DNA from: Nitrospirales bacterium
GTDB taxonomy: Bacteria; Nitrospirota; Nitrospiria; Nitrospirales; UBA8639
DNA: 64,000 nucleotides
Direction: 5' to 3'
Assembly (NCBI GenBank): GCA_029261355.1
Contig: JAJDBM010000058.1
Location: 186,001 to 250,000 of the forward strand
Each line of letters begins with the position of its first letter. Position 1 is the stretch's first letter. Below the pieces are notes generated by a model. The model saw nothing but the letters and a program-made list of their open reading frames with translations. It had not been told where the DNA came from and searched no databases. The position numbers were made by a program, and so were the translations under genes. Shown here in pieces: positions 1-64,000 of this stretch.

Positions 1-40
1 GAATAGAATGAGTATCGTGGTAATTCGTGACATCGTTTAC

Positions 41-472
41 TCAGGAATTCAACGATCGCAGGGCTATGGCTATCGATTCCCAAAATGGGAGTCTTTGCGT
101 AAAGTAGGGCATGCCGTCTGGATCAAACAGAATCAGAAATGACGAAAAGGTTAGACCTGCGAGCAAGAATGCCCCAAGTCCAAATTGCCATTCCTTGGTA
201 ACGTTGCCAGGTTGAAAGAAGTAATGTATGAGGAAAGTGAGCGACCCAAAAATTCCCACACTCAAAAATCCCATCGCAAAATAAAAACAGACAAGTCCCC
301 ACCCATTTATCCGAGGCACGGCATACGATGAGTCGAGCAACCATGCTATGAGAAACATAGGCAGACCAATGGAGATGAGAAATATATACCCGTAGACCGG
401 CAACGAAAATGAACCGTGTGATTCAAGACTATTCATGTTGGGTATGCATGGGTTGTAGAAGTATTGATTCAT
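41..472 (-). CDS. hypothetical membrane protein, about 143 aa
   Basis: Unrecognised small protein. Hydrophobic stretches near residues 24-45, 58-85 and 97-116 look like three membrane segments, joined by short polar loops; there is no signal peptide of the cleaved type and no motif I know. The start used is an ATG. It is transcribed away from the decayed efflux gene to its right, with only about 80 bases between them. Coding is supported only by its length and the clear alternation of hydrophobic and polar blocks, so the call is moderate. Confidence 0.5.
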   Translation of the reverse strand: MNQYFYNPCIPNMNSLESHGSFSLPVYGYIFLISIGLPMFLIAWLLDSSYAVPRINGWGLVCFYFAMGFLSVGIFGSLTFLIHYFFQPGNVTKEWQFGLGAFLLAGLTFSSFLILFDPDGMPYFTQRLPFWESIAIALRSLNS

Positions 473-551
473 TCATTATGTCTTGAAAATGAGTATGAGA
501 CAACTAGTGAATTCATCTTTTTTCTTACCATCACATATAATTATTCTCTTC

Positions 552-1466
552 TTGCTGACCTTTGGTGGGAGCTTGATGGATGGGAGCGAATCCGGAGGTC
601 AACGGAGGTAGTCCTAGCGAATCTTCTCGCTTTTGAGGGAATTCGTTGAGCCGTTGTCCTTGGCCTTGTCAGTGGGTTAGCTCAGGGATATTTCGATGCC
701 TTGCAGTTTGATAGGCAATTAGACATTGCCAGACGAATCTTTAGTGGTGGGAGGAGTCTGTGAGGATTGCGCAGGTCAGGTTGAAAAGAGGGATGACTTC
801 AGGCTTAGATGCGGATCAGTTTGAGACTGAACGAGTGAATGTTGCGGCCGCGAGTCGTGTAACTTGAACGAGCCATGACACAGAGTGAACATGAGCTGAG
901 TGTTCTGTTAGGGAGTAATTCTAGCAAAATTGAGAGGGGAACCATTCTCAGTGACCAGGTTTTTCCGCCGGAGATTCTAGCATGGCTACCTTGATACTTG
1001 GGGTAGCCATCCCACATCTTTCGAATCTCTTTAAATCGGAAACGGACTTTGTTGCTGCTGGCTTTGACCATTTTGGTCCATTACTTAACACTGAGGCGCT
1101 TGGCTTTGAATAAGCTCTTGCCGAAGTACAAGTCAAACAAGCTCTTGCCCAATATGAATAAACGTTTTTGTGGCGTTTAGGGAAGTGGAAGATGGGTTGA
1201 GTGTTGTGCGGACTGTGCGCGGTCAGCGTCTGGCAGAAGTCGAGCAAGTTGCTGCCTTGTATTTTGCATTATCCCTTGCGAATTTTTGTACTCAGGTTGG
1301 CGTGAACAGTGATATTGATGTTTCATTGTCAAGCGTAGCCTCTTCGACGCAGAGTTATCTCTTGCAGAAACACATCGCCTTTATCTTGTTTCAATTGTCC
1401 AACTCTACAACGTTCTTGGTGGAGGGTGGTCGTTTTATTCAGATGCCGTGTCCCCTGTTTCAGTAA
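552..1466 (+). pseudogene. decayed RND efflux outer-membrane factor (NodT/OprM-like)
   Basis: Read across frames, the plus strand gives pieces of an outer-membrane efflux channel in the correct order. First is a WELDGWERIRRSTE block (about 567-608), the usual region just before the first channel helix repeat. Then come AQGYFDALQFDRQLDIARR (near 680-735), IAQVRLKRGMTSGLDADQF (about 763-822), LERAMTQSEHELSVLLG (863-913), QALAQYE (about 1138-1158) and AFREVEDGLSVVRTVRGQR (1173-1229). The pieces lie in different frames and are broken by stops after 1158 and elsewhere, so several frameshifts and nonsense mutations have accumulated. The family normally forms the TolC-type exit duct of a tripartite RND pump; no matching RND pump or periplasmic adaptor gene is nearby. 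The gene cannot be functional as read. The N-terminal third (signal peptide and lipobox) is not visible. Confidence 0.8.
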
Positions 1467-1630
1467 AAGGGTAGTGACAATTGAACATTTTTAATGCGAG
1501 TGTTGGGCCGAGGGCACGTACGAGCTTGTGATTGCTGTAAGAATAACGAAGAAACCATTGTTAGCCAGCTTCGTAAGCACGTGTTCGATGAAATGATGTT
1601 GGTCATGGTATAGCCTCTTTCGTTTGATGA

Positions 1631-2173
1631 TTACTCACAGTGACGGATGACACCAATAAGAATACCTTCCAGTTGAAATTCATCTTGAGGGGTCACAAAA
1701 ATAGAGTTCATTGTTGAATTGGCTGGACGAAGTTCTATGTGATTGTCTTTGCGATAGTACTTTTTAATGGTGGCTTCTTGGTTGAGTAGTGCGACGACGG
1801 TTTGGCCATTCTTTGCTGCGTCTTGCTTCCGAATGATGACTAAATCATTGGGGAGAATGCCATCCTCCTTCATCGATTCTCCTTTGACGCGAAGTGCAAA
1901 GGTTCTGTCGCTTGTGAGCATTGAGTGTGGAACTTCAACCAATTCTGTTTGGGGAATGGGTTCAATTGGACTTCCAGCGGCCACGATGCCGGCCATGGGT
2001 ACTTGCAACGGGGTTTTGAGTTGAGTGAGGGCAACGTCGATCATTCCAGGAATGCGCCGCTCTCCACATTCATATCGAGCAATGGTTGTTCGAGTGGTTT
2101 GAAGGTGGTCGGCCAGTTCTTTTTGGGTAAAGCCTAAGCTTTTTCGTATGGTCTTTAGTGTTTCGGGCTTCAT
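1631..2173 (-). CDS. XRE-family repressor with LexA-type S24 self-cleavage domain
   Basis: A 180-residue transcriptional regulator. Residues 5-55 form an XRE helix-turn-helix (FTQKELADHLQTTRTTIARYE). Residues 56-180 are a peptidase S24 domain as in LexA and phage CI-type repressors: candidate cleavage bond Ala66-Gly67 in GIVAAGSP, catalytic Ser100 in VKGESMKEDG, and catalytic Lys137 in EATIKK. All parts needed for RecA-stimulated self-cleavage appear intact, so it should bind DNA as a dimer and be inactivated on DNA damage; this is inferred from the family. It is not classical LexA, whose DNA-binding domain is a winged helix. Two perfect 13-base palindromes lie over its promoter, suggesting autorepression. 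No Shine-Dalgarno sequence precedes the ATG. It stands alone, not in a prophage, and could be the host SOS regulator or a prophage relic. Confidence 0.9.
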   Translation of the reverse strand: MKPETLKTIRKSLGFTQKELADHLQTTRTTIARYECGERRIPGMIDVALTQLKTPLQVPMAGIVAAGSPIEPIPQTELVEVPHSMLTSDRTFALRVKGESMKEDGILPNDLVIIRKQDAAKNGQTVVALLNQEATIKKYYRKDNHIELRPANSTMNSIFVTPQDEFQLEGILIGVIRHCE

Positions 2174-2181
2174 GTACCCAA

Positions 2182-2213
2182 TGGTTACATTTCCTGGAAA
2201 TGCTTGTCAAGCA
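2182..2213 (-). promoter_or_regulatory. promoter with two overlapping palindromic operators for the S24 repressor
   Basis: On the minus strand a TTGACA -35 box (2205-2210), a 17-base spacer and a TAACCA -10 box (2182-2187) point at the repressor gene. Two perfect odd-length palindromes cover the spacer and -35: ATTTCCTGGAAAT (2189-2201) and TGCTTGTCAAGCA (2201-2213), sharing one base. Dimeric repressor binding here would block RNA polymerase. The predicted transcript start (about 2175) almost coincides with the ATG at 2173, so the mRNA may be leaderless. Confidence 0.6.
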
Positions 2214-2411
2214 CAAGAGATGGTCAGCGTCTTTATCGGGGTAGTCTATTTTTGACTAAACGCGTTCCTTGTTCATGTCATCGTCTGTATTCCTGCGGAA
2301 TCTCCTTCAATTCTTTTCCCGTCTTATCCGAGAATGGTAAACTTTGATGATGGTGTCGTTTGCTTTATTCGAGTTTTTATGGATTTGAGTCATTTGTAAG
2401 GAGGAAACAGA

Positions 2412-3326
2412 ATGAAAAAGATCGGTCTGTTGGTGATTCTTATTGGCTGTTTTTGGCTACTTGGTGGACAGCCAAGCTGGGCCTATGAGGAGGTCTCCAT
2501 TGAAAATGGCGGGGAGTTGAGTGGAACAGTGACCTTGCTTGGAGATGTGCCAAAACCCAAGGGATATAATTTAGTCACGTTTCCTGACGCGGTGTTTTGT
2601 GGAAGAATTTCTACGGGGAAAGGCTGGCGGTTACTCCAACCATTTAATGTTGGCCCAAATGGTGGTTTTCGCGATGTGGTGGTAGTGCTTGAAGGAATCA
2701 AGGAAGGGAAACCGTTTACCAATACGACACAATTGATCGAATCTGTTGATTGTAAGTTTGCACCCTATGTGACGGTAGTTCGTAATAAACAAGACATTCA
2801 AGTCGTGAATCTCGACCCTGTGATGCATGATATTCAAGGGTATGAAACATCAAAATATGGTTCGCGTGTTCTATTTAATGTGCCACTTCCTTTTAATCAA
2901 CGGCTTAATAAGAATGCTTTGTTAAAAGGGAAAACAGTCAAAAATCGTCGTGGTAAAGTGATGACCCAGAAAATTAAAATGACAAAAGGGCGGAATGTGT
3001 TCGTGATGCAATGTGGTTTTCATGCCTATATGGAGAGCTGGGGATTGGCTGTCAAGAATCCGTATTTTGCGGTGTCTGGCGATACGGGGCAATTTACCAT
3101 TTCGGGTATTCCTCCCGGGACCTACCATGGAATGATTTGGCACCCGATGCTGACGAAAGAGTTTGAAGTCACGATTGAACCGAATGGAAAGACAGCTCTC
3201 GATATTCAATTTGATGCGCCAAAAGGTCGTCTCTATGCTAATGAAATAGAAGAAACTCCGCGGTTTGGTATGGAGTTACTCGGAGATTCTAAGATTAACC
3301 CAATCGTGGAACTTCAGACGTACTAA
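2412..3326 (+). CDS. secreted cupredoxin-like protein with a possible type 1 copper site
   Basis: A 304-residue exported protein with a signal peptide (about residues 1-24, ending PSWAYEE) behind a near-perfect ribosome site (aaggagg, 2398-2404). The central part resembles a plastocyanin-like fold: His139 in VMHDIQ and the cluster Cys201-x2-His204-x2-Met207 in QCGFHAYM are placed like type 1 copper ligands. A carboxypeptidase-regulatory-like beta domain follows (about residues 217-275; GQFTISGIPPGTYHGMIWH). Copper binding is inference from motif placement. A hairpin follows the gene and no partner is co-transcribed. A periplasmic electron carrier or copper-handling protein is plausible, but no substrate can be named. 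Confidence 0.8.
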   Translation: MKKIGLLVILIGCFWLLGGQPSWAYEEVSIENGGELSGTVTLLGDVPKPKGYNLVTFPDAVFCGRISTGKGWRLLQPFNVGPNGGFRDVVVVLEGIKEGKPFTNTTQLIESVDCKFAPYVTVVRNKQDIQVVNLDPVMHDIQGYETSKYGSRVLFNVPLPFNQRLNKNALLKGKTVKNRRGKVMTQKIKMTKGRNVFVMQCGFHAYMESWGLAVKNPYFAVSGDTGQFTISGIPPGTYHGMIWHPMLTKEFEVTIEPNGKTALDIQFDAPKGRLYANEIEETPRFGMELLGDSKINPIVELQTY

Positions 3327-3332
3327 CCCAGC

Positions 3333-3365
3333 GCAGGCTATCGATGAACTCTGTCGATAGTCTGC
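3333..3365 (+). terminator. hairpin downstream of the cupredoxin gene
   Basis: Twelve-base arms (gcaggctatcga and tcgatagtctgc, one G-T pair) enclose a nine-base loop, starting seven bases after the stop codon. No T-run follows, so it may be a weak terminator or an mRNA-stabilising stem. Confidence 0.5.
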
Positions 3366-3605
3366 TGTTGGCTATGGGTGAGCTGTTTCATTAGTGATGA
3401 ATTTACCAAGTTCATCCATCTACTTACAGTATTTGTCATATGTACCAAAGGTCCGATGGCCTTTGGTGTCGCTTCTTATCCCCCTCCCCCTCAAACGAGT
3501 AATTGTCCTTTCCCTTCCCATCTCCTTAAATAGTTGAATCATCTGGTTCTCGTCATAGTACTCAGAGCAGCTTAGGGAATTTTTTGGAAAATGTTAGGCA
3601 ATGTG

Positions 3606-3992
3606 ATGAAATATGTTTTAATGATAATCATTATGTGTTGTCTGGGATTGGTTCCAGCAGTGGGGTATTCAGAAGTGTGGAGTTATGCCTGCGCGGAGGC
3701 CATGACCCTTCTCAGAGATGCCCAGAAAAATGTCGCACTGAGTCATCAGCGAGTCTATCAATCGAAGCTGGGCTTGAAGCTTTTTTCCGATGGGCTGGAA
3801 CCATGCCGAACGAGTCGGCGTGGATTTGCTGGGGGGATGATTCATTGTGTGAATCATCGCTCACATGGAGGAGTCGCCATTAAAGAAGTCATGCAAGCTG
3901 AGCGTGGATTAGCCGAGGCCACTCGAAAGTTTGAAGAACGGCTCAAGGACCTCACGCAGGCCTGTACGGCTTCCTCCAAATCCCCTTCTTAA
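3606..3992 (+). CDS. hypothetical small secreted protein
   Basis: Unrecognised protein of about 128 residues. The ATG at 3606 is preferred over one five codons upstream because it gives a clean signal peptide (MKYVLMIIIMCCLGLVPAVGY). The mature part is short and largely helical by composition, with Cys residues at about 28, 67, 81 and 119 that could form two disulphides, and a charged helix near the C-terminus (EVMQAERGLAEATRKFEERL). It lies alone between the cupredoxin gene and the YdcF-type gene on the same strand, with gaps of more than 200 bases on each side, so it is probably its own transcript. No function can be given. Confidence 0.6.
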   Translation: MKYVLMIIIMCCLGLVPAVGYSEVWSYACAEAMTLLRDAQKNVALSHQRVYQSKLGLKLFSDGLEPCRTSRRGFAGGMIHCVNHRSHGGVAIKEVMQAERGLAEATRKFEERLKDLTQACTASSKSPS

Positions 3993-4272
3993 CTTCTTTT
4001 TTTCATCTCATAGGCTTATGAGGTGGCATCGTTTTTCTTCCTTTTTGCACTAGTCAGAAGTACTCAAGTTGTCTATTCTAGGGGGGAGATCTATCTATAA
4101 TAGATTGTGTCATTGCTCGAAAGCATGTCACAATATTTCAATCGGCTTTGTGCAGCCATGATCATATTGTGCAAGGGCCGTATATATTCGTCTAGCTTGA
4201 TATCCTTGGTCATTGGCTTAACATTTATTCACAGTCGTAGAGACGAATCTTTGCTTCTTTGAAGTTTTGTTT

Positions 4273-5064
4273 ATGGAAATGTTTTTGCTGAAGAAAGTTC
4301 TTGGTGAAGCACTGGCACCTCTACCCTTATGCCTTGGAATTGTAGCCATTGGTATTTTCTTACTTTGGTTTACTCGAAAAAAAAATCAGGGGAAAGCCTT
4401 TGTGACTGGTGGATTTCTATTCTTGGCCTTGCTGAGCATTGAATCAGTCTCTGGTCCGCTCTTACAAACCCTCGAATCTCAATATGCTCCGCTTAAATCG
4501 TCCTCTATTCATAAACTGTCGGTAGCAACAGGTGAGTCAAAGATTTCACAAATTGTGGTTCTTGCTGGTGGTCTTACCGGAGATCCCACCCTGCCCCTCC
4601 ATCTTCAGATATTAAATTCCTCTCGAGAGCGATTGTTAGAAGGTATTCGCCTGTATCGTCTTTTTCCCAACAGCCAACTGATATTGACCGGAGGTCTCGG
4701 ATTTTCTTCTGACCCCGAAGCCACCGTTCTAAGCCGAGTGGCACAAACCTATGGGGTCAAAAAGTCTGACCTTATATTAGAGGTCCAATCTCGAGATACC
4801 AAGGATCATCCTCTTTATGTTCCTGCTCTTCTGAATGATGGTCCCTTTATATTGGTGACCTCAGCCTACCATATGCCCAGAGCGATGAAACTTTTTGCAA
4901 AACATCAATTGTTTCCCATCCCAGCACCAATTGGGCATTGGAAGAGGAGCAATTCGTTTGGAATTGATCGTATTTTTCCTAGCAATTCAGGGCTACGGCT
5001 TGCAGACCTTGCGATGCATGAATATCTTGGGATAGCCTGGGCCTGGTTGCAAGGGCAAATCTAA
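4273..5064 (+). CDS. YdcF/ElyC/SanA family (DUF218) membrane protein
   Basis: A 263-residue inner-membrane protein. Two N-terminal membrane segments (about residues 15-32 and 42-60) are followed by a DUF218 domain: IVVLAGGL near residue 93, ILTGGLGFSSDPEA near 138, and the LVTSAYHMPRAMKLF block near residues 195-210, which is the family hallmark. ElyC and SanA of E. coli belong here and act in envelope integrity and peptidoglycan-precursor metabolism; the exact reaction in this organism is unknown. The ATG at 4273 is used; a TTG two codons earlier would add only two residues. A TATAAT-like box at about 4095 lies far upstream and is not assigned. Confidence 0.85.
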   Translation: MEMFLLKKVLGEALAPLPLCLGIVAIGIFLLWFTRKKNQGKAFVTGGFLFLALLSIESVSGPLLQTLESQYAPLKSSSIHKLSVATGESKISQIVVLAGGLTGDPTLPLHLQILNSSRERLLEGIRLYRLFPNSQLILTGGLGFSSDPEATVLSRVAQTYGVKKSDLILEVQSRDTKDHPLYVPALLNDGPFILVTSAYHMPRAMKLFAKHQLFPIPAPIGHWKRSNSFGIDRIFPSNSGLRLADLAMHEYLGIAWAWLQGQI

Positions 5065-5821
5065 CGTCCCCACCTACATCCTTACCTCAACAAAGAAACC
5101 ACAATGAAGCTCTCTGGGGACTGTCAGGATACAATTGAGAAGGACTGCTGAAATGTAAGCTCACGTTTCTCAAATGACAGGCTTAACAAAATATAGAATT
5201 CATTATTGTGTATCAGATGAATATGTCTATATTGGATTGCTTGTGTCACAGCATGAACTTTTTAAAAGTATTGATCTCATGTGTTTTATCGAAAATGAAG
5301 AAAGGTGTATTTTGGGTGCGAGATAGAACGGAGACCCAGGTTTTGTCTTGTCGAGTGTGTCGTTTTTGTCATATCAATTATTTGCTATGAATGAGTATTC
5401 TTGGATGCATGAAATGGATCGCGATGTCATTTTGCCAAATGATCATAATTGGCTTTTAAATTGTCTGTATTGGGATTGCCTCCAATCTTGATGGCATTTG
5501 AGTTTGTGTTTCCTAGGCTAAGTGTGATGTGTTGATGAAACCCTTCTCTGTTGTGTCCCTCTGTGTTGTCATCGTCGTAACAATGAGCAAGTATCCACAC
5601 TAAGTTGATGTAGCAAACTGCGAGTCGTTTCAGCTCGAATTTCTTGCTGTATTTCTTATATTTTTCAGAGTGAATTGTTAGCAAATCCCTCTTTTTTCTC
5701 AATGGATGATGTCCGATAAGATGGTTAGAGAATTATGCCGTTAGGCTATAGTGCGGACCTTTCCAATGCATTCTTGATGATTGAATGCCCATCTGTTACG
5801 AAATTGAATGAGGAGAGGCTG
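5065..5821. other. long gap without a supportable gene
   Basis: About 750 bases of AT-rich sequence. A 91-codon reading frame on the minus strand (5427-5702) has no ribosome site, no recognisable family and a biased composition, so I do not call it. No hairpin, repeat or RNA gene was recognised. Confidence 0.4.
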
Positions 5822-6145
5822 ATGAATTATTGTGGAGTCGCTATTTTGGGGAGTTTGCTCTGCATCATGGGGGTGCAGGGTTGTAGTATTGATATGTGGG
5901 AAAATTATGCCCACCAACAGTATGATCGAGATCGAGCCAATCGTATTTGTCATCCCTATACTCACTGTGAGCAAGGGACCTGGGTGTCCACAGTGCCGAC
6001 AGGGACACATGTTGATGCGGCCTATGTCACGTGTAAAGAACTGTCATCAAGAGCATCTGACGAATGGTCCCAAGATCTTGTTTCTCTAGGATTAGAAACG
6101 AATCGATGTATGACGAAGAAAGGCTATCGTCTTGTTCGAGAGTGA
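5822..6145 (+). CDS. hypothetical small lipoprotein
   Basis: An unrecognised 107-residue protein. The ATG at 5822 is chosen because a gaggag ribosome site lies just upstream and it places a lipoprotein signal at the N-terminus: a hydrophobic stretch followed by the lipobox VQGC with the acceptor Cys at residue 19. A longer open frame upstream has neither feature. The mature part has four further Cys residues in a CHPYTHC-type cluster and later sites, suggesting a disulphide-bonded periplasmic domain. Its 3' end overlaps the convergent MinD-like gene by 22 bases, so the two transcripts are partly antisense. Confidence 0.65.
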   Translation: MNYCGVAILGSLLCIMGVQGCSIDMWENYAHQQYDRDRANRICHPYTHCEQGTWVSTVPTGTHVDAAYVTCKELSSRASDEWSQDLVSLGLETNRCMTKKGYRLVRE

Positions 6146-7101
6146 GTCAGTGATGTGGGTAGTGTGGTGGGAAATGTTAAACGAGGGCCGTTGGGTGTTA
6201 AGGAAATCGGTTGAGTGTGTGTCAGACGTTGTTGCAACGCATAAAATGTTTGAGTGAGTGCTGTCGAGGCTGGAGAGAATGGGGATCGGTCAATCACTGG
6301 TAAATAATGTCTGATAGCCTGGGAGACGGCCTCATCCTGAGGGATTTCTCCTAGTACGATTAACTCGGTGTCCAAAAATTTTGATACGACTTGTTGGAGA
6401 GATGATGTCGAAAACTTGGCTTTGTCAGTGACACGATTGAGGATGAAGTACGGACAAAAACTCCTTAGGATCGAACGGGCTTCAGCTTTTTGATCTTCCC
6501 CTGTTTGCCCAAATGCTTCAAGGACTTCCTGGACCGTGGAGAAATCTTGGTTGGTGAGGCTGTGTCTGACTTCTCCAGTGAGTTGTCTTGAAAGGTGGGT
6601 GATGATTTTCCGGATTGCGGCGAGTTTAATAAATCGATAGACTTCGATCACTGATGTGGGGTCTGGGGTGGCCACGGTGATGTGGAAATCGGCATAGAGA
6701 AAGCAGTCTAAGGTGTGGTAATTGGTGCCTGGTGCGCAATCTAAAATGACGATGTCGGCATCAAGCGAGTGCAGTTGTCGGAGTAGTCGTTGCTTTTTGG
6801 TGTGGAGGAGATTTCCTGCGATGAGCGTCTCACCTGTTCCCGGGATAAACCCTAATCCTTTGGCCCAAGAAAGCGGGTGAACGACTGAATTCAATGAGTC
6901 GATTTTGCGTTCAAGGAAATCTGAAAGAGTTGGAGATGGTGAAAGCACACCAAAGAGGATGTGAAGGTTGGCCCCACCAATGTCAAGATCGACAATGACG
7001 ACTCGGTGTCCATGACGAGAAAACTGAAGGGCAAGATTACTGGAAATGATACTTTTTCCAACCCCACCTTTTCCTGAAGCAATTGAAATAATCGTTGGCA
7101 T
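6124..7101 (-). CDS. MinD/ParA-like P-loop ATPase
   Basis: A 325-residue cytoplasmic ATPase. The deviant Walker A motif (SGKGGVGKS, residues 9-17, with signature Lys11 and Lys16) and the DLDIGGANLH switch (about 38-47) mark the ParA/MinD superfamily; DADIVILDCAPG near 115 is the Walker B/A' region. A variable insertion around residues 170-215 and a Thr/Pro-rich tail (about 295-325) set it apart from MinD proper. There is no partner MinC, MinE, ParB or flagellar gene here, so it is closer to the unplaced MinD-like ATPases that position surface machines. It follows a lipoprotein gene on the same strand with a 60-base gap, probably one transcript. The role is unknown beyond ATP-driven positioning. 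Confidence 0.85.
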   Translation of the reverse strand: MPTIISIASGKGGVGKSIISSNLALQFSRHGHRVVIVDLDIGGANLHILFGVLSPSPTLSDFLERKIDSLNSVVHPLSWAKGLGFIPGTGETLIAGNLLHTKKQRLLRQLHSLDADIVILDCAPGTNYHTLDCFLYADFHITVATPDPTSVIEVYRFIKLAAIRKIITHLSRQLTGEVRHSLTNQDFSTVQEVLEAFGQTGEDQKAEARSILRSFCPYFILNRVTDKAKFSTSSLQQVVSKFLDTELIVLGEIPQDEAVSQAIRHYLPVIDRSPFSPASTALTQTFYALQQRLTHTQPISLTPNGPRLTFPTTLPTSLTHSRTRR

Positions 7102-7161
7102 GTCGTCGTCCCTATTGCTGGGAACCCTATTAATGTGTGATACCTGTCCCTGTTGTGTGAA

Positions 7162-7668
7162 CTAGCCTTCTTGGCCAAGACTATTCGTCGCTGTTACGCA
7201 AATCGTCGTTTCGATGGTTTCGCCAGGTCCTACCGCGATAAAGACTTTTTCGGATATTTTCCCGCCGCCTTTAGCATTGGTCGCAGGGACTTCTTTTGTT
7301 CGAATAAATCCATTTCCATGATTTCGATAAATTGAGGTCTTCGCAAGGTTGGTTAATGGTGTGCCGTCGGCTTGTGTGGTGGGTTCCATATAGGAAATGG
7401 TAATGGATTGTTTTTTGTCGGTCACTGTGGTTTTTGCCGTGGTGTGGCATGGGGGCGGGGCAGGGATAGTCCGTGCTTGAGGAGCAGGGACATGTCGCGG
7501 TGGACGGGAACGGGAAGAGGAAGACTGTGAAGGCAGGCAGGAAGGCCGGAGCCAGCAGAGTAAGGTGTCAAAGTTATCCTTGGATTCTTGAGATGAACAA
7601 CTAGCAAGAATGAGAAATATTCCGAACAAGAATGCGCGATGCATTTGAGGAATAAGAGAAATTTTCAT
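7162..7668 (-). CDS. lipoprotein with a fibronectin type III-like domain
   Basis: A 168-residue lipoprotein. The signal ends in the lipobox LASC with the acceptor Cys at residue 24. A Ser/Arg/Pro-rich linker (about residues 46-76) probably spans periplasm or wall. The C-terminal half (about 85-168) has FN3 features: ITISYMEPTTQADGTPLTNL at the start and TICVTATNSLGQEG at the end. FN3 modules usually bind proteins or sugars at the surface. It is the upstream gene of a pair with the MinD-like ATPase. Start choice is uncertain (an ATG eight codons in would also keep the signal) and no strong ribosome site is visible. Confidence 0.65.
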   Translation of the reverse strand: MKISLIPQMHRAFLFGIFLILASCSSQESKDNFDTLLCWLRPSCLPSQSSSSRSRPPRHVPAPQARTIPAPPPCHTTAKTTVTDKKQSITISYMEPTTQADGTPLTNLAKTSIYRNHGNGFIRTKEVPATNAKGGGKISEKVFIAVGPGETIETTICVTATNSLGQEG

Positions 7669-7795
7669 ATGGAGAGAGAGTAGGGGTTCCTTAAGCAGAA
7701 TAAGAAGTATCTAGAATCAACTGTGATGAGCGCGGTTCAAAAATCCAAAGCCTATTTAGCATGAAGTTTGATCTCATCATGAAATGTTTCACTTC

Positions 7796-7848
7796 CCAAT
7801 AATCATAGCATTCTTCTTCGATTCAAGGAAGAATGTTATGATTATTGG
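7796..7848. repeat. long near-perfect inverted repeat between divergent genes
   Basis: Two 21-base arms (7796-7816 and 7828-7848) are complementary at all but one position, which would be a G-U pair in RNA, around an 11-base loop. Short outer blocks catgaaa (near 7779) and tttcatg (near 7853) extend the symmetry. It lies upstream of both flanking genes, so it is not an ordinary terminator for either. Confidence 0.8.
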
Positions 7849-7962
7849 CCTGTTTCATGGAAGAGGGAAATTTATGCCTAGAGAGATTGCTTCTTTGTCA
7901 GAATATGTTACCCTTGGCCAATTTGACTGATATGAAATGATCTTTGGAAAAGGTGAAGGGTT

Positions 7963-8517
7963 ATGCCGCGAACGACCACTCGTCGAACATCTTCAAAAAT
8001 TTTAACGACAACTGCTCGAACCAAAGTCCTGAAGCGTCTTCGTTTACTCGCCCTGGATGTTGATGGGGTGCTCACGGATGGCGGAATGTACTATGGAGAA
8101 GGTGGTGAGGAATTCAAGAAATTTCAGACTCGTGACGGGATGGGTATTAAGCTATTACAGGCTGAAGGGTTTATTACGGCTATAGTGACCACCGAAAATA
8201 CCCAAATCGTCAGAAGGCGAGCTAAAAAACTCGGCATACCTGAAGTGCATCAAGGGATACGGGATAAACTTTCCGTTCTCCGGGATCTTGTCACAAAATA
8301 TGACATGACATTGGGCGAGGTCGCCTATATGGGTGATGATGTAAATGATCTAGAAGCATTGCGAGAGGTGGGGTTTGCTGGGGCTCCAGCTGACTGTATG
8401 GATCCAGTTCGGCAAGTGGTGCATTATTTATGTCGACGGAACGGGGGAGAAGGTGCAGTCCGAGAAGTGACTGACCTCATACTGTCGGCTCGTGGAGTTC
8501 GGCCAGTCTTTCAATAA
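7963..8517 (+). CDS. KdsC-like HAD phosphatase
   Basis: A 184-residue C0-type HAD phosphatase. The nucleophile motif is LALDVDGVLTDG with Asp32 and Asp34; the acidic motif is MGDDVNDL with Asp125, Asp126 and Asp129. The family removes phosphate from 3-deoxy-D-manno-octulosonate 8-phosphate (Kdo pathway for lipopolysaccharide) or from related nonulosonate phosphates. The second motif reads IVTTEN rather than the Thr-Gly-Arg form common in E. coli KdsC, which is more like versions linked to sialic- or legionaminic-acid synthesis, so the substrate is open. About 25 Thr/Arg-rich residues precede the catalytic core. It leads a block of sugar-nucleotide genes (manC, manB). Confidence 0.85.
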   Translation: MPRTTTRRTSSKILTTTARTKVLKRLRLLALDVDGVLTDGGMYYGEGGEEFKKFQTRDGMGIKLLQAEGFITAIVTTENTQIVRRRAKKLGIPEVHQGIRDKLSVLRDLVTKYDMTLGEVAYMGDDVNDLEALREVGFAGAPADCMDPVRQVVHYLCRRNGGEGAVREVTDLILSARGVRPVFQ

Positions 8518-8608
8518 TCTTGGGTCAATTTTCTTGCAGTGTTCACCGAAATATGTATGATGGGTCTGTCTGAAATGATCCTTTGTTGTGAAAGGCGGTA
8601 GTACATTC

Positions 8609-10060
8609 ATGAAGGAAAAGACTCAATTATATGGGGTGATTTTGGCTGGCGGCAGCGGTACGCGTTTTTGGCCATTGAGTCGAGAGCGGTTTCCCAAACA
8701 GCTCTTAAGGATTATTGGTGAGGAAACCCTAATTCAACAGACAGTTCGACGACTCCTTCGCTCGATGGGGGCTGAACGTATTGTGGTCGTGACTAATGAT
8801 CATCAAGCCGATTCGATCAAACTACAATTAGCGGAATGGAAAGAGGCCATCTCAGACAATATTATCTGCGAGCCAGAAGGTCGAAATACCGCTCCAGCCA
8901 TCGGTCTGGCAGCGCTTCAACTTCTTCGTCGCGACCCAGAAGCAGTGATGGTGGTATTGCCTGCTGATCATGTTATTGCTCAGCCAGCCAAATTTCAGCA
9001 AGCCGTGAGGCTTGGTGAGCAATTAGCTAAAGCTGGAAATTTGGTGACCTTTGGCATCCAACCAAGTCGTCCTGAAACTGGTTATGGCTATATTCAGCCT
9101 CAACGACGATCGCGTGTGGGGAGCCGAGGGAAAATGACGGGGTACCGGGTGGCACGATTTGTCGAGAAACCAAATATGACGACGGCGCAACGATACGTAA
9201 AATCAGGGAATTTCTTTTGGAACAGTGGAATCTTTATGTGGAAAGCTTCCGTGGTCATGGATGAGCTTGAGGCACAGAAGCCAGCCCTCGCCAAAGGTCT
9301 CAGGCGGATTGAGAAGATGATTGATGCTGGTGCGGGCAAGGCAGATATTGCAAAGCAGTATCATCGTTTAGAGTCTGTCTCTATCGATCACGGGGTCATG
9401 GAGCATTCCTCACAGGCCGCGGTCATTCCCGTTGACTTTGGCTGGTCAGATGTGGGCAGTTGGGGGAGTCTTGAAGAAGTGGCCTCCCTCGATCAATCCG
9501 GGAATGTTGTGAATGGCAATATTATGGATATTGGTAGTACCAATTCTGTCCTGTTTGCTGATCGCCGAATGGTTGCCACGATCGGATTATCAGACATGGT
9601 CGTCGTCGATACACCAGATGCAACATTGGTCTGTCCGAAATCCAGGGCTCAAGATGTAAAGCAAGTTGTTCAGGAATTAAAGCGGCGTCATGCCCCTGAA
9701 CATCTTGAGCATCTAACTGTCATGAGACCATGGGGGGCCTATACGGTGTTGGAAGAATCACCAGGCTATAAAGTCAAACGGATTACTGTGACTCCAGGTC
9801 GGAGGCTTTCGCTCCAACTTCATCATAAGCGAAGTGAGCATTGGGTGGTGATCAGGGGGAAGGCGCGTGTCACATGTGGAGATGAAGTGTATGATCTCCA
9901 TGCTGGACAAAGTACGGGGATTCCTGTGGAAACACCTCACCGTTTGGAAAATCCTGGGTCCGACGTTTTAGAGATTATTGAGGTCCAGAATGGTGCGTAT
10001 CTAGGTGAAGACGATATTGTGCGATTTCAAGATGATTTTGGTCGAGAAAAACAGTCATGA
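8609..10060 (+). CDS. manC: mannose-1-phosphate guanylyltransferase / mannose-6-phosphate isomerase
   Basis: A bifunctional type II phosphomannose isomerase/GDP-mannose pyrophosphorylase of 483 residues. The N-terminal nucleotidyltransferase has the pyrophosphorylase signature LAGGSGTRFWPLSRERFPKQ (about residues 11-30), then EPEGRNTAPAIGLAA, FVEKP and DFGWSDVGSWGS. The C-terminal cupin (from MRPWGAYTVLEE, about 372 on) carries HHKRSEHW and QNGAYLGEDDIVR, the isomerase half. It makes GDP-mannose for polysaccharide or lipopolysaccharide. The ATG at 8609 is preferred over a GTG seven codons upstream because aaaggcgg sits at the right distance. The next gene, manB, follows at once, so they should be co-transcribed and supply successive steps. 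Confidence 0.93.
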   Translation: MKEKTQLYGVILAGGSGTRFWPLSRERFPKQLLRIIGEETLIQQTVRRLLRSMGAERIVVVTNDHQADSIKLQLAEWKEAISDNIICEPEGRNTAPAIGLAALQLLRRDPEAVMVVLPADHVIAQPAKFQQAVRLGEQLAKAGNLVTFGIQPSRPETGYGYIQPQRRSRVGSRGKMTGYRVARFVEKPNMTTAQRYVKSGNFFWNSGIFMWKASVVMDELEAQKPALAKGLRRIEKMIDAGAGKADIAKQYHRLESVSIDHGVMEHSSQAAVIPVDFGWSDVGSWGSLEEVASLDQSGNVVNGNIMDIGSTNSVLFADRRMVATIGLSDMVVVDTPDATLVCPKSRAQDVKQVVQELKRRHAPEHLEHLTVMRPWGAYTVLEESPGYKVKRITVTPGRRLSLQLHHKRSEHWVVIRGKARVTCGDEVYDLHAGQSTGIPVETPHRLENPGSDVLEIIEVQNGAYLGEDDIVRFQDDFGREKQS

Positions 10061-10086
10061 CGGATCTGTCAGGAGTAGAGGTCAAC

Positions 10087-11484
10087 ATGAGTATTTTTAG
10101 AGAATATGATATCCGAGGTGTCGTGGGAACAGATTTGACCACTGACGTGGCCGAATCCATCGGGAAGGCCTATGCGACATTAGCAAAGGAACGCGATGTG
10201 GAAAGTGTGACGGTTGGGAGAGATGGACGGTTAACGTCTCCCGACATGCGAGATCGTCTTGTGAAGGGCCTGACATCTGGAGGACTTGATGTAATCGACA
10301 TTGGCGTTTGTGCGACTCCGCATTTGTATTTTTCCTTGTTTCGGCGTGAGGTGCAAGGCGGCATTATGATTACGGGAAGCCATAATGCTGCTGAATATAA
10401 TGGATTTAAAATGTGTATTGGTCAAGAAGCCCTCTATGGCGAGGGGATTCAACAGCTTAGATCCATTATTGAAACAGAGAGCTACGCTTCAGGAAAAGGC
10501 CAGGTCATTGAGTCGCCAATTATTCCTGAATATTTAGCCTACTTGAAAGAAAGTTTTTCATCGATTGATGCGAGTTTGTTGCATGTGGTGATTGATTGTG
10601 GAAATGGTGCGGCATCATTGGTCGCCAAAGAGGCATTAGAACAATTAGGGTGCAAGGTCACTGGACTCTATTGTGATTTGGATGGGCGATTTCCTAATCA
10701 TCACCCAGATCCGACGGTAGTCGAAAACCTTCAAGATGTCATTAAGGCTGTGAAGGAGACCGGAGCGCATGTTGGTATTGCTTATGATGGGGATGCCGAT
10801 CGTATTGGTGCAGTCGATGAGCAGGGAAATATTTTATGGGGTGATCGTCTTTTGCTTCTCTTTGCCAGAGATGTGCTGACCACTAACCCTGGTAGCACAT
10901 TTATTTCCGAAGTGAAGGCCTCTCAATTACTCTATGATGATATAGAAAAGCGTGGGGGACGAGGGATCATGTGGAAAACTGGACATTCAGTCATTAAGGC
11001 CAAAATGAAAGAAGAGAAGGCGGTATTGGCTGGAGAAATGTCTGGGCACATGTTTTTCGCTGATCGCTATTTTGGCTATGACGATGCCATTTATGCCTCG
11101 TGTCGTTTGATTGAAATCCTTGCTAAAGTTCAACGGCCATTGTCCTCGCTCCTTGCCGATGTTCCTCAAACGTCGGTGACTCCTGAAATTCGAGTCGATT
11201 GTCCCGATCATCAGAAGTTTCTCTTAGTTGAGAGTGTCATCAAACGACTAGAGGAACTTGCGGAAAATCCACACCCGGAAGACCAAAATTTAACGATTCG
11301 AAATATTATCACGATAGATGGGATTCGGGTGAGGTTCGATAAAGGGTGGGGACTCATACGGGCATCGAATACCCAGCCAGCATTGGTGCTTCGTTTCGAA
11401 GCCTCTACTCCGCATCATCTCCAGTCCATTCGGACCTTCATGGAATCTCAGCTTGAGATGTGTCAACACGCGCTCATTGTGTAA
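10087..11484 (+). CDS. manB: phosphomannomutase / phosphoglucomutase
   Basis: A 465-residue alpha-D-phosphohexomutase, AlgC/ManB type, that interconverts mannose-6-P and mannose-1-P (often also the glucose phosphates). Domain 1 starts IFREYDIRGVVGTDL; the phosphoserine is Ser98 in ITGSHNAAEYNGFK; the metal loop is DGDADRIG (Asp234, Asp236, Asp238); the sugar-recognition loop GEMSGHMFF and the C-terminal phosphate loop RASNTQPALVLRFE are present. The ATG at 10087 matches the family N-terminus and has aggag upstream; an ATG at 10057 overlapping the manC stop is the alternative. It would feed manC and, via glucose-1-P, could also feed the glycogen genes downstream. Confidence 0.92.
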   Translation: MSIFREYDIRGVVGTDLTTDVAESIGKAYATLAKERDVESVTVGRDGRLTSPDMRDRLVKGLTSGGLDVIDIGVCATPHLYFSLFRREVQGGIMITGSHNAAEYNGFKMCIGQEALYGEGIQQLRSIIETESYASGKGQVIESPIIPEYLAYLKESFSSIDASLLHVVIDCGNGAASLVAKEALEQLGCKVTGLYCDLDGRFPNHHPDPTVVENLQDVIKAVKETGAHVGIAYDGDADRIGAVDEQGNILWGDRLLLLFARDVLTTNPGSTFISEVKASQLLYDDIEKRGGRGIMWKTGHSVIKAKMKEEKAVLAGEMSGHMFFADRYFGYDDAIYASCRLIEILAKVQRPLSSLLADVPQTSVTPEIRVDCPDHQKFLLVESVIKRLEELAENPHPEDQNLTIRNIITIDGIRVRFDKGWGLIRASNTQPALVLRFEASTPHHLQSIRTFMESQLEMCQHALIV

Positions 11485-11568
11485 GCGGCCAAAATGGTGG
11501 AGTCATTCGTTTTGAATCTACGATTGTTTTGAGTCCATATTTTCTTCCTAGAATTTAAATCTATTTGA

Positions 11569-11597
11569 TTGCCCCAATCGTTCGAAAGGTCTATAAT
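11569..11597 (+). promoter_or_regulatory. predicted sigma70-type promoter of fbp
   Basis: A TTGCCC -35 box (11569-11574), 17-base spacer and perfect TATAAT -10 box (11592-11597) precede the FBPase gene, giving an untranslated leader of about 30 bases. Confidence 0.5.
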
Positions 11598-11633
11598 GAC
11601 AATTCCACCTAACTTCTCCTTTGCGGGTCACGG

Positions 11634-12632
11634 ATGATTCACGCATCTACAGCATTGCCTACCCATGTTCTGAACGAACAGGCTTTTACGCCAACAGATA
11701 CGATTGAAATTTCTCATGTCCTCTCGCAAATCGCGCTTGCCGGAAAAATAATTGCTAGCGATCTCCGTCATGCAGGGATGTCGGATGTGTTGGGGTCAAC
11801 AGGAAAAACAAATATTCAAGGGGAAGAAGTTCAAAAGTTAGATGAACGAGCGAATACGACGTTCGTCAATGTTTTTGAGGCGAATGAAGTAGTGCGCACC
11901 GTGGTTTCAGAAGAAATGGAAAAACCGTACGTTGTTCGTGGTGCGCGACGTCCTGGGAAGTATGCACTCTATTTGGACCCCTTAGATGGATCTTCGAATA
12001 TTGATGTCGATGCTCCGTTGGGGTCTATCTTCTCTGTGCATCGTTTGTCTGAGACGAGTGATGGAGAATCAGAACAAGATCTCCTTAAACCCGGAGTCGA
12101 TCAAGTGGCGGCTGGGTACTTGTTATATGGACCGAGTACGCTGTTGGTTTATACGTGTGGAAAGGGAGTTCATCTCTTCACGCTCGATCCTGAAATTGGA
12201 GAGTTTCTTCTCACAGCTCAGAATGTACAGGCTCCCGCACGTGGGAAATTGTATAGCGTGAATGAAGGGAATTATCAGAAATGGTCCAAGGGTGTACAAC
12301 AATATATTGACTTTGTGAAAGAATCAGATGTCGCCAGTGATCGTCCTTATTCATCCAGGTATTCTGGATGTTTTGCAGCTGATGTGCATCGGGTATTACT
12401 AAAAGGTGGGTTGTATTTGTATCCAGGGGAAATGGACAAACCTGAGGGAAAGCTTCGACTCATGTATGAAGCGGCACCCTTGACTTTTGTTATGGAACAA
12501 GCAGGTGGTGGTGGAAGCACGGGTGTTGAATCTCTTCAATCGATTCAACCTACTAGGCTACATCAACGGGTGCCAGTGTTTATAGGGAGTCACGAGAACG
12601 TTCAGCAGGCTCAGCAATTCGTGCAGGCCTGA
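11634..12632 (+). CDS. fbp: class I fructose-1,6-bisphosphatase
   Basis: A 332-residue FBPase I, hydrolysing fructose-1,6-bisphosphate to fructose-6-phosphate in gluconeogenesis or the Calvin cycle. The metal-binding signature YLDPLDGSSNIDVDAPLGSIF lies near residues 113-133; VSEEMEKP near 90 gives the loop glutamates, and YSSRYSGCFAADVHRVLLKGG (about 238-258) and the final EQAGGGGS region match the substrate pocket. Length is normal for the family. A good promoter stands alone upstream, so it may be regulated separately from manB. With the class I aldolase at 15.8 kb it completes the upper gluconeogenic route leading to glycogen. Confidence 0.95.
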   Translation: MIHASTALPTHVLNEQAFTPTDTIEISHVLSQIALAGKIIASDLRHAGMSDVLGSTGKTNIQGEEVQKLDERANTTFVNVFEANEVVRTVVSEEMEKPYVVRGARRPGKYALYLDPLDGSSNIDVDAPLGSIFSVHRLSETSDGESEQDLLKPGVDQVAAGYLLYGPSTLLVYTCGKGVHLFTLDPEIGEFLLTAQNVQAPARGKLYSVNEGNYQKWSKGVQQYIDFVKESDVASDRPYSSRYSGCFAADVHRVLLKGGLYLYPGEMDKPEGKLRLMYEAAPLTFVMEQAGGGGSTGVESLQSIQPTRLHQRVPVFIGSHENVQQAQQFVQA

Positions 12633-12663
12633 ATACGAACCTCATGAAGAAGGAGTGTCGCTT

Positions 12664-13707
12664 ATGATTCTCCGTACCATCTTTTTGGTGGTGGGATTAG
12701 CTTCCGGAGCCGGTGTAGGGTTCACTGTTGGAGCAGGCGAAATCTTACATATACTGGTAGGAGCTGGAGTAGGGGCTGTCATTTGTGGTGTCATGTTTGG
12801 GGTGGAGTCGCGTCTTGTCGATGCGCCGCTGGCTCTGACTGTCGGAGGCGCGCTTGGGTTAAGTGTCGGCTTACTCGTGGGTGGACTTTTTGTCCACATG
12901 GCCGGTCTGATGCTTGATTCCTCCTCCCTTCTTGGTCACGTTGGGGGGCTTATGGCGTTACTTACGTTGCCGTACCTCGGGCTCATCGTTGGTATGCGAT
13001 TTGGGACAGAAAGTTTAGCCCTCGTGTTTTCCAATACCCAAGATTCACCGGGTGAGCAGGAGGTGAACCCCTCTGAATTTACACTCAAATTATTGGATAC
13101 TAGTGTGATCATTGATGGTCGTATTTCAGACTTATGCGATACGGGATTTATTGAGGGAACCTTGGTTGTTCCTCAATTTATTCTCTTGGAACTTCAACAT
13201 ATTTCCGACTCATCCGATGGCCTCAAGCGGGCACGTGGACGACGTGGGTTGGATATTTTAAATGGTATGCAAAAGATGACCAACATTAAAATTGATATCG
13301 TTGAAGATGACTTCCCGCATGTGAAAGAAGTGGATACGAAATTAGTTGAGTTGGCCAAAAAGGTTAACGCAAAAATTCTCACCAATGACTTAAACCTGAA
13401 TAAGGTGGCAGGTCTTCAGGGTGTGATTGTGCTCAATATCAATGAGCTCTGTAATGCGTTGAAGCCAGTGGTGCTTCCCGGCGAAACATTACGAGTTTTT
13501 GTGTTAAAGGAAGGCAAGGAAGCTGGACAAGGCATTGCATATCTTGATGATGGGACCATGGTGGTGGTTGACCATGCCAAGCGTGCCATAGGAAAGACTG
13601 TCGATGTCTTGGTGACGAGTGTCTTACAGACGAGTGCTGGTCGCATGATCTTTACGCGCCTCAAAGAGGAAACTGAACGCGAGGAGTTAACTTTCGCGGG
13701 TGTCTAA
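12664..13707 (+). CDS. membrane-anchored PIN-TRAM domain protein (YacL-like)
   Basis: A 347-residue protein with about four glycine-rich membrane helices (residues 2-115), then a PIN nuclease-like domain starting KLLDTSVIIDGRISDL (about 140) with the further acidic residues of PIN proteins (DLNLNKVAGLQG region near 245), and a C-terminal TRAM RNA-binding domain (about 275-335). This matches the conserved YacL family. PIN folds usually cut RNA; the physiological target of YacL proteins is not established. The ATG at 12664 has aaggag at a good distance; a GTG three codons earlier is possible. The stop overlaps ispD by eight bases, so it leads the ispD-ispF operon. Confidence 0.9.
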   Translation: MILRTIFLVVGLASGAGVGFTVGAGEILHILVGAGVGAVICGVMFGVESRLVDAPLALTVGGALGLSVGLLVGGLFVHMAGLMLDSSSLLGHVGGLMALLTLPYLGLIVGMRFGTESLALVFSNTQDSPGEQEVNPSEFTLKLLDTSVIIDGRISDLCDTGFIEGTLVVPQFILLELQHISDSSDGLKRARGRRGLDILNGMQKMTNIKIDIVEDDFPHVKEVDTKLVELAKKVNAKILTNDLNLNKVAGLQGVIVLNINELCNALKPVVLPGETLRVFVLKEGKEAGQGIAYLDDGTMVVVDHAKRAIGKTVDVLVTSVLQTSAGRMIFTRLKEETEREELTFAGV

Positions 13708-14410
13708 TCGTGTGGTTGCCGTCGTTCCCGCTGCTGGTCGTGGTGCGCGAATGGGAGGGAATATTCCAAAGCAATTTCTCTCTCTTGGTGATATTCCTAT
13801 CCTAGTCTATGCCCTTCGGACTCTTGAGTCTGTCCAATCCATCACTGATATTATCGTTGTCATTCCACAAGCTGATCAAGCCTTTTGCCGTGAAGACATT
13901 ATCCAACGTTATGGTATTCGGAAAGTGACGGATATTGTTGCGGGTGGTCTCAGACGACAAGATTCTGTCAGAAATGGTGTCATGGCCATTACCGAGACAC
14001 CAGCGCTTGTGGTTGTTCATGATGGGGTTCGTCCATTTGTGTCAAAAGAAATTGTGATGAATGCGGTACAGGTCGCGATGGAATCCGGAGCGGCACTCGT
14101 GGCCATTCCTATGAAGGATACGGTCAAACGAGTCAATCAAGAAGGATATGTGGAAGACACCTTAAATCGCGAAGACCTTTGGTTAGCCCAAACCCCCCAG
14201 GTATTTCGGTATTCATGGTTGAGGGAGGCTCATGAGTTGGCCGAGGCGCAAGACCTTGAGGTCACGGATGATGCGGGTCTTATTGAGCAACTTGGGTATC
14301 CCATTTCCATTGTGGAAGGGAGTGCTCACAATATTAAAATAACACGACCTGAGGATTTGGCATTGGGTGAGGCCATTTTGGCATGTCAGAAACTTGAAGG
14401 GGGCGAGTAA
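13700..14410 (+). CDS. ispD: 2-C-methyl-D-erythritol 4-phosphate cytidylyltransferase
   Basis: A 236-residue IspD, third step of the MEP isoprenoid pathway: CTP plus methylerythritol-P to CDP-methylerythritol. Seen: VVPAAGRGARMGGNIPKQFL (residues 8-27, CTP-binding loop), GGLRRQDSVRNG (about 75-86), VVHDGVRPFVS (about 96-106), AIPMKDTVKRV and TPQVFR. It starts at GTG inside the end of the PIN-TRAM gene and is followed within eight bases by ispF, so translation is probably coupled. The next enzyme, IspE, is not in this window. Confidence 0.95.
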   Translation: MSNRVVAVVPAAGRGARMGGNIPKQFLSLGDIPILVYALRTLESVQSITDIIVVIPQADQAFCREDIIQRYGIRKVTDIVAGGLRRQDSVRNGVMAITETPALVVVHDGVRPFVSKEIVMNAVQVAMESGAALVAIPMKDTVKRVNQEGYVEDTLNREDLWLAQTPQVFRYSWLREAHELAEAQDLEVTDDAGLIEQLGYPISIVEGSAHNIKITRPEDLALGEAILACQKLEGGE

Positions 14411-14417
14411 CGAGACT

Positions 14418-14891
14418 ATGCGTATTGGGCAAGGCTATGATATTCATCCCCTCAAAGAAGGGCGACCATTTATCCTCGGGGGTATTGAGATTGCTCATAC
14501 TCATGGGCTTGATGGTCATTCTGATGCTGATGCGTTAGTGCATTCGGTATGTGATGCCTTGCTTGGTGCAATGGGCGAAGGGGATTTGGGGAAACGGTAT
14601 CCGAGTTCTAATCCCGCATTTAAAGGACTTTCAAGCTTAACGATGCTACAAGATATTGTTGAATTACTCACGCAAAAGGGTTATCGGTTAGTAAATCTTG
14701 ATACGGTAATCATGGCACAGTCTCCAAAGCTCGGTTCCCATCTCGAGTCAATGGCGAAGAAGATGGCTGAAGTCCTCTGCGTTGACGTGACGCAAGTCAA
14801 TGTCAAAGTAAAAAGCGGTGAGGGAATCGGGATGATCGGTCGAAAAGAAGGTATTGCCACTCAAGCTGTTTGCCTCATTGACGAAATGTGA
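14418..14891 (+). CDS. ispF: 2-C-methyl-D-erythritol 2,4-cyclodiphosphate synthase
   Basis: A 157-residue IspF, exactly the usual size when the ATG at 14418 is used (an upstream open stretch inside ispD is ignored). The zinc ligands are in GYDIHPL (Asp and His near residues 8-10) and His42 in LDGHSDADALVHS; further blocks are GDLGKRYPSS, AQSPKLGSHLESM and GEGIGMIGRKEGI. It cyclises CDP-methylerythritol-2-phosphate in the MEP pathway and works as a trimer. It ends the PIN-TRAM/ispD/ispF operon; cysE follows after a gap of about 190 bases. Confidence 0.95.
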   Translation: MRIGQGYDIHPLKEGRPFILGGIEIAHTHGLDGHSDADALVHSVCDALLGAMGEGDLGKRYPSSNPAFKGLSSLTMLQDIVELLTQKGYRLVNLDTVIMAQSPKLGSHLESMAKKMAEVLCVDVTQVNVKVKSGEGIGMIGRKEGIATQAVCLIDEM

Positions 14892-15079
14892 AATCTCCCT
14901 TCATAATTAACCCGACAGAAATCATGCATTGCCTGTTGATGGAAGCTGTATGTTGCAGGCCTCTGCAGCAACGGTCAATTCTTTGCCGGAATGGCTGGCC
15001 ATTCAATGCGTGATGAAGAATGGGTAAAGTAGGTAAGGACCGAAGCCATTCGTATTCTTCTATTAGCTGAAACGTATGT

Positions 15080-15727
15080 ATGTTTAAAAATATTGCACAA
15101 GATTTACAGGCTGTGTTCGAGCGAGACCCTGCGGCCACCAATCGGTGGGAAGTGTTTCTCACCTATTCAGGCTTTCATGCACTCTTGGCGTACCGTTTGG
15201 CACATAAGCTTTGGATTCGGCGTATTCCATTTATTCCTCGATGCATCTCGCAGATTGCACGATGGTTGACTGGAATAGAAATTCACCCTGGTGCAATAAT
15301 TGGGAAAGGATTTTTCATCGACCATGGCATGGGGGTGGTGGTTGGGGAAACCACAGAAATTGGTGAATATGTGACACTCTTTCAAGGGGTCACATTGGGA
15401 GGAACAGGAAAAGAACGTGGAAAGCGGCACCCAACGCTTGGTAATCATGTTGTGGTGGGAGCCGGAGCAAAGGTGCTTGGCGGAATGACGATTGGGGACA
15501 ATGTGAAAATTGGGGCCAATGCCGTTGTGCTTCGTTCGGTGCCGCCCAATTCAACAGTCGTGGGGAATCCCGGACGAATAGTCAAATTTGAGGGGGAACG
15601 CATGCCTGAAGCCACGATGGATCATATCAATATTCCAGATCCTATCGCTGAGCGGTTTGAAGCCATGGAACGAGAGCTACTCGAGCTACGAAAGCAAGTA
15701 GATAATCCTGATAATAGAAATGGCTAG
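15080..15727 (+). CDS. cysE: serine O-acetyltransferase
   Basis: A 215-residue short-form serine acetyltransferase (EpsC/CysE), making O-acetylserine for cysteine synthesis from serine and acetyl-CoA. The N-terminal helical part ([30 protein letters not shown], split by normal family positions) leads into a left-handed beta-helix: [24 protein letters not shown] (about 67-90, with the catalytic His in IDHG), [17 protein letters not shown] and [19 protein letters not shown]. The final 40 residues are charged and helical. It is shorter than the E. coli enzyme because it lacks the long N-terminal hexamer domain, which is common in other phyla. It shares its strand with ispF but has its own gap. 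Confidence 0.93.
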
Positions 15728-15764
15728 ACTTTTAGTCTGTTATTGCCTGGGTAATTTGAGATCG

Positions 15765-16652
15765 TTAGGTCTTAGATGCTTGGAAGATAGTCTCGATCGA
15801 TTTGTTCAACGTCGTGCTGTACTCTTCTTCCGTTTGTTGCGCAAAGAGCCCTTCTGCTAAAGCGCGGGAGAAGCTGGCAATAATGCCCTTGTTGCGCGTG
15901 AGACGTTCGGTAGCTTCCTTTAGCGAGTACCCACCTGATAGGGCTACGACACGCAGGACGTTCGGGTGCTCGATACATTCGGAATAAAAATTGTCTGCTT
16001 CGGGTAGGGTAAGTTTCAGCATGACCTTCTGACTGGAATTAAGCCTATTCAAGTGGTTGAGCACCGCTGTTTTGAGTAATGCTTCGGCTTCAGCTTTCTG
16101 GGAGCAGTGAATATCTACTTCAGGTTCGATTATTGGAATGAGCCCTGCAGAAACAATATGTAAACCGATCTCGAACTGCTGATCGACAATGGCCTGTATG
16201 CCTAATGCATCGGCAGTCTTGATGACAGAGCGCATTTTTGTGCCGAATACATTGTGTTGTTTGGCACGTGCGAGCAGCGGGTCAAGGTCTGCAATCGGTT
16301 TCATTAATTGAACACCGTTGGCCTCGGTCGCTAGACCCTTGTCGACCTTCAAGAACGGCACAATCCGTTTGTCTTCCCATAGGAACTCAGCGACACCCTT
16401 ATTGCCAATTTTGCGATTGATTGTATCCTCGAACAAAATGGCGCCTAGGATGCGGTCGCCGTCAAAATTTGGATTGGTCATGATGCGTGTTCGCATCTCA
16501 TGGATTTTGGTGAACATCTCGTCATTGTTAGAGTATTCGTCGTCGCTGACGCCATATTGTTGGAGTACTTTTGGCGTGCTGCCACCGCTTTGATCGAGAG
16601 CCCCAATAAAACCGTCGTCTTTTTGAATCTTCATGAGTTGCTGTTCAAGCAT
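15765..16652 (-). CDS. fda: class I fructose-bisphosphate aldolase (bacterial Fda type)
   Basis: A 295-residue Schiff-base aldolase splitting or making fructose-1,6-bisphosphate. The start GFIGALDQSGGSTPK (about 14-28), FEDTINRKIGNKGV (about 74-87), PFLKVDKGLA and the Lys213 region VMLKLTLPE (likely imine-forming lysine) match the Staphylococcus Fda family. The ATG at 16652 has an AGGTGG site upstream; a GTG four codons earlier is an alternative. It is convergent with cysE (37 bases apart, no clear terminator). Functionally it pairs with the FBPase gene 3 kb away in sugar synthesis. Confidence 0.93.
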   Translation of the reverse strand: MLEQQLMKIQKDDGFIGALDQSGGSTPKVLQQYGVSDDEYSNNDEMFTKIHEMRTRIMTNPNFDGDRILGAILFEDTINRKIGNKGVAEFLWEDKRIVPFLKVDKGLATEANGVQLMKPIADLDPLLARAKQHNVFGTKMRSVIKTADALGIQAIVDQQFEIGLHIVSAGLIPIIEPEVDIHCSQKAEAEALLKTAVLNHLNRLNSSQKVMLKLTLPEADNFYSECIEHPNVLRVVALSGGYSLKEATERLTRNKGIIASFSRALAEGLFAQQTEEEYSTTLNKSIETIFQASKT

Positions 16653-16951
16653 AGTCTGGTCCACCTTTTGAAATCCTGAGTCGGCGACAGTGCCATACTC
16701 TGAGGTTAGAAAATAACTTTACATATTAGTATATATGAAGATTAAAGTTCAGGCCATATGAAATGCGATGGAAGACCCAGGCTTTGGGAAAATTGCTGAA
16801 GGAAATATCTAATAAATGAGAAGGCTACGTGCGTCTGGGTGAGTGTCTGAATTATGCCAGTAATGCTGTGCCTCGCTATTCTCAGGATTCTTCCGGAACG
16901 TATTCTTTAGCCCATTATCATGAAGCATCCGTAGATCTTCATAGCTGGTTT

Positions 16952-17940
16952 TCAATACACAAGATGCTTGGGATTTGCCAGTAATGGCGGAACCTTCTCA
17001 GCCATTTCTGCGGGCGTTTGCTGAGTCAAACTGTGATGAATCCGACTGTCATTATAATATTTCTTGAAGACGTCTAACTTCCGCTCCTAATCCTATTCAT
17101 TTCGGAACAGTAATTGCTTCAAACCTTCTCGGCGAATGGTGTCGCTCGATCGTTTAATAAACGGGTGCGACATTGGTACATTCGGAATCGTTTTCACCTC
17201 ATGAATACCCAGAATTTTCAGATTGACCGGTCACTGATGCAATCGAAATAGAGGATCATGATCAGCACTCAGGCATTGAGGAGTCTTGTTGCGGGTGACG
17301 ATCTGCAGTAAGAGTCGGCAATGGGTTCTTCCACCTATGGCCACAGCTGAGTTAATGCTAACCCCGATAATTTGACGTGTGGATTGGTCTATCACGATAA
17401 GGACCCAATGTGTTTTGAGTCGAAGTGACTCACAGCAGAAGAAATCGATATTTCATAGACTTTCTTTCGTATGCCCAAGAAATGACCGCCATGATGGTCT
17501 GTCTTCGCGATCTGGTCAGTAATGGGTTGGTACGTATTCTTCTCACCTCTTCTATATTGAGAGGGAGTGTGGTGGTCTTAGCGAGCTGTTCCGTAATTTT
17601 TTTGCATCCAAAGTTGGGATTGCGTCATTTCATCTCCACTCCCAGTTCAATCATTTCCCGGGAAGGGCCCTTCGGGTTTGGCGTCCTTCGCTTTCGCGAA
17701 GAATACAGTAGGCCATATTTTCTCTGCACCATGGTTTAGTGAATATTCAGAAGAGTCGACGGTTGAACGAGCAAGGTCACCCGCTTGATCCGGCAAGGAT
17801 CCAGATAGGTGGACCACAGGCTTAGGAAGAAACGTTCAAACGATGAGAGATTGGGTGCGCGTTTTTGCGAGCGAGTCAGAATGAGCAGCTATTGCTTCAA
17901 CAGCAAATTCTCGGCCACCACTGCCTTCAACCTTCAACCA
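16952..17940 (-). pseudogene. dead DDE integrase-type transposase
   Basis: Reading the minus strand across frames recovers a complete but broken transposase. In order: AENLLLKQ and TRSQKRAPNLSSFERF (near 17930-17860), an SRKRRTPNPKGPSREMIEL-like segment (near 17690-17640), RNPNFGCKKITEQL (near 17610), LGIRKKVYEISI (near 17470), then CESLRLKTHWVLIVIDQSTR and IIGVSI (about 17430-17360), CLSADHDPLF (near 17265), IHEVKTIPNVPMSHPF (near 17200-17155), and KYYNDSRIHHSLTQQTPAEM (near 17060-17000). These are the HTH, DDE core (including the SADHDPL acidic motif) and C-terminal parts of a widespread integrase-core transposase family. At least three frame changes and an internal stop break it. Terminal inverted repeats were not identified. 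Confidence 0.85.
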
Positions 17941-17979
17941 TCATGTTTGAGAAGTGTATTGGTGTGAGAGCTCAGATAG

Positions 17980-18295
17980 GTGAAAACCATGAAGAGATGG
18001 TTTATGGCTGATGAGAATACGGAGAGTTGTGAGGAAGAGCAAGCCAGACAAAAGAGTACGCGAGGAGAGGGAATTTGTAATTCGCCAGGTACAGGCTCGA
18101 AAATTTGCGATGTATTTTTCCAGGAACTGGCAGATGTTCACCTCAAAGACATGACGAAGTATTTTCAGCTAGAGCATCGCGGCTCGGTGAGTTTTATTAT
18201 CCATCAAATTCGCGCAAAGAAACGAAATGAAAAATCCTTTGCCGCTCGATTGTAGACGGTGATCAACAATATGATGCGTCGAACATCTTAGTTTC
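17980..18295 (+). pseudogene. remnant with a DnaA C-terminal-like helix-turn-helix
   Basis: A 91-codon open frame (17980-18255) ends in VHLKDMTKYFQLEHRGSVSF and IHQIRAKKRNEKSFAARL, which resembles the DnaA C-terminal DNA-binding domain as found at the end of REP-associated tyrosine transposases and some stand-alone proteins. The matching upstream half of that domain (ELVIRQVQARKFAMYFSRNW, near 18070-18130) is in a neighbouring frame, and ten more family-like codons follow the TAG stop (INNMMRR). So it looks like a frameshifted, truncated relic, in keeping with the adjacent dead transposase. Parent protein uncertain. Confidence 0.45.
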
Positions 18296-18897
18296 CCTCT
18301 TCTACCTTTCTTCTTCACCTCCGTCACTCACGCCAAATATCAAGAAAATTTCCCAACGCTTTAATGACAGAAGATCGTGATGGTGATGAAGGGAGATGCC
18401 TTCGATCTATGATGGATACACGTTCGTGCTTTTATCAACGCAGGCCATAACTCTATGATAGTGAAAAGTTTTTAACTTTTCTCTCTTCGGCATTACGTTT
18501 GCTTCAGGACTAGCCATACCCTTGCCCATATGTGTCACGCAGTTTATTGAACTGTATTGGTTCGTGGTTTGTCCTGTTGGTTTAATTTTTCTAGCTTTCT
18601 GTAATGCAGTTTCTCTTAACTCATTTTTTCTAGTAATCCTAAGTAATGGGACCTAATGCTAAGGGAGTACTATGTGAGGATTACTTTCTTTTGGGAGGTG
18701 AATATCATGAATAAGCCCGATTCATGTATTTACGTTTCGTGCCGATACTTTAATGTACCTATGGTTTTTCAATCTGCTGCTAGCTGCTGTTCTGTTTGAA
18801 TCGAAACGAATGACCCATCGTCTGTCGCCTCATGCAATGTCTCTGGATTTTGAATCTCTGGTTTTGATGTCCATACGATTTTATTAATTTAACTCAC
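18296..18897. other. gap with one short ORF behind a strong ribosome site
   Basis: About 600 bases without a confident gene. At 18694-18699 a gggaggtg ribosome site precedes an ATG at 18707 that opens only 30 codons (to 18799). A second frame, ATG at 18753 to 18887, encodes 44 residues with a hydrophobic N-terminus (MYLWFFNLLLAAVLF). A small membrane peptide with a frameshift, or a leader upstream of the secreted-protein genes, are both possible; neither is established. Confidence 0.3.
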
Positions 18898-20868
18898 ATG
18901 TCACACGTTAGGGGGACTATGAGCGTTCATTTTGCACATTCTTGTCTTCATCGTACTTGGTCTCAGGCTCGTTTCGTTCGCTTGATGATTGGTGTACTTG
19001 GTTTATTGGTGGGATGGTCAGAAATGATGTTGTCCCCGAGCCCTGTCTATGGAGAAACGGGAAGTGACTCGATTCATTTTGGTCGGTCATTGAATGAACA
19101 TATGCCAGGTGTATGTACGGAAGGGCCGTCGACTTCCCGTGTGGCGACTATGGGAAGTAATCCCTACACCAGTCAGTATCTGATTCTGGCGCTCCATTGT
19201 CGTTTGCATAATGATTCGCCAACAGCTCCAACGGGGTTAGTGAGTGTGACAACGGGTTCGCAAGTGACGTTGAGCTGGTTTCCTTCCATTCCCCAGGGAA
19301 AGGTGAAGTATTACGAAGTGTGGAGGACTGTGAATAATTTAGCAGAACTTCTTGGAAATTCCCCTACCACAAATTTTGTCGATGTTCCTCCAGGAAATCC
19401 CGAAAGCTTTCAATATCAGGTACGGGCTGTCGGTCAAGATGATCAACCGACGGCATATTCTAATGTGGTTACTCCGTCTTCCTCGACATTTCCTTTGACG
19501 GTGACGATGTCTGGTGATGGCCTAGGAAGTGTGGTGAGTACTCCAACGGGAGTCAGCTGTCAGAGTGGGACTTGCGTGACAGAGTTTTCAAGTGGAACAC
19601 CGGTGCAGTTAATTGCCACACCGAAAAGTGGGCATGTGTTTGTTGGGTGGAGTGGGGGAGGGTGTAGTGGCACCAGTCCATGCACGGTCATCCTCTCGGA
19701 AGCGAGGACCATCAATGCTTCCTTTAAGTCGTCTGCGACTCAACTCGTTCTCTTATCCGTGAAAAAGAACGGGGATGGGCGTGGCTCATTTATCAGTAAT
19801 CCTTTAGGTCAAAGCTGTGGGGAAACCTGCCTGTCGAACAATAAAACGTACGTCCATGGCACGACAATCACGTTTACGGCGAAACCCGGTTTAGATTCGG
19901 TTTTTGACGGATGGAGTGGAGGTGGGTGCAGTGGTATCGGCACATGTACGGTTATTCTCTCGCAAGTAACAAGTGTCATTGCCACATTCAAGCTTTCAGC
20001 CAATCCGCTCGTTCTCTTATCTGTGAAGAAGAACGGGGATGGGCGTGGCTCATTTATCAGTAACCCTTTAGGGCAAAGCTGTGGGGAAATCTGTCCGTCG
20101 AACAATAAAACGTACGTCCGTGGTACGACGGTTACATTTACAGCGAAACCTGCTGTAGGTTCGATCTTTGAGGGGTGGAGTGGAGACTGTACAGGGACCG
20201 ATTCCTGTGAGGTGACGATGGATACAACGAAGACGGTGACCGCAACCTTTATGGTCGCATCTAACCTGAGAACGGTGGTGTTACAAGATGGGCTGGAGGG
20301 GTATGCCGGGACTCGTGATACCTATGTCTATGCCTTTCCCGGGCATGACACGGTAAATTTTGGAACCCGCGACTATCTTCATGCGAATTTTCTCCAGGCT
20401 GGGAGTGGTAGGCAGTTCACGATGCTGACAAAATTTTCCGTATTTGAATCTGAAGGCGGTCCTATTCCTGATGGAACACCGATCGTGTCTGCGAGGGTAG
20501 CAGTCTATAAAGCCAGCGCATATAACTATCGCTATGGGGCGCATCGAGTTTTGGTGCCATGGGACGAAACAGAAGCGACGTGGAATTCGGCATTGACGGG
20601 ACGGACGTGGAGTGAAGGCGGAGGTCTGGGCCGTGGCACTGATATCGCAGTCACACCTGATGGCGAAGGAGGCGTGGGGTGGTCGCCTGGGTGGGTTGAA
20701 ATTGACGTGACGTCGGGGGTGCAAGCCATAGGCAATGGACAGCCCAACTATGGTTGGCATTTCGTGGGGATTGTGGGGAATGGGAATCTAAAGACGTTTC
20801 ATAGTCGAGAGTACCAAGTCGATCCGAGCTTGCGTCCGAAACTCATCGTGGTGACGGCCGACCCATGA
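18898..20868 (+). CDS. secreted repeat protein: FN3, three beta repeats, DNRLRE domain
   Basis: A 656-residue exported protein. After a signal peptide (hydrophobic core about 25-37, cleavage likely near VYGETG) comes an FN3 domain (about 108-192). Three repeats of about 85 residues follow (198-282, 283-370, 371-455), each with a GDGxGS start, paired Cys and a VFxGWSG block typical of divergent bacterial repeats of secreted proteins. Residues about 473-656 form a DNRLRE-like domain (DTYVYAFPGHDTVNFGT, LVPWDETEATWNSA, WVEIDVTSGVQA), seen in large extracellular proteins as a stalk or binding module. No enzyme site is visible. It precedes the diheme propeller gene by about 180 bases on the same strand and may share its transcript. 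An ATG at 18919 is an alternative start. Confidence 0.8.
   Translation: MSHVRGTMSVHFAHSCLHRTWSQARFVRLMIGVLGLLVGWSEMMLSPSPVYGETGSDSIHFGRSLNEHMPGVCTEGPSTSRVATMGSNPYTSQYLILALHCRLHNDSPTAPTGLVSVTTGSQVTLSWFPSIPQGKVKYYEVWRTVNNLAELLGNSPTTNFVDVPPGNPESFQYQVRAVGQDDQPTAYSNVVTPSSSTFPLTVTMSGDGLGSVVSTPTGVSCQSGTCVTEFSSGTPVQLIATPKSGHVFVGWSGGGCSGTSPCTVILSEARTINASFKSSATQLVLLSVKKNGDGRGSFISNPLGQSCGETCLSNNKTYVHGTTITFTAKPGLDSVFDGWSGGGCSGIGTCTVILSQVTSVIATFKLSANPLVLLSVKKNGDGRGSFISNPLGQSCGEICPSNNKTYVRGTTVTFTAKPAVGSIFEGWSGDCTGTDSCEVTMDTTKTVTATFMVASNLRTVVLQDGLEGYAGTRDTYVYAFPGHDTVNFGTRDYLHANFLQAGSGRQFTMLTKFSVFESEGGPIPDGTPIVSARVAVYKASAYNYRYGAHRVLVPWDETEATWNSALTGRTWSEGGGLGRGTDIAVTPDGEGGVGWSPGWVEIDVTSGVQAIGNGQPNYGWHFVGIVGNGNLKTFHSREYQVDPSLRPKLIVVTADP
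19744..20255 (+). repeat. two tandem 264-base units inside the secreted protein gene
   Basis: The units starting at 19744 and 20008 are nearly identical over their first 110 or so bases (same run through ggggatgggcgtggctcatt) and diverge towards the end. The period is 264 bases, 88 codons, so the frame is kept. An older, more diverged copy precedes them at about 19490. Confidence 0.85.
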
Positions 20869-21046
20869 GGTCAGAAGTGACACGAACGAATCGTCGAGTG
20901 AAGACACGAGCGAGTGGGGCGACGACAAGCAGTCGGTCAGTCCCTGTTTTTGAGGAAATTTGATTCATGTTTCATTGAATAGAGAAGGTCATATCACAGA
21001 CCCTGTTCTATCATTTATTTTTCTTACAGACCATGAGGTACGTCAT

Positions 21047-24000
21047 ATGAAAACTGTCAGTATTCTAGGGTTGGGGATTATAAGTTTTTGTCTGTTGGAT
21101 GTGTCGACGGCTCTAGCCGAAGACCCAATTGTGTATGCGCGGTGTGAGCGTACGACCGCGACGTATGAGTTGACGGGTGATGTGTCGGTAGCTGGGAACA
21201 CACGAACGGTCACGCGCCGCATGACGGGGTTGGATGTGTATGATGTCCTACCGGATGTCACCAATTTTCACTCAGGGTTTTCGGCGCCCTGTGATTTGGT
21301 CTTGCAATGTGAGGATGGATTAGAGGAAATTATTTATAATTGTTCGGCCAATTCGACAGATGATAAAGCCTGTGCAGCGTTGGATCCCGCGGTGTCGTTT
21401 GATGGCAAGACGATTGCTTTTTCTGTGTTTCACGGAAAGATAGAGCATAAGAAGGTAGGCAATGTGGCTGCTAGCGTGCTCGATCCGAATGCCGATAGGG
21501 CGTCACTGGGGTATCACAGCCTGCCGAATAAAAAGCTGAAGTCAGAAGGGGCGCACTTGCATTTTTATAACATCGAGACGGGACAACTCAATGTGCTCCC
21601 ATATGTGAAAGGGATTTACGATTCAGGCCCTGCCTTTCTCAGTCCGACTCGGGTGGCCTTTACCTCAACACGCGATAAGCATCGCAGCACAAAAGTTTGG
21701 CGCACGACGAGCAGTAAACCAGGGACCCGTATTTGGACCATGGATCTTGATGGGAAGAATCCTGACCTCGCCAGTCATCATTCGCTGTCACAGGAGCAGC
21801 ATCCCTATCTCTTAAAGAATGGACGTTTGGCCTATTCGAGCTGGCAGATTTTTGGTGGGCTGCCCTTTCGCCATACCAATGGGACCGCTGGTGGTTTTAC
21901 CACCATCACGAATCTCTTCCATATTTATACGCAAGACCCGGATGGCGCCGGGAACTTTGCTTTCTATGGACAACATAATGGGGGTGGGTTTAAAAGTAGT
22001 GCTGGCACCGCACATGATGCTGCGCATTTTCTGACGCAAACGAGTGATGAACGCGTTTGGTTTGCGGATTATTATCGTGGCAATAATAATGGGTTAGGGC
22101 TTGTGGTCGGGGTGATGCCTGAACCTGAGGGGCAAGAGGGAATCAACCCTCATGAAGCCACACGAATGAGCGATATGTATTTTCCGCGTGATGTGGTCAA
22201 TTTTTCAACGTGGACGTCCAATAGTGATAATATGGCGCAGATCATGCCCTCGCCAGCCTTGACACATGCCAGTTATACGGACCCGCTCCCTTTTGCGGGG
22301 AAAGTCGGTCATCCCGCCGCCTTGTCGAATAATGGGTTGATGGTGGCGTGGGGCAAAGGGCCCTGTAGTACGGTCGCCTCAAGTCGTGCGATTTTTGCAG
22401 AACTGGGAAGACCAGCTCCTCCGGCGACCGATGGGAGCGGGAATGGAGTAGCCATGAATCTGCTGACGTCACTCGAGATGGATACGCCGGGTTGTGATGT
22501 CGGGCTCTATCGCGCCACGGCCATTCCTTCGCAACATCCCAATGATCTCGCGATGATCGTGGATTCGCCTGATTGGCATGAAATTATGGGTCGAGCGGTG
22601 GTGTCGTATAGCGCCATCCATGGTGTGGCAGAACCTGTAACCATCCAACGTGCCGATCTCCGCGCCTCTCATGTGCAATTGGAAGCAGGCACACCCTTTG
22701 GTTTACTGGGGGCGGCGTCTATCACCGATCGTGAAACGCATCCACGGGGGGGGATTCAGTTTGCGGGAGAACTACAATTCAATCTTCAGGGCACTGATAC
22801 CATCGACTATACGGATGAGGATCTCTGTGGTGTTCGCATTTTGGGGGTCATGCCGAATCGGTTGAGACCCAAGACGATATATAACCAAATTTATGCGATT
22901 AACAATGTGGCCGGGGAGCGGGTCTCGATTCTCGGGGAGTTCCCGGTGCTCAATACAAGCGCAAATGGCACAAGAGTCCATGATTCAAGTGGGCATCCCG
23001 ATACGAGCTTTTTGGTCCGCATGCCGGCGAATACGCCCTATCTGATGCAGAGTATTGATTGTCAAGGGCGGACCTTGAATACCGATCAAACATGGCAACA
23101 TCTCCGGCCTGGAGAAGTTAAGACTTGCGGGGGCTGCCATGTGCATTCTCGCCCCTCACGGACCACCTTTGAGCAGACGGTTGCAGCCAGCCCCGCTTAT
23201 GCCATCCCTCACTTGGGGGAAGGAACGGTCCCGCTGTTAGCTGGGAAGACTAGTGAGACGACGGTGCGGACTCGGACTGTCCCGGGGTATGGACTGCAGG
23301 TGGATTTCAATCGTGATATTTTACCCATCTTTGAGCAGCGCTGTGCCTCGTGTCATAGTGACGCGCAGCCCGCGGCTGGGTTGGTTTTGAATCGCCCAGG
23401 GACGGAAAGTGCAAAAAAGACCGCAACACCTTCAACGTGGTGGTGCTTGGTGGCGGATGGTTCGCAAGCCTGTGCCGCGCCTGGTCAACAAATGATTACG
23501 AATGCGGGACCTCAGGATGTGAGTTTTCGTCGTCCACAGCTCACACGCTATATCCGAGCCTTTAATTCACGAGGCAGTTTATTGTATTGGAAGGCGGCAA
23601 ATGTCCGTACGGATAATCGGACGGACGCCTTTGACCCCACTGATATTAATTTTGGGACAGCCCATCCCACCACGATGACCCCGGACGAGCTAGGACTCTT
23701 GTCCCGGTGGATCGATCTGGGTTCACCTGGAGGCTTGGAAGAGTTGGTGGATACGCAAAAGCCGACTCTGCATTTGGCGACGTCCGGGAGCGGTGGGAGT
23801 CTCTCGGAGTTGAAAGTGGGCACCGTGGATCTTGGTAGCGGCATTGATGTGAATAGTCTGGTTGTGTGTGTTTTGCAGTCTAATAACCAGTGTGCCAATC
23901 TGGCGGGGCCAGCCAAATCGCATGGCGTGACGACGGTGTCGTTGGGTTCAGTGAGTGATGCTAACGTTGAAATTCTCGCGCAAGTCAAAGATCTTGCAGG

Positions 24001-24052
24001 TAATATGACGGAAGTTCGTCGGACTGCTCAGTGGTTTTTTAATCCCTCATAA
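21047..24052 (+). CDS. secreted beta-propeller diheme protein, hydrazine-synthase-alpha-like
   Basis: A 1001-residue exported protein from the ATG at 21047 (signal peptide ending STALAED; gaggt ribosome site). Residues about 30-500 contain TolB/PD40-like propeller repeats (VSFDGKTIAFSVFHGK, RIWTMDLDGKNP, HPYLLKNGRLAYSSW). A middle beta domain (about 520-680) leads to two c-type heme motifs, CGGCH (Cys694-His698) and CASCH (Cys766-His770, within DILPIFEQRCASCHS). A further beta domain closes the protein. This order resembles the alpha subunit of anammox hydrazine synthase and the wider protein family sharing its middle domain. Four residues after the first heme His is Arg702, not the Tyr that, as I recall, binds heme iron in true hydrazine synthase, and no beta/gamma subunits are near, so hydrazine synthesis is not claimed. 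Probably a periplasmic or outer-surface redox enzyme of unknown substrate. Confidence 0.8.
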   Translation: MKTVSILGLGIISFCLLDVSTALAEDPIVYARCERTTATYELTGDVSVAGNTRTVTRRMTGLDVYDVLPDVTNFHSGFSAPCDLVLQCEDGLEEIIYNCSANSTDDKACAALDPAVSFDGKTIAFSVFHGKIEHKKVGNVAASVLDPNADRASLGYHSLPNKKLKSEGAHLHFYNIETGQLNVLPYVKGIYDSGPAFLSPTRVAFTSTRDKHRSTKVWRTTSSKPGTRIWTMDLDGKNPDLASHHSLSQEQHPYLLKNGRLAYSSWQIFGGLPFRHTNGTAGGFTTITNLFHIYTQDPDGAGNFAFYGQHNGGGFKSSAGTAHDAAHFLTQTSDERVWFADYYRGNNNGLGLVVGVMPEPEGQEGINPHEATRMSDMYFPRDVVNFSTWTSNSDNMAQIMPSPALTHASYTDPLPFAGKVGHPAALSNNGLMVAWGKGPCSTVASSRAIFAELGRPAPPATDGSGNGVAMNLLTSLEMDTPGCDVGLYRATAIPSQHPNDLAMIVDSPDWHEIMGRAVVSYSAIHGVAEPVTIQRADLRASHVQLEAGTPFGLLGAASITDRETHPRGGIQFAGELQFNLQGTDTIDYTDEDLCGVRILGVMPNRLRPKTIYNQIYAINNVAGERVSILGEFPVLNTSANGTRVHDSSGHPDTSFLVRMPANTPYLMQSIDCQGRTLNTDQTWQHLRPGEVKTCGGCHVHSRPSRTTFEQTVAASPAYAIPHLGEGTVPLLAGKTSETTVRTRTVPGYGLQVDFNRDILPIFEQRCASCHSDAQPAAGLVLNRPGTESAKKTATPSTWWCLVADGSQACAAPGQQMITNAGPQDVSFRRPQLTRYIRAFNSRGSLLYWKAANVRTDNRTDAFDPTDINFGTAHPTTMTPDELGLLSRWIDLGSPGGLEELVDTQKPTLHLATSGSGGSLSELKVGTVDLGSGIDVNSLVVCVLQSNNQCANLAGPAKSHGVTTVSLGSVSDANVEILAQVKDLAGNMTEVRRTAQWFFNPS

Positions 24053-24059
24053 ACTTGCT

Positions 24060-24086
24060 GTCCCCGCCGCAACGAGCGGCGGGGAC
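24060..24086 (+). terminator. strong GC-rich hairpin after the diheme gene
   Basis: Perfect 11-base arms (gtccccgccgc and gcggcggggac) around a five-base loop, seven bases past the stop codon. Only short T clusters follow. It most likely ends the secreted-protein transcript. Confidence 0.75.
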
Positions 24087-24220
24087 CGTGCTCTTCTGAA
24101 TCTTTCTTATTTCCCACTTATAGTCGTTTCTGTTTGTAACTTTACTGATGCAGCGGTGTGTACTCCTGCGTCTTTGAGTGCCGTTGTCTCTGTCTACCTC
24201 CAGGAACATGAATGAGAAAG

Positions 24221-25057
24221 TCATGCAAATGTAGGGGGTAATGAACTGATAGTCATAGGGTTGTTGGATGAGTCAGGGGAAGGACTATTACTACTAGAGC
24301 TAGGTGTGATGTATGAATCGTAGAGGACTTTAACAAGATACAGTCCTTGAGGTGGGGCCGTTTTTCCAGCAGCACGGCGATCAACAGCTTCGAGGATTTG
24401 TTTGATATCACTTGGTTGACGCTTGCCTAGTCCTACTTCTCCCAAGGTTCCGACTATAGACCGTACCATTTGCTTGAGAAAGCGGTTGGCTTCTACCTGT
24501 AGACGAATGAGTGTGTCTTCTTGTTCCACCGTGAATGTTTTTAACGTACAGATAGGGTTCTTCGTGTCAGTGGGTGAGTTTTGAAATGAAGAATAGTCAT
24601 GAGTGCCTAAAAAGTATGTGACGGCCTCCTTCATGGCTTCGAGGTCCAATGCCTGAGGGACATGCCAAAGGCGATATCGATCGAGTGCAGATCGATGGGG
24701 TGCTCGTAATATTCGATATTCATAGATTTTTCCAAGTGCGCTATAGCGGGCATGAAAGGTGTCGGGTACTTCCACTGCCTGCTGAACGGAAATATCTGGA
24801 GGCAGTAATCCGTTAAGTGCCCGTATCCATTCATAGGGCGACAATGGTTTGTCAGATTGAAAGCTGATGACTTGTCCTTTTGCATGTACCCCAGCGTCCG
24901 TCCGACCAGCGGCAATAATGGGTATATGTATTTGGGTGATCTGGGCCAGCGCTTGTTCTATCGCTTGTTGTACGGTGGATTGATTGGGTTGATTTTGCCA
25001 GCCCGCGTAACGTGTCCCATCGTATTCGAGAGTTAATTTATATGTCGACATATTCAT
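24221..25057 (-). CDS. truA: tRNA pseudouridine(38-40) synthase TruA
   Basis: A 278-residue TruA, modifying uridines 38-40 in the tRNA anticodon arm. The N-terminus reads YKLTLEYDGTRYAGWQNQP; the catalytic Asp54 is in AAGRTDAGVHAKGQV; HDYSSFQNSPTD and ANRFLKQMVRSIVGTLGEVG follow. The enzyme core ends near residue 255 (PQGLYLVKVLYD). A Ser/Pro/Asn-rich tail of about 25 residues is extra compared with the usual protein and is probably disordered. It is convergent with the diheme gene across a terminator hairpin, and downstream of the amidase gene on the same strand with a gap of about 130 bases. Confidence 0.94.
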   Translation of the reverse strand: MNMSTYKLTLEYDGTRYAGWQNQPNQSTVQQAIEQALAQITQIHIPIIAAGRTDAGVHAKGQVISFQSDKPLSPYEWIRALNGLLPPDISVQQAVEVPDTFHARYSALGKIYEYRILRAPHRSALDRYRLWHVPQALDLEAMKEAVTYFLGTHDYSSFQNSPTDTKNPICTLKTFTVEQEDTLIRLQVEANRFLKQMVRSIVGTLGEVGLGKRQPSDIKQILEAVDRRAAGKTAPPQGLYLVKVLYDSYITPSSSSNSPSPDSSNNPMTISSLPPTFA

Positions 25058-25185
25058 ATAGTGCGAAGTGAACTATCGTACAGTCCTAACCTATCATATG
25101 CTATCTCTTGAAGAATACGGCTGTGTGATATGCACATGGTGAGGGAAATGAAAGAGGGATGATACACTGGAATGTAAGAGTCTGT

Positions 25186-26646
25186 TTATCGAGAGACCGT
25201 CTGGAGGGGGGAGATGTAGGATTTAATGCCTTTGAAAATACCTTCGGCGGTACGTTTTTGATAGGTTTTGCTCGTGAGGAGTTTTTCTTCAGTTGGGTTT
25301 GAGACAAAGGCAATTTCTGCAAGTATGCCTGGCATGGTAGTCATGCGAAGGACGAAGAAAGGTGCCGTCTTCACGCCGTGGTCTTTGATTTTGTAATGTT
25401 TTCGTAATTGCCCAACCAGAGCTTTGCGGGCAATCCAGGCTAAGTCTCGAGAGTTTTCAATCTTTTTATCTGTCAATTTATCCGCAAGAATGAATTGCCA
25501 AGCGGGTCCATTATCTTTTAATGGTGTACCATTTTCTCGTGCTGCCACCTCCATGGCGCGAGGGTCACTGGCCTCACCAAAATGATAGAGTTCTAACCCT
25601 TTGACTGATCTTTTCGGGTGAGAGTTGACATGTATAGAGATGAAGAGGTCAGCTTTTTTCTTGTTGGCTAATTTCGCTCGATCTTCGAGTTCGATAAACA
25701 CGTCTTTCTCACGTGTCATGAGAACATTTGCGTTCAGTCGTTCCTGAATCATGGTTCTCAATAGGTGTGAAACTTTCAGGACAATATCTTTTTCTCTCGT
25801 GCCTTTTCGTCCCAATGCGCCAGGGTCTTTCCCTCCATGTCCTGGGTCGATGACAATGAGTAACTTGTTCCCAGGTTTCGTCGGCTTTGGTGCCGTCACG
25901 GGCTGAATAACTTTTGGTTTGATTTGTTTCTTCTTAACGATTGTGGGTGGTGCGGTTTTTAATTTAGTGGGTATTTTTTTCTCAATTTTACGTGAAGTCG
26001 TTTTAGGCTTAGCCTGTTTTTTCTTGATGACCTTAGGTGGAGTTTTGGCTTTGGGCGGTACTTTTTTCACAACCTTGGGTGGCACAGCTTTAGGCTTGGA
26101 TGGTATCTTTTTTACAACCTTGGGTGGAGTAGAAGAAGGAAAGAGGTCGAGGACCAGTCGATTGGGTTTGGTTAACGTCAAGACAGTATATTTGCTGAGA
26201 GCCCCTCGATTGATTGTGATGATGACGGGTTTGCCCCATTCTCTCGAGACTTGAACTGTGTTCGGGAACCCTTTCTGCAAAGTTGTTCGATATGCTCGTT
26301 TGCTGAGGCGAGTATTCTTGAGTTCAAGAATGACTTGGTTGTGTTTCTTGTCTTTTCGCGTTGAATAATTGCTGGCTCCCGTGAGGTCGATCACGAGCCG
26401 TGTTCGGTTGGTATGTTTATGAAATCGAATGTTTTGAATCAGAGAGGAGGTTGATTTTTGAGTTTTCCGAGCAGGAGAGTGGGTTTTTTTCGCTACGAAG
26501 TGGACAATTGGTTGAATATTTCTTGTGATCTGAGGTGCATCAAAGACAAGCCGTGCTTGCAGGGCCGTAAAACTACCAAAAGTTGAGATTGGAACGAGGA
26601 AAATAAAGAGGACCCAAATGAGTATGGTTCTTGAGGACAGTGACAT
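25186..26646 (-). CDS. N-acetylmuramoyl-L-alanine amidase with AMIN domain
   Basis: A 486-residue periplasmic amidase, AmiC-like, cutting the bond between muramic acid and the stem peptide during cell separation. Signal or anchor segment at residues 7-28; AMIN domain (about 68-172) for septal or peptidoglycan targeting; a linker (173-258) made of repeated Pro/Lys units such as PPKVVKKIPSKPK; then the Amidase_3 catalytic domain (262-480). Zinc ligands are His270 (DPGHGG), Glu285 (REKDI) and His340 (ISIHVNSH), and Glu445 (LAEIAF) is the catalytic acid. The strongly basic repeated linker could bind anionic polymer; its length probably varies among relatives. Activators of the EnvC/NlpD kind are not nearby. 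Confidence 0.93.
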   Translation of the reverse strand: MSLSSRTILIWVLFIFLVPISTFGSFTALQARLVFDAPQITRNIQPIVHFVAKKTHSPARKTQKSTSSLIQNIRFHKHTNRTRLVIDLTGASNYSTRKDKKHNQVILELKNTRLSKRAYRTTLQKGFPNTVQVSREWGKPVIITINRGALSKYTVLTLTKPNRLVLDLFPSSTPPKVVKKIPSKPKAVPPKVVKKVPPKAKTPPKVIKKKQAKPKTTSRKIEKKIPTKLKTAPPTIVKKKQIKPKVIQPVTAPKPTKPGNKLLIVIDPGHGGKDPGALGRKGTREKDIVLKVSHLLRTMIQERLNANVLMTREKDVFIELEDRAKLANKKKADLFISIHVNSHPKRSVKGLELYHFGEASDPRAMEVAARENGTPLKDNGPAWQFILADKLTDKKIENSRDLAWIARKALVGQLRKHYKIKDHGVKTAPFFVLRMTTMPGILAEIAFVSNPTEEKLLTSKTYQKRTAEGIFKGIKSYISPLQTVSR

Positions 26647-26758
26647 AGTGGTCTGTATAATACTATTTCTCAGATGTTCCGTGTCTTGTCAAGCCACAGA
26701 GACGCATGCCCCTGAATTCTTGACTGATGGAGAATGATTCGATAGCCTTTGTGTCGTG

Positions 26759-27292
26759 ATGTCTACGCATGTGATTATTGATGGTTACAACCTCCTAGGT
26801 GCATCAAGTCGTCGCCCGTTTGGGTTGGGCCAGGACGTGGAAGCCGCCCGCGAACGTCTTTTGCAAGACCTTGCAGCTTATCGACAGCGTGTAGGTCATG
26901 CCCTGACGGTTGTATTTGATGCCTGGAAGCAATCTGGAGGCGCACAACAGCATGAGCATCGTGCTGGTGTGACTGTGATTTTTTCGAAGTATGGAGAACA
27001 AGCCGATCAAGTGATTCAGCGAATGGTCAGGTCTCAGACTCAAGGCTGTGTGGTGGTTTCTTCTGATCATGAGATTATGGATACTGCTCGTGCGCATGGG
27101 GCGATGGTGCTTCGATCACAAGATTTTTTAGTGAAACTTCGTGGTCCATCTGATTCTTCAGCTTTGCAGAAAAATTCCCACTTTGAGGAGAAGGACGACT
27201 CGGATCTGACGCGACGACCTGACAAAAAAGGCAATCCAAGAAAGTTGCCGAAAGCTGCTCGTCAACGTATCAGGAACTTAAAAAAGTTGTAA
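26759..27292 (+). CDS. NYN-domain nuclease-like protein (YacP family)
   Basis: A 177-residue protein of the YacP/NYN family, PIN-like RNases. Seen: HVIIDGYNLLGAS at the start (catalytic Asp), VVFDAWKQSGG in the middle and VVSSDHEIMDTARAHGA near residue 100, the acidic residues expected of the family. In Bacillus the homologue (Rae1) cleaves mRNA at the ribosome; whether this one does is inference. A basic C-terminal tail (KKGNPRKLPKAARQRIRNLKK) could bind RNA. The ATG at 26759 follows immediately after a possible GTG. It is divergent from the amidase gene and convergent with tatD. Confidence 0.88.
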   Translation: MSTHVIIDGYNLLGASSRRPFGLGQDVEAARERLLQDLAAYRQRVGHALTVVFDAWKQSGGAQQHEHRAGVTVIFSKYGEQADQVIQRMVRSQTQGCVVVSSDHEIMDTARAHGAMVLRSQDFLVKLRGPSDSSALQKNSHFEEKDDSDLTRRPDKKGNPRKLPKAARQRIRNLKKL

Positions 27293-27378
27293 GACCTTGT
27301 GTTTTGGAGCTTGCTGCCATTCGATTATTCAGCAGAGGCCGTGAATCACTTAAACGTATTTTTCCCTGAACGGATGAC

Positions 27379-28158
27379 TCAACTGAGGTTGAAGAGTGTT
27401 TTTGCGTTGGCTGTAGTGACGTTCGCAATGTGTTCGTATGCTGAAGGCGTCGTTCCTTCTTTTATTTCCGCAATTTTTTCTGCCACCATTTTCACATAGG
27501 CTGATTCATTTCGTTTACCTCGGAAGGGAACCGGTGTTAAATATGGGGCATCTGTCTCAATTAGCAGCCGTTCATCTGGGACTGTTTGTACGATTTCACG
27601 AAGCAGGCCGGCAGTTTTAAAGGTAATGATGCCGGAGAATGATACATAGAATCCAAGGTCTAACGCGTCTTTGGCTAACTGGGAATCTCCTGAAAAACAA
27701 TGGAAGACCCCACCGACTTGAGGGGCCTGCTCTTCCTGCAATATCGTGATCGTGTCTTCTTGTGCTTCTCGCGTATGAATGACCATCGGGAGCTGCAGCT
27801 CGCGTGCGAGTTGAATTTGTTCCCGAAAACATGCTCGTTGAAGGTCTCGAGGTGAATGGTCATAATGAAAATCTAACCCAATTTCCCCATACCCTACCAC
27901 TTTGGGATGTTGAGCGAGGTCTTTCAATTCATGATACCAGTGGTCTTCAATGTTCTTGACTTCGTGTGGATGGACGCCCACTGTTGCATAGACCATGGGA
28001 TGTTTGTCTGCTAGGTCGACAGCAGCTCGGCTACTGGCTAAGTCGCAGCCGATGGTAATAAAGGCTTCGACTCCTGCTTCTTGAGCTCGAGCAAACATAT
28101 CTGCCCAATCAGAGGCATATCGTGGGTCATCTAAATGTACGTGACTATCAATAAGCAT
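27379..28158 (-). CDS. tatD: TatD family metal-dependent DNase
   Basis: A 259-residue TatD hydrolase using the start at 28158 (MLIDSHVHLDD), which fits the family; an upstream in-frame extension of 37 codons lacks any homology. Metal ligands: His6 and His8, the Glu in GEIGLDFHYD, His residues in PMVIHTREA and GGVFHCFSGD, and Asp in LIETDAPYLTP. TatD enzymes are 3'-5' exonucleases that act on single-stranded DNA and in repair or DNA turnover, and some members have been linked to D-aminoacyl-tRNA clearance. It overlaps nothing and is divergently transcribed from the PAP2 gene. Confidence 0.94.
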   Translation of the reverse strand: MLIDSHVHLDDPRYASDWADMFARAQEAGVEAFITIGCDLASSRAAVDLADKHPMVYATVGVHPHEVKNIEDHWYHELKDLAQHPKVVGYGEIGLDFHYDHSPRDLQRACFREQIQLARELQLPMVIHTREAQEDTITILQEEQAPQVGGVFHCFSGDSQLAKDALDLGFYVSFSGIITFKTAGLLREIVQTVPDERLLIETDAPYLTPVPFRGKRNESAYVKMVAEKIAEIKEGTTPSAYEHIANVTTANAKTLFNLS

Positions 28159-28311
28159 GATCTCATCCTGAGTTGAAATGTTGGTGAATGTAGCATATTT
28201 CTTGAAAACAAAGAAGCCTTTAAGGAGAAACGACTTGGTGGTGCCTGAGGGAAGAATTCTGAGAAACACTTACGGGCGTGATGCGAATTATGAATTTATA
28301 AGGAGTAAAGA

Positions 28312-28878
28312 GTGAATTGGGACGAAATATTATTTCGAGCAATCAATGATTTAGCTGGTCGGTTCGATTTTTTGGATTGGACCATGTACGAATTCTCTCA
28401 AGAGAGCAACCTTTTCTTTCCTGGAATTCTTCTCGTTGGGTATTGGGGATGGACGAATTGGCGGGAAGCGCGTATTGCTACTCCAGGTTTAGCTGCATTG
28501 ATTGGGCTCAGTGATCTTATTGGAGGACAACTGAAGATCATTATTGATCGGGCTCGACCGTGTCAGATTTTAGCAAATATTCATGAGTTGGTCGGCTGTG
28601 GTGGAACCATGAGTTTGCCCTCAAACCATGCCGTCAATTCTTCCACGGCTGCAGCCTTTCTTCAGATGCTCTACCCTGCGACGGCTTGGATTACTTGGCC
28701 ATTGGTCGTCATTATTGGAATATCCCGTGTCTACTTGGGAGCGCATTATGTCTCCGATGTGTTGGGAGGATGGATTTTGGGAACTCTACTCGGGGCAAGT
28801 ATTGGATTTATGTTAGTGAGATCTGGATGGCTTGGTCGAGTCACTACCTCCCCTACAAACTATGTGAGGGAACAATAA
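28312..28878 (+). CDS. PAP2-type membrane phosphatase
   Basis: A 188-residue polytopic membrane protein of the PAP2 superfamily with five or six hydrophobic segments. The three catalytic signatures are present: KIIIDRARP (about residues 83-91), PSNHAV (about 104-109) and SRVYLGAHYVSDVLGG (about 139-154). Such proteins dephosphorylate lipid pyrophosphates, often undecaprenyl pyrophosphate during wall and lipopolysaccharide synthesis, or phosphatidylglycerol phosphate; the substrate here is unknown. It starts at GTG with a good aaggag site (28301). It converges on the metal exporter gene with 25 bases between. Confidence 0.88.
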   Translation: MNWDEILFRAINDLAGRFDFLDWTMYEFSQESNLFFPGILLVGYWGWTNWREARIATPGLAALIGLSDLIGGQLKIIIDRARPCQILANIHELVGCGGTMSLPSNHAVNSSTAAAFLQMLYPATAWITWPLVVIIGISRVYLGAHYVSDVLGGWILGTLLGASIGFMLVRSGWLGRVTTSPTNYVREQ

Positions 28879-28903
28879 CATCTAAGCCCCTCTGAGGTTG
28901 AGG

Positions 28904-29857
28904 TTAATGACCAGAGTGAGAATGGCTGAAACTCGGATTTATCTCTCCGTTGGTTAATCGATTCAAGTCACAATGGATGATATTAGACTCCGTGCATTCC
29001 ACTTCAAGTTGAATGGTATGGTGTCCAATGCCAAATTCCGAGGTCATCATTGATTGAATAGTGTGGAGGAGAGAATCTTTTTCGCGTTCGTGGTTGGAGT
29101 CGACCAACACATGGCAGGTGAGCATGATGAGACGAGGTTCAACGGCCCACACATGCAGGTCATGAACGTTGTTGACACCCTGAATGCGTTCAATGGACTG
29201 CACAATTTTTTTTGTATTCACTGTTGGAGGAGTTGATTCGAGCAGAATTTCCAGAGATTCTTTGAAGATGGGCCATGCGCCTTTGGCGATTACCACAACA
29301 ATAACAAGACTGATCAAAGGGTCGAGTCTGGTCCATCCTGTATACATAATCCCAATACCGCAAATCACGACGCCTAATGACACCCAAGCGTCCGCTAGCA
29401 TATGCCAAAATGCTCCACGAATGTTCAGGTCATCTTTGGCGCCATGTTGAAGAAGCCAGGCAACAGATAAATTGGCCAAAAAACTTACGAGTGCGATGAT
29501 AATCATCCAACCTCCAGGAACCATAACGGGCGAGGTCAGGCGATACATCGCGATGGCAGCTAGGATTCCTGCTGTGAGGAGAAGCACAAATCCATTGACA
29601 AATGCCGAAACAATACCTGCACGGTGGTACCCAAAGGTTCGCTCTTCAGTCGCGGGTCGAGCTGCAAGAATATGCGCATAGAGAGCAAGGAACAATGAGC
29701 CTTGGTCAATCAAGTTATGGCCTGCATCACCCATGAGGGCCATACTGTTGATAAGGTACCCACCAAGAAATTCTGCCACGATGATGATGGCGTTGATGGC
29801 CAATCCTATGAGTAATCGGAGCTTTAGTTGGTTGTAGGATCCCGTTTTCTCAGCCAT
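28904..29857 (-). CDS. cation diffusion facilitator, CzcD/ZitB-like zinc exporter
   Basis: A 317-residue CDF protein with six membrane segments. The metal site is formed by GDAGHNLIDQ in TM2 and HMLADAWVSLG in TM5, the His-x3-Asp pairs typical of zinc-selective exporters. The cytoplasmic C-terminal domain (about 210-300) has the conserved HDLHVWAVEP block and ends in a short His-rich tail (SHSHSGH) that could bind metal. It exchanges Zn2+ (or Co2+, Cd2+) for protons out of the cytoplasm. It stands alone; the gap before the glycogen synthase gene shows no metal-regulator site that I can recognise. Confidence 0.92.
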   Translation of the reverse strand: MAEKTGSYNQLKLRLLIGLAINAIIIVAEFLGGYLINSMALMGDAGHNLIDQGSLFLALYAHILAARPATEERTFGYHRAGIVSAFVNGFVLLLTAGILAAIAMYRLTSPVMVPGGWMIIIALVSFLANLSVAWLLQHGAKDDLNIRGAFWHMLADAWVSLGVVICGIGIMYTGWTRLDPLISLVIVVVIAKGAWPIFKESLEILLESTPPTVNTKKIVQSIERIQGVNNVHDLHVWAVEPRLIMLTCHVLVDSNHEREKDSLLHTIQSMMTSEFGIGHHTIQLEVECTESNIIHCDLNRLTNGEINPSFSHSHSGH

Positions 29858-30086
29858 GAGGTTAGTCTCGCATCATCTCATCTATTGGGCAAGGAAGAGG
29901 TATGGCACTGTTTAAATGATTCGCCTCTCTGTTTTTCACGGAGGGTAGCCATGTGATCCAGCTTATTCGGTCAGAACCGTCGAGGCTTGGTAGATGTAAG
30001 TTGAAGTGGCGAATTGTGAAATCTTCATGAAGCGCTTCACACTTCTTTCGTATTGATTCAATGCTCGACTTGATCTGACAGGAAGG

Positions 30087-31292
30087 TTAGATCTGGTCAT
30101 ACAGAGTTTTCGTCTGTTGAGCAATGGCAGCCCAACTAAAGTGCGCCTCAGCTCGTGTACGGCCAGCGATTGCGTATTGTCGACATTTGTCAGGGTTGGC
30201 CATGAGTTCATTAATGGCTGTGGCTAAATCTCTAGAGAATTTCTCTGGGTTGGCAGGTGCAAATGAAGGTGCTGGATTTTGTTCCAGAGGAACAAGAATT
30301 CCTGTTTCTCCATCCACGACAACCTCAGGGATCCCTCCAATTGATGATGCGACCACTGCGGTTTCACAAGCCATGGCCTCAAGGTTGATGATACCAAATG
30401 GTTCGTAGATTGAGGGACAGCAGAAAACAGAGGCGTGGGAATATAACTCTATGACCTGTGACTTCTCTACCATCTCTCGTATCCAGATCACGCCGCGTCT
30501 ATCTCTTGAAGCTTCCATGATGGCCAGCTGCATTTCAGCTTCGATCTCAGGGGTGTCTGGGGATCCGGCGCACAGGATGACTTGAAACGCAGGGTCGAAG
30601 TGTTTGATGGCTTGAACGAGATGGATGATCCCTTTCTGTCTGGTGATTCGCCCAACAAACAATACGTACGGTATCGAGGAGTCAATCCCATAGCGATGAA
30701 GTGCGTCGGTTGATGTCTGTTTTTGGTATTCCGTGAGATCAATGCCATTGTGGATGACGGAAATTTTTTCTTCTGAGAGGGAGAAATGTTGAAGGATATC
30801 CTTTTTTGTTCCCCGAGATACCGCTATGACGGCATCGGCCATTTCAATCGCAGTTCGTTCTACCCACAGAGAAAAGTCGTATCCACCAGCTAGCTGTTCT
30901 CGTTTCCAGGGGCGTAAGGGTTCGAGCGAATGCGTGGTGATGATAAGCGGAATTCCGTAATTCAACTTGGCCACGATACCTGCCATGTGGGTATACCAGG
31001 TATGACAATGTACATGGGTGGCATCAATTCCAAATGAATTGAAGTCAAGTCCTCGTTGAATGGACCCAAATCCTGATATGAGGGATTTGGGACATCCATA
31101 TTGACTTGAATCGAGTTCGAACCCACGGACGTTAAGATTTCCTTCAGTGACATTTTGATCGCCGAAACATCTCACTTCAACTTGCATAAGCTTGGCAAGT
31201 TCTCGACTTAGGTATTCGACGTGGACGCCTGCACCGCCATAATTATAGGGAGGAAATTCATTACTCAGGATCAGTGTTTTCATCGTATGCAT
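30087..31292 (-). CDS. glgM: GT4 glycogen synthase / maltose-1-phosphate synthase (GlgM type)
   Basis: A 401-residue GT-B glycosyltransferase of the actinobacterial-type glycogen synthase family. N-terminal loop NEFPPYNYGGAGVHVEYLSR; GIPLIITTHSLEPLRPWKR and the mid helix GGYDFSLWVERTAIEMADAV; nucleotide-binding half with FVGRITRQKGI, and the donor-site YEPFGIINLEAMACETAVVAS (about 325-345). The family transfers glucose from ADP-glucose either to glucan or to glucose-1-phosphate (making maltose-1-P for GlgE). No glgE is in the window, so direct glycogen synthesis with GlgC's product is the simpler reading; the symbol is provisional. The start has aaggaag upstream. It is downstream of the glgC-treY operon but separated by 353 bases. 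Confidence 0.85.
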   Translation of the reverse strand: MHTMKTLILSNEFPPYNYGGAGVHVEYLSRELAKLMQVEVRCFGDQNVTEGNLNVRGFELDSSQYGCPKSLISGFGSIQRGLDFNSFGIDATHVHCHTWYTHMAGIVAKLNYGIPLIITTHSLEPLRPWKREQLAGGYDFSLWVERTAIEMADAVIAVSRGTKKDILQHFSLSEEKISVIHNGIDLTEYQKQTSTDALHRYGIDSSIPYVLFVGRITRQKGIIHLVQAIKHFDPAFQVILCAGSPDTPEIEAEMQLAIMEASRDRRGVIWIREMVEKSQVIELYSHASVFCCPSIYEPFGIINLEAMACETAVVASSIGGIPEVVVDGETGILVPLEQNPAPSFAPANPEKFSRDLATAINELMANPDKCRQYAIAGRTRAEAHFSWAAIAQQTKTLYDQI

Positions 31293-31645
31293 GTGTCTTC
31301 CTTCTCACGTAGGCTGCGAATAGGCTTTATGGACGAGAATGGGGAGAAAAATCTCCAAAGAGAATGTTGTGTTATGGGAATGTCGAGACAGGAATGAACT
31401 CACCTGCTCATTGTTTGGGCACATGCAGGGGTGAGTCATCGAATCAGAGGGGTTTTAATTGATCGCCTCACGAGTCAGGGGGGTAATCGTACATGCTGAC
31501 ATTGAGGCCTCTATATTGTCCATCGTCCTTCAAACAACGAAAAAGAATATTTGAGTCATCAGATTACAGGAATTGGATGGAGAGGTGAGCCATGCAGACT
31601 GTTCCTCGATGTCCTCACAGGACTTATCACTATGAGGCTAGAAAA
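31293..31645. other. gap upstream of the GT4 synthase gene
   Basis: About 350 bases with no plausible gene on either strand. It should hold the promoter of the synthase gene, but I see no convincing -35/-10 pair, and no clear terminator for the preceding YtxH gene. Confidence 0.4.
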
Positions 31646-31963
31646 TTAATCGATCAGGCTTTCGTCAGGAGTGGTTTGAACTGACTTTTTCGTTGCGTCT
31701 ACGGCTGCTGTCACTCGAGACTTGGCATGTTTTACTTTTTCTTGAGCCTCTGCTGTTAATGTATGAAGAGATTCTTTTGTTTCAGTCGCCATCCCTGAAA
31801 ATTCATCTTGGGCTGTTTTGGCTCCTCGCACGATTCGGTCTCTCAGTGTATTTCCGGGTTCAGGTGTCATCAGTAAAGCTGCTCCTGCTCCAAGAATGAC
31901 TCCCGAAATAAAGACAAATGTGTTGACCCAACTTGAATCGTCTGAGTAATCTTGATGGTCCAT
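31646..31963 (-). CDS. YtxH-domain protein
   Basis: A 105-residue protein using the ATG at 31963 (MDHQDYSDDS); longer upstream frame is mostly the preceding gene read out of frame. One membrane helix (about residues 12-30, FVFISGVILGAGAALL) followed by the YtxH hallmark MTPEPGNTLRDRI and a charged, amphipathic helical tail rich in Ala, Lys and Glu. YtxH proteins are small stress-associated membrane proteins of unknown mechanism in many bacteria. It is the last gene of the lapA-glgC-treY operon, 25 bases after the small gene before it. A similar protein lies at 47.3 kb. Confidence 0.8.
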   Translation of the reverse strand: MDHQDYSDDSSWVNTFVFISGVILGAGAALLMTPEPGNTLRDRIVRGAKTAQDEFSGMATETKESLHTLTAEAQEKVKHAKSRVTAAVDATKKSVQTTPDESLID

Positions 31964-31988
31964 CCCTGTTATCTCCTTGTAGAACAAA

Positions 31989-32246
31989 TTATCTGTGTGT
32001 TTTGTGTTGCTTCGTGCTCGCGAGTGAGGTGACCGCACTTCCCAGTAACACGCCTGCTCCGAAGACGAGGCTGTAGGCAAGGCCAGTTCGTAATTCCGGC
32101 CAACTCTCCAAGACTCTTCTCCAGAGAGGAGCTCCCGTAGGAAAGTGCACATGTCCTTCCCATCCCAAATTAGCCTGTTTAAATGGCTGATCAATGCCAT
32201 TATCTTCATGGTGACGCTGCTCACGGTTGTGTTGTAAGGTTGTCAT
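31989..32246 (-). CDS. small single-span membrane protein coupled to treY
   Basis: Unrecognised 85-residue protein. Its ATG overlaps the treY stop codon (ATGA at 32243-32246), a strong sign of translational coupling. The N-terminal 45 residues are polar with many His and Trp; residues about 55-75 (LAYSLVFGAGVLLGSAVTSL) form one membrane helix of the small-residue, glycine-zipper kind; a short basic tail ends it. The pattern is like YtxH proteins in reverse order, so it may pair with the YtxH protein encoded directly downstream. No function is known. Confidence 0.65.
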   Translation of the reverse strand: MTTLQHNREQRHHEDNGIDQPFKQANLGWEGHVHFPTGAPLWRRVLESWPELRTGLAYSLVFGAGVLLGSAVTSLASTKQHKTHR

Positions 32247-35152
32247 GTGGCCCTCTCTAATAATGCGATCGGAAAGTGATGAAAGACCTTCGCTAACGGT
32301 AATATAGCTTTTTCATGCCGCGGAGTCGATGTCAGGGTTTCTCCTGTGAATATATTGGTCAATTGGACGCCAGTGAATTCCGGTGGAAGCACAAGATTAC
32401 TCTCCTCCCATAGATCATTTCCAATGGGCCATTGATTTGGCCCCTGATTCATGCTTGAGATAAACCGTGGGATCACCGTCACGGCTGCCTGTCCCTCTTC
32501 AATTCTACCAAACGCACAGACATGTGGCGACCTTGGACCTTCGGTCTCAATCGGGACGAATTGTCCATTCATGAATAATGAAGCATGTTGTTTGCGGAAA
32601 TTCAATGCCATGGTGGTGGTCCAGAGTTTTATTTGGCCATTATGTGGATGGTCGAGCAGTTCTCGAATGAAGGACATTCGTTCTTGATGGTGTTGAGCGG
32701 CTTGGAGATGGGCCAATGCTTGTCGATAGTCCTCATAGTGAATTGGTCGGCGATTATCGGGGTCAACTAAATGAAAATCCCACAATTCGGTCCCTTGGTA
32801 AAAATCTGGAATTCCTGGTGCGGTGACTTTGATGAGGACTTGAGAGAGTGAATTGACCATTCCAAATTGTGCAACTTTCTGTTGAAAAGGCCGAAAATCT
32901 TTCAGAAATGTTCTGGAACGCTTTGGGTGTAAGATATTGATGATGAATGCCCGAGTTGCGGCTTCGTAGGTTTCATTGGGATTCAGCCAACTTGAGTGTA
33001 CTTTCGCTTCACGAAGGGCTTTTGTCATATATTCTTGGATACGTAAGGAAAAGTGTTCACGTGCCTCGTCTGTTTCGATCTCTGTCAGCGGCCAACAGCC
33101 AAGAATAGTTTGGTAGAGGAAATACTCCTCATTGAGATCGGGGATGCTTTGTTCGTCGATCATACTTTTGGCTTTTTTATTCAGCTGTCGCCAACGACTG
33201 ATCCGTTTTCGCCATTCTTGAGGAAGCTCAGAGAGGACATTGAGCCGAGCACGCACATCTTCTCCGCGCTTCGTGTCGTGGGTAGCTGTCGTGGAAAGAC
33301 TATGGGGAAAGGTGTCTCTGCGTACCGACATCTGTTCATAAAAATGAGAGAGGGAGATGCCAAATTGCTCGGGTTCACCTCCAACTTCATTCAAGGACAG
33401 TAACCGGTTGTATGTATAAAAGACGGTGTCTTCTACACCTTTGGCCATGACTGGGCTCGTGGTTTGTTGAAACTTCATCGCAAAGCTATTGACATCCCGC
33501 CAATCAATGCGTGATTCATCAAAGGGGACTTTGAGGAGAAGGTCACGAATGAAGTCAAACACTAAACTGCTGATGGCTGGATTTCGTCTCTTGGCACGAG
33601 CTGCCGCTAAATGGATGTAGATTCGGTCGCGGTCAGCTACTTCCTCACTTGGATCAAATGTTGCGTAAGTCCGATACACGGGAAAGCTGGCAATGATTTC
33701 GCGAACGGCATGTACCAGACTGTTGAGGGTAAAGTCTCGAGACCGGCGATTCCGTTCAGAGAGGAGACTGAGCTGATGGCCAAGTGAATTAATCTCACTC
33801 GACATGGCGCTACTCATAATCACTGTTTTGGCATGATAGATCAGGTCTTCGTATGCTCCTGTGGTCTTGGTAAAGCGATGGTAGAGGGCGTCGAATTTTT
33901 TAGCATGTCGTGTGTCAACAAAAAGATTATTGAGCAGGGCTAAAAAGTCGTATCCCGTCGTGCCATGACATGGCCAATCAGTACTGAGGGCTTCAGACGT
34001 ACCGAGAATTTTTTCAACCACCATAAATATAGATCGGTGCTTCTCATCACCTTGAAGCCCAAGTTCCTTTAAGGCCCATGATTGCCATTGTGCCAGATAG
34101 CCTTTGGGATCATATAATCCATCGATGTGGTCGATACGAAGTCCAGTGACGGCTCCCGATCGAAGAAGTCCGAACACACATTGATGAAATTGAGTGAAGA
34201 CATCAGATTCTTCCATTCGTATCGCCGCAAGCTGATTAATATCAAAGAACCGTCGATAATTGATCTCTTCAGCCGCAACTCGCCAATAGGCTAAACGGTA
34301 GGCTTGATCGCTGACTAAGGCATCTAGCTGGTCAAAGCTTTGGTGGACACCTTTGACTCCATTCAGAATGTGAATATTTTCCAGAAGGAATTGATCGATT
34401 GCTTGATGCTCTTCGCAGAGAGTTGCTAAGCGGCGTTGGATCACATCTTTTTCACGGTACCGCACCGCAATACGTTCTGGGTCGTTTTCGTTCCTCGAGG
34501 GGAGGTGGGATAATGCCGTGATGATGCTTTGAAATTCTTGCAGAGAGGGATCGTCTGGACTCAGTGACTCCCTGAGACTCTCTTCGCGGTAGGCGAGAAT
34601 CAGCGACCAGGTTGAAGGGTCAATCGGAAGATGATGTTCATAGTATTGTAGGAAAAACTGACCATCTGTAAAGGCCAGAGAAATTTCCTGATTTTCTAAT
34701 GCAATGCCGTATTGCTCGCCTAAAATTGGGAGTAGGACTTTATTCTTGAGTTCTGATTTGACGGGATTCCAGTTAATATCAAATATTTTGGCATTTTTTG
34801 AGCTTGGCCCATTTTCTAATACGTCTTGCCACCAGGGATTTGCGGACTTATCAATTCCCATGTGATTAGGAACTACATCGAGGATTTGCCCGATATGATG
34901 ATCTTTTAATGCCTGAGCATATTGCTGGTACGCTAATTCATCTCCAAGTTCGGGATTGATGGTTGTTGGATCGATCACATCATATCCGTGAGAGCTTCCT
35001 GGTAAAGCTTTAAGGTAGGGAGAGGCATAGCACGTGGTGATGCCTAGGTCGTGAAGGTAGGGGATCAGCTTCGCAGCATCTTTGAACGTAAACGAGTAGT
35101 TGAATTGGAGTCGATAGGTCGAGATCGGGATGCGGCGATCTGGTATCGGCAT
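32243..35152 (-). CDS. treY: malto-oligosyltrehalose synthase
   Basis: A 969-residue GH13 enzyme that turns the reducing end of a glucan chain into a trehalosyl unit by intramolecular transglycosylation. Begins PISTYRLQFNYSFTFKDAAKLIPYL, then DVVPNHMGI, the nucleophile region GLRIDHIDGLYDPKGYL, the acid MVVEKILGTSE and the third acid TATHDTKRGEDVRARL. C-terminal GIPDFYQGTELWDFHLVDPDNRRP is typical of the family. Its length is somewhat above that of common TreY. The gene starts 13 bases after glgC and is coupled to the small gene behind it. Its product is the substrate of TreZ, encoded at 43.0-44.9 kb on the same strand but in a separate unit. Confidence 0.95.
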   Translation of the reverse strand: MPIPDRRIPISTYRLQFNYSFTFKDAAKLIPYLHDLGITTCYASPYLKALPGSSHGYDVIDPTTINPELGDELAYQQYAQALKDHHIGQILDVVPNHMGIDKSANPWWQDVLENGPSSKNAKIFDINWNPVKSELKNKVLLPILGEQYGIALENQEISLAFTDGQFFLQYYEHHLPIDPSTWSLILAYREESLRESLSPDDPSLQEFQSIITALSHLPSRNENDPERIAVRYREKDVIQRRLATLCEEHQAIDQFLLENIHILNGVKGVHQSFDQLDALVSDQAYRLAYWRVAAEEINYRRFFDINQLAAIRMEESDVFTQFHQCVFGLLRSGAVTGLRIDHIDGLYDPKGYLAQWQSWALKELGLQGDEKHRSIFMVVEKILGTSEALSTDWPCHGTTGYDFLALLNNLFVDTRHAKKFDALYHRFTKTTGAYEDLIYHAKTVIMSSAMSSEINSLGHQLSLLSERNRRSRDFTLNSLVHAVREIIASFPVYRTYATFDPSEEVADRDRIYIHLAAARAKRRNPAISSLVFDFIRDLLLKVPFDESRIDWRDVNSFAMKFQQTTSPVMAKGVEDTVFYTYNRLLSLNEVGGEPEQFGISLSHFYEQMSVRRDTFPHSLSTTATHDTKRGEDVRARLNVLSELPQEWRKRISRWRQLNKKAKSMIDEQSIPDLNEEYFLYQTILGCWPLTEIETDEAREHFSLRIQEYMTKALREAKVHSSWLNPNETYEAATRAFIINILHPKRSRTFLKDFRPFQQKVAQFGMVNSLSQVLIKVTAPGIPDFYQGTELWDFHLVDPDNRRPIHYEDYRQALAHLQAAQHHQERMSFIRELLDHPHNGQIKLWTTTMALNFRKQHASLFMNGQFVPIETEGPRSPHVCAFGRIEEGQAAVTVIPRFISSMNQGPNQWPIGNDLWEESNLVLPPEFTGVQLTNIFTGETLTSTPRHEKAILPLAKVFHHFPIALLERAT

Positions 35153-35165
35153 AGATTATAGAAGG

Positions 35166-36455
35166 TTAGGGAGTGTTGATAGGATCAACCGCACGACCAC
35201 CGTACGATTGGCCTCGAGGCAGCACAATTAATCCTGATTTCCCCACAGTGCTTACAGCGGAGTTCTTCGGATTATCAAATCCGTACTCTGTGCCAGCAGG
35301 AATCACATTGAACCGGTCAGCGATCACACGACGTAATCGGCATTTCGGGCCAATAATGGTCCCATCAAGAATGACACATTCTTCGATATGGGAGCCTGCA
35401 CCAATGCGGACGTTGCGTCCAATGAGGGAGCGTTTGATCGTGGCATTCACGACCAGACTGCCTTGTCCAACCATGGCGTCATCCACTTGGGTGCGCACGA
35501 GGCTTGCGACGGGTTCGAGGGATGCATCGGTTTGAATCGGCCAATTCACATTTCGAAGGTCAAAAATTGGGGTTTCCCCTAGTACATCCATATTGGCTTG
35601 CCAATAGGCATCGATGGTCCCCACATCACGCCAGTAGCCCCATTCTTCATAGGGATGGATGCCGGGTACAACATTCTTCATAAAGTCATAGGCCAATACG
35701 CTGTGCGATTTGCTCAGTGCTGGGATAATATCTTTTCCAAAATCATGTGTGCCTGGTTCACTGGCATCTTGTTCGAGTGCTTGGATTAAGGTATCCACAT
35801 TGAAAATGTAATTCCCCATTGAGCTGTAGGCCATCTCCGGATTGGTCGGCATGGGTTTTGGGGATTTGGGTTTTTCCTCAAAGCCGATGATTCGTTGCTC
35901 ATCATTCACTTCCATAATCCCAAAACCTTTTGCGGCCTGTAGAGGCACGGGGAGAGCAGCGACGGTTACATCAGCTTGATTGTCCAAGTGGAATTGAATC
36001 ATTTGCCGAATATCCATTCGGTAAATATGATCAGCTCCAAATACCGCCACGAGTCCTGGGGCAAAATCTCGAATCAAGTTGATGTTTTGATAAATGGCAT
36101 CGGCTGTGCCTTCGTACCATTTTCCTCGTCCCTTCATTTGGGGAGGAACAACGGTGATGAATGATTGACGGTTCGGCCCACCGCTTCGCCAGGCTCGACG
36201 AAGGTGCTCGATAAGGGATTGGGAGCGGTATTGAACCAAGACATACATAGCCAGGACGCCAGAATTAAGAAAGTTACTTAAGACGAAGTCTGTGATACGA
36301 TAGGTTCCAGCAAATGGAACAGCTGGTTTACTGCGTTGTTCGGTGAGGGGCATGAGGCGTTCCCCTTTTCCTCCAGCCATGATCATGGCTAAGACGCGTT
36401 GGGAAACGCGTTCACGCTGATGAGGGCGTGACTTTGTTCTGGGTTCTTGTTTCAT
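35166..36455 (-). CDS. glgC: glucose-1-phosphate adenylyltransferase
   Basis: A 429-residue ADP-glucose pyrophosphorylase, the committed and regulated step of bacterial glycogen synthesis. Seen: AMIMAGGKGERLMPLTEQRSK (about 24-44), GTYRITDFVLSN, GKGKWYEGTADAIYQ-type region (RGKWYEGTADAI), FGADHIYRMD, GFEEKPK and HDFGKDIIP; the C-terminal left-handed helix carries VIADRFNVIPAGTEYG. The start ATG overlaps the stop of the lapA-like gene by four bases, so translation is coupled. Allosteric control, usual for GlgC, cannot be read from the sequence. It sits in one operon with treY, linking ADP-glucose supply to trehalose output. Confidence 0.95.
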   Translation of the reverse strand: MKQEPRTKSRPHQRERVSQRVLAMIMAGGKGERLMPLTEQRSKPAVPFAGTYRITDFVLSNFLNSGVLAMYVLVQYRSQSLIEHLRRAWRSGGPNRQSFITVVPPQMKGRGKWYEGTADAIYQNINLIRDFAPGLVAVFGADHIYRMDIRQMIQFHLDNQADVTVAALPVPLQAAKGFGIMEVNDEQRIIGFEEKPKSPKPMPTNPEMAYSSMGNYIFNVDTLIQALEQDASEPGTHDFGKDIIPALSKSHSVLAYDFMKNVVPGIHPYEEWGYWRDVGTIDAYWQANMDVLGETPIFDLRNVNWPIQTDASLEPVASLVRTQVDDAMVGQGSLVVNATIKRSLIGRNVRIGAGSHIEECVILDGTIIGPKCRLRRVIADRFNVIPAGTEYGFDNPKNSAVSTVGKSGLIVLPRGQSYGGRAVDPINTP

Positions 36456-36742
36456 AATGACTTTGTGTAGGCCTGTGATTGTTTTGATGTTGGTAAGGCT
36501 TGCTTTAAGGTTTCAATTTCTTTGGATTGTTGAGCGATCATTCGACTTTTTTTCATTTGTGCAGGTAGTGAGGCTAAGAGGCTAATGATGACTCCCAATG
36601 CTAGCGTGGTCAAGAGGACAATGACCAATGAACCTTGAAACGTCCAAGCAAAAAAGTAAATGGTAATTTCACTGGCATTTTGCAATGAAAACGCAACGGC
36701 CAAAAAGACGATAAGCAAGGCAGCGATGAGGGCAAATGGCAT
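36452..36742 (-). CDS. LapA-domain (DUF1049) small membrane protein
   Basis: A 96-residue protein with two membrane helices (about residues 3-20 and 39-60) framing the conserved SLQNASEITIYFFAW segment of the LapA domain, and a short coiled-coil-like cytoplasmic tail (QQSKEIETLKQAL). In E. coli LapA works with LapB in controlling lipopolysaccharide synthesis; many phyla have small LapA-like proteins without lapB nearby, as here. The ATG at 36742 has aaggag upstream; a longer frame reaches into the glgB promoter and is ignored. It is the first gene of the glgC operon and is divergent from glgB. Confidence 0.85.
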   Translation of the reverse strand: MPFALIAALLIVFLAVAFSLQNASEITIYFFAWTFQGSLVIVLLTTLALGVIISLLASLPAQMKKSRMIAQQSKEIETLKQALPTSKQSQAYTKSL

Positions 36743-36770
36743 GATTGAAGGAGAATGTCCACAGTCAAAT

Positions 36771-36798
36771 TTGGAATTAATACTCAGTCGTCTATAAT
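36771..36798 (+). promoter_or_regulatory. predicted glgB promoter, probably giving a leaderless mRNA
   Basis: TTGGAA (36771-36776), a 16-base spacer and a perfect TATAAT (36793-36798). The glgB ATG at 36807 lies eight bases past the -10 box, where transcription should begin, and no ribosome site is present. Confidence 0.65.
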
Positions 36799-36806
36799 TA
36801 TTTACC

Positions 36807-39020
36807 ATGTCCGTACACATCGATCAACAACTCACTCGTTTATTGAACGGTAGAGAAAGCCATCCGTTTGCCTACCTTGGCCCTCATCTAGAAAAACGGA
36901 ATGGCAAGGAGTGTACGATTATTCGTGCATTTCTTCCTGACGTTAAATGTGTGAATGTTCTTTTCAATAACGCGACGGAAACCCATTTTCCTATGAAAGC
37001 GTTGACTTCGGATGGTTTGTATGAGGTGCAATGTCCTGTCAATGCCAAAGAAGTTGGGTATCGGTTCCAGGTGACAGACCAATTCGGGCATGTCAGTGAA
37101 AAGCCAGATCCTTATGCCGTTGGTCCCGTCCTATCAGACTATGATCTTCATTTGTTTGGCGAAGGAAAACTCTACAAAGCCTATGACAGACTTGGGGCGC
37201 AAGTGTGTCAGCATCAAGGGTTGCATGGTGTGAGTTTTGCGGTATGGGCACCGAATGCTAGGCGCGTGAGTGTCGTCGGAGACTTTAATCAATGGGATGG
37301 TCGTCGTCACCCGATGCAGTCACGTGGAGCAGGCGGAATTTGGGAACTATTCATTCCTGAGCTACTAGAAGGAGAAGTCTATAAGTTTGAGATCCTTTCT
37401 CAACAGAGTGATGCTCCGTTTTTAAAAGCTGATCCGTATGCGACAGCGGCAGAACTCCGCCCTAAGACCGCATCCATCATTCGGTTAACTTCTGGTTATT
37501 TATGGCAGGATCAAGACTGGATGGCTAAGCGCGCTGATCGTGATCCATTGGCCACGCCATGTTCAATCTACGAAGTGCACTTGGCATCTTGGCGGCGGGT
37601 ACTTGAAGAAGAATCGCGATGGATGACCTATGGCGAGTTGGCCGACACGCTGATTCCCTATGTTCAAGACATGGGCTTCACGCATATTGAACTCATGCCT
37701 GTCACGGAACATCCGTTTGATGGATCATGGGGGTATCAATCTACGGGTTACTTTGCTCCGACGAGTCGATTTGGTACACCGGAAGAGTTCATGGCCTTTG
37801 TCGATCGCTGTCATCATGCGAATATTGGGGTGCTCATGGATTGGGCTCCTGCGCATTTCCCCGATGATCCGCATGGGCTGGCCTGGTTTGACGGGACACA
37901 TCTCTACGACCACGAAGATCCTCGTCTCGGCTACCATCCTGAATGGAAAAGTCGGATATTTAATTATGGTCGTACTGAAGTCAAAAGCTTCCTAATCAAT
38001 AGTGCCTTGATGTGGCTTGACCGGTATCACATTGACGGTCTTCGCGTCGATGCGGTGGCATCGATGCTGTATTTAGATTATGCAAGAAAAGAGGGTGAGT
38101 GGGTGCCAAATCAATTTGGCGGTAATGAAAACCTTGCAGCTGTCGAGTTTGTCAAAGAGTTGAATGTGATGGTCCACCAGGAACATGCTGGAATTATCAT
38201 GATTGCTGAAGAATCAACGGCATGGGCCGGGGTGTCGCGTCCAACTTATGTTGGAGGGTTAGGCTTTACCTACAAGTGGAACATGGGGTGGATGCATGAC
38301 ACACTCGAATACTTCAGCCTGGATCCCATTCATCGGAAGTATCATCAAGACAAGGTGACTTTTGGCTTGATGTATGCTTTTACTGAAAATTTTGTACTCG
38401 TGCTGTCTCATGATGAAGTCGTGCATGGCAAAAAAGCGCTCCTCGATAAAATGCCAGGAGATGATTGGCAACGCATGGCCAATCTTCGTGCGCTCTATGG
38501 TCACATGTATGGGCATCCAGGGAAGAAAATGTTATTCATGGGTGGAGAAATTGGTCAATGGTGGGAATGGAATCATGATGACAGTCTTCAATGGAATTTA
38601 TTAGATTATGCACCTCATCGAGGATTGAAGCAGTATGTGTCCGACCTCAACCATTTGTATCAATCCCAACCAGCGCTGTACGAAGTCGACTTTGATTGGC
38701 AAGGCTTTCAATGGATTGATTTACATGACAGCGATAACTCCACTCTGACCTACCTTCGCTTTGCTCGTGACCTCAATGATTTTATCGTGTGTGCCTGTAA
38801 TTTTACGCCTGTTCCACGAGAAGGCTATCGCATGGGAGTGCCAAAGGAAGGTATCTATCGAGAACTCATTAATAGCGATGCCGAAATATATGGCGGCGGA
38901 AATCTTGGTAATGCCGGAGCCGTCCATGCTGAGTCTATTCCGCATCACAATCAACCCTATTCTGTCCTCGTCGTCCTTCCTCCCTTGTCCGTGGTCTTTT
39001 TTAAGCCAATTTCAGGTTAA
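36807..39020 (+). CDS. glgB: 1,4-alpha-glucan branching enzyme
   Basis: A 737-residue GH13 enzyme that makes the alpha-1,6 branches of glycogen. Two N-terminal beta domains (1-105 and the CBM48 at about 110-215, SFAVWAPNARRVSVVGDFNQWDG) precede the catalytic barrel. Catalytic residues: Asp415 (DGLRVDAVASMLYLDY), Glu468 (IMIAEEST) and Asp536 (LVLSHDEVVHGK). Length matches the long form with both N-terminal modules. It is divergent from the lapA-glgC-treY operon, so one short region of about 60 bases controls both glycogen arms. No strong ribosome site precedes the ATG; see the promoter entry. Confidence 0.96.
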   Translation: MSVHIDQQLTRLLNGRESHPFAYLGPHLEKRNGKECTIIRAFLPDVKCVNVLFNNATETHFPMKALTSDGLYEVQCPVNAKEVGYRFQVTDQFGHVSEKPDPYAVGPVLSDYDLHLFGEGKLYKAYDRLGAQVCQHQGLHGVSFAVWAPNARRVSVVGDFNQWDGRRHPMQSRGAGGIWELFIPELLEGEVYKFEILSQQSDAPFLKADPYATAAELRPKTASIIRLTSGYLWQDQDWMAKRADRDPLATPCSIYEVHLASWRRVLEEESRWMTYGELADTLIPYVQDMGFTHIELMPVTEHPFDGSWGYQSTGYFAPTSRFGTPEEFMAFVDRCHHANIGVLMDWAPAHFPDDPHGLAWFDGTHLYDHEDPRLGYHPEWKSRIFNYGRTEVKSFLINSALMWLDRYHIDGLRVDAVASMLYLDYARKEGEWVPNQFGGNENLAAVEFVKELNVMVHQEHAGIIMIAEESTAWAGVSRPTYVGGLGFTYKWNMGWMHDTLEYFSLDPIHRKYHQDKVTFGLMYAFTENFVLVLSHDEVVHGKKALLDKMPGDDWQRMANLRALYGHMYGHPGKKMLFMGGEIGQWWEWNHDDSLQWNLLDYAPHRGLKQYVSDLNHLYQSQPALYEVDFDWQGFQWIDLHDSDNSTLTYLRFARDLNDFIVCACNFTPVPREGYRMGVPKEGIYRELINSDAEIYGGGNLGNAGAVHAESIPHHNQPYSVLVVLPPLSVVFFKPISG

Positions 39021-39375
39021 TTCCTACCCACATTTAATTACTCAGCCTTTGAATTAACACTGCTGAATCTCAACATTTCATTCGGTTTTTCCTCGTGTTT
39101 TCCATTTACGTACCTGTTAGTGGAAAAGGGACCTCTATGGAAGGAGACCTCACTCAAATCCCCTAGGTTCGTAGACACTTTTCGAGAGTGAGATCGAAGT
39201 CATTTTACATTGAAATTCTTCATGATTTTATGAATTAAAGATCTGGTACCCGTTATGCCGAACCTATACGTATATTACACCTCACACAGGTCTGTCCCAA
39301 GACCCTGAGGGTTGCTACGTAATAGTCATCTTGCAATCTGATCTTATCAATCGTGCGGGTTATTGAGGGTTTTTT
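39021..39375. other. gap after glgB
   Basis: About 350 bases without a plausible gene. A weak stem (gaccctgagggt, near 39300) is seen; no clear terminator or promoter was recognised. Confidence 0.4.
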
Positions 39376-40326
39376 ATGAACGATGGCAAATTTCGATTAG
39401 TGACGCGGAGTGATTTTGATGGTCTTGTCTGTGCGGTTCTGCTGAAAAAAATGGGAATGATTGACGACATACTGTTTGTTCATCCAAAAGACATGCAGGA
39501 TGGCAAGGTGGCAATCTCGGCGACTGATATTACGACCAATCTCCCCTATGTTCAGGGAGCCCATCTAGTTTTTGACCATCATCTAAGTGAGACCATTCGT
39601 AATAAAAGTGATAGAAATAATCATATTATCGATCCGGAGGCACCCTCTGCTGCGCGAGTGGTCTACAGGTATTATGGAGGCGAACAAACCTTTCCTGCTG
39701 CATGGAACGAAATGATGGACGCTGTCGATCAAGGTGATTCGGCGCAATACACTGTTGATGAAGTTCTCAATCCAACTGGCTGGGCTTTAATGAATTTCCT
39801 CATGGATGCGCGTACTGGACTTGGTCGTTTTCATGAATTTCGTATCTCTAATTATGAATTAATGATGCAGCTTATAGGGAAATGTCATGACCTCAGCATC
39901 GGTGAGATTATTGCACTTCCTGACGTTCAGGAGCGAGTGGAGCTGTTCCATAAACATGCCGAAATGGCCAAGACACAGATCAAACAATGTTCAACTGTCT
40001 ATGGGAATTTAGTGGTATTGGACCTGCGTGAGGAAGAACCCATTTATGCCGTGAACCGTTTTATGATTTACGCGCTCTACCCCGAATGCAACATTTCTAT
40101 CCATGTGATGTGGGGACTGAAAAAGCAAAATACGGTGTTTGCGATAGGGAAGTCTATTCTTAATCGTAGTTCTCGCGTCAATATTGGGGAACTTTGTCTC
40201 TCATACAATGGTGGCGGGCATGAGAATGCCGGGACATGTCAGCTCGGGAATGATGTGGCTAAAGAAAAATTAAAAGACATTACCGAGAAAATCCATGAAT
40301 GGAATACTTCTCCGGTGCCGGCATAA
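39376..40326 (+). CDS. DHH-family phosphoesterase, exopolyphosphatase-like
   Basis: A 316-residue DHH/DHHA1 protein. Motif I reads TRSDFDGLVCAVLL (residues about 9-22), motif II ATDIT (about 49-53), and the eponymous VFDHHLSE (about 64-71); the C-terminal DHHA1 part has the substrate-binding GGGHENAGTCQ (about 275-285). The family uses two Mn2+ ions and includes nanoRNases, pAp phosphatases and proteins annotated as exopolyphosphatase-related; the substrate cannot be read here. A gaggg ribosome site precedes the ATG. It stands alone within the glycogen region, on the same strand as glgB. Confidence 0.85.
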   Translation: MNDGKFRLVTRSDFDGLVCAVLLKKMGMIDDILFVHPKDMQDGKVAISATDITTNLPYVQGAHLVFDHHLSETIRNKSDRNNHIIDPEAPSAARVVYRYYGGEQTFPAAWNEMMDAVDQGDSAQYTVDEVLNPTGWALMNFLMDARTGLGRFHEFRISNYELMMQLIGKCHDLSIGEIIALPDVQERVELFHKHAEMAKTQIKQCSTVYGNLVVLDLREEEPIYAVNRFMIYALYPECNISIHVMWGLKKQNTVFAIGKSILNRSSRVNIGELCLSYNGGGHENAGTCQLGNDVAKEKLKDITEKIHEWNTSPVPA

Positions 40327-40680
40327 CAGCCAATGTGCGCAGGGATTGTGAAGGTAAGAATTTAGGGCCCTTCAAAAGTTCAACTTTTCCGGGCGATTGC
40401 GGCGTCACCCTCGTGCTCAACTTCTCATGTCTCCCCCTATATCTTGGAGTATTGCACGGGGAGATTTCTTGTACTCATGAAAGCAGCTGGTTTGATGAGG
40501 GGTCTTTAAGTCGTCAGGGTCTGACTGGAAAATAATAAGAGAATCCTTGTGAGTCTTGCGTTGAATTTTTCCTAATTTGAGCCTAACGCTGATTCTTTGC
40601 GAAATGGCAAAATGCTCGATTTTGTCCAAATTCGCAGACTAGCGTTTGTTTGCCTCTTTTCGGTGGCGAGGGGGGTTACT
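40327..40680. other. gap after the DHH gene
   Basis: About 350 bases between convergent genes. A small stem (aaaagttcaactttt, near 40374-40388) lies soon after the DHH gene and could assist termination. No gene is supportable. Confidence 0.4.
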
Positions 40681-41940
40681 TTATGGATCCTTGGTATTGA
40701 AGCCCAGTTGTTTGTCGGTGAGGGCCTCTGGCTGTTTGCCCATGACCTTTTCTACGGATTTTCTGAGTTTGTCTAGACTTACTTTCTGCCGTGTCGCACT
40801 CAAGGTTTTTACGACATCGTCCAAACTTTTTTCTCGTTTCGTTTTGGCATGAATTTCATGGTCCAGTTTGCGCAGGATTCCAACAGCCTTGGCTGTCACT
40901 GCACCGCTGGCACGGTTCACATCGAGACGGTCAATTTGCCGAGCCCACTTTTTGAGTTTTTTGAACGCCTTCTGATAATGGTGTTCGGTGATTGTGCCAG
41001 ATCTCCACATGATTTTAAGTGAGTAATATTCTGCGATGCCTTCGACAATCCAGTCATCACCTTTTTCGGCTTTAAGCCGGGTTGTGACGTGCATGAGTTC
41101 GTGGATCAATGTGCTTGTAGCATTCTCGCTTATCAGAGGCCGGCTAGCATGCAAGTACAGAGAGTTGGGCCCTGAGAGTCCGCCGCGCCACATTTGGTCT
41201 CTGGCACTTACGATGAGTAGACGTTTGGGCATGTTAGGAACCACCCGGCGGATTTTAGGTAGATTCCAGTTGAGCATAGCGAGGATGTCCATCCGTCGTA
41301 CGCCCTGATCCATTGGACCTGCCACAGATACCTGAACGCCGGCAATCTTTTCCCGACGTACCCCCAGACGCCCAGCGGCCATCCATCCAGTGGGCCGATC
41401 GAAACTCCGATGTACATGTTCAACCCGGTAGATATTTTTTGTTATCTCTGGGTAGGCTGTGACAAAGGTCCAACCGTGGGGCAGGTGGACGTGCAATGAG
41501 GCATCTGCCTCCGCCTCGTCATGTTGGTCAGTTTGGACGGCGGGGAAAAAATCATCTCCGCGAAACAGTGCCCAGTCGTCGGTCATGCGTGCATCGAATT
41601 GACCATTGGCCCGTCGGGTATCCACAAGAACTTGAAACGACAACTTCCCTTCCTCGTCCGGTGGAGACCAGGTGATGTATTCCCCCTCTACTTCAAGTTT
41701 GCCATTGGCCTCGAAGTTTCGGTGGCGCTGGGGATCGAAGTGCAGCTTTAACGACCAGATATTCTTGGTTGCCCCTTCGCTAAGTGTCATTGAAACCATA
41801 GCGAGATTCTCTTCAGGCTCCAACGAGAGATCGTACTGAAGTCCGTAGTGGTGGCTCTTAGTTTGTGCCTGTGCCATTCCGATAAACAGCAAGGAGGCGA
41901 CGGCGAAGAGAAGAATCATGCCATAGAGCTCAATCCTCAT
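40681..41940 (-). CDS. secreted gluzincin-type metalloprotease-like protein
   Basis: A 419-residue exported protein using the ATG at 41940 (signal peptide MRIELYGMILLFAVASLLFI, cleavage likely after AQA near residue 26). The first 190 residues are a beta-rich domain resembling the N-terminal part of M1/M61-type peptidases (YDLSLEPEENLAMVSMTLSEG). The zinc site is LIHELMHVTTRL (His280, Glu281, His284) with Glu300 in WIVEGIAEYYS as third ligand, the peptidase MA-like arrangement. A helical C-terminal domain follows. An open frame extends over 100 codons upstream but lacks homology. A periplasmic peptidase is the likely role; the target is unknown. Confidence 0.8.
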   Translation of the reverse strand: MRIELYGMILLFAVASLLFIGMAQAQTKSHHYGLQYDLSLEPEENLAMVSMTLSEGATKNIWSLKLHFDPQRHRNFEANGKLEVEGEYITWSPPDEEGKLSFQVLVDTRRANGQFDARMTDDWALFRGDDFFPAVQTDQHDEAEADASLHVHLPHGWTFVTAYPEITKNIYRVEHVHRSFDRPTGWMAAGRLGVRREKIAGVQVSVAGPMDQGVRRMDILAMLNWNLPKIRRVVPNMPKRLLIVSARDQMWRGGLSGPNSLYLHASRPLISENATSTLIHELMHVTTRLKAEKGDDWIVEGIAEYYSLKIMWRSGTITEHHYQKAFKKLKKWARQIDRLDVNRASGAVTAKAVGILRKLDHEIHAKTKREKSLDDVVKTLSATRQKVSLDKLRKSVEKVMGKQPEALTDKQLGFNTKDP

Positions 41941-43004
41941 AGCGCTGTTGACTGGGGATTGATTCTCTTTTTGGTGAGACTCAGCAGGTACTTGGTGGAT
42001 GTCCAAAGAAATATGTGGCAGAAACGCACACTTCAAGTAGCCCGAAAGAAGGTTCAATAATTTTTGACACGATCGTACAAGATATGTGGAGATAGGGGGG
42101 CACGCTCGTTGGGGATGTATGTTTTTTGAACGGTCAATTTCCATATGCGCAGCAGGGGAAAGTACCCTGATGGGACAGCTCTTCACTTTCAGAAAAGGCT
42201 GAGAAGGAATACCAGATTGTTCCATTCGAATCACATTGCCATTGTTAGAGATCTGAGATCGATCCATAAGAAATTACCCAGATTCATAAGGTTGAATGAG
42301 TGTGGACTAAGGAGGACGGGAATAGAATCACGAATCTGCTTCGATGTAATTGATACTATCTAGGGCAGGCATTCTGCACATAGAATCGTTTTCTTAGCTC
42401 CCAGAAGAGAGGGTAAGATCTGTATACCATGAATGCGTAAATTATAGAAAGACTTTCATGACTATCACACAAATCAGTCAGATTCTTGATGATGCTTTGA
42501 TCGTCTTTCCAAGAGTATTTTCTTTGCCTTTAGTCTGGATAGTGTAACGAATTAGATGAATGATGGCATTCGTGTTGAGCTCTTTGCTTGCTGTGACTGA
42601 GGATCAACGAATCTAATGCGGGCTAGCTTTCTGAGATGAAAATAGTCGAACACGATCGTCAAATTGGAGTAATTGTAGGCAAGCGACAATGATAGGTAAT
42701 TCAACTAAGTTCCGGTTGAACCTTGGGTCACGATAGTTTCCATAACCAAGAGTCGTTTCGTTTGCATCCTGCGTTGGAATCCCACTCCTTTTGATGTTTC
42801 CATTACAGGAGTTCAAGTCACTGACCCCGCGGTATCAAACACTTAGAGGTACGTAGGGTCATTGAATTGGTTATAAAACGAAAAAAAATAAAGAAGTTGA
42901 TCCTGACCGTTATTAATTCCAGTCCAATGTATAGTCATCCCAACCACGATCAGCCTATCATTCTGCGTAAATTCTGAATTCTCAGTTTTACTGAATGATC
43001 TGAG
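41941..43004. other. kilobase gap without recognisable genes
   Basis: About 1.06 kb. Short frames on both strands (for example 42613-42816 minus) have no ribosome site, no family and odd composition. No transposase fragments, repeats, hairpins or RNA genes were recognised; the upstream frame of the metalloprotease gene occupies the left part. Confidence 0.4.
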
Positions 43005-44909
43005 TCAAGTCTGTTTATCTACGTCGGTCTGGCGATAGACCAGTACTGGGTAGGAGGGAAGTGAAAGTGAATATTTACCTGAAGTGAGATTTATCTCAGA
43101 GGGAGTGTTGGTAGAGGAATTCTGCGAGAAGGGGTTCGTGTGATTGTTGAGTAGAAGCATCCAATGTTTCTTTGGATTGTTCAGGGTGACCGTCGTTGGT
43201 TTGTCATTGAATCCAAGAATAATCAGCATCCCTGGGGCACTTGGGTGCTTACGGTGTATAGTAAGGACGTTTTGTTTTTTGTGTATACCGACTCGTAACT
43301 GATGGCCTTTGACTCCAGGGCCTAATGACGGGTGTTGTTTCCGAAGTGTAATGAGTTGCTTGACCCATGCCGCCATAGAATGGTGCACGTCATTTTGTTC
43401 CGAAGCTGGCGTGAGACGTGATGTTTCGAACGTTGTTGTGGCATACGGGTCGGGGACCTTTTTCCATCCGAATTTTTTAAATTCTGCCAATCGGCCTTTT
43501 CGTACGGCTTCAATTAATTTCGTATCACTGTGATCGATAAAGTATAGAAATGGCGCTTGTTCCCCATATTCCTCACCCATGAAGAGAAGGGGAATGAATG
43601 GGGATAAGAGGGTAGAGGCCAGGAGCACTTGCTGCGCTGAATGGGGGATGAGCGTTGAGAGGCGATCACCTTGGGCGCGATTTCCGATTTGATCATGGTT
43701 TTGGGCAAATACGACAAATGAGGTCGCGGGAAGATGTGCGGCAGAGTTCCCATGCCGGCGGAGCCGGTGATGGGAATAGTCGCCTGAAAGGACGAAGTGT
43801 TTCTTGAGGGTAGTGGCGACATGATTGAGTGAACCAAAGTCACAGTAATAGCCTTGTTGTTCGCCAGTCATGAGACTGTGAATTGCATGGTGAAAATCGT
43901 CGTTCCATTGACCATCCAACCCGTATCCGCCTTTGGACGTTGGGGTAATGATTTTTGAGTCATTTAAGTCACTTTCGGCGATGACATATGCAGAACGTCC
44001 GAGATTCGCAGCCTCGGTATGGACGGCTTCAGTGAGTTCTTGAATGATAGGTTTTGGACTGAAATCGCAAATACTATGAATGGCATCTAACCGCAGGGCA
44101 TCGATGTGATAGTCACGGATCCAATAGACGGCATTGTCAATGATGGTTTTGCGAACAGCGTCGCTGTGTGCCCCATCGTAATTGATTGCGTTTCCCCAAG
44201 GCGTTCGATAGAGAGCGGTAAAAAACGGACCAAACGCTCCCCAGTAATTACCTTCTGGACCAAGGTGGTTATAGACGACATCAAGGATAACCGCGAGTCC
44301 TTCAGCATGACAGGCATCTATCAGACATTGGAGTCCAATCGGTCCTCCGTAACTATTCTGTGGCGCAAATAAATAGGTGCCGTCGTATCCCCAATTTCTC
44401 GTGCCAGGAAATTGTGCAATGGGCATGAGTTCAATCGCGGTTATTCCCACTGTATTCTTCAAATATGACAGGAAGGGTATGATGGCCTCAAACGTTCCAG
44501 TTTTCGTAAATGTTCCAGGGTGAAGTTCATAGATGATGAAGTCTGATTGCAGTCGTCCTGTCCATTGATAATCAGTCCAGGGGAAAGCCTGAGTGTCAAC
44601 GATTTCTGACGGGCCATGGACGCCTTCAGGTTGATAGCGGGAGACTGGATCTGGGAAGGTTGATTCTTCATTTAAGACATAATGATATCGTGTGCCGGAT
44701 GAAATATGAGGGACGAGGGTGTGCCAATAACCGAAGGGTTGTGGGGCAAGAGGAATCGGGTTGCCAGTCTGCCCCTGTATGTGGACTGATAGAGATTCGG
44801 CAAAGGGTGCCCACATTCTAAATTCTGTTGTGCCTTTCTCTTTGACCAGAGCTCCGCTATCGAATGTCCAGATTGCTGAATGTTGTTTGGTTTGTGTTTC
44901 GTTAGTCAT
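43005..44909 (-). CDS. treZ: malto-oligosyltrehalose trehalohydrolase
   Basis: A 634-residue GH13 enzyme releasing trehalose from the trehalosyl-ended chains made by TreY. An N-terminal CBM48-like domain (TEFRMWAPFAESLSVHI) precedes the barrel with DVVYNHLGPEGNYWG (about 210-224). Catalytic residues: Asp275 (ALRLDAIHSICD), Glu312 (VIAESDLND) and Asp406 (FAQNHDQIGNR, family-typical). A Thr/Asn-rich beta domain closes the protein. It is divergent from glgX with about 170 bases between and separate from treY by 8 kb, although both lie on the same strand. Confidence 0.95.
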   Translation of the reverse strand: MTNETQTKQHSAIWTFDSGALVKEKGTTEFRMWAPFAESLSVHIQGQTGNPIPLAPQPFGYWHTLVPHISSGTRYHYVLNEESTFPDPVSRYQPEGVHGPSEIVDTQAFPWTDYQWTGRLQSDFIIYELHPGTFTKTGTFEAIIPFLSYLKNTVGITAIELMPIAQFPGTRNWGYDGTYLFAPQNSYGGPIGLQCLIDACHAEGLAVILDVVYNHLGPEGNYWGAFGPFFTALYRTPWGNAINYDGAHSDAVRKTIIDNAVYWIRDYHIDALRLDAIHSICDFSPKPIIQELTEAVHTEAANLGRSAYVIAESDLNDSKIITPTSKGGYGLDGQWNDDFHHAIHSLMTGEQQGYYCDFGSLNHVATTLKKHFVLSGDYSHHRLRRHGNSAAHLPATSFVVFAQNHDQIGNRAQGDRLSTLIPHSAQQVLLASTLLSPFIPLLFMGEEYGEQAPFLYFIDHSDTKLIEAVRKGRLAEFKKFGWKKVPDPYATTTFETSRLTPASEQNDVHHSMAAWVKQLITLRKQHPSLGPGVKGHQLRVGIHKKQNVLTIHRKHPSAPGMLIILGFNDKPTTVTLNNPKKHWMLLLNNHTNPFSQNSSTNTPSEINLTSGKYSLSLPSYPVLVYRQTDVDKQT

Positions 44910-45080
44910 AGGCGTTTTTTTGAGATAGGATGACTAATACTCTTCGAGGTTCTTTCATGTTCATTATGACCTGGATTAATCATTTGCGCCAGTTTAGGGG
45001 ATTCAGTATAGTGCGGATTGTTCCATTATCTTCAGATCTTTTCATTTTGGTTTACTCATCCATATAGGAGAATTGAATAG

Positions 45081-47210
45081 ATGAAAATGTGGCCCGGCAG
45101 GCCCTATCCCCTTGGTGCGACGTGGGATGGCCATGGCGTCAACTTTGCGTTGTTTTCAGAGAATGCGACCATGGTTGAATTGTGCCTTTTTGGTCAACAG
45201 AATCAGGAACAAGAGACACATCGAATTCGAATTGAAGAACGAACTGATCAGGTGTGGCATGTGTATTTGCCAGAAATTCGACCCGGTCAAATGTATGGGT
45301 ATCGGGTCCATGGGCCGTATGATCCGCAGGCTGGACATCGGTTCAATGCATCAAAGCTTTTGATTGATCCCTATGCCAAAGCGTTGACGGGTGTTGTGAA
45401 ATGGTCAGAGGCCATGTTTGGCTATCGCCTTGGTGATTCAGGGGGAGATCTGGCCATAGATAATCAGAATAATGCGGGTAATGTCCCAAAAGGTATCGTG
45501 ATCGATCAGGCCTTTACCTGGAGTGGTGATTGCCTATTAGACATCCCTTGGGAGAAGACCGTCATTTACGAGGTGCATGTGAAAGGCTTCACGATGCGGC
45601 ACCCTGAGGTCCCAGATGATTTACGAGGTACGTATGCAGGTCTCGCCTCGCCGCCTATTATTGAGTATTTGCAATCGTTGGGTGTGACGGCGGTAGAGCT
45701 GTTGCCCGTTCATCATTTCGTGAATGATAATTTTCTGCTGGAACGAAACTTGACTAATTATTGGGGGTATAATTCTGTCGGGTTTTTTGCGCCTGACATT
45801 CGCTACTCCGCCTATAAAGATTTAGGGCGAAAAGTGTATGAATTCAAGACAATGGTCAAAACGCTTCATAGCGCTGGTATCGAGGTGATCTTAGATGTTG
45901 TCTACAACCATACCGGAGAAGGCAGTCATCTCGGGCCGACTCTATCATTTCGAGGCATTGATAATGCCTCGTATTACCGTCTCGTTCCTGATAATCCTCG
46001 CTACTATATGGATTATACGGGTTGCGGCAATACCCTGAATGTCCGTCATCCTCGGACGCTTCAACTGATCATGGATAGTTTACGATACTGGGTGTGCGAG
46101 ATGCATGTTGATGGATTTCGATTCGATCTAGCCTCTGCGTTAGCAAGAGAATTACATGATGTAGACCGGTTGAGTGCCTTCTTTGACATCATTCATCAAG
46201 ATCCTGTGTTGTCTCAAGTCAAATTGATTGCTGAGCCGTGGGACCTAGGAGAAGGTGGATATCAGGTCGGGAACTTTCCTCCTGGGTGGGCAGAATGGAA
46301 TGGAAAATATCGTGATGATATTCGACGGTACTGGAAAGGGGATGGAGGCTTACTTGGTGAGATGGCGCATCGATTGTCAGGCAGTAGTGATTTGTACGGC
46401 GCTAGTGGTCGTCAACCCTATGCGAGCATAAACTTTGTGACGGCCCATGATGGATTTACCTTGAATGATTTGGTCTCGTATAACGAGAAGCATAATGAAG
46501 CTAATGGAGAAGAGAGTCGTGATGGCTCTGATGATAATTTGAGCTGGAATTGTGGTGCGGAAGGTCCAACTGATGATCTGAGTATCGTGGAGTTACGTGA
46601 ACGGCAAAAGCGAAACTTTTTAGCTACATTGTTTCTTTCCCAGGGCATTCCCATGTTGTGTGGAGGTGATGAACTCGGACGGACACAGGGAGGGAATAAT
46701 AATGCCTATTGTCAAGATAACGAAATCAGTTGGTTTGACTGGGACCTCACCAAGCCGCAGCAGCAGTTATTTGATTTTACTCAACTGTTGATCCATTTAA
46801 AAAAGACTCACCCGGTATTTCGACGACGACGTTTCTTTCAAGGCCGACGAATTAGGGGCTCTGAGGTAAAGGATATTGTGTGGTTTGGGTCTCATGGTAG
46901 AGAGATGACTGACGAAGACTGGGATATGGGTTTTCGTACATTAGGTATTCGCTTGGCAGGAGATGCGATTGAGGAAAAAGGCATTCGAGGAGAAGCGATT
47001 GTTGATGATACGTTCCTTCTTTTGTTGAATGCCCATCATGAGGATGTGCCGTTTACCCTCCCGGCACATAAAAAGCGTATACGGTGGGAATTGCTTATTG
47101 ATACGTCTCTTAGCTGTGATCCTAAAACTGTACGACGGATCAAGCTTATGAAAGGAGGCCATCCCTATACCCTGTCGTCACGCGGTTTTGTTCTTTTGCG
47201 TGCTCACTAG
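45081..47210 (+). CDS. glgX: glycogen debranching enzyme GlgX (isoamylase type)
   Basis: A 709-residue GH13 debranching enzyme cutting alpha-1,6 branches. N-terminal CBM48 ([26 protein letters not shown]) and barrel with [15 protein letters not shown]. Catalytic residues: Asp349 ([12 protein letters not shown]), Glu385 ([18 protein letters not shown]) and Asp457 ([13 protein letters not shown]). The motif [19 protein letters not shown] follows. A good aggag site lies 12 bases upstream of the ATG. It would feed linear chains to TreY/TreZ and MalQ. The gene converges on a small YtxH gene. Confidence 0.95.
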
Positions 47211-47280
47211 TGATTGCATTTCTCATCGCTTGTCGCAATGTAGTAGGGTTCTCTACTCGAGATTCGAGCGATGATGTTGA

Positions 47281-47517
47281 CTATCCCCGTTCTCCCACAA
47301 ACCGCTTTCCCCGTTCGACGAGATCATCTACGGCCTCACGTGCATCTTCAGAAAACTCATTCACCCGTTCTCCAGCATCCTCGGCGAAACCCTTGATTTT
47401 TCTTCGTGTTCTGGTCCCAGATTGGGGGGCCATTAAGATTCCCATTCCCGTGCCGATGACAATGCCAGTAATAAATGCGAGGCCGCCGAGTAAGATATAT
47501 CGTGAGTCCGTATCCAT
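47281..47517 (-). CDS. YtxH-domain protein (second copy)
   Basis: A 78-residue protein. A membrane helix at about residues 8-28 (LLGGLAFITGIVIGTGMGIL) is followed by the family motif MAPQSGTRTRRKI and an amphipathic, acid/base-rich helix (AGERVNEFSEDAREAV). It resembles the YtxH protein at 31.6 kb in design but is shorter and diverged. It follows the nucleotidyltransferase gene on the same strand with a 24-base gap, likely one transcript. YtxH proteins are small membrane proteins often induced by stress; no mechanism is known. Confidence 0.82.
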   Translation of the reverse strand: MDTDSRYILLGGLAFITGIVIGTGMGILMAPQSGTRTRRKIKGFAEDAGERVNEFSEDAREAVDDLVERGKRFVGERG

Positions 47518-47541
47518 GTGCTACTACTCCCTTCTCTCCTA

Positions 47542-48540
47542 TTATGAGACCACCCCGTTTAGACGAGGCCAGTGTTTCGGTTCATTTATTCCTACTCCAT
47601 TGGCATATTCTAAAGGAAATGCGGGTAGTTTACCAATCTCTGCGAGATTGTCGACGATATCTTGAGGCGAACCCCAATCACTCCACAGAACTTTTTCCAA
47701 CTCAATGACTGCGAGTTTTGGTGTCAGTTGTAAGAAGTCAAAGAGTGACGTGTCCCAGAGTTTGGGATTGTTGAAAATCTTCTCGAGCACGGCTCGTTCG
47801 TAGGAGGTTCCAATGGCATCCTGTAGTTCATCAAATAATTCCATCATTTGTGGAAGGTACTGCCATCCTAAATTCCACAGCACTTCCACCTTGGCAGTTA
47901 AGACTGAGGTATTGGATAAGTAATGTGTGGGGGGAAAGGCTTCCTTTTCCATTTCGAGAGATGACTCATGAGAGAGATCTCTGACGCCGTAGACTGGTAT
48001 GCCATAGATCCATCCAAGTTGTTGATCTAACGCGATTGAACCACCTGGTGGTTGATGGCTAGATTTCGCTGCTCCAATCAAAAAAACATGATCGCTAAAT
48101 CGTTCCGTCGACCATACTGATCGTTGAATTGTCTTTAAGAATACATCTTCGGGATACACAAAGTGATCTGAAGGGTAGGCGACAACCAATGCCTGTGGCT
48201 CTTTTTCTAGCAAATAGGTGAGGGCGAGAAAAAGACTGACGACCATCCCACGGTGTTGGGGTTCTGTGATGATCGAGCCAGGAAGACGGCCTTCAAGGTG
48301 GGTACAGGTTTCATGAAGGTAGGTTTTTTCTACCACTGTAATTTTACAATTTGGATGACTTAATTGATCGGCACGATCCCAGGTGTGCTGGAGCATCGAT
48401 CGAGATCCAACAAATGTGCAAAATGGAGTTGGTTTGTTGCACCCGAGCCATTGTTCAAGGAGAGGGCGGGTAAAGGAGTTCTTTTCTCCAGTCAAGATGA
48501 CTGACCAGAGTGGGAGTTGTTTGTGTTGGGTAGTGGGCAT
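47542..48540 (-). CDS. divergent mannose-1-phosphate guanylyltransferase-like protein
   Basis: A 332-residue relative of ManC-type nucleotidyltransferases. The fold is recognisable: SVILTGEKNSFTRPLLEQWLG at the P-loop position, IITEPQHRGMVVSLFLAL (usually ExxxRNTAPAI), VVAYPSDHFVYPEDVF (sugar-nucleotide Asp) and the late LWSDWGSPQDI (family DFGWSDVGSW). The glycine-rich loop GGxGTR is replaced by GEKNSFTR, and the Arg-Asn of the second motif by His-Arg, so catalysis is doubtful. It may be a regulator or use another substrate. The ATG at 48540 has a ggggg-rich ribosome site; a start 14 codons earlier is less good. Confidence 0.75.
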   Translation of the reverse strand: MPTTQHKQLPLWSVILTGEKNSFTRPLLEQWLGCNKPTPFCTFVGSRSMLQHTWDRADQLSHPNCKITVVEKTYLHETCTHLEGRLPGSIITEPQHRGMVVSLFLALTYLLEKEPQALVVAYPSDHFVYPEDVFLKTIQRSVWSTERFSDHVFLIGAAKSSHQPPGGSIALDQQLGWIYGIPVYGVRDLSHESSLEMEKEAFPPTHYLSNTSVLTAKVEVLWNLGWQYLPQMMELFDELQDAIGTSYERAVLEKIFNNPKLWDTSLFDFLQLTPKLAVIELEKVLWSDWGSPQDIVDNLAEIGKLPAFPLEYANGVGINEPKHWPRLNGVVS

Positions 48541-49445
48541 GGCATCCCCCTTTCGGTGTTGATTACTACCAACGGCGGACATGAAATTCGTGTCGTTGTG
48601 TTTGATTTGGTACGCCTCCTAACTTCTTACTGCAAGAAATGAGATCGAACCCTATCGGCCGCACACGATTTTGCCTCGTCACCAACATTACCCTGACGGC
48701 ATGGACGATATCTTTTAAACTATTACTGCTTATTTAAGGGAATAAACAATGCCTCCCGCCAAAAAAACTTGTTTGTGAACTATTTCCATTACATCTTAGA
48801 GTTGTCGCTTGAGTCGATGTCATATTGCAATGTGAAAAACCTGAAATGATTCAGCAACACTCCAGCCATTCATGGGATGGAATGAATTTTAATTGTCTCG
48901 CAATAGGTGAGTAACGTCAAGTTTTATGAGGGGAAATCCTATGTTAATGATGAGCAAGGTAGACCATGAGGAAACTATGACCATATTTCTTTAGACCCGG
49001 CGAACATAACGGCGACTGGATCCTATCGTTCCTTATGCACTTCTACTGGTGGCTTTTTCCTTGGGCATCATGAGTCGATACGATTTAAGGCACAGTCATT
49101 GTAAGTTGAGTTCGCTGTCACCATGTTCATGAGTTGGGAATCTCAGCTAGATTGAAATGCACGGAGGAATAGTTCTGTGTCCTGGCTCCAAATCACTTCG
49201 TATGCCATTGTATAATAGACTGTAGATTGCTAGATGAATGGGAGTGCCTGGAGTCTTGGGATCTACGTAACTTTTCTTGCGGTAAGATTGGTCGTGTGGT
49301 ATTTGAAAATGAATGTCTTTCAGAAGTAAACATAAAGTTTTTCAACTATGTAGGTGATGATTGTGCTGGATGTATCGTGTCCCTATATTCGGGATTCGAA
49401 GTCCTGTATTTTTTGTAACTGAGTACTGAATATTAGTTGTTTTTC
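48541..49445. other. 900-base gap before malQ
   Basis: No confident gene. A TATAAT box at 49211-49216 precedes a 63-codon TTG-started frame (49227-49418) of unknown type. A fragment near 49030-49085 reads like a membrane segment (PIVPYALLLVAFSLGIMSRY) without a start, possibly a gene relic. The 17-mer gaggaatagttctgtgt near 49163 recurs near 60276. Confidence 0.35.
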
Positions 49446-51650
49446 ATGCAACATTCTAGAAAGAGACTGAGTCATGTGCGCGCATTAGCTGATCATTTTG
49501 GTCTCGCTTCTTCTTATGCGGATGGAGTGGGGGTTGAGCGAACTCTGAGTTCTGAAGCGCTCGTATCTATTTTGACGGCTATGGGAGTGCCTGTCGACGC
49601 CATTGAGCAAGGCCTAGAACCGAGCCATGAACGATCTTGGCGGCAGCTCGTTGAAGATGTCGTCGTTATTACCGAGGGCACAAGACGGCCGTCCTTGTTG
49701 ATATCTATTCCTCTCGGACCTCATCGGTTAGAAGAAGTGCGCATCTCTTGGACTCTTACAGATGAAAAGAAGAAGAAACTGTCATTCTCTTATTATGGCA
49801 AGGATTGTCAGATCATTGACCAAAAACGCCTTGATCACGTGACTTACGTTCGCGTCCTTCTTCCACTCCAAGTGTTTTTAGATTTAGGATATTATGACCT
49901 GTCGCTTTCAGTCAAAATAGACAAGGAGTCCGTAGCGGGAAATACATTCATTATTGTGGCTCCACGGCAATGTTATTTGCCCCGGAGTCCCTCTCAAAGC
50001 TTTGGTGTGAGCATACAACTCTACAATTTACATAGCACGCAAAATTGGGGCATTGGTGATTTTCGAGATCTTCGAGGGTTGCTTCGGTGGGCAAGGAAAG
50101 ATCTTCGGGCTTCGACCATTGGCGTCAGTCCACTTCACGACACAACGGTTGGTGTGCATAGTCCGTATTCTCCTTCAAGCCGATTATTTTTTAATTCATT
50201 GTATTTAGACCTAGAAGCAATACCAGAGTTTCGTTCAACTCCAGCCATTCAACGACAGTTCCAGAGTAAACGTTTTCAAAAAACTTTGCAGGGTTTACGT
50301 CTTAGTCGTTTAGTGCAATATGATCAGGTCCGTTCGTTGAAAATGGAAATGTTAGAACGCTTATTTGGTGCCTTTCAGCGACAACATGTGCGACCTCAAA
50401 CGACTCGTTTTCGAACCTTTCGTCGATACTGTGTCACTCAACAGGAATATCTTGAGCCGTACTGTCTTTTTCAGGTGTTATCAGAACAGTTTGGTACGTC
50501 TGCCTGGCGTCAGTGGCCGATGGCGTATCATCACCCTCAAAGCAATGATGTCCAATCCTGTTTGCAGTCACGTCAAGATCGAATTTGTTTCTTTCAATAT
50601 GTGCAGTGGCAATGTGAGCAGCAATTGGCTGGGCTTGACCGGATAGCTAAGCGCCTCAATCTTCCCTATAAGCTCTACCATGATTTACCTGTTGGTGTGC
50701 ATCCCGATGGAGTTGATGCATGGATATTTCAGGATGAGTTGGCAGCAGGGGTCACATTAGGTGCGCCACCAGACAACATTAATCTTCAGGGACAAAATTG
50801 GGGTTTGATGACTCCGGTGCCATGGCGCATGCGTTCGGCTGGCTATCGATTTTTTATTGAGACCATTCGTCGGAATATGCAGTATGCTGGGATGATTCGT
50901 ATCGACCATGCCCTCGGGCTGTTTCGGCTCTTTATCATTCCTGAGGGACAGATGGGGGAAGCTGGCACCTATGTGAAGACTCGGGTTGATGAGATTTTGG
51001 CCATTGTCGCATTAGAGAGTGTTCGTAATCAGGTGATGGTGATTGGTGAAGATCTAGGGGCCGTCACGCCAGAAATTCGTGCACGTTTAGCTAAGGCAGG
51101 CATTTTGTCCTATAGACTCATGCCATTTGAGAAAACACCGACGGGGAAATTTCGAACGCCCAAGCGATATCCAAAACAGGCCATGGTCTCTTTCGATACT
51201 CATGATCTTCCAACCTTGAAGGGGTATTGGGCAGGACGGGATATTGAAACAAAGACTCAGGCGAATTTGTATCAGACGAAACAGCAAATTGAACAGGAAT
51301 GGGAAGTCAGAATGCAGGATCGTCTTGCCTTCCTAAGGGCGTTGGTGAATGAGAAGCTCTTGCCGAAGCAGGTCTTGAGTCAAATTCCATCACAGGCACC
51401 TGATTCATTTATTTACGGGGCTTACGCTTACTTGGCTCGAACGCCGTGTCGGGTGTTGATGATTACTCTTGAAGATCTATTGGGTGAATTTGAAGCGCCT
51501 AATTTACCGGGTGCTTCCGAAGATGCCTATCCATCATGGCAACTACGATTGCGTCAGTCTCTTCAGTCTTTTCGACACGACTCTCGAATCTCGTTGATGG
51601 TAGAATCCATCCCGGCAATCCGTAAATTGAAAAAACGTGAGCAGATCTAG
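49446..51650 (+). CDS. malQ: 4-alpha-glucanotransferase
   Basis: A 734-residue GH77 amylomaltase, moving alpha-1,4-glucan segments between chains. The N-terminal 170 residues are the extra beta-rich region of the long MalQ form. The catalytic part starts SFGVSIQLYNLHSTQNWGIG; key motifs are MIRIDHALGLFRLFIIP (nucleophile Asp), VIGEDLGAVTPEIR (acid Glu) and SFDTHDLPTLKGYW (third Asp), plus PDNINLQGQNWG. The ATG at 49446 is used; a TTG three codons earlier is possible; no strong ribosome site is visible. It would rescue short maltodextrins left by GlgX and TreZ. Confidence 0.94.
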   Translation: MQHSRKRLSHVRALADHFGLASSYADGVGVERTLSSEALVSILTAMGVPVDAIEQGLEPSHERSWRQLVEDVVVITEGTRRPSLLISIPLGPHRLEEVRISWTLTDEKKKKLSFSYYGKDCQIIDQKRLDHVTYVRVLLPLQVFLDLGYYDLSLSVKIDKESVAGNTFIIVAPRQCYLPRSPSQSFGVSIQLYNLHSTQNWGIGDFRDLRGLLRWARKDLRASTIGVSPLHDTTVGVHSPYSPSSRLFFNSLYLDLEAIPEFRSTPAIQRQFQSKRFQKTLQGLRLSRLVQYDQVRSLKMEMLERLFGAFQRQHVRPQTTRFRTFRRYCVTQQEYLEPYCLFQVLSEQFGTSAWRQWPMAYHHPQSNDVQSCLQSRQDRICFFQYVQWQCEQQLAGLDRIAKRLNLPYKLYHDLPVGVHPDGVDAWIFQDELAAGVTLGAPPDNINLQGQNWGLMTPVPWRMRSAGYRFFIETIRRNMQYAGMIRIDHALGLFRLFIIPEGQMGEAGTYVKTRVDEILAIVALESVRNQVMVIGEDLGAVTPEIRARLAKAGILSYRLMPFEKTPTGKFRTPKRYPKQAMVSFDTHDLPTLKGYWAGRDIETKTQANLYQTKQQIEQEWEVRMQDRLAFLRALVNEKLLPKQVLSQIPSQAPDSFIYGAYAYLARTPCRVLMITLEDLLGEFEAPNLPGASEDAYPSWQLRLRQSLQSFRHDSRISLMVESIPAIRKLKKREQI

Positions 51651-51886
51651 AGGGTAACCTCAATCCGCCACACCTTTAGGGGCTATGGTGACCTGTGCGG
51701 AAAACATAAGCGAATTAGATTGACTGAGGTTTCTTTGTTGAGGTGCTGTTCTTTTCTTCGGTGAAGTTCTTGCTGAGTTGCGGCATCTATAAGACCCATG
51801 TCAAGATGGAGAGTTCTCATGTGAGTCAGTGGCATGTTGATGACGATTGTTATTTTTTTGGATAGACGAATGTTGATGGAGAATTC

Positions 51887-52747
51887 ATGATACATGTGGT
51901 GAGCCAATCAAGTGCTAGCCTAGCTGATTGGGCGGAGCAGATTACTCAGTCCTTCGTGACCAGTGTGTCTGATGCCATCGCATTTTTTCCGGTTCTCTTA
52001 GAGTCTCTCTTATTGTTGTTATTTGGGTTTATGCTCGCCAAGATTGTAGGGTCCGTTTTGAGCAGGCTTCTTCAATTTTTAGGGCTTGATCGTCTGTTGG
52101 GTCGAACTGCCATTGAAACATTATTAGAGCGATCAGGTACTAAAAAGCCTGTTTCCGAAATATTGGGGATTACAGGCTTTTGGGTTACACTCCTATTATT
52201 TCTGATTTCGGCTTCTAGAACTGCCGGATTAACGATTATTTCTGAAGCGTTAACCAGTCTGGCTTACTATATTCCCAAAGTTGGCATTGCGATTCTTATT
52301 TTAGTTTTGGGTCTCATGGCTGCCAATTTTGTTCGCGAATTAATTTTATTGGCATGCAATACGGCAGGCATTGTTCAGGGAGCGATTGTTGCTCAGGCAT
52401 TTTATGTTGCGGGGATACTCCTTATTGTGGTGACGTCGATTAATGAGTTAGGAATTGATACCAGTTTATTGAATAATACGATTACGCTCATTGTGGCTGG
52501 GTTGATCGCTGGCGCAGCCCTGTCATTTGGTCTCGGTTCCCGTGCAGCGGTATCGAATTTGATTGCCGCACATTATCTTCGGACGGTCGTTAGAGTTGGT
52601 TTACATGTCAAAATTGGGGCTGTGCATGGTACGGTTGTTGCGGTGACCCCAGTCTCCATAGTTTTAGAAACTCATGAGGGGCGAGTCGTCATTCCAGCCT
52701 CGCAATTTAATGATGCCACTGCGGTAATTTCTAGTCCAGAGAGCTAA
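51887..52747 (+). CDS. small mechanosensitive-channel-like membrane protein
   Basis: A 286-residue protein with an N-terminal amphipathic segment, then about four to five membrane helices (near 32-54, 88-108, 122-150, 160-182, 196-222) carrying the conserved TM-helix repeats of MscS-related proteins (ESLLLLLFGFMLAKIVGSVLS, split from IPKVGIAILILVLGLMAA). The Gly/Ala-rich last helix (AGLIAGAALSFGLGSRAAVSN) and a short beta domain after it (VGLHVKIGAVHGTVVAVTPVS) are like the MscS pore helix and beta domain. Likely an osmotic or small-ion channel. It starts an operon with the MgtE-like genes, one base before the next ATG. Confidence 0.8.
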   Translation: MIHVVSQSSASLADWAEQITQSFVTSVSDAIAFFPVLLESLLLLLFGFMLAKIVGSVLSRLLQFLGLDRLLGRTAIETLLERSGTKKPVSEILGITGFWVTLLLFLISASRTAGLTIISEALTSLAYYIPKVGIAILILVLGLMAANFVRELILLACNTAGIVQGAIVAQAFYVAGILLIVVTSINELGIDTSLLNNTITLIVAGLIAGAALSFGLGSRAAVSNLIAAHYLRTVVRVGLHVKIGAVHGTVVAVTPVSIVLETHEGRVVIPASQFNDATAVISSPES

Positions 52748-52748
52748 G

Positions 52749-53621
52749 ATGGAACCAGAAGATCGATTGCTTTTAGGCTATGTCCAGACTCATCCGCTTG
52801 AAGCAGCGCGACGGTTTGAATCTATGAAAGTCGATGAGTCGGCTGCCTTACTTGCAGCTTTACCATCCGCGGATGTCGCGTCAGTGCTTGAACACTGCCT
52901 ACCGGGGCCTGCCTCTAGGATTTTATCTCGACTATCGGTAACGATGGCGAGCAACATTATTACGGAGCTGTCGACCTCTTCAGCGATTGGTGTGCTTCGT
53001 CAGTTTGATGACGCACTTCGTATAGATTTGTTAGAACGATTGGAGAAAGCCATTGGGTCGAGTTTGAGACGGGCTATGCGATATCCTCCCCATACGGCCG
53101 CGAATGTAGCGGACCCGCGGGTATTATCACTACCACCAGATATTTCGGTGAAAGAAGCCTTAGCCTCCATTGCTCGTGATTTACGCAATACGACCTATTA
53201 TGTGTATGTCATTGACCGCGATACAAAGTTGGAAGGGCTCGTGACCTTAAAACAATTGATTGCAACCGATAAGGATCAAATCATTGGCTCCATAATGACC
53301 ACAAAGGTTGTGACTTTATCGGCAGAAGCGAGCATTGACGAAATACTTCAACATCCCCAGTGGGCACGGTTTCATACCTTGCCTGTGATTGATCGATGGG
53401 GTACGTTCTTAGGGGCGTTACGATATCGGACTCTTCGAGGCATAGAACAAGAACATGTGCTCAACCCAGATCCTGGTCCCTTGAGTCAGGCCTTAATTCA
53501 GCTCTGGGAAGTCTATTCCTTAGCTGGGATTGGCATCATGACTGATATGGTCAAACCCATGGATTCAGATCCTACAGTCAATGAGCGTATCGTCGCGACG
53601 GGTCGAAAGGAGACGCGCTGA
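52749..53621 (+). CDS. MgtE paralogue lacking the transporter domain
   Basis: A 290-residue soluble protein equal to the cytosolic half of an MgtE Mg2+ channel. Residues about 10-120 are an MgtE N-domain of short helical repeats (EAARRFESMKVDESAALLAALP). Residues about 125-245 carry a CBS pair, with MRYPPHTAANVADPRVLSLP and TPVIDRWGTFLGALRYRTLR-like ends (TLPVIDRWG seen). The final 45 residues are linker-like; no membrane part exists. In MgtE the N and CBS domains sense Mg2+ and gate the pore. The stop codon shares a base with the ATG of full mgtE, so equal synthesis is likely. It may form mixed dimers with MgtE or buffer its gating; this is inference. Confidence 0.85.
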   Translation: MEPEDRLLLGYVQTHPLEAARRFESMKVDESAALLAALPSADVASVLEHCLPGPASRILSRLSVTMASNIITELSTSSAIGVLRQFDDALRIDLLERLEKAIGSSLRRAMRYPPHTAANVADPRVLSLPPDISVKEALASIARDLRNTTYYVYVIDRDTKLEGLVTLKQLIATDKDQIIGSIMTTKVVTLSAEASIDEILQHPQWARFHTLPVIDRWGTFLGALRYRTLRGIEQEHVLNPDPGPLSQALIQLWEVYSLAGIGIMTDMVKPMDSDPTVNERIVATGRKETR

Positions 53622-54916
53622 TGTCACACCAGGTTATTCACGAAGCATTTTTTACGGATTATCATGAGGAAGCGGCCCAAATCCTCGAAACCTTTTCCAT
53701 TCCGGATATTTTGCGGTTACTTCAAGCGACGGGCGGGAAGAATGCTGCCAATCTTCTTTCTTGTTTGAGTCCTTCTCTTGCGGCAGAAATTATCACCGTG
53801 ATGCCCACGGATCTTCTCTCAAAAACACTCGCGGAATTGTCTCCTACGATTGCTGCTTCCTTATTGCATCGTGTGGATGAAGGCTTTCAGGAAGCCATTC
53901 TCCATCGAATTCCATCTAAAAACTCTAATGAAATTCGTGCACATATGGAATATCCTGCCGAAAGCGTTGGGAGTTTGATGGATCCGTCAGCCTTTGCCCT
54001 TCCTGAGGATTTCACCGTAGAAGATGCCATTGTCCAGATTCGAAACAAGGCGTCCAAAGATATTCATGACCTTTATGTGATAGATCGGAATCATACGCTT
54101 GTGGGAAAGTTGTCCCTGCGTGACCTTCTCTTGGTGGCTCCTGATGAGCGACTGCAATGCGTCATGCATCAAGATTTGCCAGCAATTCATCCGCTTGAAA
54201 ATCGTGAGCAAATCGTCGAACTCTTTAGTGAACGACATTTATTTACTATTCCTGTCGTTGACCTCGATGGTATTCTTCTCGGAGTCATTCGGAACGAAGA
54301 TATTGTGAAAGCGAGTCAGGAAGATGCCACGGCCGACCTGCAGACGATGGTGGGTGCGAGTAAAGATGAACGAGCCCTTTCTCCTGCATGGTTTTCTGTA
54401 AGAAAGCGATTGCCGTGGTTACAGATAAATTTATTGACGGCTTTTATGGCGGCGTTTGTGGTTGGTATGTTTGAGGAGACCATTGCGAGAGTGACGGCGT
54501 TGGCCGTGTTGTTGCCGGTAGTCGCTGGGCAGTCAGGTAATACCGGAGCGCAATCGTTGGCTGTGGTGATGCGTGGATTAGCGTTACGTGATATTCGTCC
54601 CTCACAGTGGTTGAAAGTGAGTGGCAAGGAAGTGTATGTCTCATTTTTAAATAGTCTCGCCATTGCTTTTATGGCTTGTCTTGCCGTTGCACTCTGGAGT
54701 CATTCGGTTGGCCTTACTCTTGTGATTGGCATCTCAATGATTGTTTCAATGGTGATTGCTGGTTTGTCTGGAGCGATCATTCCTTTAACTTTAAAAGCCT
54801 TAAAACAAGACCCAGCGCAATCTTCCTCAATAGTCCTCACGACAATTACCGATGTGGTGGGGTTCTTTAGTTTTCTTGGACTCGCCACTATCTTTTCAAA
54901 GTTTCTTGAGTTTTAA
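53621..54916 (+). CDS. mgtE: magnesium transporter MgtE
   Basis: A 431-residue MgtE. The N-domain (about 5-115), a CBS pair (about 120-235, with VGSLMDPSAFALPEDFTVEDA and FTIPVVDLDGILLGVIRNEDI split), a connecting helix (SVRKRLPWLQINLL) and five membrane helices (about 268-430). Pore signatures are present: LPVVAGQSGNTGAQSLAVVMRGLALRDI, read in two parts, and TTITDVVGFFSFLGLA with the conserved pore Asp. It imports Mg2+ (possibly other divalents) and closes when cytosolic Mg2+ is high. It is the third gene of the MscS-like/half-MgtE/MgtE operon. Confidence 0.93.
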   Translation: MSHQVIHEAFFTDYHEEAAQILETFSIPDILRLLQATGGKNAANLLSCLSPSLAAEIITVMPTDLLSKTLAELSPTIAASLLHRVDEGFQEAILHRIPSKNSNEIRAHMEYPAESVGSLMDPSAFALPEDFTVEDAIVQIRNKASKDIHDLYVIDRNHTLVGKLSLRDLLLVAPDERLQCVMHQDLPAIHPLENREQIVELFSERHLFTIPVVDLDGILLGVIRNEDIVKASQEDATADLQTMVGASKDERALSPAWFSVRKRLPWLQINLLTAFMAAFVVGMFEETIARVTALAVLLPVVAGQSGNTGAQSLAVVMRGLALRDIRPSQWLKVSGKEVYVSFLNSLAIAFMACLAVALWSHSVGLTLVIGISMIVSMVIAGLSGAIIPLTLKALKQDPAQSSSIVLTTITDVVGFFSFLGLATIFSKFLEF

Positions 54917-55079
54917 ATTCGTATTTCCAAATATTCAGATTTCTCAATGATGGTGTTTGCCTCATTTCTGGGAATTCGTGTGTTCTCACACAATAGAGTT
55001 TGCTTCCATTGCATATTGCCTTGATATACAAGGTCAGCTACTATCTTTGTCTTCATCGTCTTTCATCTAAGGAGGTAGT

Positions 55080-55847
55080 ATGAGTAAAGCCACTGAGACG
55101 CAGACGAAAAAAGAAGTACCTTTAGACCGTGATATTGTACGCTTCCGAGATCAGTTGTCCGTCCTCAAAGGTTATTTGAGAACTGAACCGGATTCTGAGG
55201 TGTTACTTGAGTTTGATGCAAAATGTGTCGACCTCATCGGTGAAGTCTTAGGGAGTTCGTCTCCAATGATTGAAGCCTATGAATATGCTACGGTGGGGGA
55301 AGCCGCTGGACTCATGAATTGGCCTGACGAAGCCCCGGAGGGTATGACTCATGAATCGGAACGAGAAAATCTACGACAACGGTTACGAGTTTTAGAAACC
55401 TGTGTTGCCGACCTAGAAACTCGACGAGCAGCAGCCACTCAGGGTGCTCGTCGAAAAAAAATCTCTGGTCCTCGAGTATCAGAGTATATGTCACCGACGG
55501 TTCGTTCAATTTCTGCGGATGCGACTCTTAAAGAGGCAGGGCAATCGTTTAATAATTTAAAAATTGGCTCGTTATTAGTTCAGAGTGGTGATGAATATGT
55601 TGGGTACATTACTGAAACCGAGCTGACGAGAGAAGTGGTCGGAGGAGAGCTGGATGCCTCGACGACCACGGTGAAAACCTGCATGCGGGAACCTCTGATC
55701 ACGATTGAAAGCAGTGATGGGATCGTGGAGGTCGTGAGGTTGATGAAAGAGAAGGCCACCCGACATGTAGCTGTCACAGAAAATGCACAAATTATTGGTG
55801 TGGTGTCAGTCTCAGATGTGCTGCGGTATTATTCAGGTGTCAGTTAA
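55080..55847 (+). CDS. CBS-pair protein with helical N-terminal domain
   Basis: A 255-residue cytoplasmic protein. Residues 1-130 are helical, including a likely coiled coil (ESERENLRQRLRVLETCVADLETRR, about 97-121). Residues 137-255 form a CBS pair: VSEYMSPTVRSISADATLKEA, GYITETELTREVV, TCMREPLITIES and VVSVSDVLRYYSG. CBS pairs bind adenine nucleotides and sense energy state. The ATG follows a perfect aaggaggt site, suggesting high expression. It is 163 bases behind mgtE on the same strand and convergent with the symporter gene. The effector is unknown. Confidence 0.88.
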   Translation: MSKATETQTKKEVPLDRDIVRFRDQLSVLKGYLRTEPDSEVLLEFDAKCVDLIGEVLGSSSPMIEAYEYATVGEAAGLMNWPDEAPEGMTHESERENLRQRLRVLETCVADLETRRAAATQGARRKKISGPRVSEYMSPTVRSISADATLKEAGQSFNNLKIGSLLVQSGDEYVGYITETELTREVVGGELDASTTTVKTCMREPLITIESSDGIVEVVRLMKEKATRHVAVTENAQIIGVVSVSDVLRYYSGVS

Positions 55848-55879
55848 CAGTCATATTTTTTGACGGCGATGGTGACCCG

Positions 55880-57811
55880 TTACGGGTGATCGGTATTCGA
55901 ATGTTCTCTGTCTGTTTTTTGAAACGCCAGATAGGACCAGACGGGAACCAATCCGAATCCTGTCAGTAACAAACAGGGTATCCAACTCGTAGGCCAAGGA
56001 ACCCAAGTAGGGCTGGGACTCTGCACAAGAAATGAGCCAAGTCCTATTAGAATACAATAGAGTGAGAAGGCTGTGATCAGGGTAGTCAAAAGACTGCTCC
56101 TCAGTGTGGCTAGTGATGTACTTGGCAGTCGATTGCACTGCTCAGCAACCGGCCCCCAAAAACCAGGAGGGAGGGTTCGGCGATAAAATTCCTCTAAGTG
56201 CTGTGGACATTCTGGTTTTGTGAGAAGCGAGATGAGGATACCTACAGCTGTGGATGCCACAGCCATAATCAGGAGTCGTACGGCTTCTTCTGTTTCACTA
56301 GGTTGCAAAAGTAGTATCGGGGCAAGCACGAGGGATGTCGCAATACTGGCCAGCTCACCCCATGCGTTCAGGCGCCACCAAATCCATCGTAGAATGAGTA
56401 TTGTCCCAATCCCTGATCCTAGCAAGAGGCTAATATTCCACGCCATTTGAATCGATGAGAGAAAGGGCATAATGAAGAGGGTCATGAGCAAAATCAGTAT
56501 ATTTGAGCCGCGTGCGATCCATACCAACGAACGGTCTGACGGAACACGTTTGAGCCATTGTTGGCAAATAAAGCGCTTATAGATGTCATTGGTCCAGTAG
56601 GATGCTCCCCAATTCAAGTGTGTATCGATGGTTGATGCTAATGCGGCTAGCATGCCAACGAGCATGAATCCTCGAAGCCCGCTCGGCAAGAATTCGGCCA
56701 TGCCTCGTACAAACGTACCCTCTCTTTCAGCGGCATAGCTAGCATTGATGGTTCCAAGTTCTGGTGGAAAGAGAAGTAACAGCCCTAATCCTAAGGGAAT
56801 CAAAATTAAGCTCCTGATCACGACTTGGGCAACCGTAAAGATGACAGCCGCTTGCTTGGCATCATGGTTACTGCGACATGCCATTGACCTCTGTGCTAAA
56901 TATCCCGTGCCGTCAGCATTCATTTGAAAAAGCCATTGAAATCCGTACGCAAGCAGAAGGGTAAATGACGCATATTTGGCATCTGACGGCGTGAATGCAA
57001 CGAGTTGGGTAAAGGTCAGATTTGCGGGGCCAACTGGTTGGTACATGTCGGTGAGTTGTTGGTGAAGGCCATCAAGTCCTCCGACGTGCTGAATTACGTA
57101 CCAGGCAAATATTCCACTGGCGATAATTGCAATGCCAAACTGTACGATGTCTGTGGCGACCACGCTTCGCAAACCACCAGTGGTTGAATACAGCAATGTG
57201 ACGAAGACAATCGCGCCAATAGAGAGAAGATTATTTGTCGATAGAATCCAGGTGGTTTGATCTGATATCGCAGTCAACGTAAATGAGATCTGTGCCCACT
57301 GAACCATGTTGAGGATTGGATGGTAGAGGTCGGGGGGAAGCCAGTCATTCCATTTCAGAAAAGGTTCGGCCAATCGTGTTGCCGCCAAAAGCACCATGGC
57401 GAGTATGGTACAATTGACGATGGTTCCAAAGTAAATGGCCTTGATCCCACGCAAAAATGCGGCTGCTGGGCCGCTATAGCGAAGCTCGGTCAGTTCCGCA
57501 TCGGTGAGAACTCCTGCCCGACGCCAACTTGAGGCAAGGAGAAAGCCCATTAGCAAAAAAGCTAGGGCATAGATCCAGAGCCGCCAAAGTGCAAAGATGC
57601 CTGAGGTGGCAATGAGCCCGGTGACGAGTAAGGGCGTGTCTGCTGCAAATTGGGTGGCGGCCATGCTGATGCCGGCTTGCCAGCCTTTGAGTGATCGGCC
57701 TGCCAAGAAGTATTCATCAAGGTTTTGCGAAGAGATGGATCGTGAGCGAAAGCCACTGAATAGAGCATACGCGATAAATGACAGGACAATGAATAGATCA
57801 AGAGAGCTCAT
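55880..57811 (-). CDS. sodium:solute symporter (SSS family)
   Basis: A 643-residue membrane protein with about 13 helices. The N-terminus (DLFIVLSFIAYALFSGFRSR, SQNLDEYFLAGRSLKGWQAGISMAATQFAADTP in two parts) carries the SSS hallmark YFLAGRS. TGGLRSVVATDIVQFGI near residue 230 is the conserved mid-protein motif. The last 120 residues are longer than in the shortest SSS members. The family co-transports sugars, amino acids, vitamins or organic acids with Na+; the substrate cannot be told. The ATG at 57811 is used; a TTG ten codons earlier is possible; neither has a clear ribosome site. It is divergent from the cytochrome-bd-like gene. Confidence 0.85.
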   Translation of the reverse strand: MSSLDLFIVLSFIAYALFSGFRSRSISSQNLDEYFLAGRSLKGWQAGISMAATQFAADTPLLVTGLIATSGIFALWRLWIYALAFLLMGFLLASSWRRAGVLTDAELTELRYSGPAAAFLRGIKAIYFGTIVNCTILAMVLLAATRLAEPFLKWNDWLPPDLYHPILNMVQWAQISFTLTAISDQTTWILSTNNLLSIGAIVFVTLLYSTTGGLRSVVATDIVQFGIAIIASGIFAWYVIQHVGGLDGLHQQLTDMYQPVGPANLTFTQLVAFTPSDAKYASFTLLLAYGFQWLFQMNADGTGYLAQRSMACRSNHDAKQAAVIFTVAQVVIRSLILIPLGLGLLLLFPPELGTINASYAAEREGTFVRGMAEFLPSGLRGFMLVGMLAALASTIDTHLNWGASYWTNDIYKRFICQQWLKRVPSDRSLVWIARGSNILILLMTLFIMPFLSSIQMAWNISLLLGSGIGTILILRWIWWRLNAWGELASIATSLVLAPILLLQPSETEEAVRLLIMAVASTAVGILISLLTKPECPQHLEEFYRRTLPPGFWGPVAEQCNRLPSTSLATLRSSLLTTLITAFSLYCILIGLGSFLVQSPSPTWVPWPTSWIPCLLLTGFGLVPVWSYLAFQKTDREHSNTDHP

Positions 57812-57988
57812 AGGGCGATGAACGGATCGTGAGTTATTCAAATGCTAGTAAAATCGCCAAGACTAAATGTTATCGCACGTATCAGGAGGATTTGCACAGA
57901 ACCAGAATGGTATGGGAAAAGTTTCTATTGATCAATTTCCTACATGATGATTTTACAATAGCTGAAAAAGTGAGGGTGTAAGCAACCG

Positions 57989-59059
57989 GTGGATACATTT
58001 CTGCAAATTTTATTAGTGACCAGTTTTCTCATCCATGGAGTGTTGAAGAATCTTGTCATTGGCGGAATTCCAATTTTGATGCTGACGTATTATCGAGGAC
58101 GCCATGGTGATGTAAATGATTATTATCGTTTACTGGCTAGAGGAATGAGTCGATTAGCGCCTGTGACCCTGAGTCTTGCCATCGTGTTCGGTCTTGTGAC
58201 ATGGGGATTGGTGTCACTGCAATACGAGTGGACCTTCACTACATGGCTTGGCTCCTCCGTCGGAGGATGGATGATGCTTGTCGTTCTTCTTCTCCTTGGG
58301 GTTTGGGGTGTCGTCACCATGAAACGTAACGGTCAAAGAGAGACCGAAGTGTCTTTGGGCATCGGAATTCTCGTGACCAGTTGTATAATCATGATTGCTG
58401 GGATGTTTGTGACTTCGCATATTGACCTGTTGACGCAGTCCACTTCTACCGAAACGATATCTGTTGGGGGTTATAATGATCGCTCAACCTTCTGGCCACG
58501 ATTTCTTCATGTCATCTTTAGCGGTATTGCGATTACCGGCATGGCGCTCACGCTTTTGGGTAGTCTGCGGCCGCAATGTCATGAAGATCGAGTCGTCGAT
58601 CCAGCTCCCTATGATATTCGATTAGTTCGGTATGGCGTGGGGTGGGTGCTGGGAGGGACTGTGCCGCAAGTCGTCGTAGGTCCTTGGTTCATGTTGGCGT
58701 TACCATCGGATGTGCGGTTTTATTTAGTTGATGGTACTAGTGTGGCCTCGTTGATCTTTTTTATGAGCTTAACGTTCACTCTCCTTTCGTTAGTCTTGCT
58801 CAATTCCTCACTCTTGGTACCTCAAAAAATTGGGTTGGTGTGGGGTGGGGTGGGGAGTCTAGTCTTGACAGTCGTGTTCATGGTTTTGGTACGAGAAGAA
58901 GTGCGGAAAGTATGGATGATAGGACAGGGACAGAGCATCGGAGTTGGTGAACTCTCATGGATTGTAGTCCTGAGTGTTGTCGGGATTACGTTGGGAGGGT
59001 TGTTTGTCGGTGGTCGATATGTCACATTATTGCAGAATCAGAGAGCGGTAGGTTCATAA
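57989..59059 (+). CDS. polytopic membrane protein, possibly related to cytochrome bd subunit I
   Basis: A 356-residue membrane protein with about nine hydrophobic segments. Residues 10-35 (VTSFLIHGVLKNLVIGGIPI) with His16, and a second membrane His in WPRFLHVIFSGIAITGMAL (about residues 169-187), resemble heme-ligand positions in the short cytochrome bd-like membrane proteins known from several phyla. No classical quinone-binding Q-loop of cytochrome bd is seen and no subunit II gene follows. So it could be a heme-b membrane electron carrier or an unrelated protein. It starts at GTG. It lies alone between the symporter and metF. Confidence 0.55.
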   Translation: MDTFLQILLVTSFLIHGVLKNLVIGGIPILMLTYYRGRHGDVNDYYRLLARGMSRLAPVTLSLAIVFGLVTWGLVSLQYEWTFTTWLGSSVGGWMMLVVLLLLGVWGVVTMKRNGQRETEVSLGIGILVTSCIIMIAGMFVTSHIDLLTQSTSTETISVGGYNDRSTFWPRFLHVIFSGIAITGMALTLLGSLRPQCHEDRVVDPAPYDIRLVRYGVGWVLGGTVPQVVVGPWFMLALPSDVRFYLVDGTSVASLIFFMSLTFTLLSLVLLNSSLLVPQKIGLVWGGVGSLVLTVVFMVLVREEVRKVWMIGQGQSIGVGELSWIVVLSVVGITLGGLFVGGRYVTLLQNQRAVGS

Positions 59060-59119
59060 ATCATCGGTTATGCCGAAAAGAATTGAAAAGAAACGTCGTT
59101 TTCTATTGAAGGATTATTG

Positions 59120-60022
59120 ATGCATATTTCAGATGTTTTTACACAACAGAATCCAGCTATTAGTTTTGAGTTTTTCCCACCTAAGACAGAGGCCGCCTCG
59201 GAAGAACTCTTTCGAACGATTTCCATGCTCATGCCGTTGCAGCCTGCTTATGTCAGTGTGACCTATGGCGCTGGAGGTACGACCCGTGAACGAACCCATG
59301 ACTTAGTGGTCAAACTTCGTAAAGAAACGGATCTCACAATTGTTTCTCATTTAACTTGTATCGGATCGAGTCAGGATGAAATCCGACAAGTTTTATCCAA
59401 GTATACTCTGAATGGCATTGACAACATCATGGCATTGCGGGGAGATCCTCCCAAAGGGGAAATTCATGCAGAGCCGCCTGCTGACGGGTTTGCGTACGCC
59501 TCAGATTTGGTAGTGTTTCTCAAAAAACAATTTCCGCAGATGGGAGTGGGCGTGGCCGGATTTCCCGAAGGTCATCCTGGGACACCAAACCGATTAGCCG
59601 AAATCGATCACTTAAAGAAAAAGATTGATGCGGGTGCTGACTATATTTGTACCCAGCTTTTTTTTGATAATCGTGATTTCTATGATTATTGTGAACGTTG
59701 TGATATGGCAGGAATTAAGGTGCCGATCATCGCAGGGATTATGCCGATCACTTCTCGGAAAGGAATGGCTCGTATGTCGGAGCTTGCATTGGGGGCACGA
59801 TTTCCAGCGAAATTACTTCGAGCGATGGAACGGGCAGAAACTGATCAGCAAGCCGAACATGTTGGGATACATTGGGCGACAGAGCAAGTCCATGATCTCA
59901 TTGATAACAAAGTCCGAGGCATTCATTTCTATACCTTGAATAAATCCAAGGCGACCTTACGAATTTTCCAATCTTTAGGTATCCGTAGCTCCGATTGCTT
60001 CCAACAACATTTTCCTTACTAG
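59120..60022 (+). CDS. metF: 5,10-methylenetetrahydrofolate reductase
   Basis: A 300-residue MetF, reducing methylene-THF to methyl-THF for methionine synthesis, FAD-dependent. Seen: ISFEFFPPKTEAASEELF (about 15-32, catalytic Glu), YVSVTYGAGGTTRERT, LTCIGSSQDEI, NIMALRGDPPKG and VGVAGFPEGHPGTP, then QLFFDNRDFYDYCERC and the C-terminal GIHFYTLNKSKAT. Length is normal. The ATG at 59120 has an aagga site; a TTG directly before is ignored. A hairpin overlaps the stop codon. No methionine synthase is near and I see no SAM riboswitch upstream. Confidence 0.95.
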   Translation: MHISDVFTQQNPAISFEFFPPKTEAASEELFRTISMLMPLQPAYVSVTYGAGGTTRERTHDLVVKLRKETDLTIVSHLTCIGSSQDEIRQVLSKYTLNGIDNIMALRGDPPKGEIHAEPPADGFAYASDLVVFLKKQFPQMGVGVAGFPEGHPGTPNRLAEIDHLKKKIDAGADYICTQLFFDNRDFYDYCERCDMAGIKVPIIAGIMPITSRKGMARMSELALGARFPAKLLRAMERAETDQQAEHVGIHWATEQVHDLIDNKVRGIHFYTLNKSKATLRIFQSLGIRSSDCFQQHFPY

Positions 60023-60044
60023 GACACGTATAATCAACGTGTCC
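60022..60044 (+). terminator. hairpin at the end of metF
   Basis: Perfect eight-base arms (ggacacgt and acgtgtcc) around a seven-base loop, starting at the last base of the stop codon. It is followed by G-rich, not T-rich, sequence, so termination strength is uncertain. Confidence 0.5.
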
Positions 60045-60532
60045 AGGGGGAGAAGGTATTTCCCTGAACAAACGGTCCTATCAAGTCCTGAACAGACCTG
60101 GCCGTCCCGTGTCCTAGCCTACCACGACTTTTCCTGTCCGCTCCTGTCAAAAAGCTGTACTGTTATTCAAAGACCTCACTAATCGTACTTACCTTAATTA
60201 CGCCACTTCAATTCCTTATTTTATTGAGCGCCTCGTTACTAGATGAGCTAGGGTTTACCCTCCCCCTCTTTCGAGGAATAGTTCTGTGTTCCTGTCACCT
60301 GCGATCATAATTTACTGACGCAGCGTCGCTATGTAGCGAATAATCTATACCCCGATGCTCAGGGGTAATTCTGTGGTCCAATTATCCCGAATAGTTTCAG
60401 TCCTTTGCGGTGGAGTCTTTTTTAGCACAGGCGACAGAATTCTATTGTCAGTAAGTGATGCTCTCTTATGAGCAACCACAATAGTTGGAATGGCTCACAT
60501 ATGATACGAATTCATGACATCAGGATTTATCC
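60045..60532. other. gap between metF and a hypothetical gene
   Basis: About 490 bases with no plausible gene. It contains gaggaatagttctgtgt (near 60276) shared with the gap before malQ, and a looser similar string at about 60362 (ggggtaattctgtggtcc). No RNA gene recognised. Confidence 0.35.
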
Positions 60533-61051
60533 GTGAAACGTGACATTCCTTCTCCAGAGTTGCACCTAGGGCTTACGTATGACGCGGATCATGACTCTAA
60601 GGCTTGGTTTTTGGCCATGCTTCCCAGGCCATGTATCCAACCTCTTGATGTCACGATTCATTTTGGTCTTGTAGGCATCGGTCATGTCCTCCTTCCGTTA
60701 TTTTTCTTGCGTATGTCCTGTGGCAAGGAGCGGCTTCTGTTGGAAACTTCACTGAATCCTTTTCATGCCGATCTTCAGGGACTGACGCTCCTACGTCGTC
60801 TGTGCACTCAGGCCTCTTATCAGCTCCAGTTCCGCGGTCCCACGATAAATACCGAAGACAATTTTAATTTACCCAACACCCATCATGCCCTGTATCGCCA
60901 GGCAGTGGAACTGCTTGAAGCTCACCCACCATGGACAGCAACACAGTTTGTTCAAGCCCAATATCATCTTACCCAATCATGGTCTACTCCAGAGGAACGC
61001 TATAAAAATTTACAATGTCCTCCTAGCCTTCCAAGTTCGTTCCACAGTTAG
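60533..61051 (+). CDS. hypothetical protein, 172 aa
   Basis: Unrecognised protein from a GTG start. No signal peptide; one moderately hydrophobic stretch (about residues 42-60, VTIHFGLVGIGHVLLPLFFL). The C-terminal half is polar and includes a helical LYRQAVELLEAHPPW segment and a low-complexity Pro/Ser end. It sits in otherwise gene-poor sequence between metF and the glycosyltransferase genes. Coding is supported by its length and the absence of a better frame; the ribosome site is weak (atccgtgaa context). Could be spurious. Confidence 0.45.
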   Translation: MKRDIPSPELHLGLTYDADHDSKAWFLAMLPRPCIQPLDVTIHFGLVGIGHVLLPLFFLRMSCGKERLLLETSLNPFHADLQGLTLLRRLCTQASYQLQFRGPTINTEDNFNLPNTHHALYRQAVELLEAHPPWTATQFVQAQYHLTQSWSTPEERYKNLQCPPSLPSSFHS

Positions 61052-62206
61052 CGTGGACGTCGTGTTATGTATTTTTTAGAATAGAGCAATTCCAATAAAA
61101 TCCAGGTTAACCATACGGACTTTCCACGCAGTATCACATGTTTGAAGGGTACGGAATTTAATTGAAGTGGCTATAAGTCCTCAAGTGGGTTATCTGAAAA
61201 AAACAGGGATTCTATTTTCGACGACGTGTTAGGCTCAGGATATTGCTCTGTTCAGAGAGGGAAGGGAGATAGTTTTCCCTACTCCTCAACATCGTCAATC
61301 AATTCCTACATGGTTGGAACTTGCGTGAGGGTCGTAGCGATCTGATCACGATCCATGTCAGTAGATGTATTCATAAAAAACTTAGTGGCAGACTGAGGTC
61401 CGGTGGACCTGTCGTTGTCATAGTCCTTCCATAAAACTTGGTAGTCACCAACGTTGTGGGCGCTGATGCTCATATGCCTGGATTGATGGTGATGCTTATC
61501 GTTTAGGTCTGGCCTGGCCTCGGAGACGAAAGACCAAGGAACCCTAGGCCTCCCTTAAAAATATTCTCTTCCACACGGCCATTTACGGCGGAGTTTACGA
61601 CTGATAATGGATATGATTCTGTTGTTGCTGTCGAAGCATTTCTCAAAGATGGGAGTTGTTTTGATATCAATAAATGAGTGCGCGTTCTTCAAAATCAAAA
61701 AGACTATTATACGCCACATCCTTTTCCAGAAGGATACGATGATGGTGCACGTTGTTTGAGAATATGCCTCCCTTCTGTTCATAAATTTACGTTCCCTAAG
61801 CTGCCCATGATGGGTCATTCTAGGCAAGGTGCAGGCCAGACTTTCAGAGAGTTTTCAGTAGTTTTTATTGATCCCCTTAACGAATCCCGCTTCGTTCGTA
61901 TGTTTCTTGGCACCATTTTCAGATTAAGTAATTTTCGACAAAGTCCGAATAAGAAACAATCTGCATGAAGATGCTGTATAAGCCCCTGCATATGCTCATG
62001 TTACCTTCCTGAGACCAATCTCTGAGGGAGCATATCGTCACAGTCTTTTTATTGTTGAAAATTCCTATTTAAAAAGAATTTAGGAATTTATTGGGAATGA
62101 CTATACCGCCAAAAAATATCAAAAACCGCAGGTGTTCCTTCAATAATCAACTACGATTATTGGTCTCTCTTAAATGTTAAACATGCCCTAGGAGTAGCCG
62201 TAGTCG
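61052..62206. other. 1.15-kb gap with scattered short frames
   Basis: No confident gene. A minus-strand frame open for about 80 codons (about 61309-61555; interior GDYQVLWKDYDNDRSTG) lacks a family and a good start, and frames at 61555-61827 (minus) and 61678-61968 (plus) overlap each other. The region may hold decayed genes at the edge of the glycosyltransferase cluster. Confidence 0.35.
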
Positions 62207-63346
62207 ATGCATATTCTTTTTGTTGCTCCTCAGCCATTTTTTGAAGATCGAGGTACCCCGCTAGCCATCCGACAAGTGCTCCAGGCACTGAGTGAAAGTG
62301 GATGGAAGGTTGATCTCCTAACATACCCCATGGGCCATGAACTCACATTGCCAGGATTGCTTACTATTCGAGTAGGGAAATTCATCCCTATAGTGCATGT
62401 TCCAATTGGGTTCTCTTTTCAGAAAATTTTGCTTGATATCGTTTTAAGCATAAAAATGTGGAGTCTGCTTAAACAAAATACTTACGACTGCATCCATGCT
62501 GTCGAAGAGATGGCGTACCCTGCCACAATTCTCGCCAATTGGAGGAAAGTTCCTGTTATTTGCGACATGCATTCTAGCATTCCAGAGCAGATGAAAAAAT
62601 ATTTACTCTGTCGAACGATCGTAGTAAACCGCATCTTGCGTTTATGTGAAAAATGGCTCATCCGTAATGCTAATGGCGTGGCTTGCAGTTCTGGGATGGT
62701 GCAATTGGTGCACACCATAGCCCCATCTGTTCCGTCGCATGCGTGGCTCTTTGCTGCTGAAGAGGTCAATGTCTCTGATGCAGTCTGCAAAGTATTACGC
62801 AGGCAACTTGGTATCTCTGATCGATCACGGGTTGTTTTGTACTGTGGTAACTTTGAATCCTACCAGGGGTTGTCCATGTTGGCAGAGGCTCAGTCTTATG
62901 TGTTTCGAAAATTTCCTGATGTGGTGTTTCTTTTTGTTGGGGCCACGAATGCGACTCACGAATTTCAAGATAGTAAGGGTATTATTGTGGTACCTCGACA
63001 ACCACAATCAGAAATTCCTCGTTATCTTGCAATGGCAGATGTGCTCGTCTCTCCGAGGGAAAAATGCAAAAATATTCCTCTTAAAGTTTTCGAATATATG
63101 GCTGCTGGTAAACCCATTGTGGCGACTGACTCCTCATCTCATAGGGCCATCCTTGATGACGATCGGGCAGTGCTTGTACAACCCTCAGCTCATGAACTTT
63201 CAAACGGTATTATTTCAATTCTCAAGAACCCTCATGAAGCTAAGCGCCTGGGGAGTATCGCTCAAAGTTACGCCAGGCAAAATTTCAACTGGATTGAATT
63301 TAAAACGACGGTTTTGAAATTTTATTCTCGCAGTGTAAACGAATGA
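62207..63346 (+). CDS. GT4-family glycosyltransferase
   Basis: A 379-residue GT-B enzyme. Begins with the N-terminal loop MHILFVAPQPFFEDRGTPLAI; YDCIHAVEEMAYPATILA (about 94-111) and VPVICDMHSSIPEQM follow. The donor half starts near VVLYCGNFESYQGLSMLAEA and carries the nucleotide-sugar motif ECKNIPLKVFEYMAAGKPIVATD-like segment (seen as KCKNIPLKVFEYMAAGKPIV, about 287-306). Typical of exopolysaccharide or lipopolysaccharide clusters; sugar and acceptor unknown. It opens the right-hand cluster, with the GT2 gene 305 bases downstream on the same strand. Confidence 0.88.
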   Translation: MHILFVAPQPFFEDRGTPLAIRQVLQALSESGWKVDLLTYPMGHELTLPGLLTIRVGKFIPIVHVPIGFSFQKILLDIVLSIKMWSLLKQNTYDCIHAVEEMAYPATILANWRKVPVICDMHSSIPEQMKKYLLCRTIVVNRILRLCEKWLIRNANGVACSSGMVQLVHTIAPSVPSHAWLFAAEEVNVSDAVCKVLRRQLGISDRSRVVLYCGNFESYQGLSMLAEAQSYVFRKFPDVVFLFVGATNATHEFQDSKGIIVVPRQPQSEIPRYLAMADVLVSPREKCKNIPLKVFEYMAAGKPIVATDSSSHRAILDDDRAVLVQPSAHELSNGIISILKNPHEAKRLGSIAQSYARQNFNWIEFKTTVLKFYSRSVNE

Positions 63347-63651
63347 ACTATCGTGGGAAAAATACATGACGCAAACGCTTCGGCGTGGCCATGGTTCTTG
63401 CAACGATAGCTATTTAGTAGGTTCACACCGAGACAGCCTCATTGCCGTTTCGATAGCTCTGAAAGCTAGGAGAAGACTAAGTGTTTGATGATAGACGGTC
63501 ATGTAAATTTGGATGCAAGCCATGATGTCATGTTTTGATCATCTCAATTTGTTTCAGGCCGGGAGTTTGTGGGGGCGGTGATAAGGGAGACTGAAAACAA
63601 CTCGATCGTGAATGTCATTGTATGCTTGAACAATGAAATGGGAATACTATC

Positions 63652-64000
63652 ATGATTCAGTCGACAATTCATTCGATGCGCGTAGATGAAAAGCTTTTCG
63701 ATGGAAATTTATTGAATCGTCATGTCACGTCTTCGCCCAAAGTCTCAGTTGTGATTCCAGCATATAACGAAGAACATAATATTGGGCAGGCTGTGAAAGC
63801 CATTTTTAGTCAGCATCGAAATGGGGTGGATATCGAAGTGATTGTCGTAGACGATGGATCGACAGATGATACGGTAGAGAAGGCACGTTCCGCTGGAGCA
63901 AAGGTTCTAGAATTAAATAAAGATGGAGGCCAGGGTAAACCTGGAGCCGTTCGAAATAAAGGTGCAAGAATTTCAACTGGTGATCCGATTATTTTCTTGG
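63652..64000 (+). CDS. GT2-family glycosyltransferase, cut by the window edge
   Basis: The first 116 codons of a GT-A glycosyltransferase. After about 30 polar residues the fold begins PKVSVVIPAYNEEHNIGQAV and includes EVIVVDDGSTDDTVEKA, the nucleotide-sugar-binding Asp pair of GT2 enzymes. GGQGKPGAVRNKGARISTGD follows, which leads to the DxD site beyond the edge. Product and acceptor cannot be told; context suggests surface polysaccharide synthesis with the GT4 gene upstream. Confidence 0.9.
   Translation, partial: MIQSTIHSMRVDEKLFDGNLLNRHVTSSPKVSVVIPAYNEEHNIGQAVKAIFSQHRNGVDIEVIVVDDGSTDDTVEKARSAGAKVLELNKDGGQGKPGAVRNKGARISTGDPIIFL

Follow-up and report, generated by a model that had tools for sequence, protein, structure and literature searches.

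In hydrazine synthase (HZS), the CXXCH histidine of heme alphaI binds zinc together with Cys303, and the heme iron is ligated by Tyr591 (PMC12758564, PMC12607021). Non-anammox homologues of the alpha subunit without this tyrosine have already been published (PMC12758564), and the superfamily is therefore known. The focus of that paper is on homologues that lie beside a fused beta-gamma gene, in Planctomycetota, Desulfobacterota and some other groups, and its main text mentions neither the hosts of the subfamily described here nor exosortases. Two further systems are relevant: the exosortase-A (XrtA/PEP-CTERM) exopolysaccharide loci (PMC1569441), and surface proteins with DNRLRE (CBM96) domains and InlB-B repeats. 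Nothing relevant was found in the literature on a link between exosortases and HZS-alpha-like proteins, or on DNRLRE proteins together with cytochrome c.

The window, that is, the whole stretch of 64,000 nucleotides that was analysed, carries two adjacent genes on one strand separated by 178 bp. The first encodes P0001, a DNRLRE protein, and the second, P0002, a diheme protein, in the order and orientation given by the original prediction. The features are as follows.

18898..20868, plus strand: P0001 coding sequence, 656 aa (domain searches; signal segment by eye)
19489..20253, plus strand: three InlB-B-type repeats of P0001, residues ~198-452 (PF18998, E 1.3e-24)
20317..20850, plus strand: DNRLRE domain of P0001, residues 474-651 (NF033679, 67.5 bits, cut-off 34)
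21047..24052, plus strand: P0002 coding sequence, 1001 aa, predicted secreted diheme c-type cytochrome with the HZS-alpha fold (searches and model)
21047..21118, plus strand: Sec-type signal peptide of P0002, residues 1-24 (MKTVSILGLGIISFCLLDVSTALA/ED; by eye, conserved in orthologues)
21119..22615, plus strand: TolB-like beta-propeller of P0002, residues ~25-523 (VIA-align matches to TolB over 18-523)
23126..23146, plus strand: heme-I motif C694-G-G-C697-H698-V-H700, counterpart of heme alphaI (alignments)
23342..23356, plus strand: heme-II motif C766-A-S-C769-H770, counterpart of heme alphaII (alignments)
23663-23665, plus strand: His873 of P0002, candidate distal heme-II ligand (alignment)
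23753..24049, plus strand: C-terminal beta-sandwich of P0002, residues ~903-1001, probably Ig-like (model secondary structure)
24060..24086, plus strand: GC-rich hairpin with an 11-bp perfect stem and loop AACGA, just past the P0002 stop (folding, genome scan)

Like the published "HZS_alpha domain-containing proteins" (PMC12758564), P0002 has the HZS-alpha fold, lacks the Tyr591 ligand and occurs in a non-anammox bacterium. Unlike theirs, its subfamily, which is found in Nitrospirota, Pseudomonadota and Myxococcota, has no fused beta-gamma neighbour and shows links to surface-sorting systems. What is new is a distinct subfamily that has apparently been transferred between distant bacteria, two nitrifier-associated lineages among them, and that is tied to surface sorting and exopolysaccharide loci. 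The pair had been proposed as undescribed, a term that fits this subfamily and not the superfamily, since homologues without the tyrosine were already in print.

Fold and heme sites of P0002

The start of P0002 is best taken as ATG 21047, as in its 86% identical orthologue, in preference to the mechanical start TTG 20960, and secretion was judged by eye. The protein matches the HZS_alpha family PF18582 at 44.3 bits (Pfam gathering cut-off 26.6). An AlphaFold2 model built from a 57-sequence alignment (pLDDT 86.6, pTM 0.87) gave chain A of Kuenenia hydrazine synthase alpha (5c2v_A) as its best PDB match in Foldseek (E 2.8e-23). VIA-align placed residues 25-902 of the model on residues 56-799 of that chain (Z 30.0, 619 residues, 3.5 A), from the propeller through the middle domain to the C-terminal heme domain. 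The next-best structural matches were TolB propellers covering only residues ~18-523; thus, the resemblance to HZS alpha spans all three domains. An HZS-alpha-like propeller protein with two hemes had been predicted, with superposition on HZS alpha as the proposed check; this match bears out the fold, and the two CXXCH motifs are in keeping with the two hemes. The last ~100 residues of the model form an extra beta-sandwich beyond the HZS-alpha domains.

P0002 and HzsA (PDB 5C2V; NF052339) have in common the propeller, the middle domain with heme I and the class-I-cytochrome domain with heme II, CXXCH at two equivalent places, and residues Trp683, Tyr588, Tyr835, Trp848 and Trp888. P0002 reads CGGCH (residues 694-698) and CASCH (766-770), and both CXXCH motifs are invariant among the 57 aligned homologues.

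Compared to HzsA, P0002 shows several distinct features. First, the motif CxGCHxGSY is present in all 20 anammox alpha subunits examined, whereas P0002 reads CGGCHVHSR at the Tyr591 site and shares CxGCHxHS, without the tyrosine, with its kin. The tight subfamily has Arg, Lys or Gln at the Tyr591 position, compared to Tyr in 6/6 HZS. Two residues past the CXXCH histidine stands another histidine (His700 in P0002, replacing Gly589) in 64 of 64 family members, compared to Gly in 6/6 HZS. Second, the zinc ligand Cys303 aligns with His310, a histidine conserved in the tight subfamily. Third, the invariance of ten cysteines is confined to the tight subfamily and does not extend to HZS. By alignment they suggest five disulfides, which is in keeping with an extracellular protein. 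Fourth, the C-terminal Ig-like domain is additional. The propeller residues His252, His327, His422 and Tyr342/343 are also absent from HZS and are kept in almost all members of the wider family.

At heme II, a column in which 38 of 43 outer members have Met has His (His873) in all 21 members of the tight subfamily. As judged by alignment, bis-His ligation of heme II is probable in this subfamily; phmmer aligns His873 with alphaHis772 of HZS, and MAFFT does not.

That P0002 is not a hydrazine synthase is well supported. This assignment was ruled out by the absence of Tyr591, by a score of 50.7 bits against the HZS-alpha equivalog NF052339 (cut-off 800), and by the lack of beta or gamma subunit genes in the flanks read within the window. 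The neighbours there are housekeeping and glycogen/trehalose genes, and the three CCP_MauG proteins of the source genome all lie on other contigs. The loss of the heme-binding tyrosine and the want of beta/gamma partners had been noticed in the original prediction, as had their bearing on function; together they support a chemistry other than that of HZS. To our knowledge, there is no biochemistry for family members outside anammox bacteria. Anammox cannot be concluded from a nitrifier gene annotated as "HZS_alpha".

Distribution and surface setting of the subfamily

In a single scan that covered 84,980 species genomes, 78 loci homologous to P0002 were found. The tight subfamily (49-86% identity) is found in one other Nitrospirales metagenome-assembled genome (locus L025), Nitrosomonas marina and related metagenome-assembled genomes with several copies each, Thalassotalea, Colwellia, Sedimenticola, Lysobacterales and myxobacteria; these hosts are mostly marine bacteria. 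The outer family (25-33% identity) extends to Acidobacteria, Planctomycetes, Verrucomicrobia and others. Among 60 close relatives, the gene was found in none apart from the source genome. In a maximum-likelihood tree (quick method), HZS alpha forms its own clade with support 100, and P0002 and the L025 protein branch within proteobacterial sequences, beside three copies from Nitrosomonas marina Nm71 (SH-aLRT 93, just under the starred threshold). This nesting, the absence from relatives and the GC content of the gene (0.53 vs 0.46 for the window) make horizontal acquisition of P0002 likely, and the subfamily as a whole has apparently spread in this way.

Nitrosomonas marina has four copies each in Nm71 (L027, L029, L030, L034) and Nm22 (L035, L042-L044), and several of its contigs end within the diheme gene, which suggests that near-identical repeats broke the assembly. 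In one Lysobacterales genome, a tight-subfamily gene (L031:9956-13063, plus strand) and an outer-family gene (13264-16203, minus strand) stand tail to tail. The source genome itself has a second HZS_alpha-domain diheme protein (contig C40, ~17-20 kb; L018:7213-10389), which is very divergent (CGGCHQHE and CSACH; 22% identity). Other Nitrospirota families of the same class (L019-L024) have separate propeller proteins of ~815 aa that contain either two or three CXXCH motifs (CNGCHSPRRG..) and are remote from HZS and the P0002 subfamily alike.

The evidence for a surface-type setting comes from the orthologues. GlyGly-CTERM scored over the cut-off in the Colwellia orthologue (L046) and MYXO-CTERM in two myxobacterial loci (L040 and L038). 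The Thalassotalea orthologues have long Pro-Glu-rich linkers and tails that are GlyGly-like by eye; identification of these tails as GlyGly-CTERM was not retained, as they matched no family. Some tight-subfamily orthologues have cadherin/Ig or beta-helix-like extensions, and C-terminal fusions in the wider family include Big_9/cadherin, Laminin_G and carboxypeptidase-regulatory domains.

Orthologues of P0002 also sit inside or near exosortase-A loci (TIGR03098, TIGR03099, TIGR03100, PrsT) of the kind described previously (PMC1569441). In Sedimenticola, the diheme gene lies within such a locus, between the TIGR03098 ligase and TIGR03099 decarboxylase genes, with a 4 bp overlap with the former. 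In the Thalassotalea loci, PrsT and homologues of TIGR03098/03099/03100 flank the diheme gene, and an exosortase lies ~20 kb away on the same contig; in Colwellia, this distance is ~26 kb, again on one contig. One further gammaproteobacterial locus has TIGR03098/99 homologues. Neighbourhood clustering showed an exosortase-A group recurring in four loci. An exosortase was found over the cut-off in 12 of 18 carrier genomes, the source genome included, a count that stands without a base rate; the two exosortases of the source genome are both encoded elsewhere than in the window. Collectively, the sorting tails and exosortase-A loci of the orthologues agree with the extracellular location that had been proposed. 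In contrast to the proteins of exosortase-A loci (PMC1569441), P0002 lacks a PEP-CTERM tail and lies outside any such locus: NCBIfam models and the window neighbours revealed neither a sorting tail nor an exosortase-A locus, and no exosortase-A linkage was seen in the Nitrosomonas loci either.

Separately, short C-terminal tails (IFKTGFE, VFEDGFE, IFADNFE and similar) occur in L031, L039, L054, L056, L062, L068 and L073, and one of the same type ends a beta-helix gene (L031:8376-9767). This tail, seen in Lysobacterales and related members, resembles a tag for sorting or secretion and matched no NCBIfam model.

Proposed role

These results favor the reading, with a probability of about 0.65, that P0002 is a diheme oxidoreductase of the cell surface or exopolysaccharide matrix, built on the HZS-alpha fold and belonging to a horizontally spread, non-HZS subfamily. 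P0002 would be exported through Sec, its hemes would be attached in the periplasm, and it would be held at the surface or in the matrix, in other lineages by sorting tags. The protein would be stabilised by disulfides, with a TolB-like propeller, a middle domain carrying heme I and a class-I-cytochrome-like domain carrying heme II. Heme I, in a pocket between the middle domain and the propeller, would be the reaction site, with the conventional CXXCH histidine and the invariant second histidine. Heme II, probably bis-His, would exchange electrons one at a time with an external partner, and the propeller residues His252, His327, His422 and Tyr342/343 may help to form the pocket or bind a metal. 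A more specific version is improbable: a matrix-tethered heme enzyme with a His/His heme I and a propeller-histidine metal site that acts on exopolysaccharide or exosortase-sorted proteins by oxidation or cross-linking, and that was transferred between ammonia-oxidising Nitrosomonas and Nitrospirales. If true, such an enzyme would be new to biochemistry.

A surface cytochrome serving purely in electron transfer or redox sensing, with both hemes six-coordinate and low-spin and no catalysis, is an unlikely alternative. It could, for example, relay electrons across the matrix to solids or to partner cells. The two histidines of the heme-I motif (698 and 700), the probable bis-His heme II, and the surface tags and exopolysaccharide loci of the orthologues are all consistent with it. 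However, a protein of 1001 aa with only two hemes would conduct electrons poorly, and the conserved propeller residues together with the HZS-like active-site fold resemble a substrate pocket.

As a compact, conserved subfamily with a clear cellular setting, these proteins offer a practical route to the role of the HZS-alpha scaffold beyond hydrazine, and they bear on the origin of hydrazine synthase and the role of its non-anammox relatives. Cultivable carriers include Colwellia psychrerythraea GAB14E, Thalassotalea sp. ND16A and Nitrosomonas marina Nm22/Nm71.

The neighbouring gene and the remaining alternatives

P0001 comprises, in order, an N-terminal signal or hydrophobic segment (judged by eye, as was secretion), an fn3-like region, the three InlB-B-type repeats and the C-terminal DNRLRE (CBM96-like) domain. 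NF033679, PF18998 and the CBM96 family PF24517 all matched over their cut-offs, as in other DNRLRE/CBM96 and InlB-B surface proteins, and two of the repeats form a 264-nt direct repeat that is 80% identical (19636-19899 / 19900-20163). Of the scaffold described in the original prediction, the repeats and DNRLRE domain are secure; the FN3 part is a weak match (E 0.013, below the Pfam cut-off). The combination is an ordinary one, and only its neighbour is unusual. P0001 is best explained as a separate secreted protein of the adhesin or carbohydrate-binding type. Two fn3/InlB-repeat proteins resembling it lie 5-10 kb from an exosortase in the source genome.

The original prediction joined P0001 and P0002 in one module, and it is doubtful that P0001 serves as a physical stalk presenting the diheme protein, with the two forming one functional unit. 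The genes are adjacent on one strand with a hairpin after the second, in other lineages the diheme protein itself carries fused matrix- or adhesion-type extensions, and the adjacency is repeated in L025, where the genomic surroundings differ, a mild sign that both genes moved as a pair. In a search for P0001 homologues in the 25 closest loci, however, only L025 had one beside the diheme gene. This homologue has two DNRLRE domains and two in-frame stops, and may thus be decaying or mis-assembled, while the diheme gene next to it is intact. Moreover, repeats of the P0001 type are common in Nitrospirales that lack the diheme gene (25 of 60 relatives, compared to one of 60, the source genome itself, for the diheme gene), and a 178 bp gap parts the two genes. 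Clustering of the tight subfamily, and then of all 78 loci, gave only the exosortase-A group and tandem copies, with no DNRLRE partner family; a recurrent pairing was thus rejected. That the pair entered the aldolase-truA slot in a single conserved insertion was rejected as well: the slot is syntenic in relatives with other genes inside, and in the other carrier genome (G671) it lacks the pair, which is located elsewhere. For these reasons, the genes are not regarded as an established module. The neighbourhood survey did not find the two families recurring as a pair beyond one further Nitrospirales genome, and the case for a two-gene module is weak; a physical partnership of P0001 with P0002 is possible.

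The hairpin is very stable (-27.5 kcal/mol, z -4.7) and the sole such hairpin in the genome. The strong terminator assigned to this site is only partly right, because the stem is real but no T-tract directly follows it and the intrinsic-terminator scan does not list it; classification as an intrinsic terminator was not retained.

A nitrogen-cycle enzyme with HZS-like chemistry on hydroxylamine or ammonia in a nitrifier-type host is very improbable for P0002. The fold is that of HZS alpha, and the closest kin outside Nitrospirales are in Nitrosomonas marina. Nevertheless, the heme-I changes (no Tyr591, His for Gly589), the low equivalog score and the lack of beta/gamma genes nearby speak against it, and the subfamily is also found in heterotrophic Colwelliaceae, Lysobacterales and myxobacteria. 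That P0002 is a recently acquired gene without function or in decay, as its absence from the 60 relatives and deviating GC content might indicate, is scarcely credible given 1001 open codons, a dN/dS of ~0.15 against the L025 orthologue that reveals purifying selection, and retention of all heme and subfamily cysteines; this selection and the orthologue alignment also rule out a chance reading frame.

Upstream of the pair, the 2.2 kb between the aldolase gene and P0001 (16665-18897) contains no convincing gene, and several relatives hold a Glu/Leu dehydrogenase-type gene in the matching slot. Farther downstream, the window contains a glycogen/trehalose cluster at 30087-47210 with GlgA, TreY, GlgC, GlgB, TreZ and GlgX.
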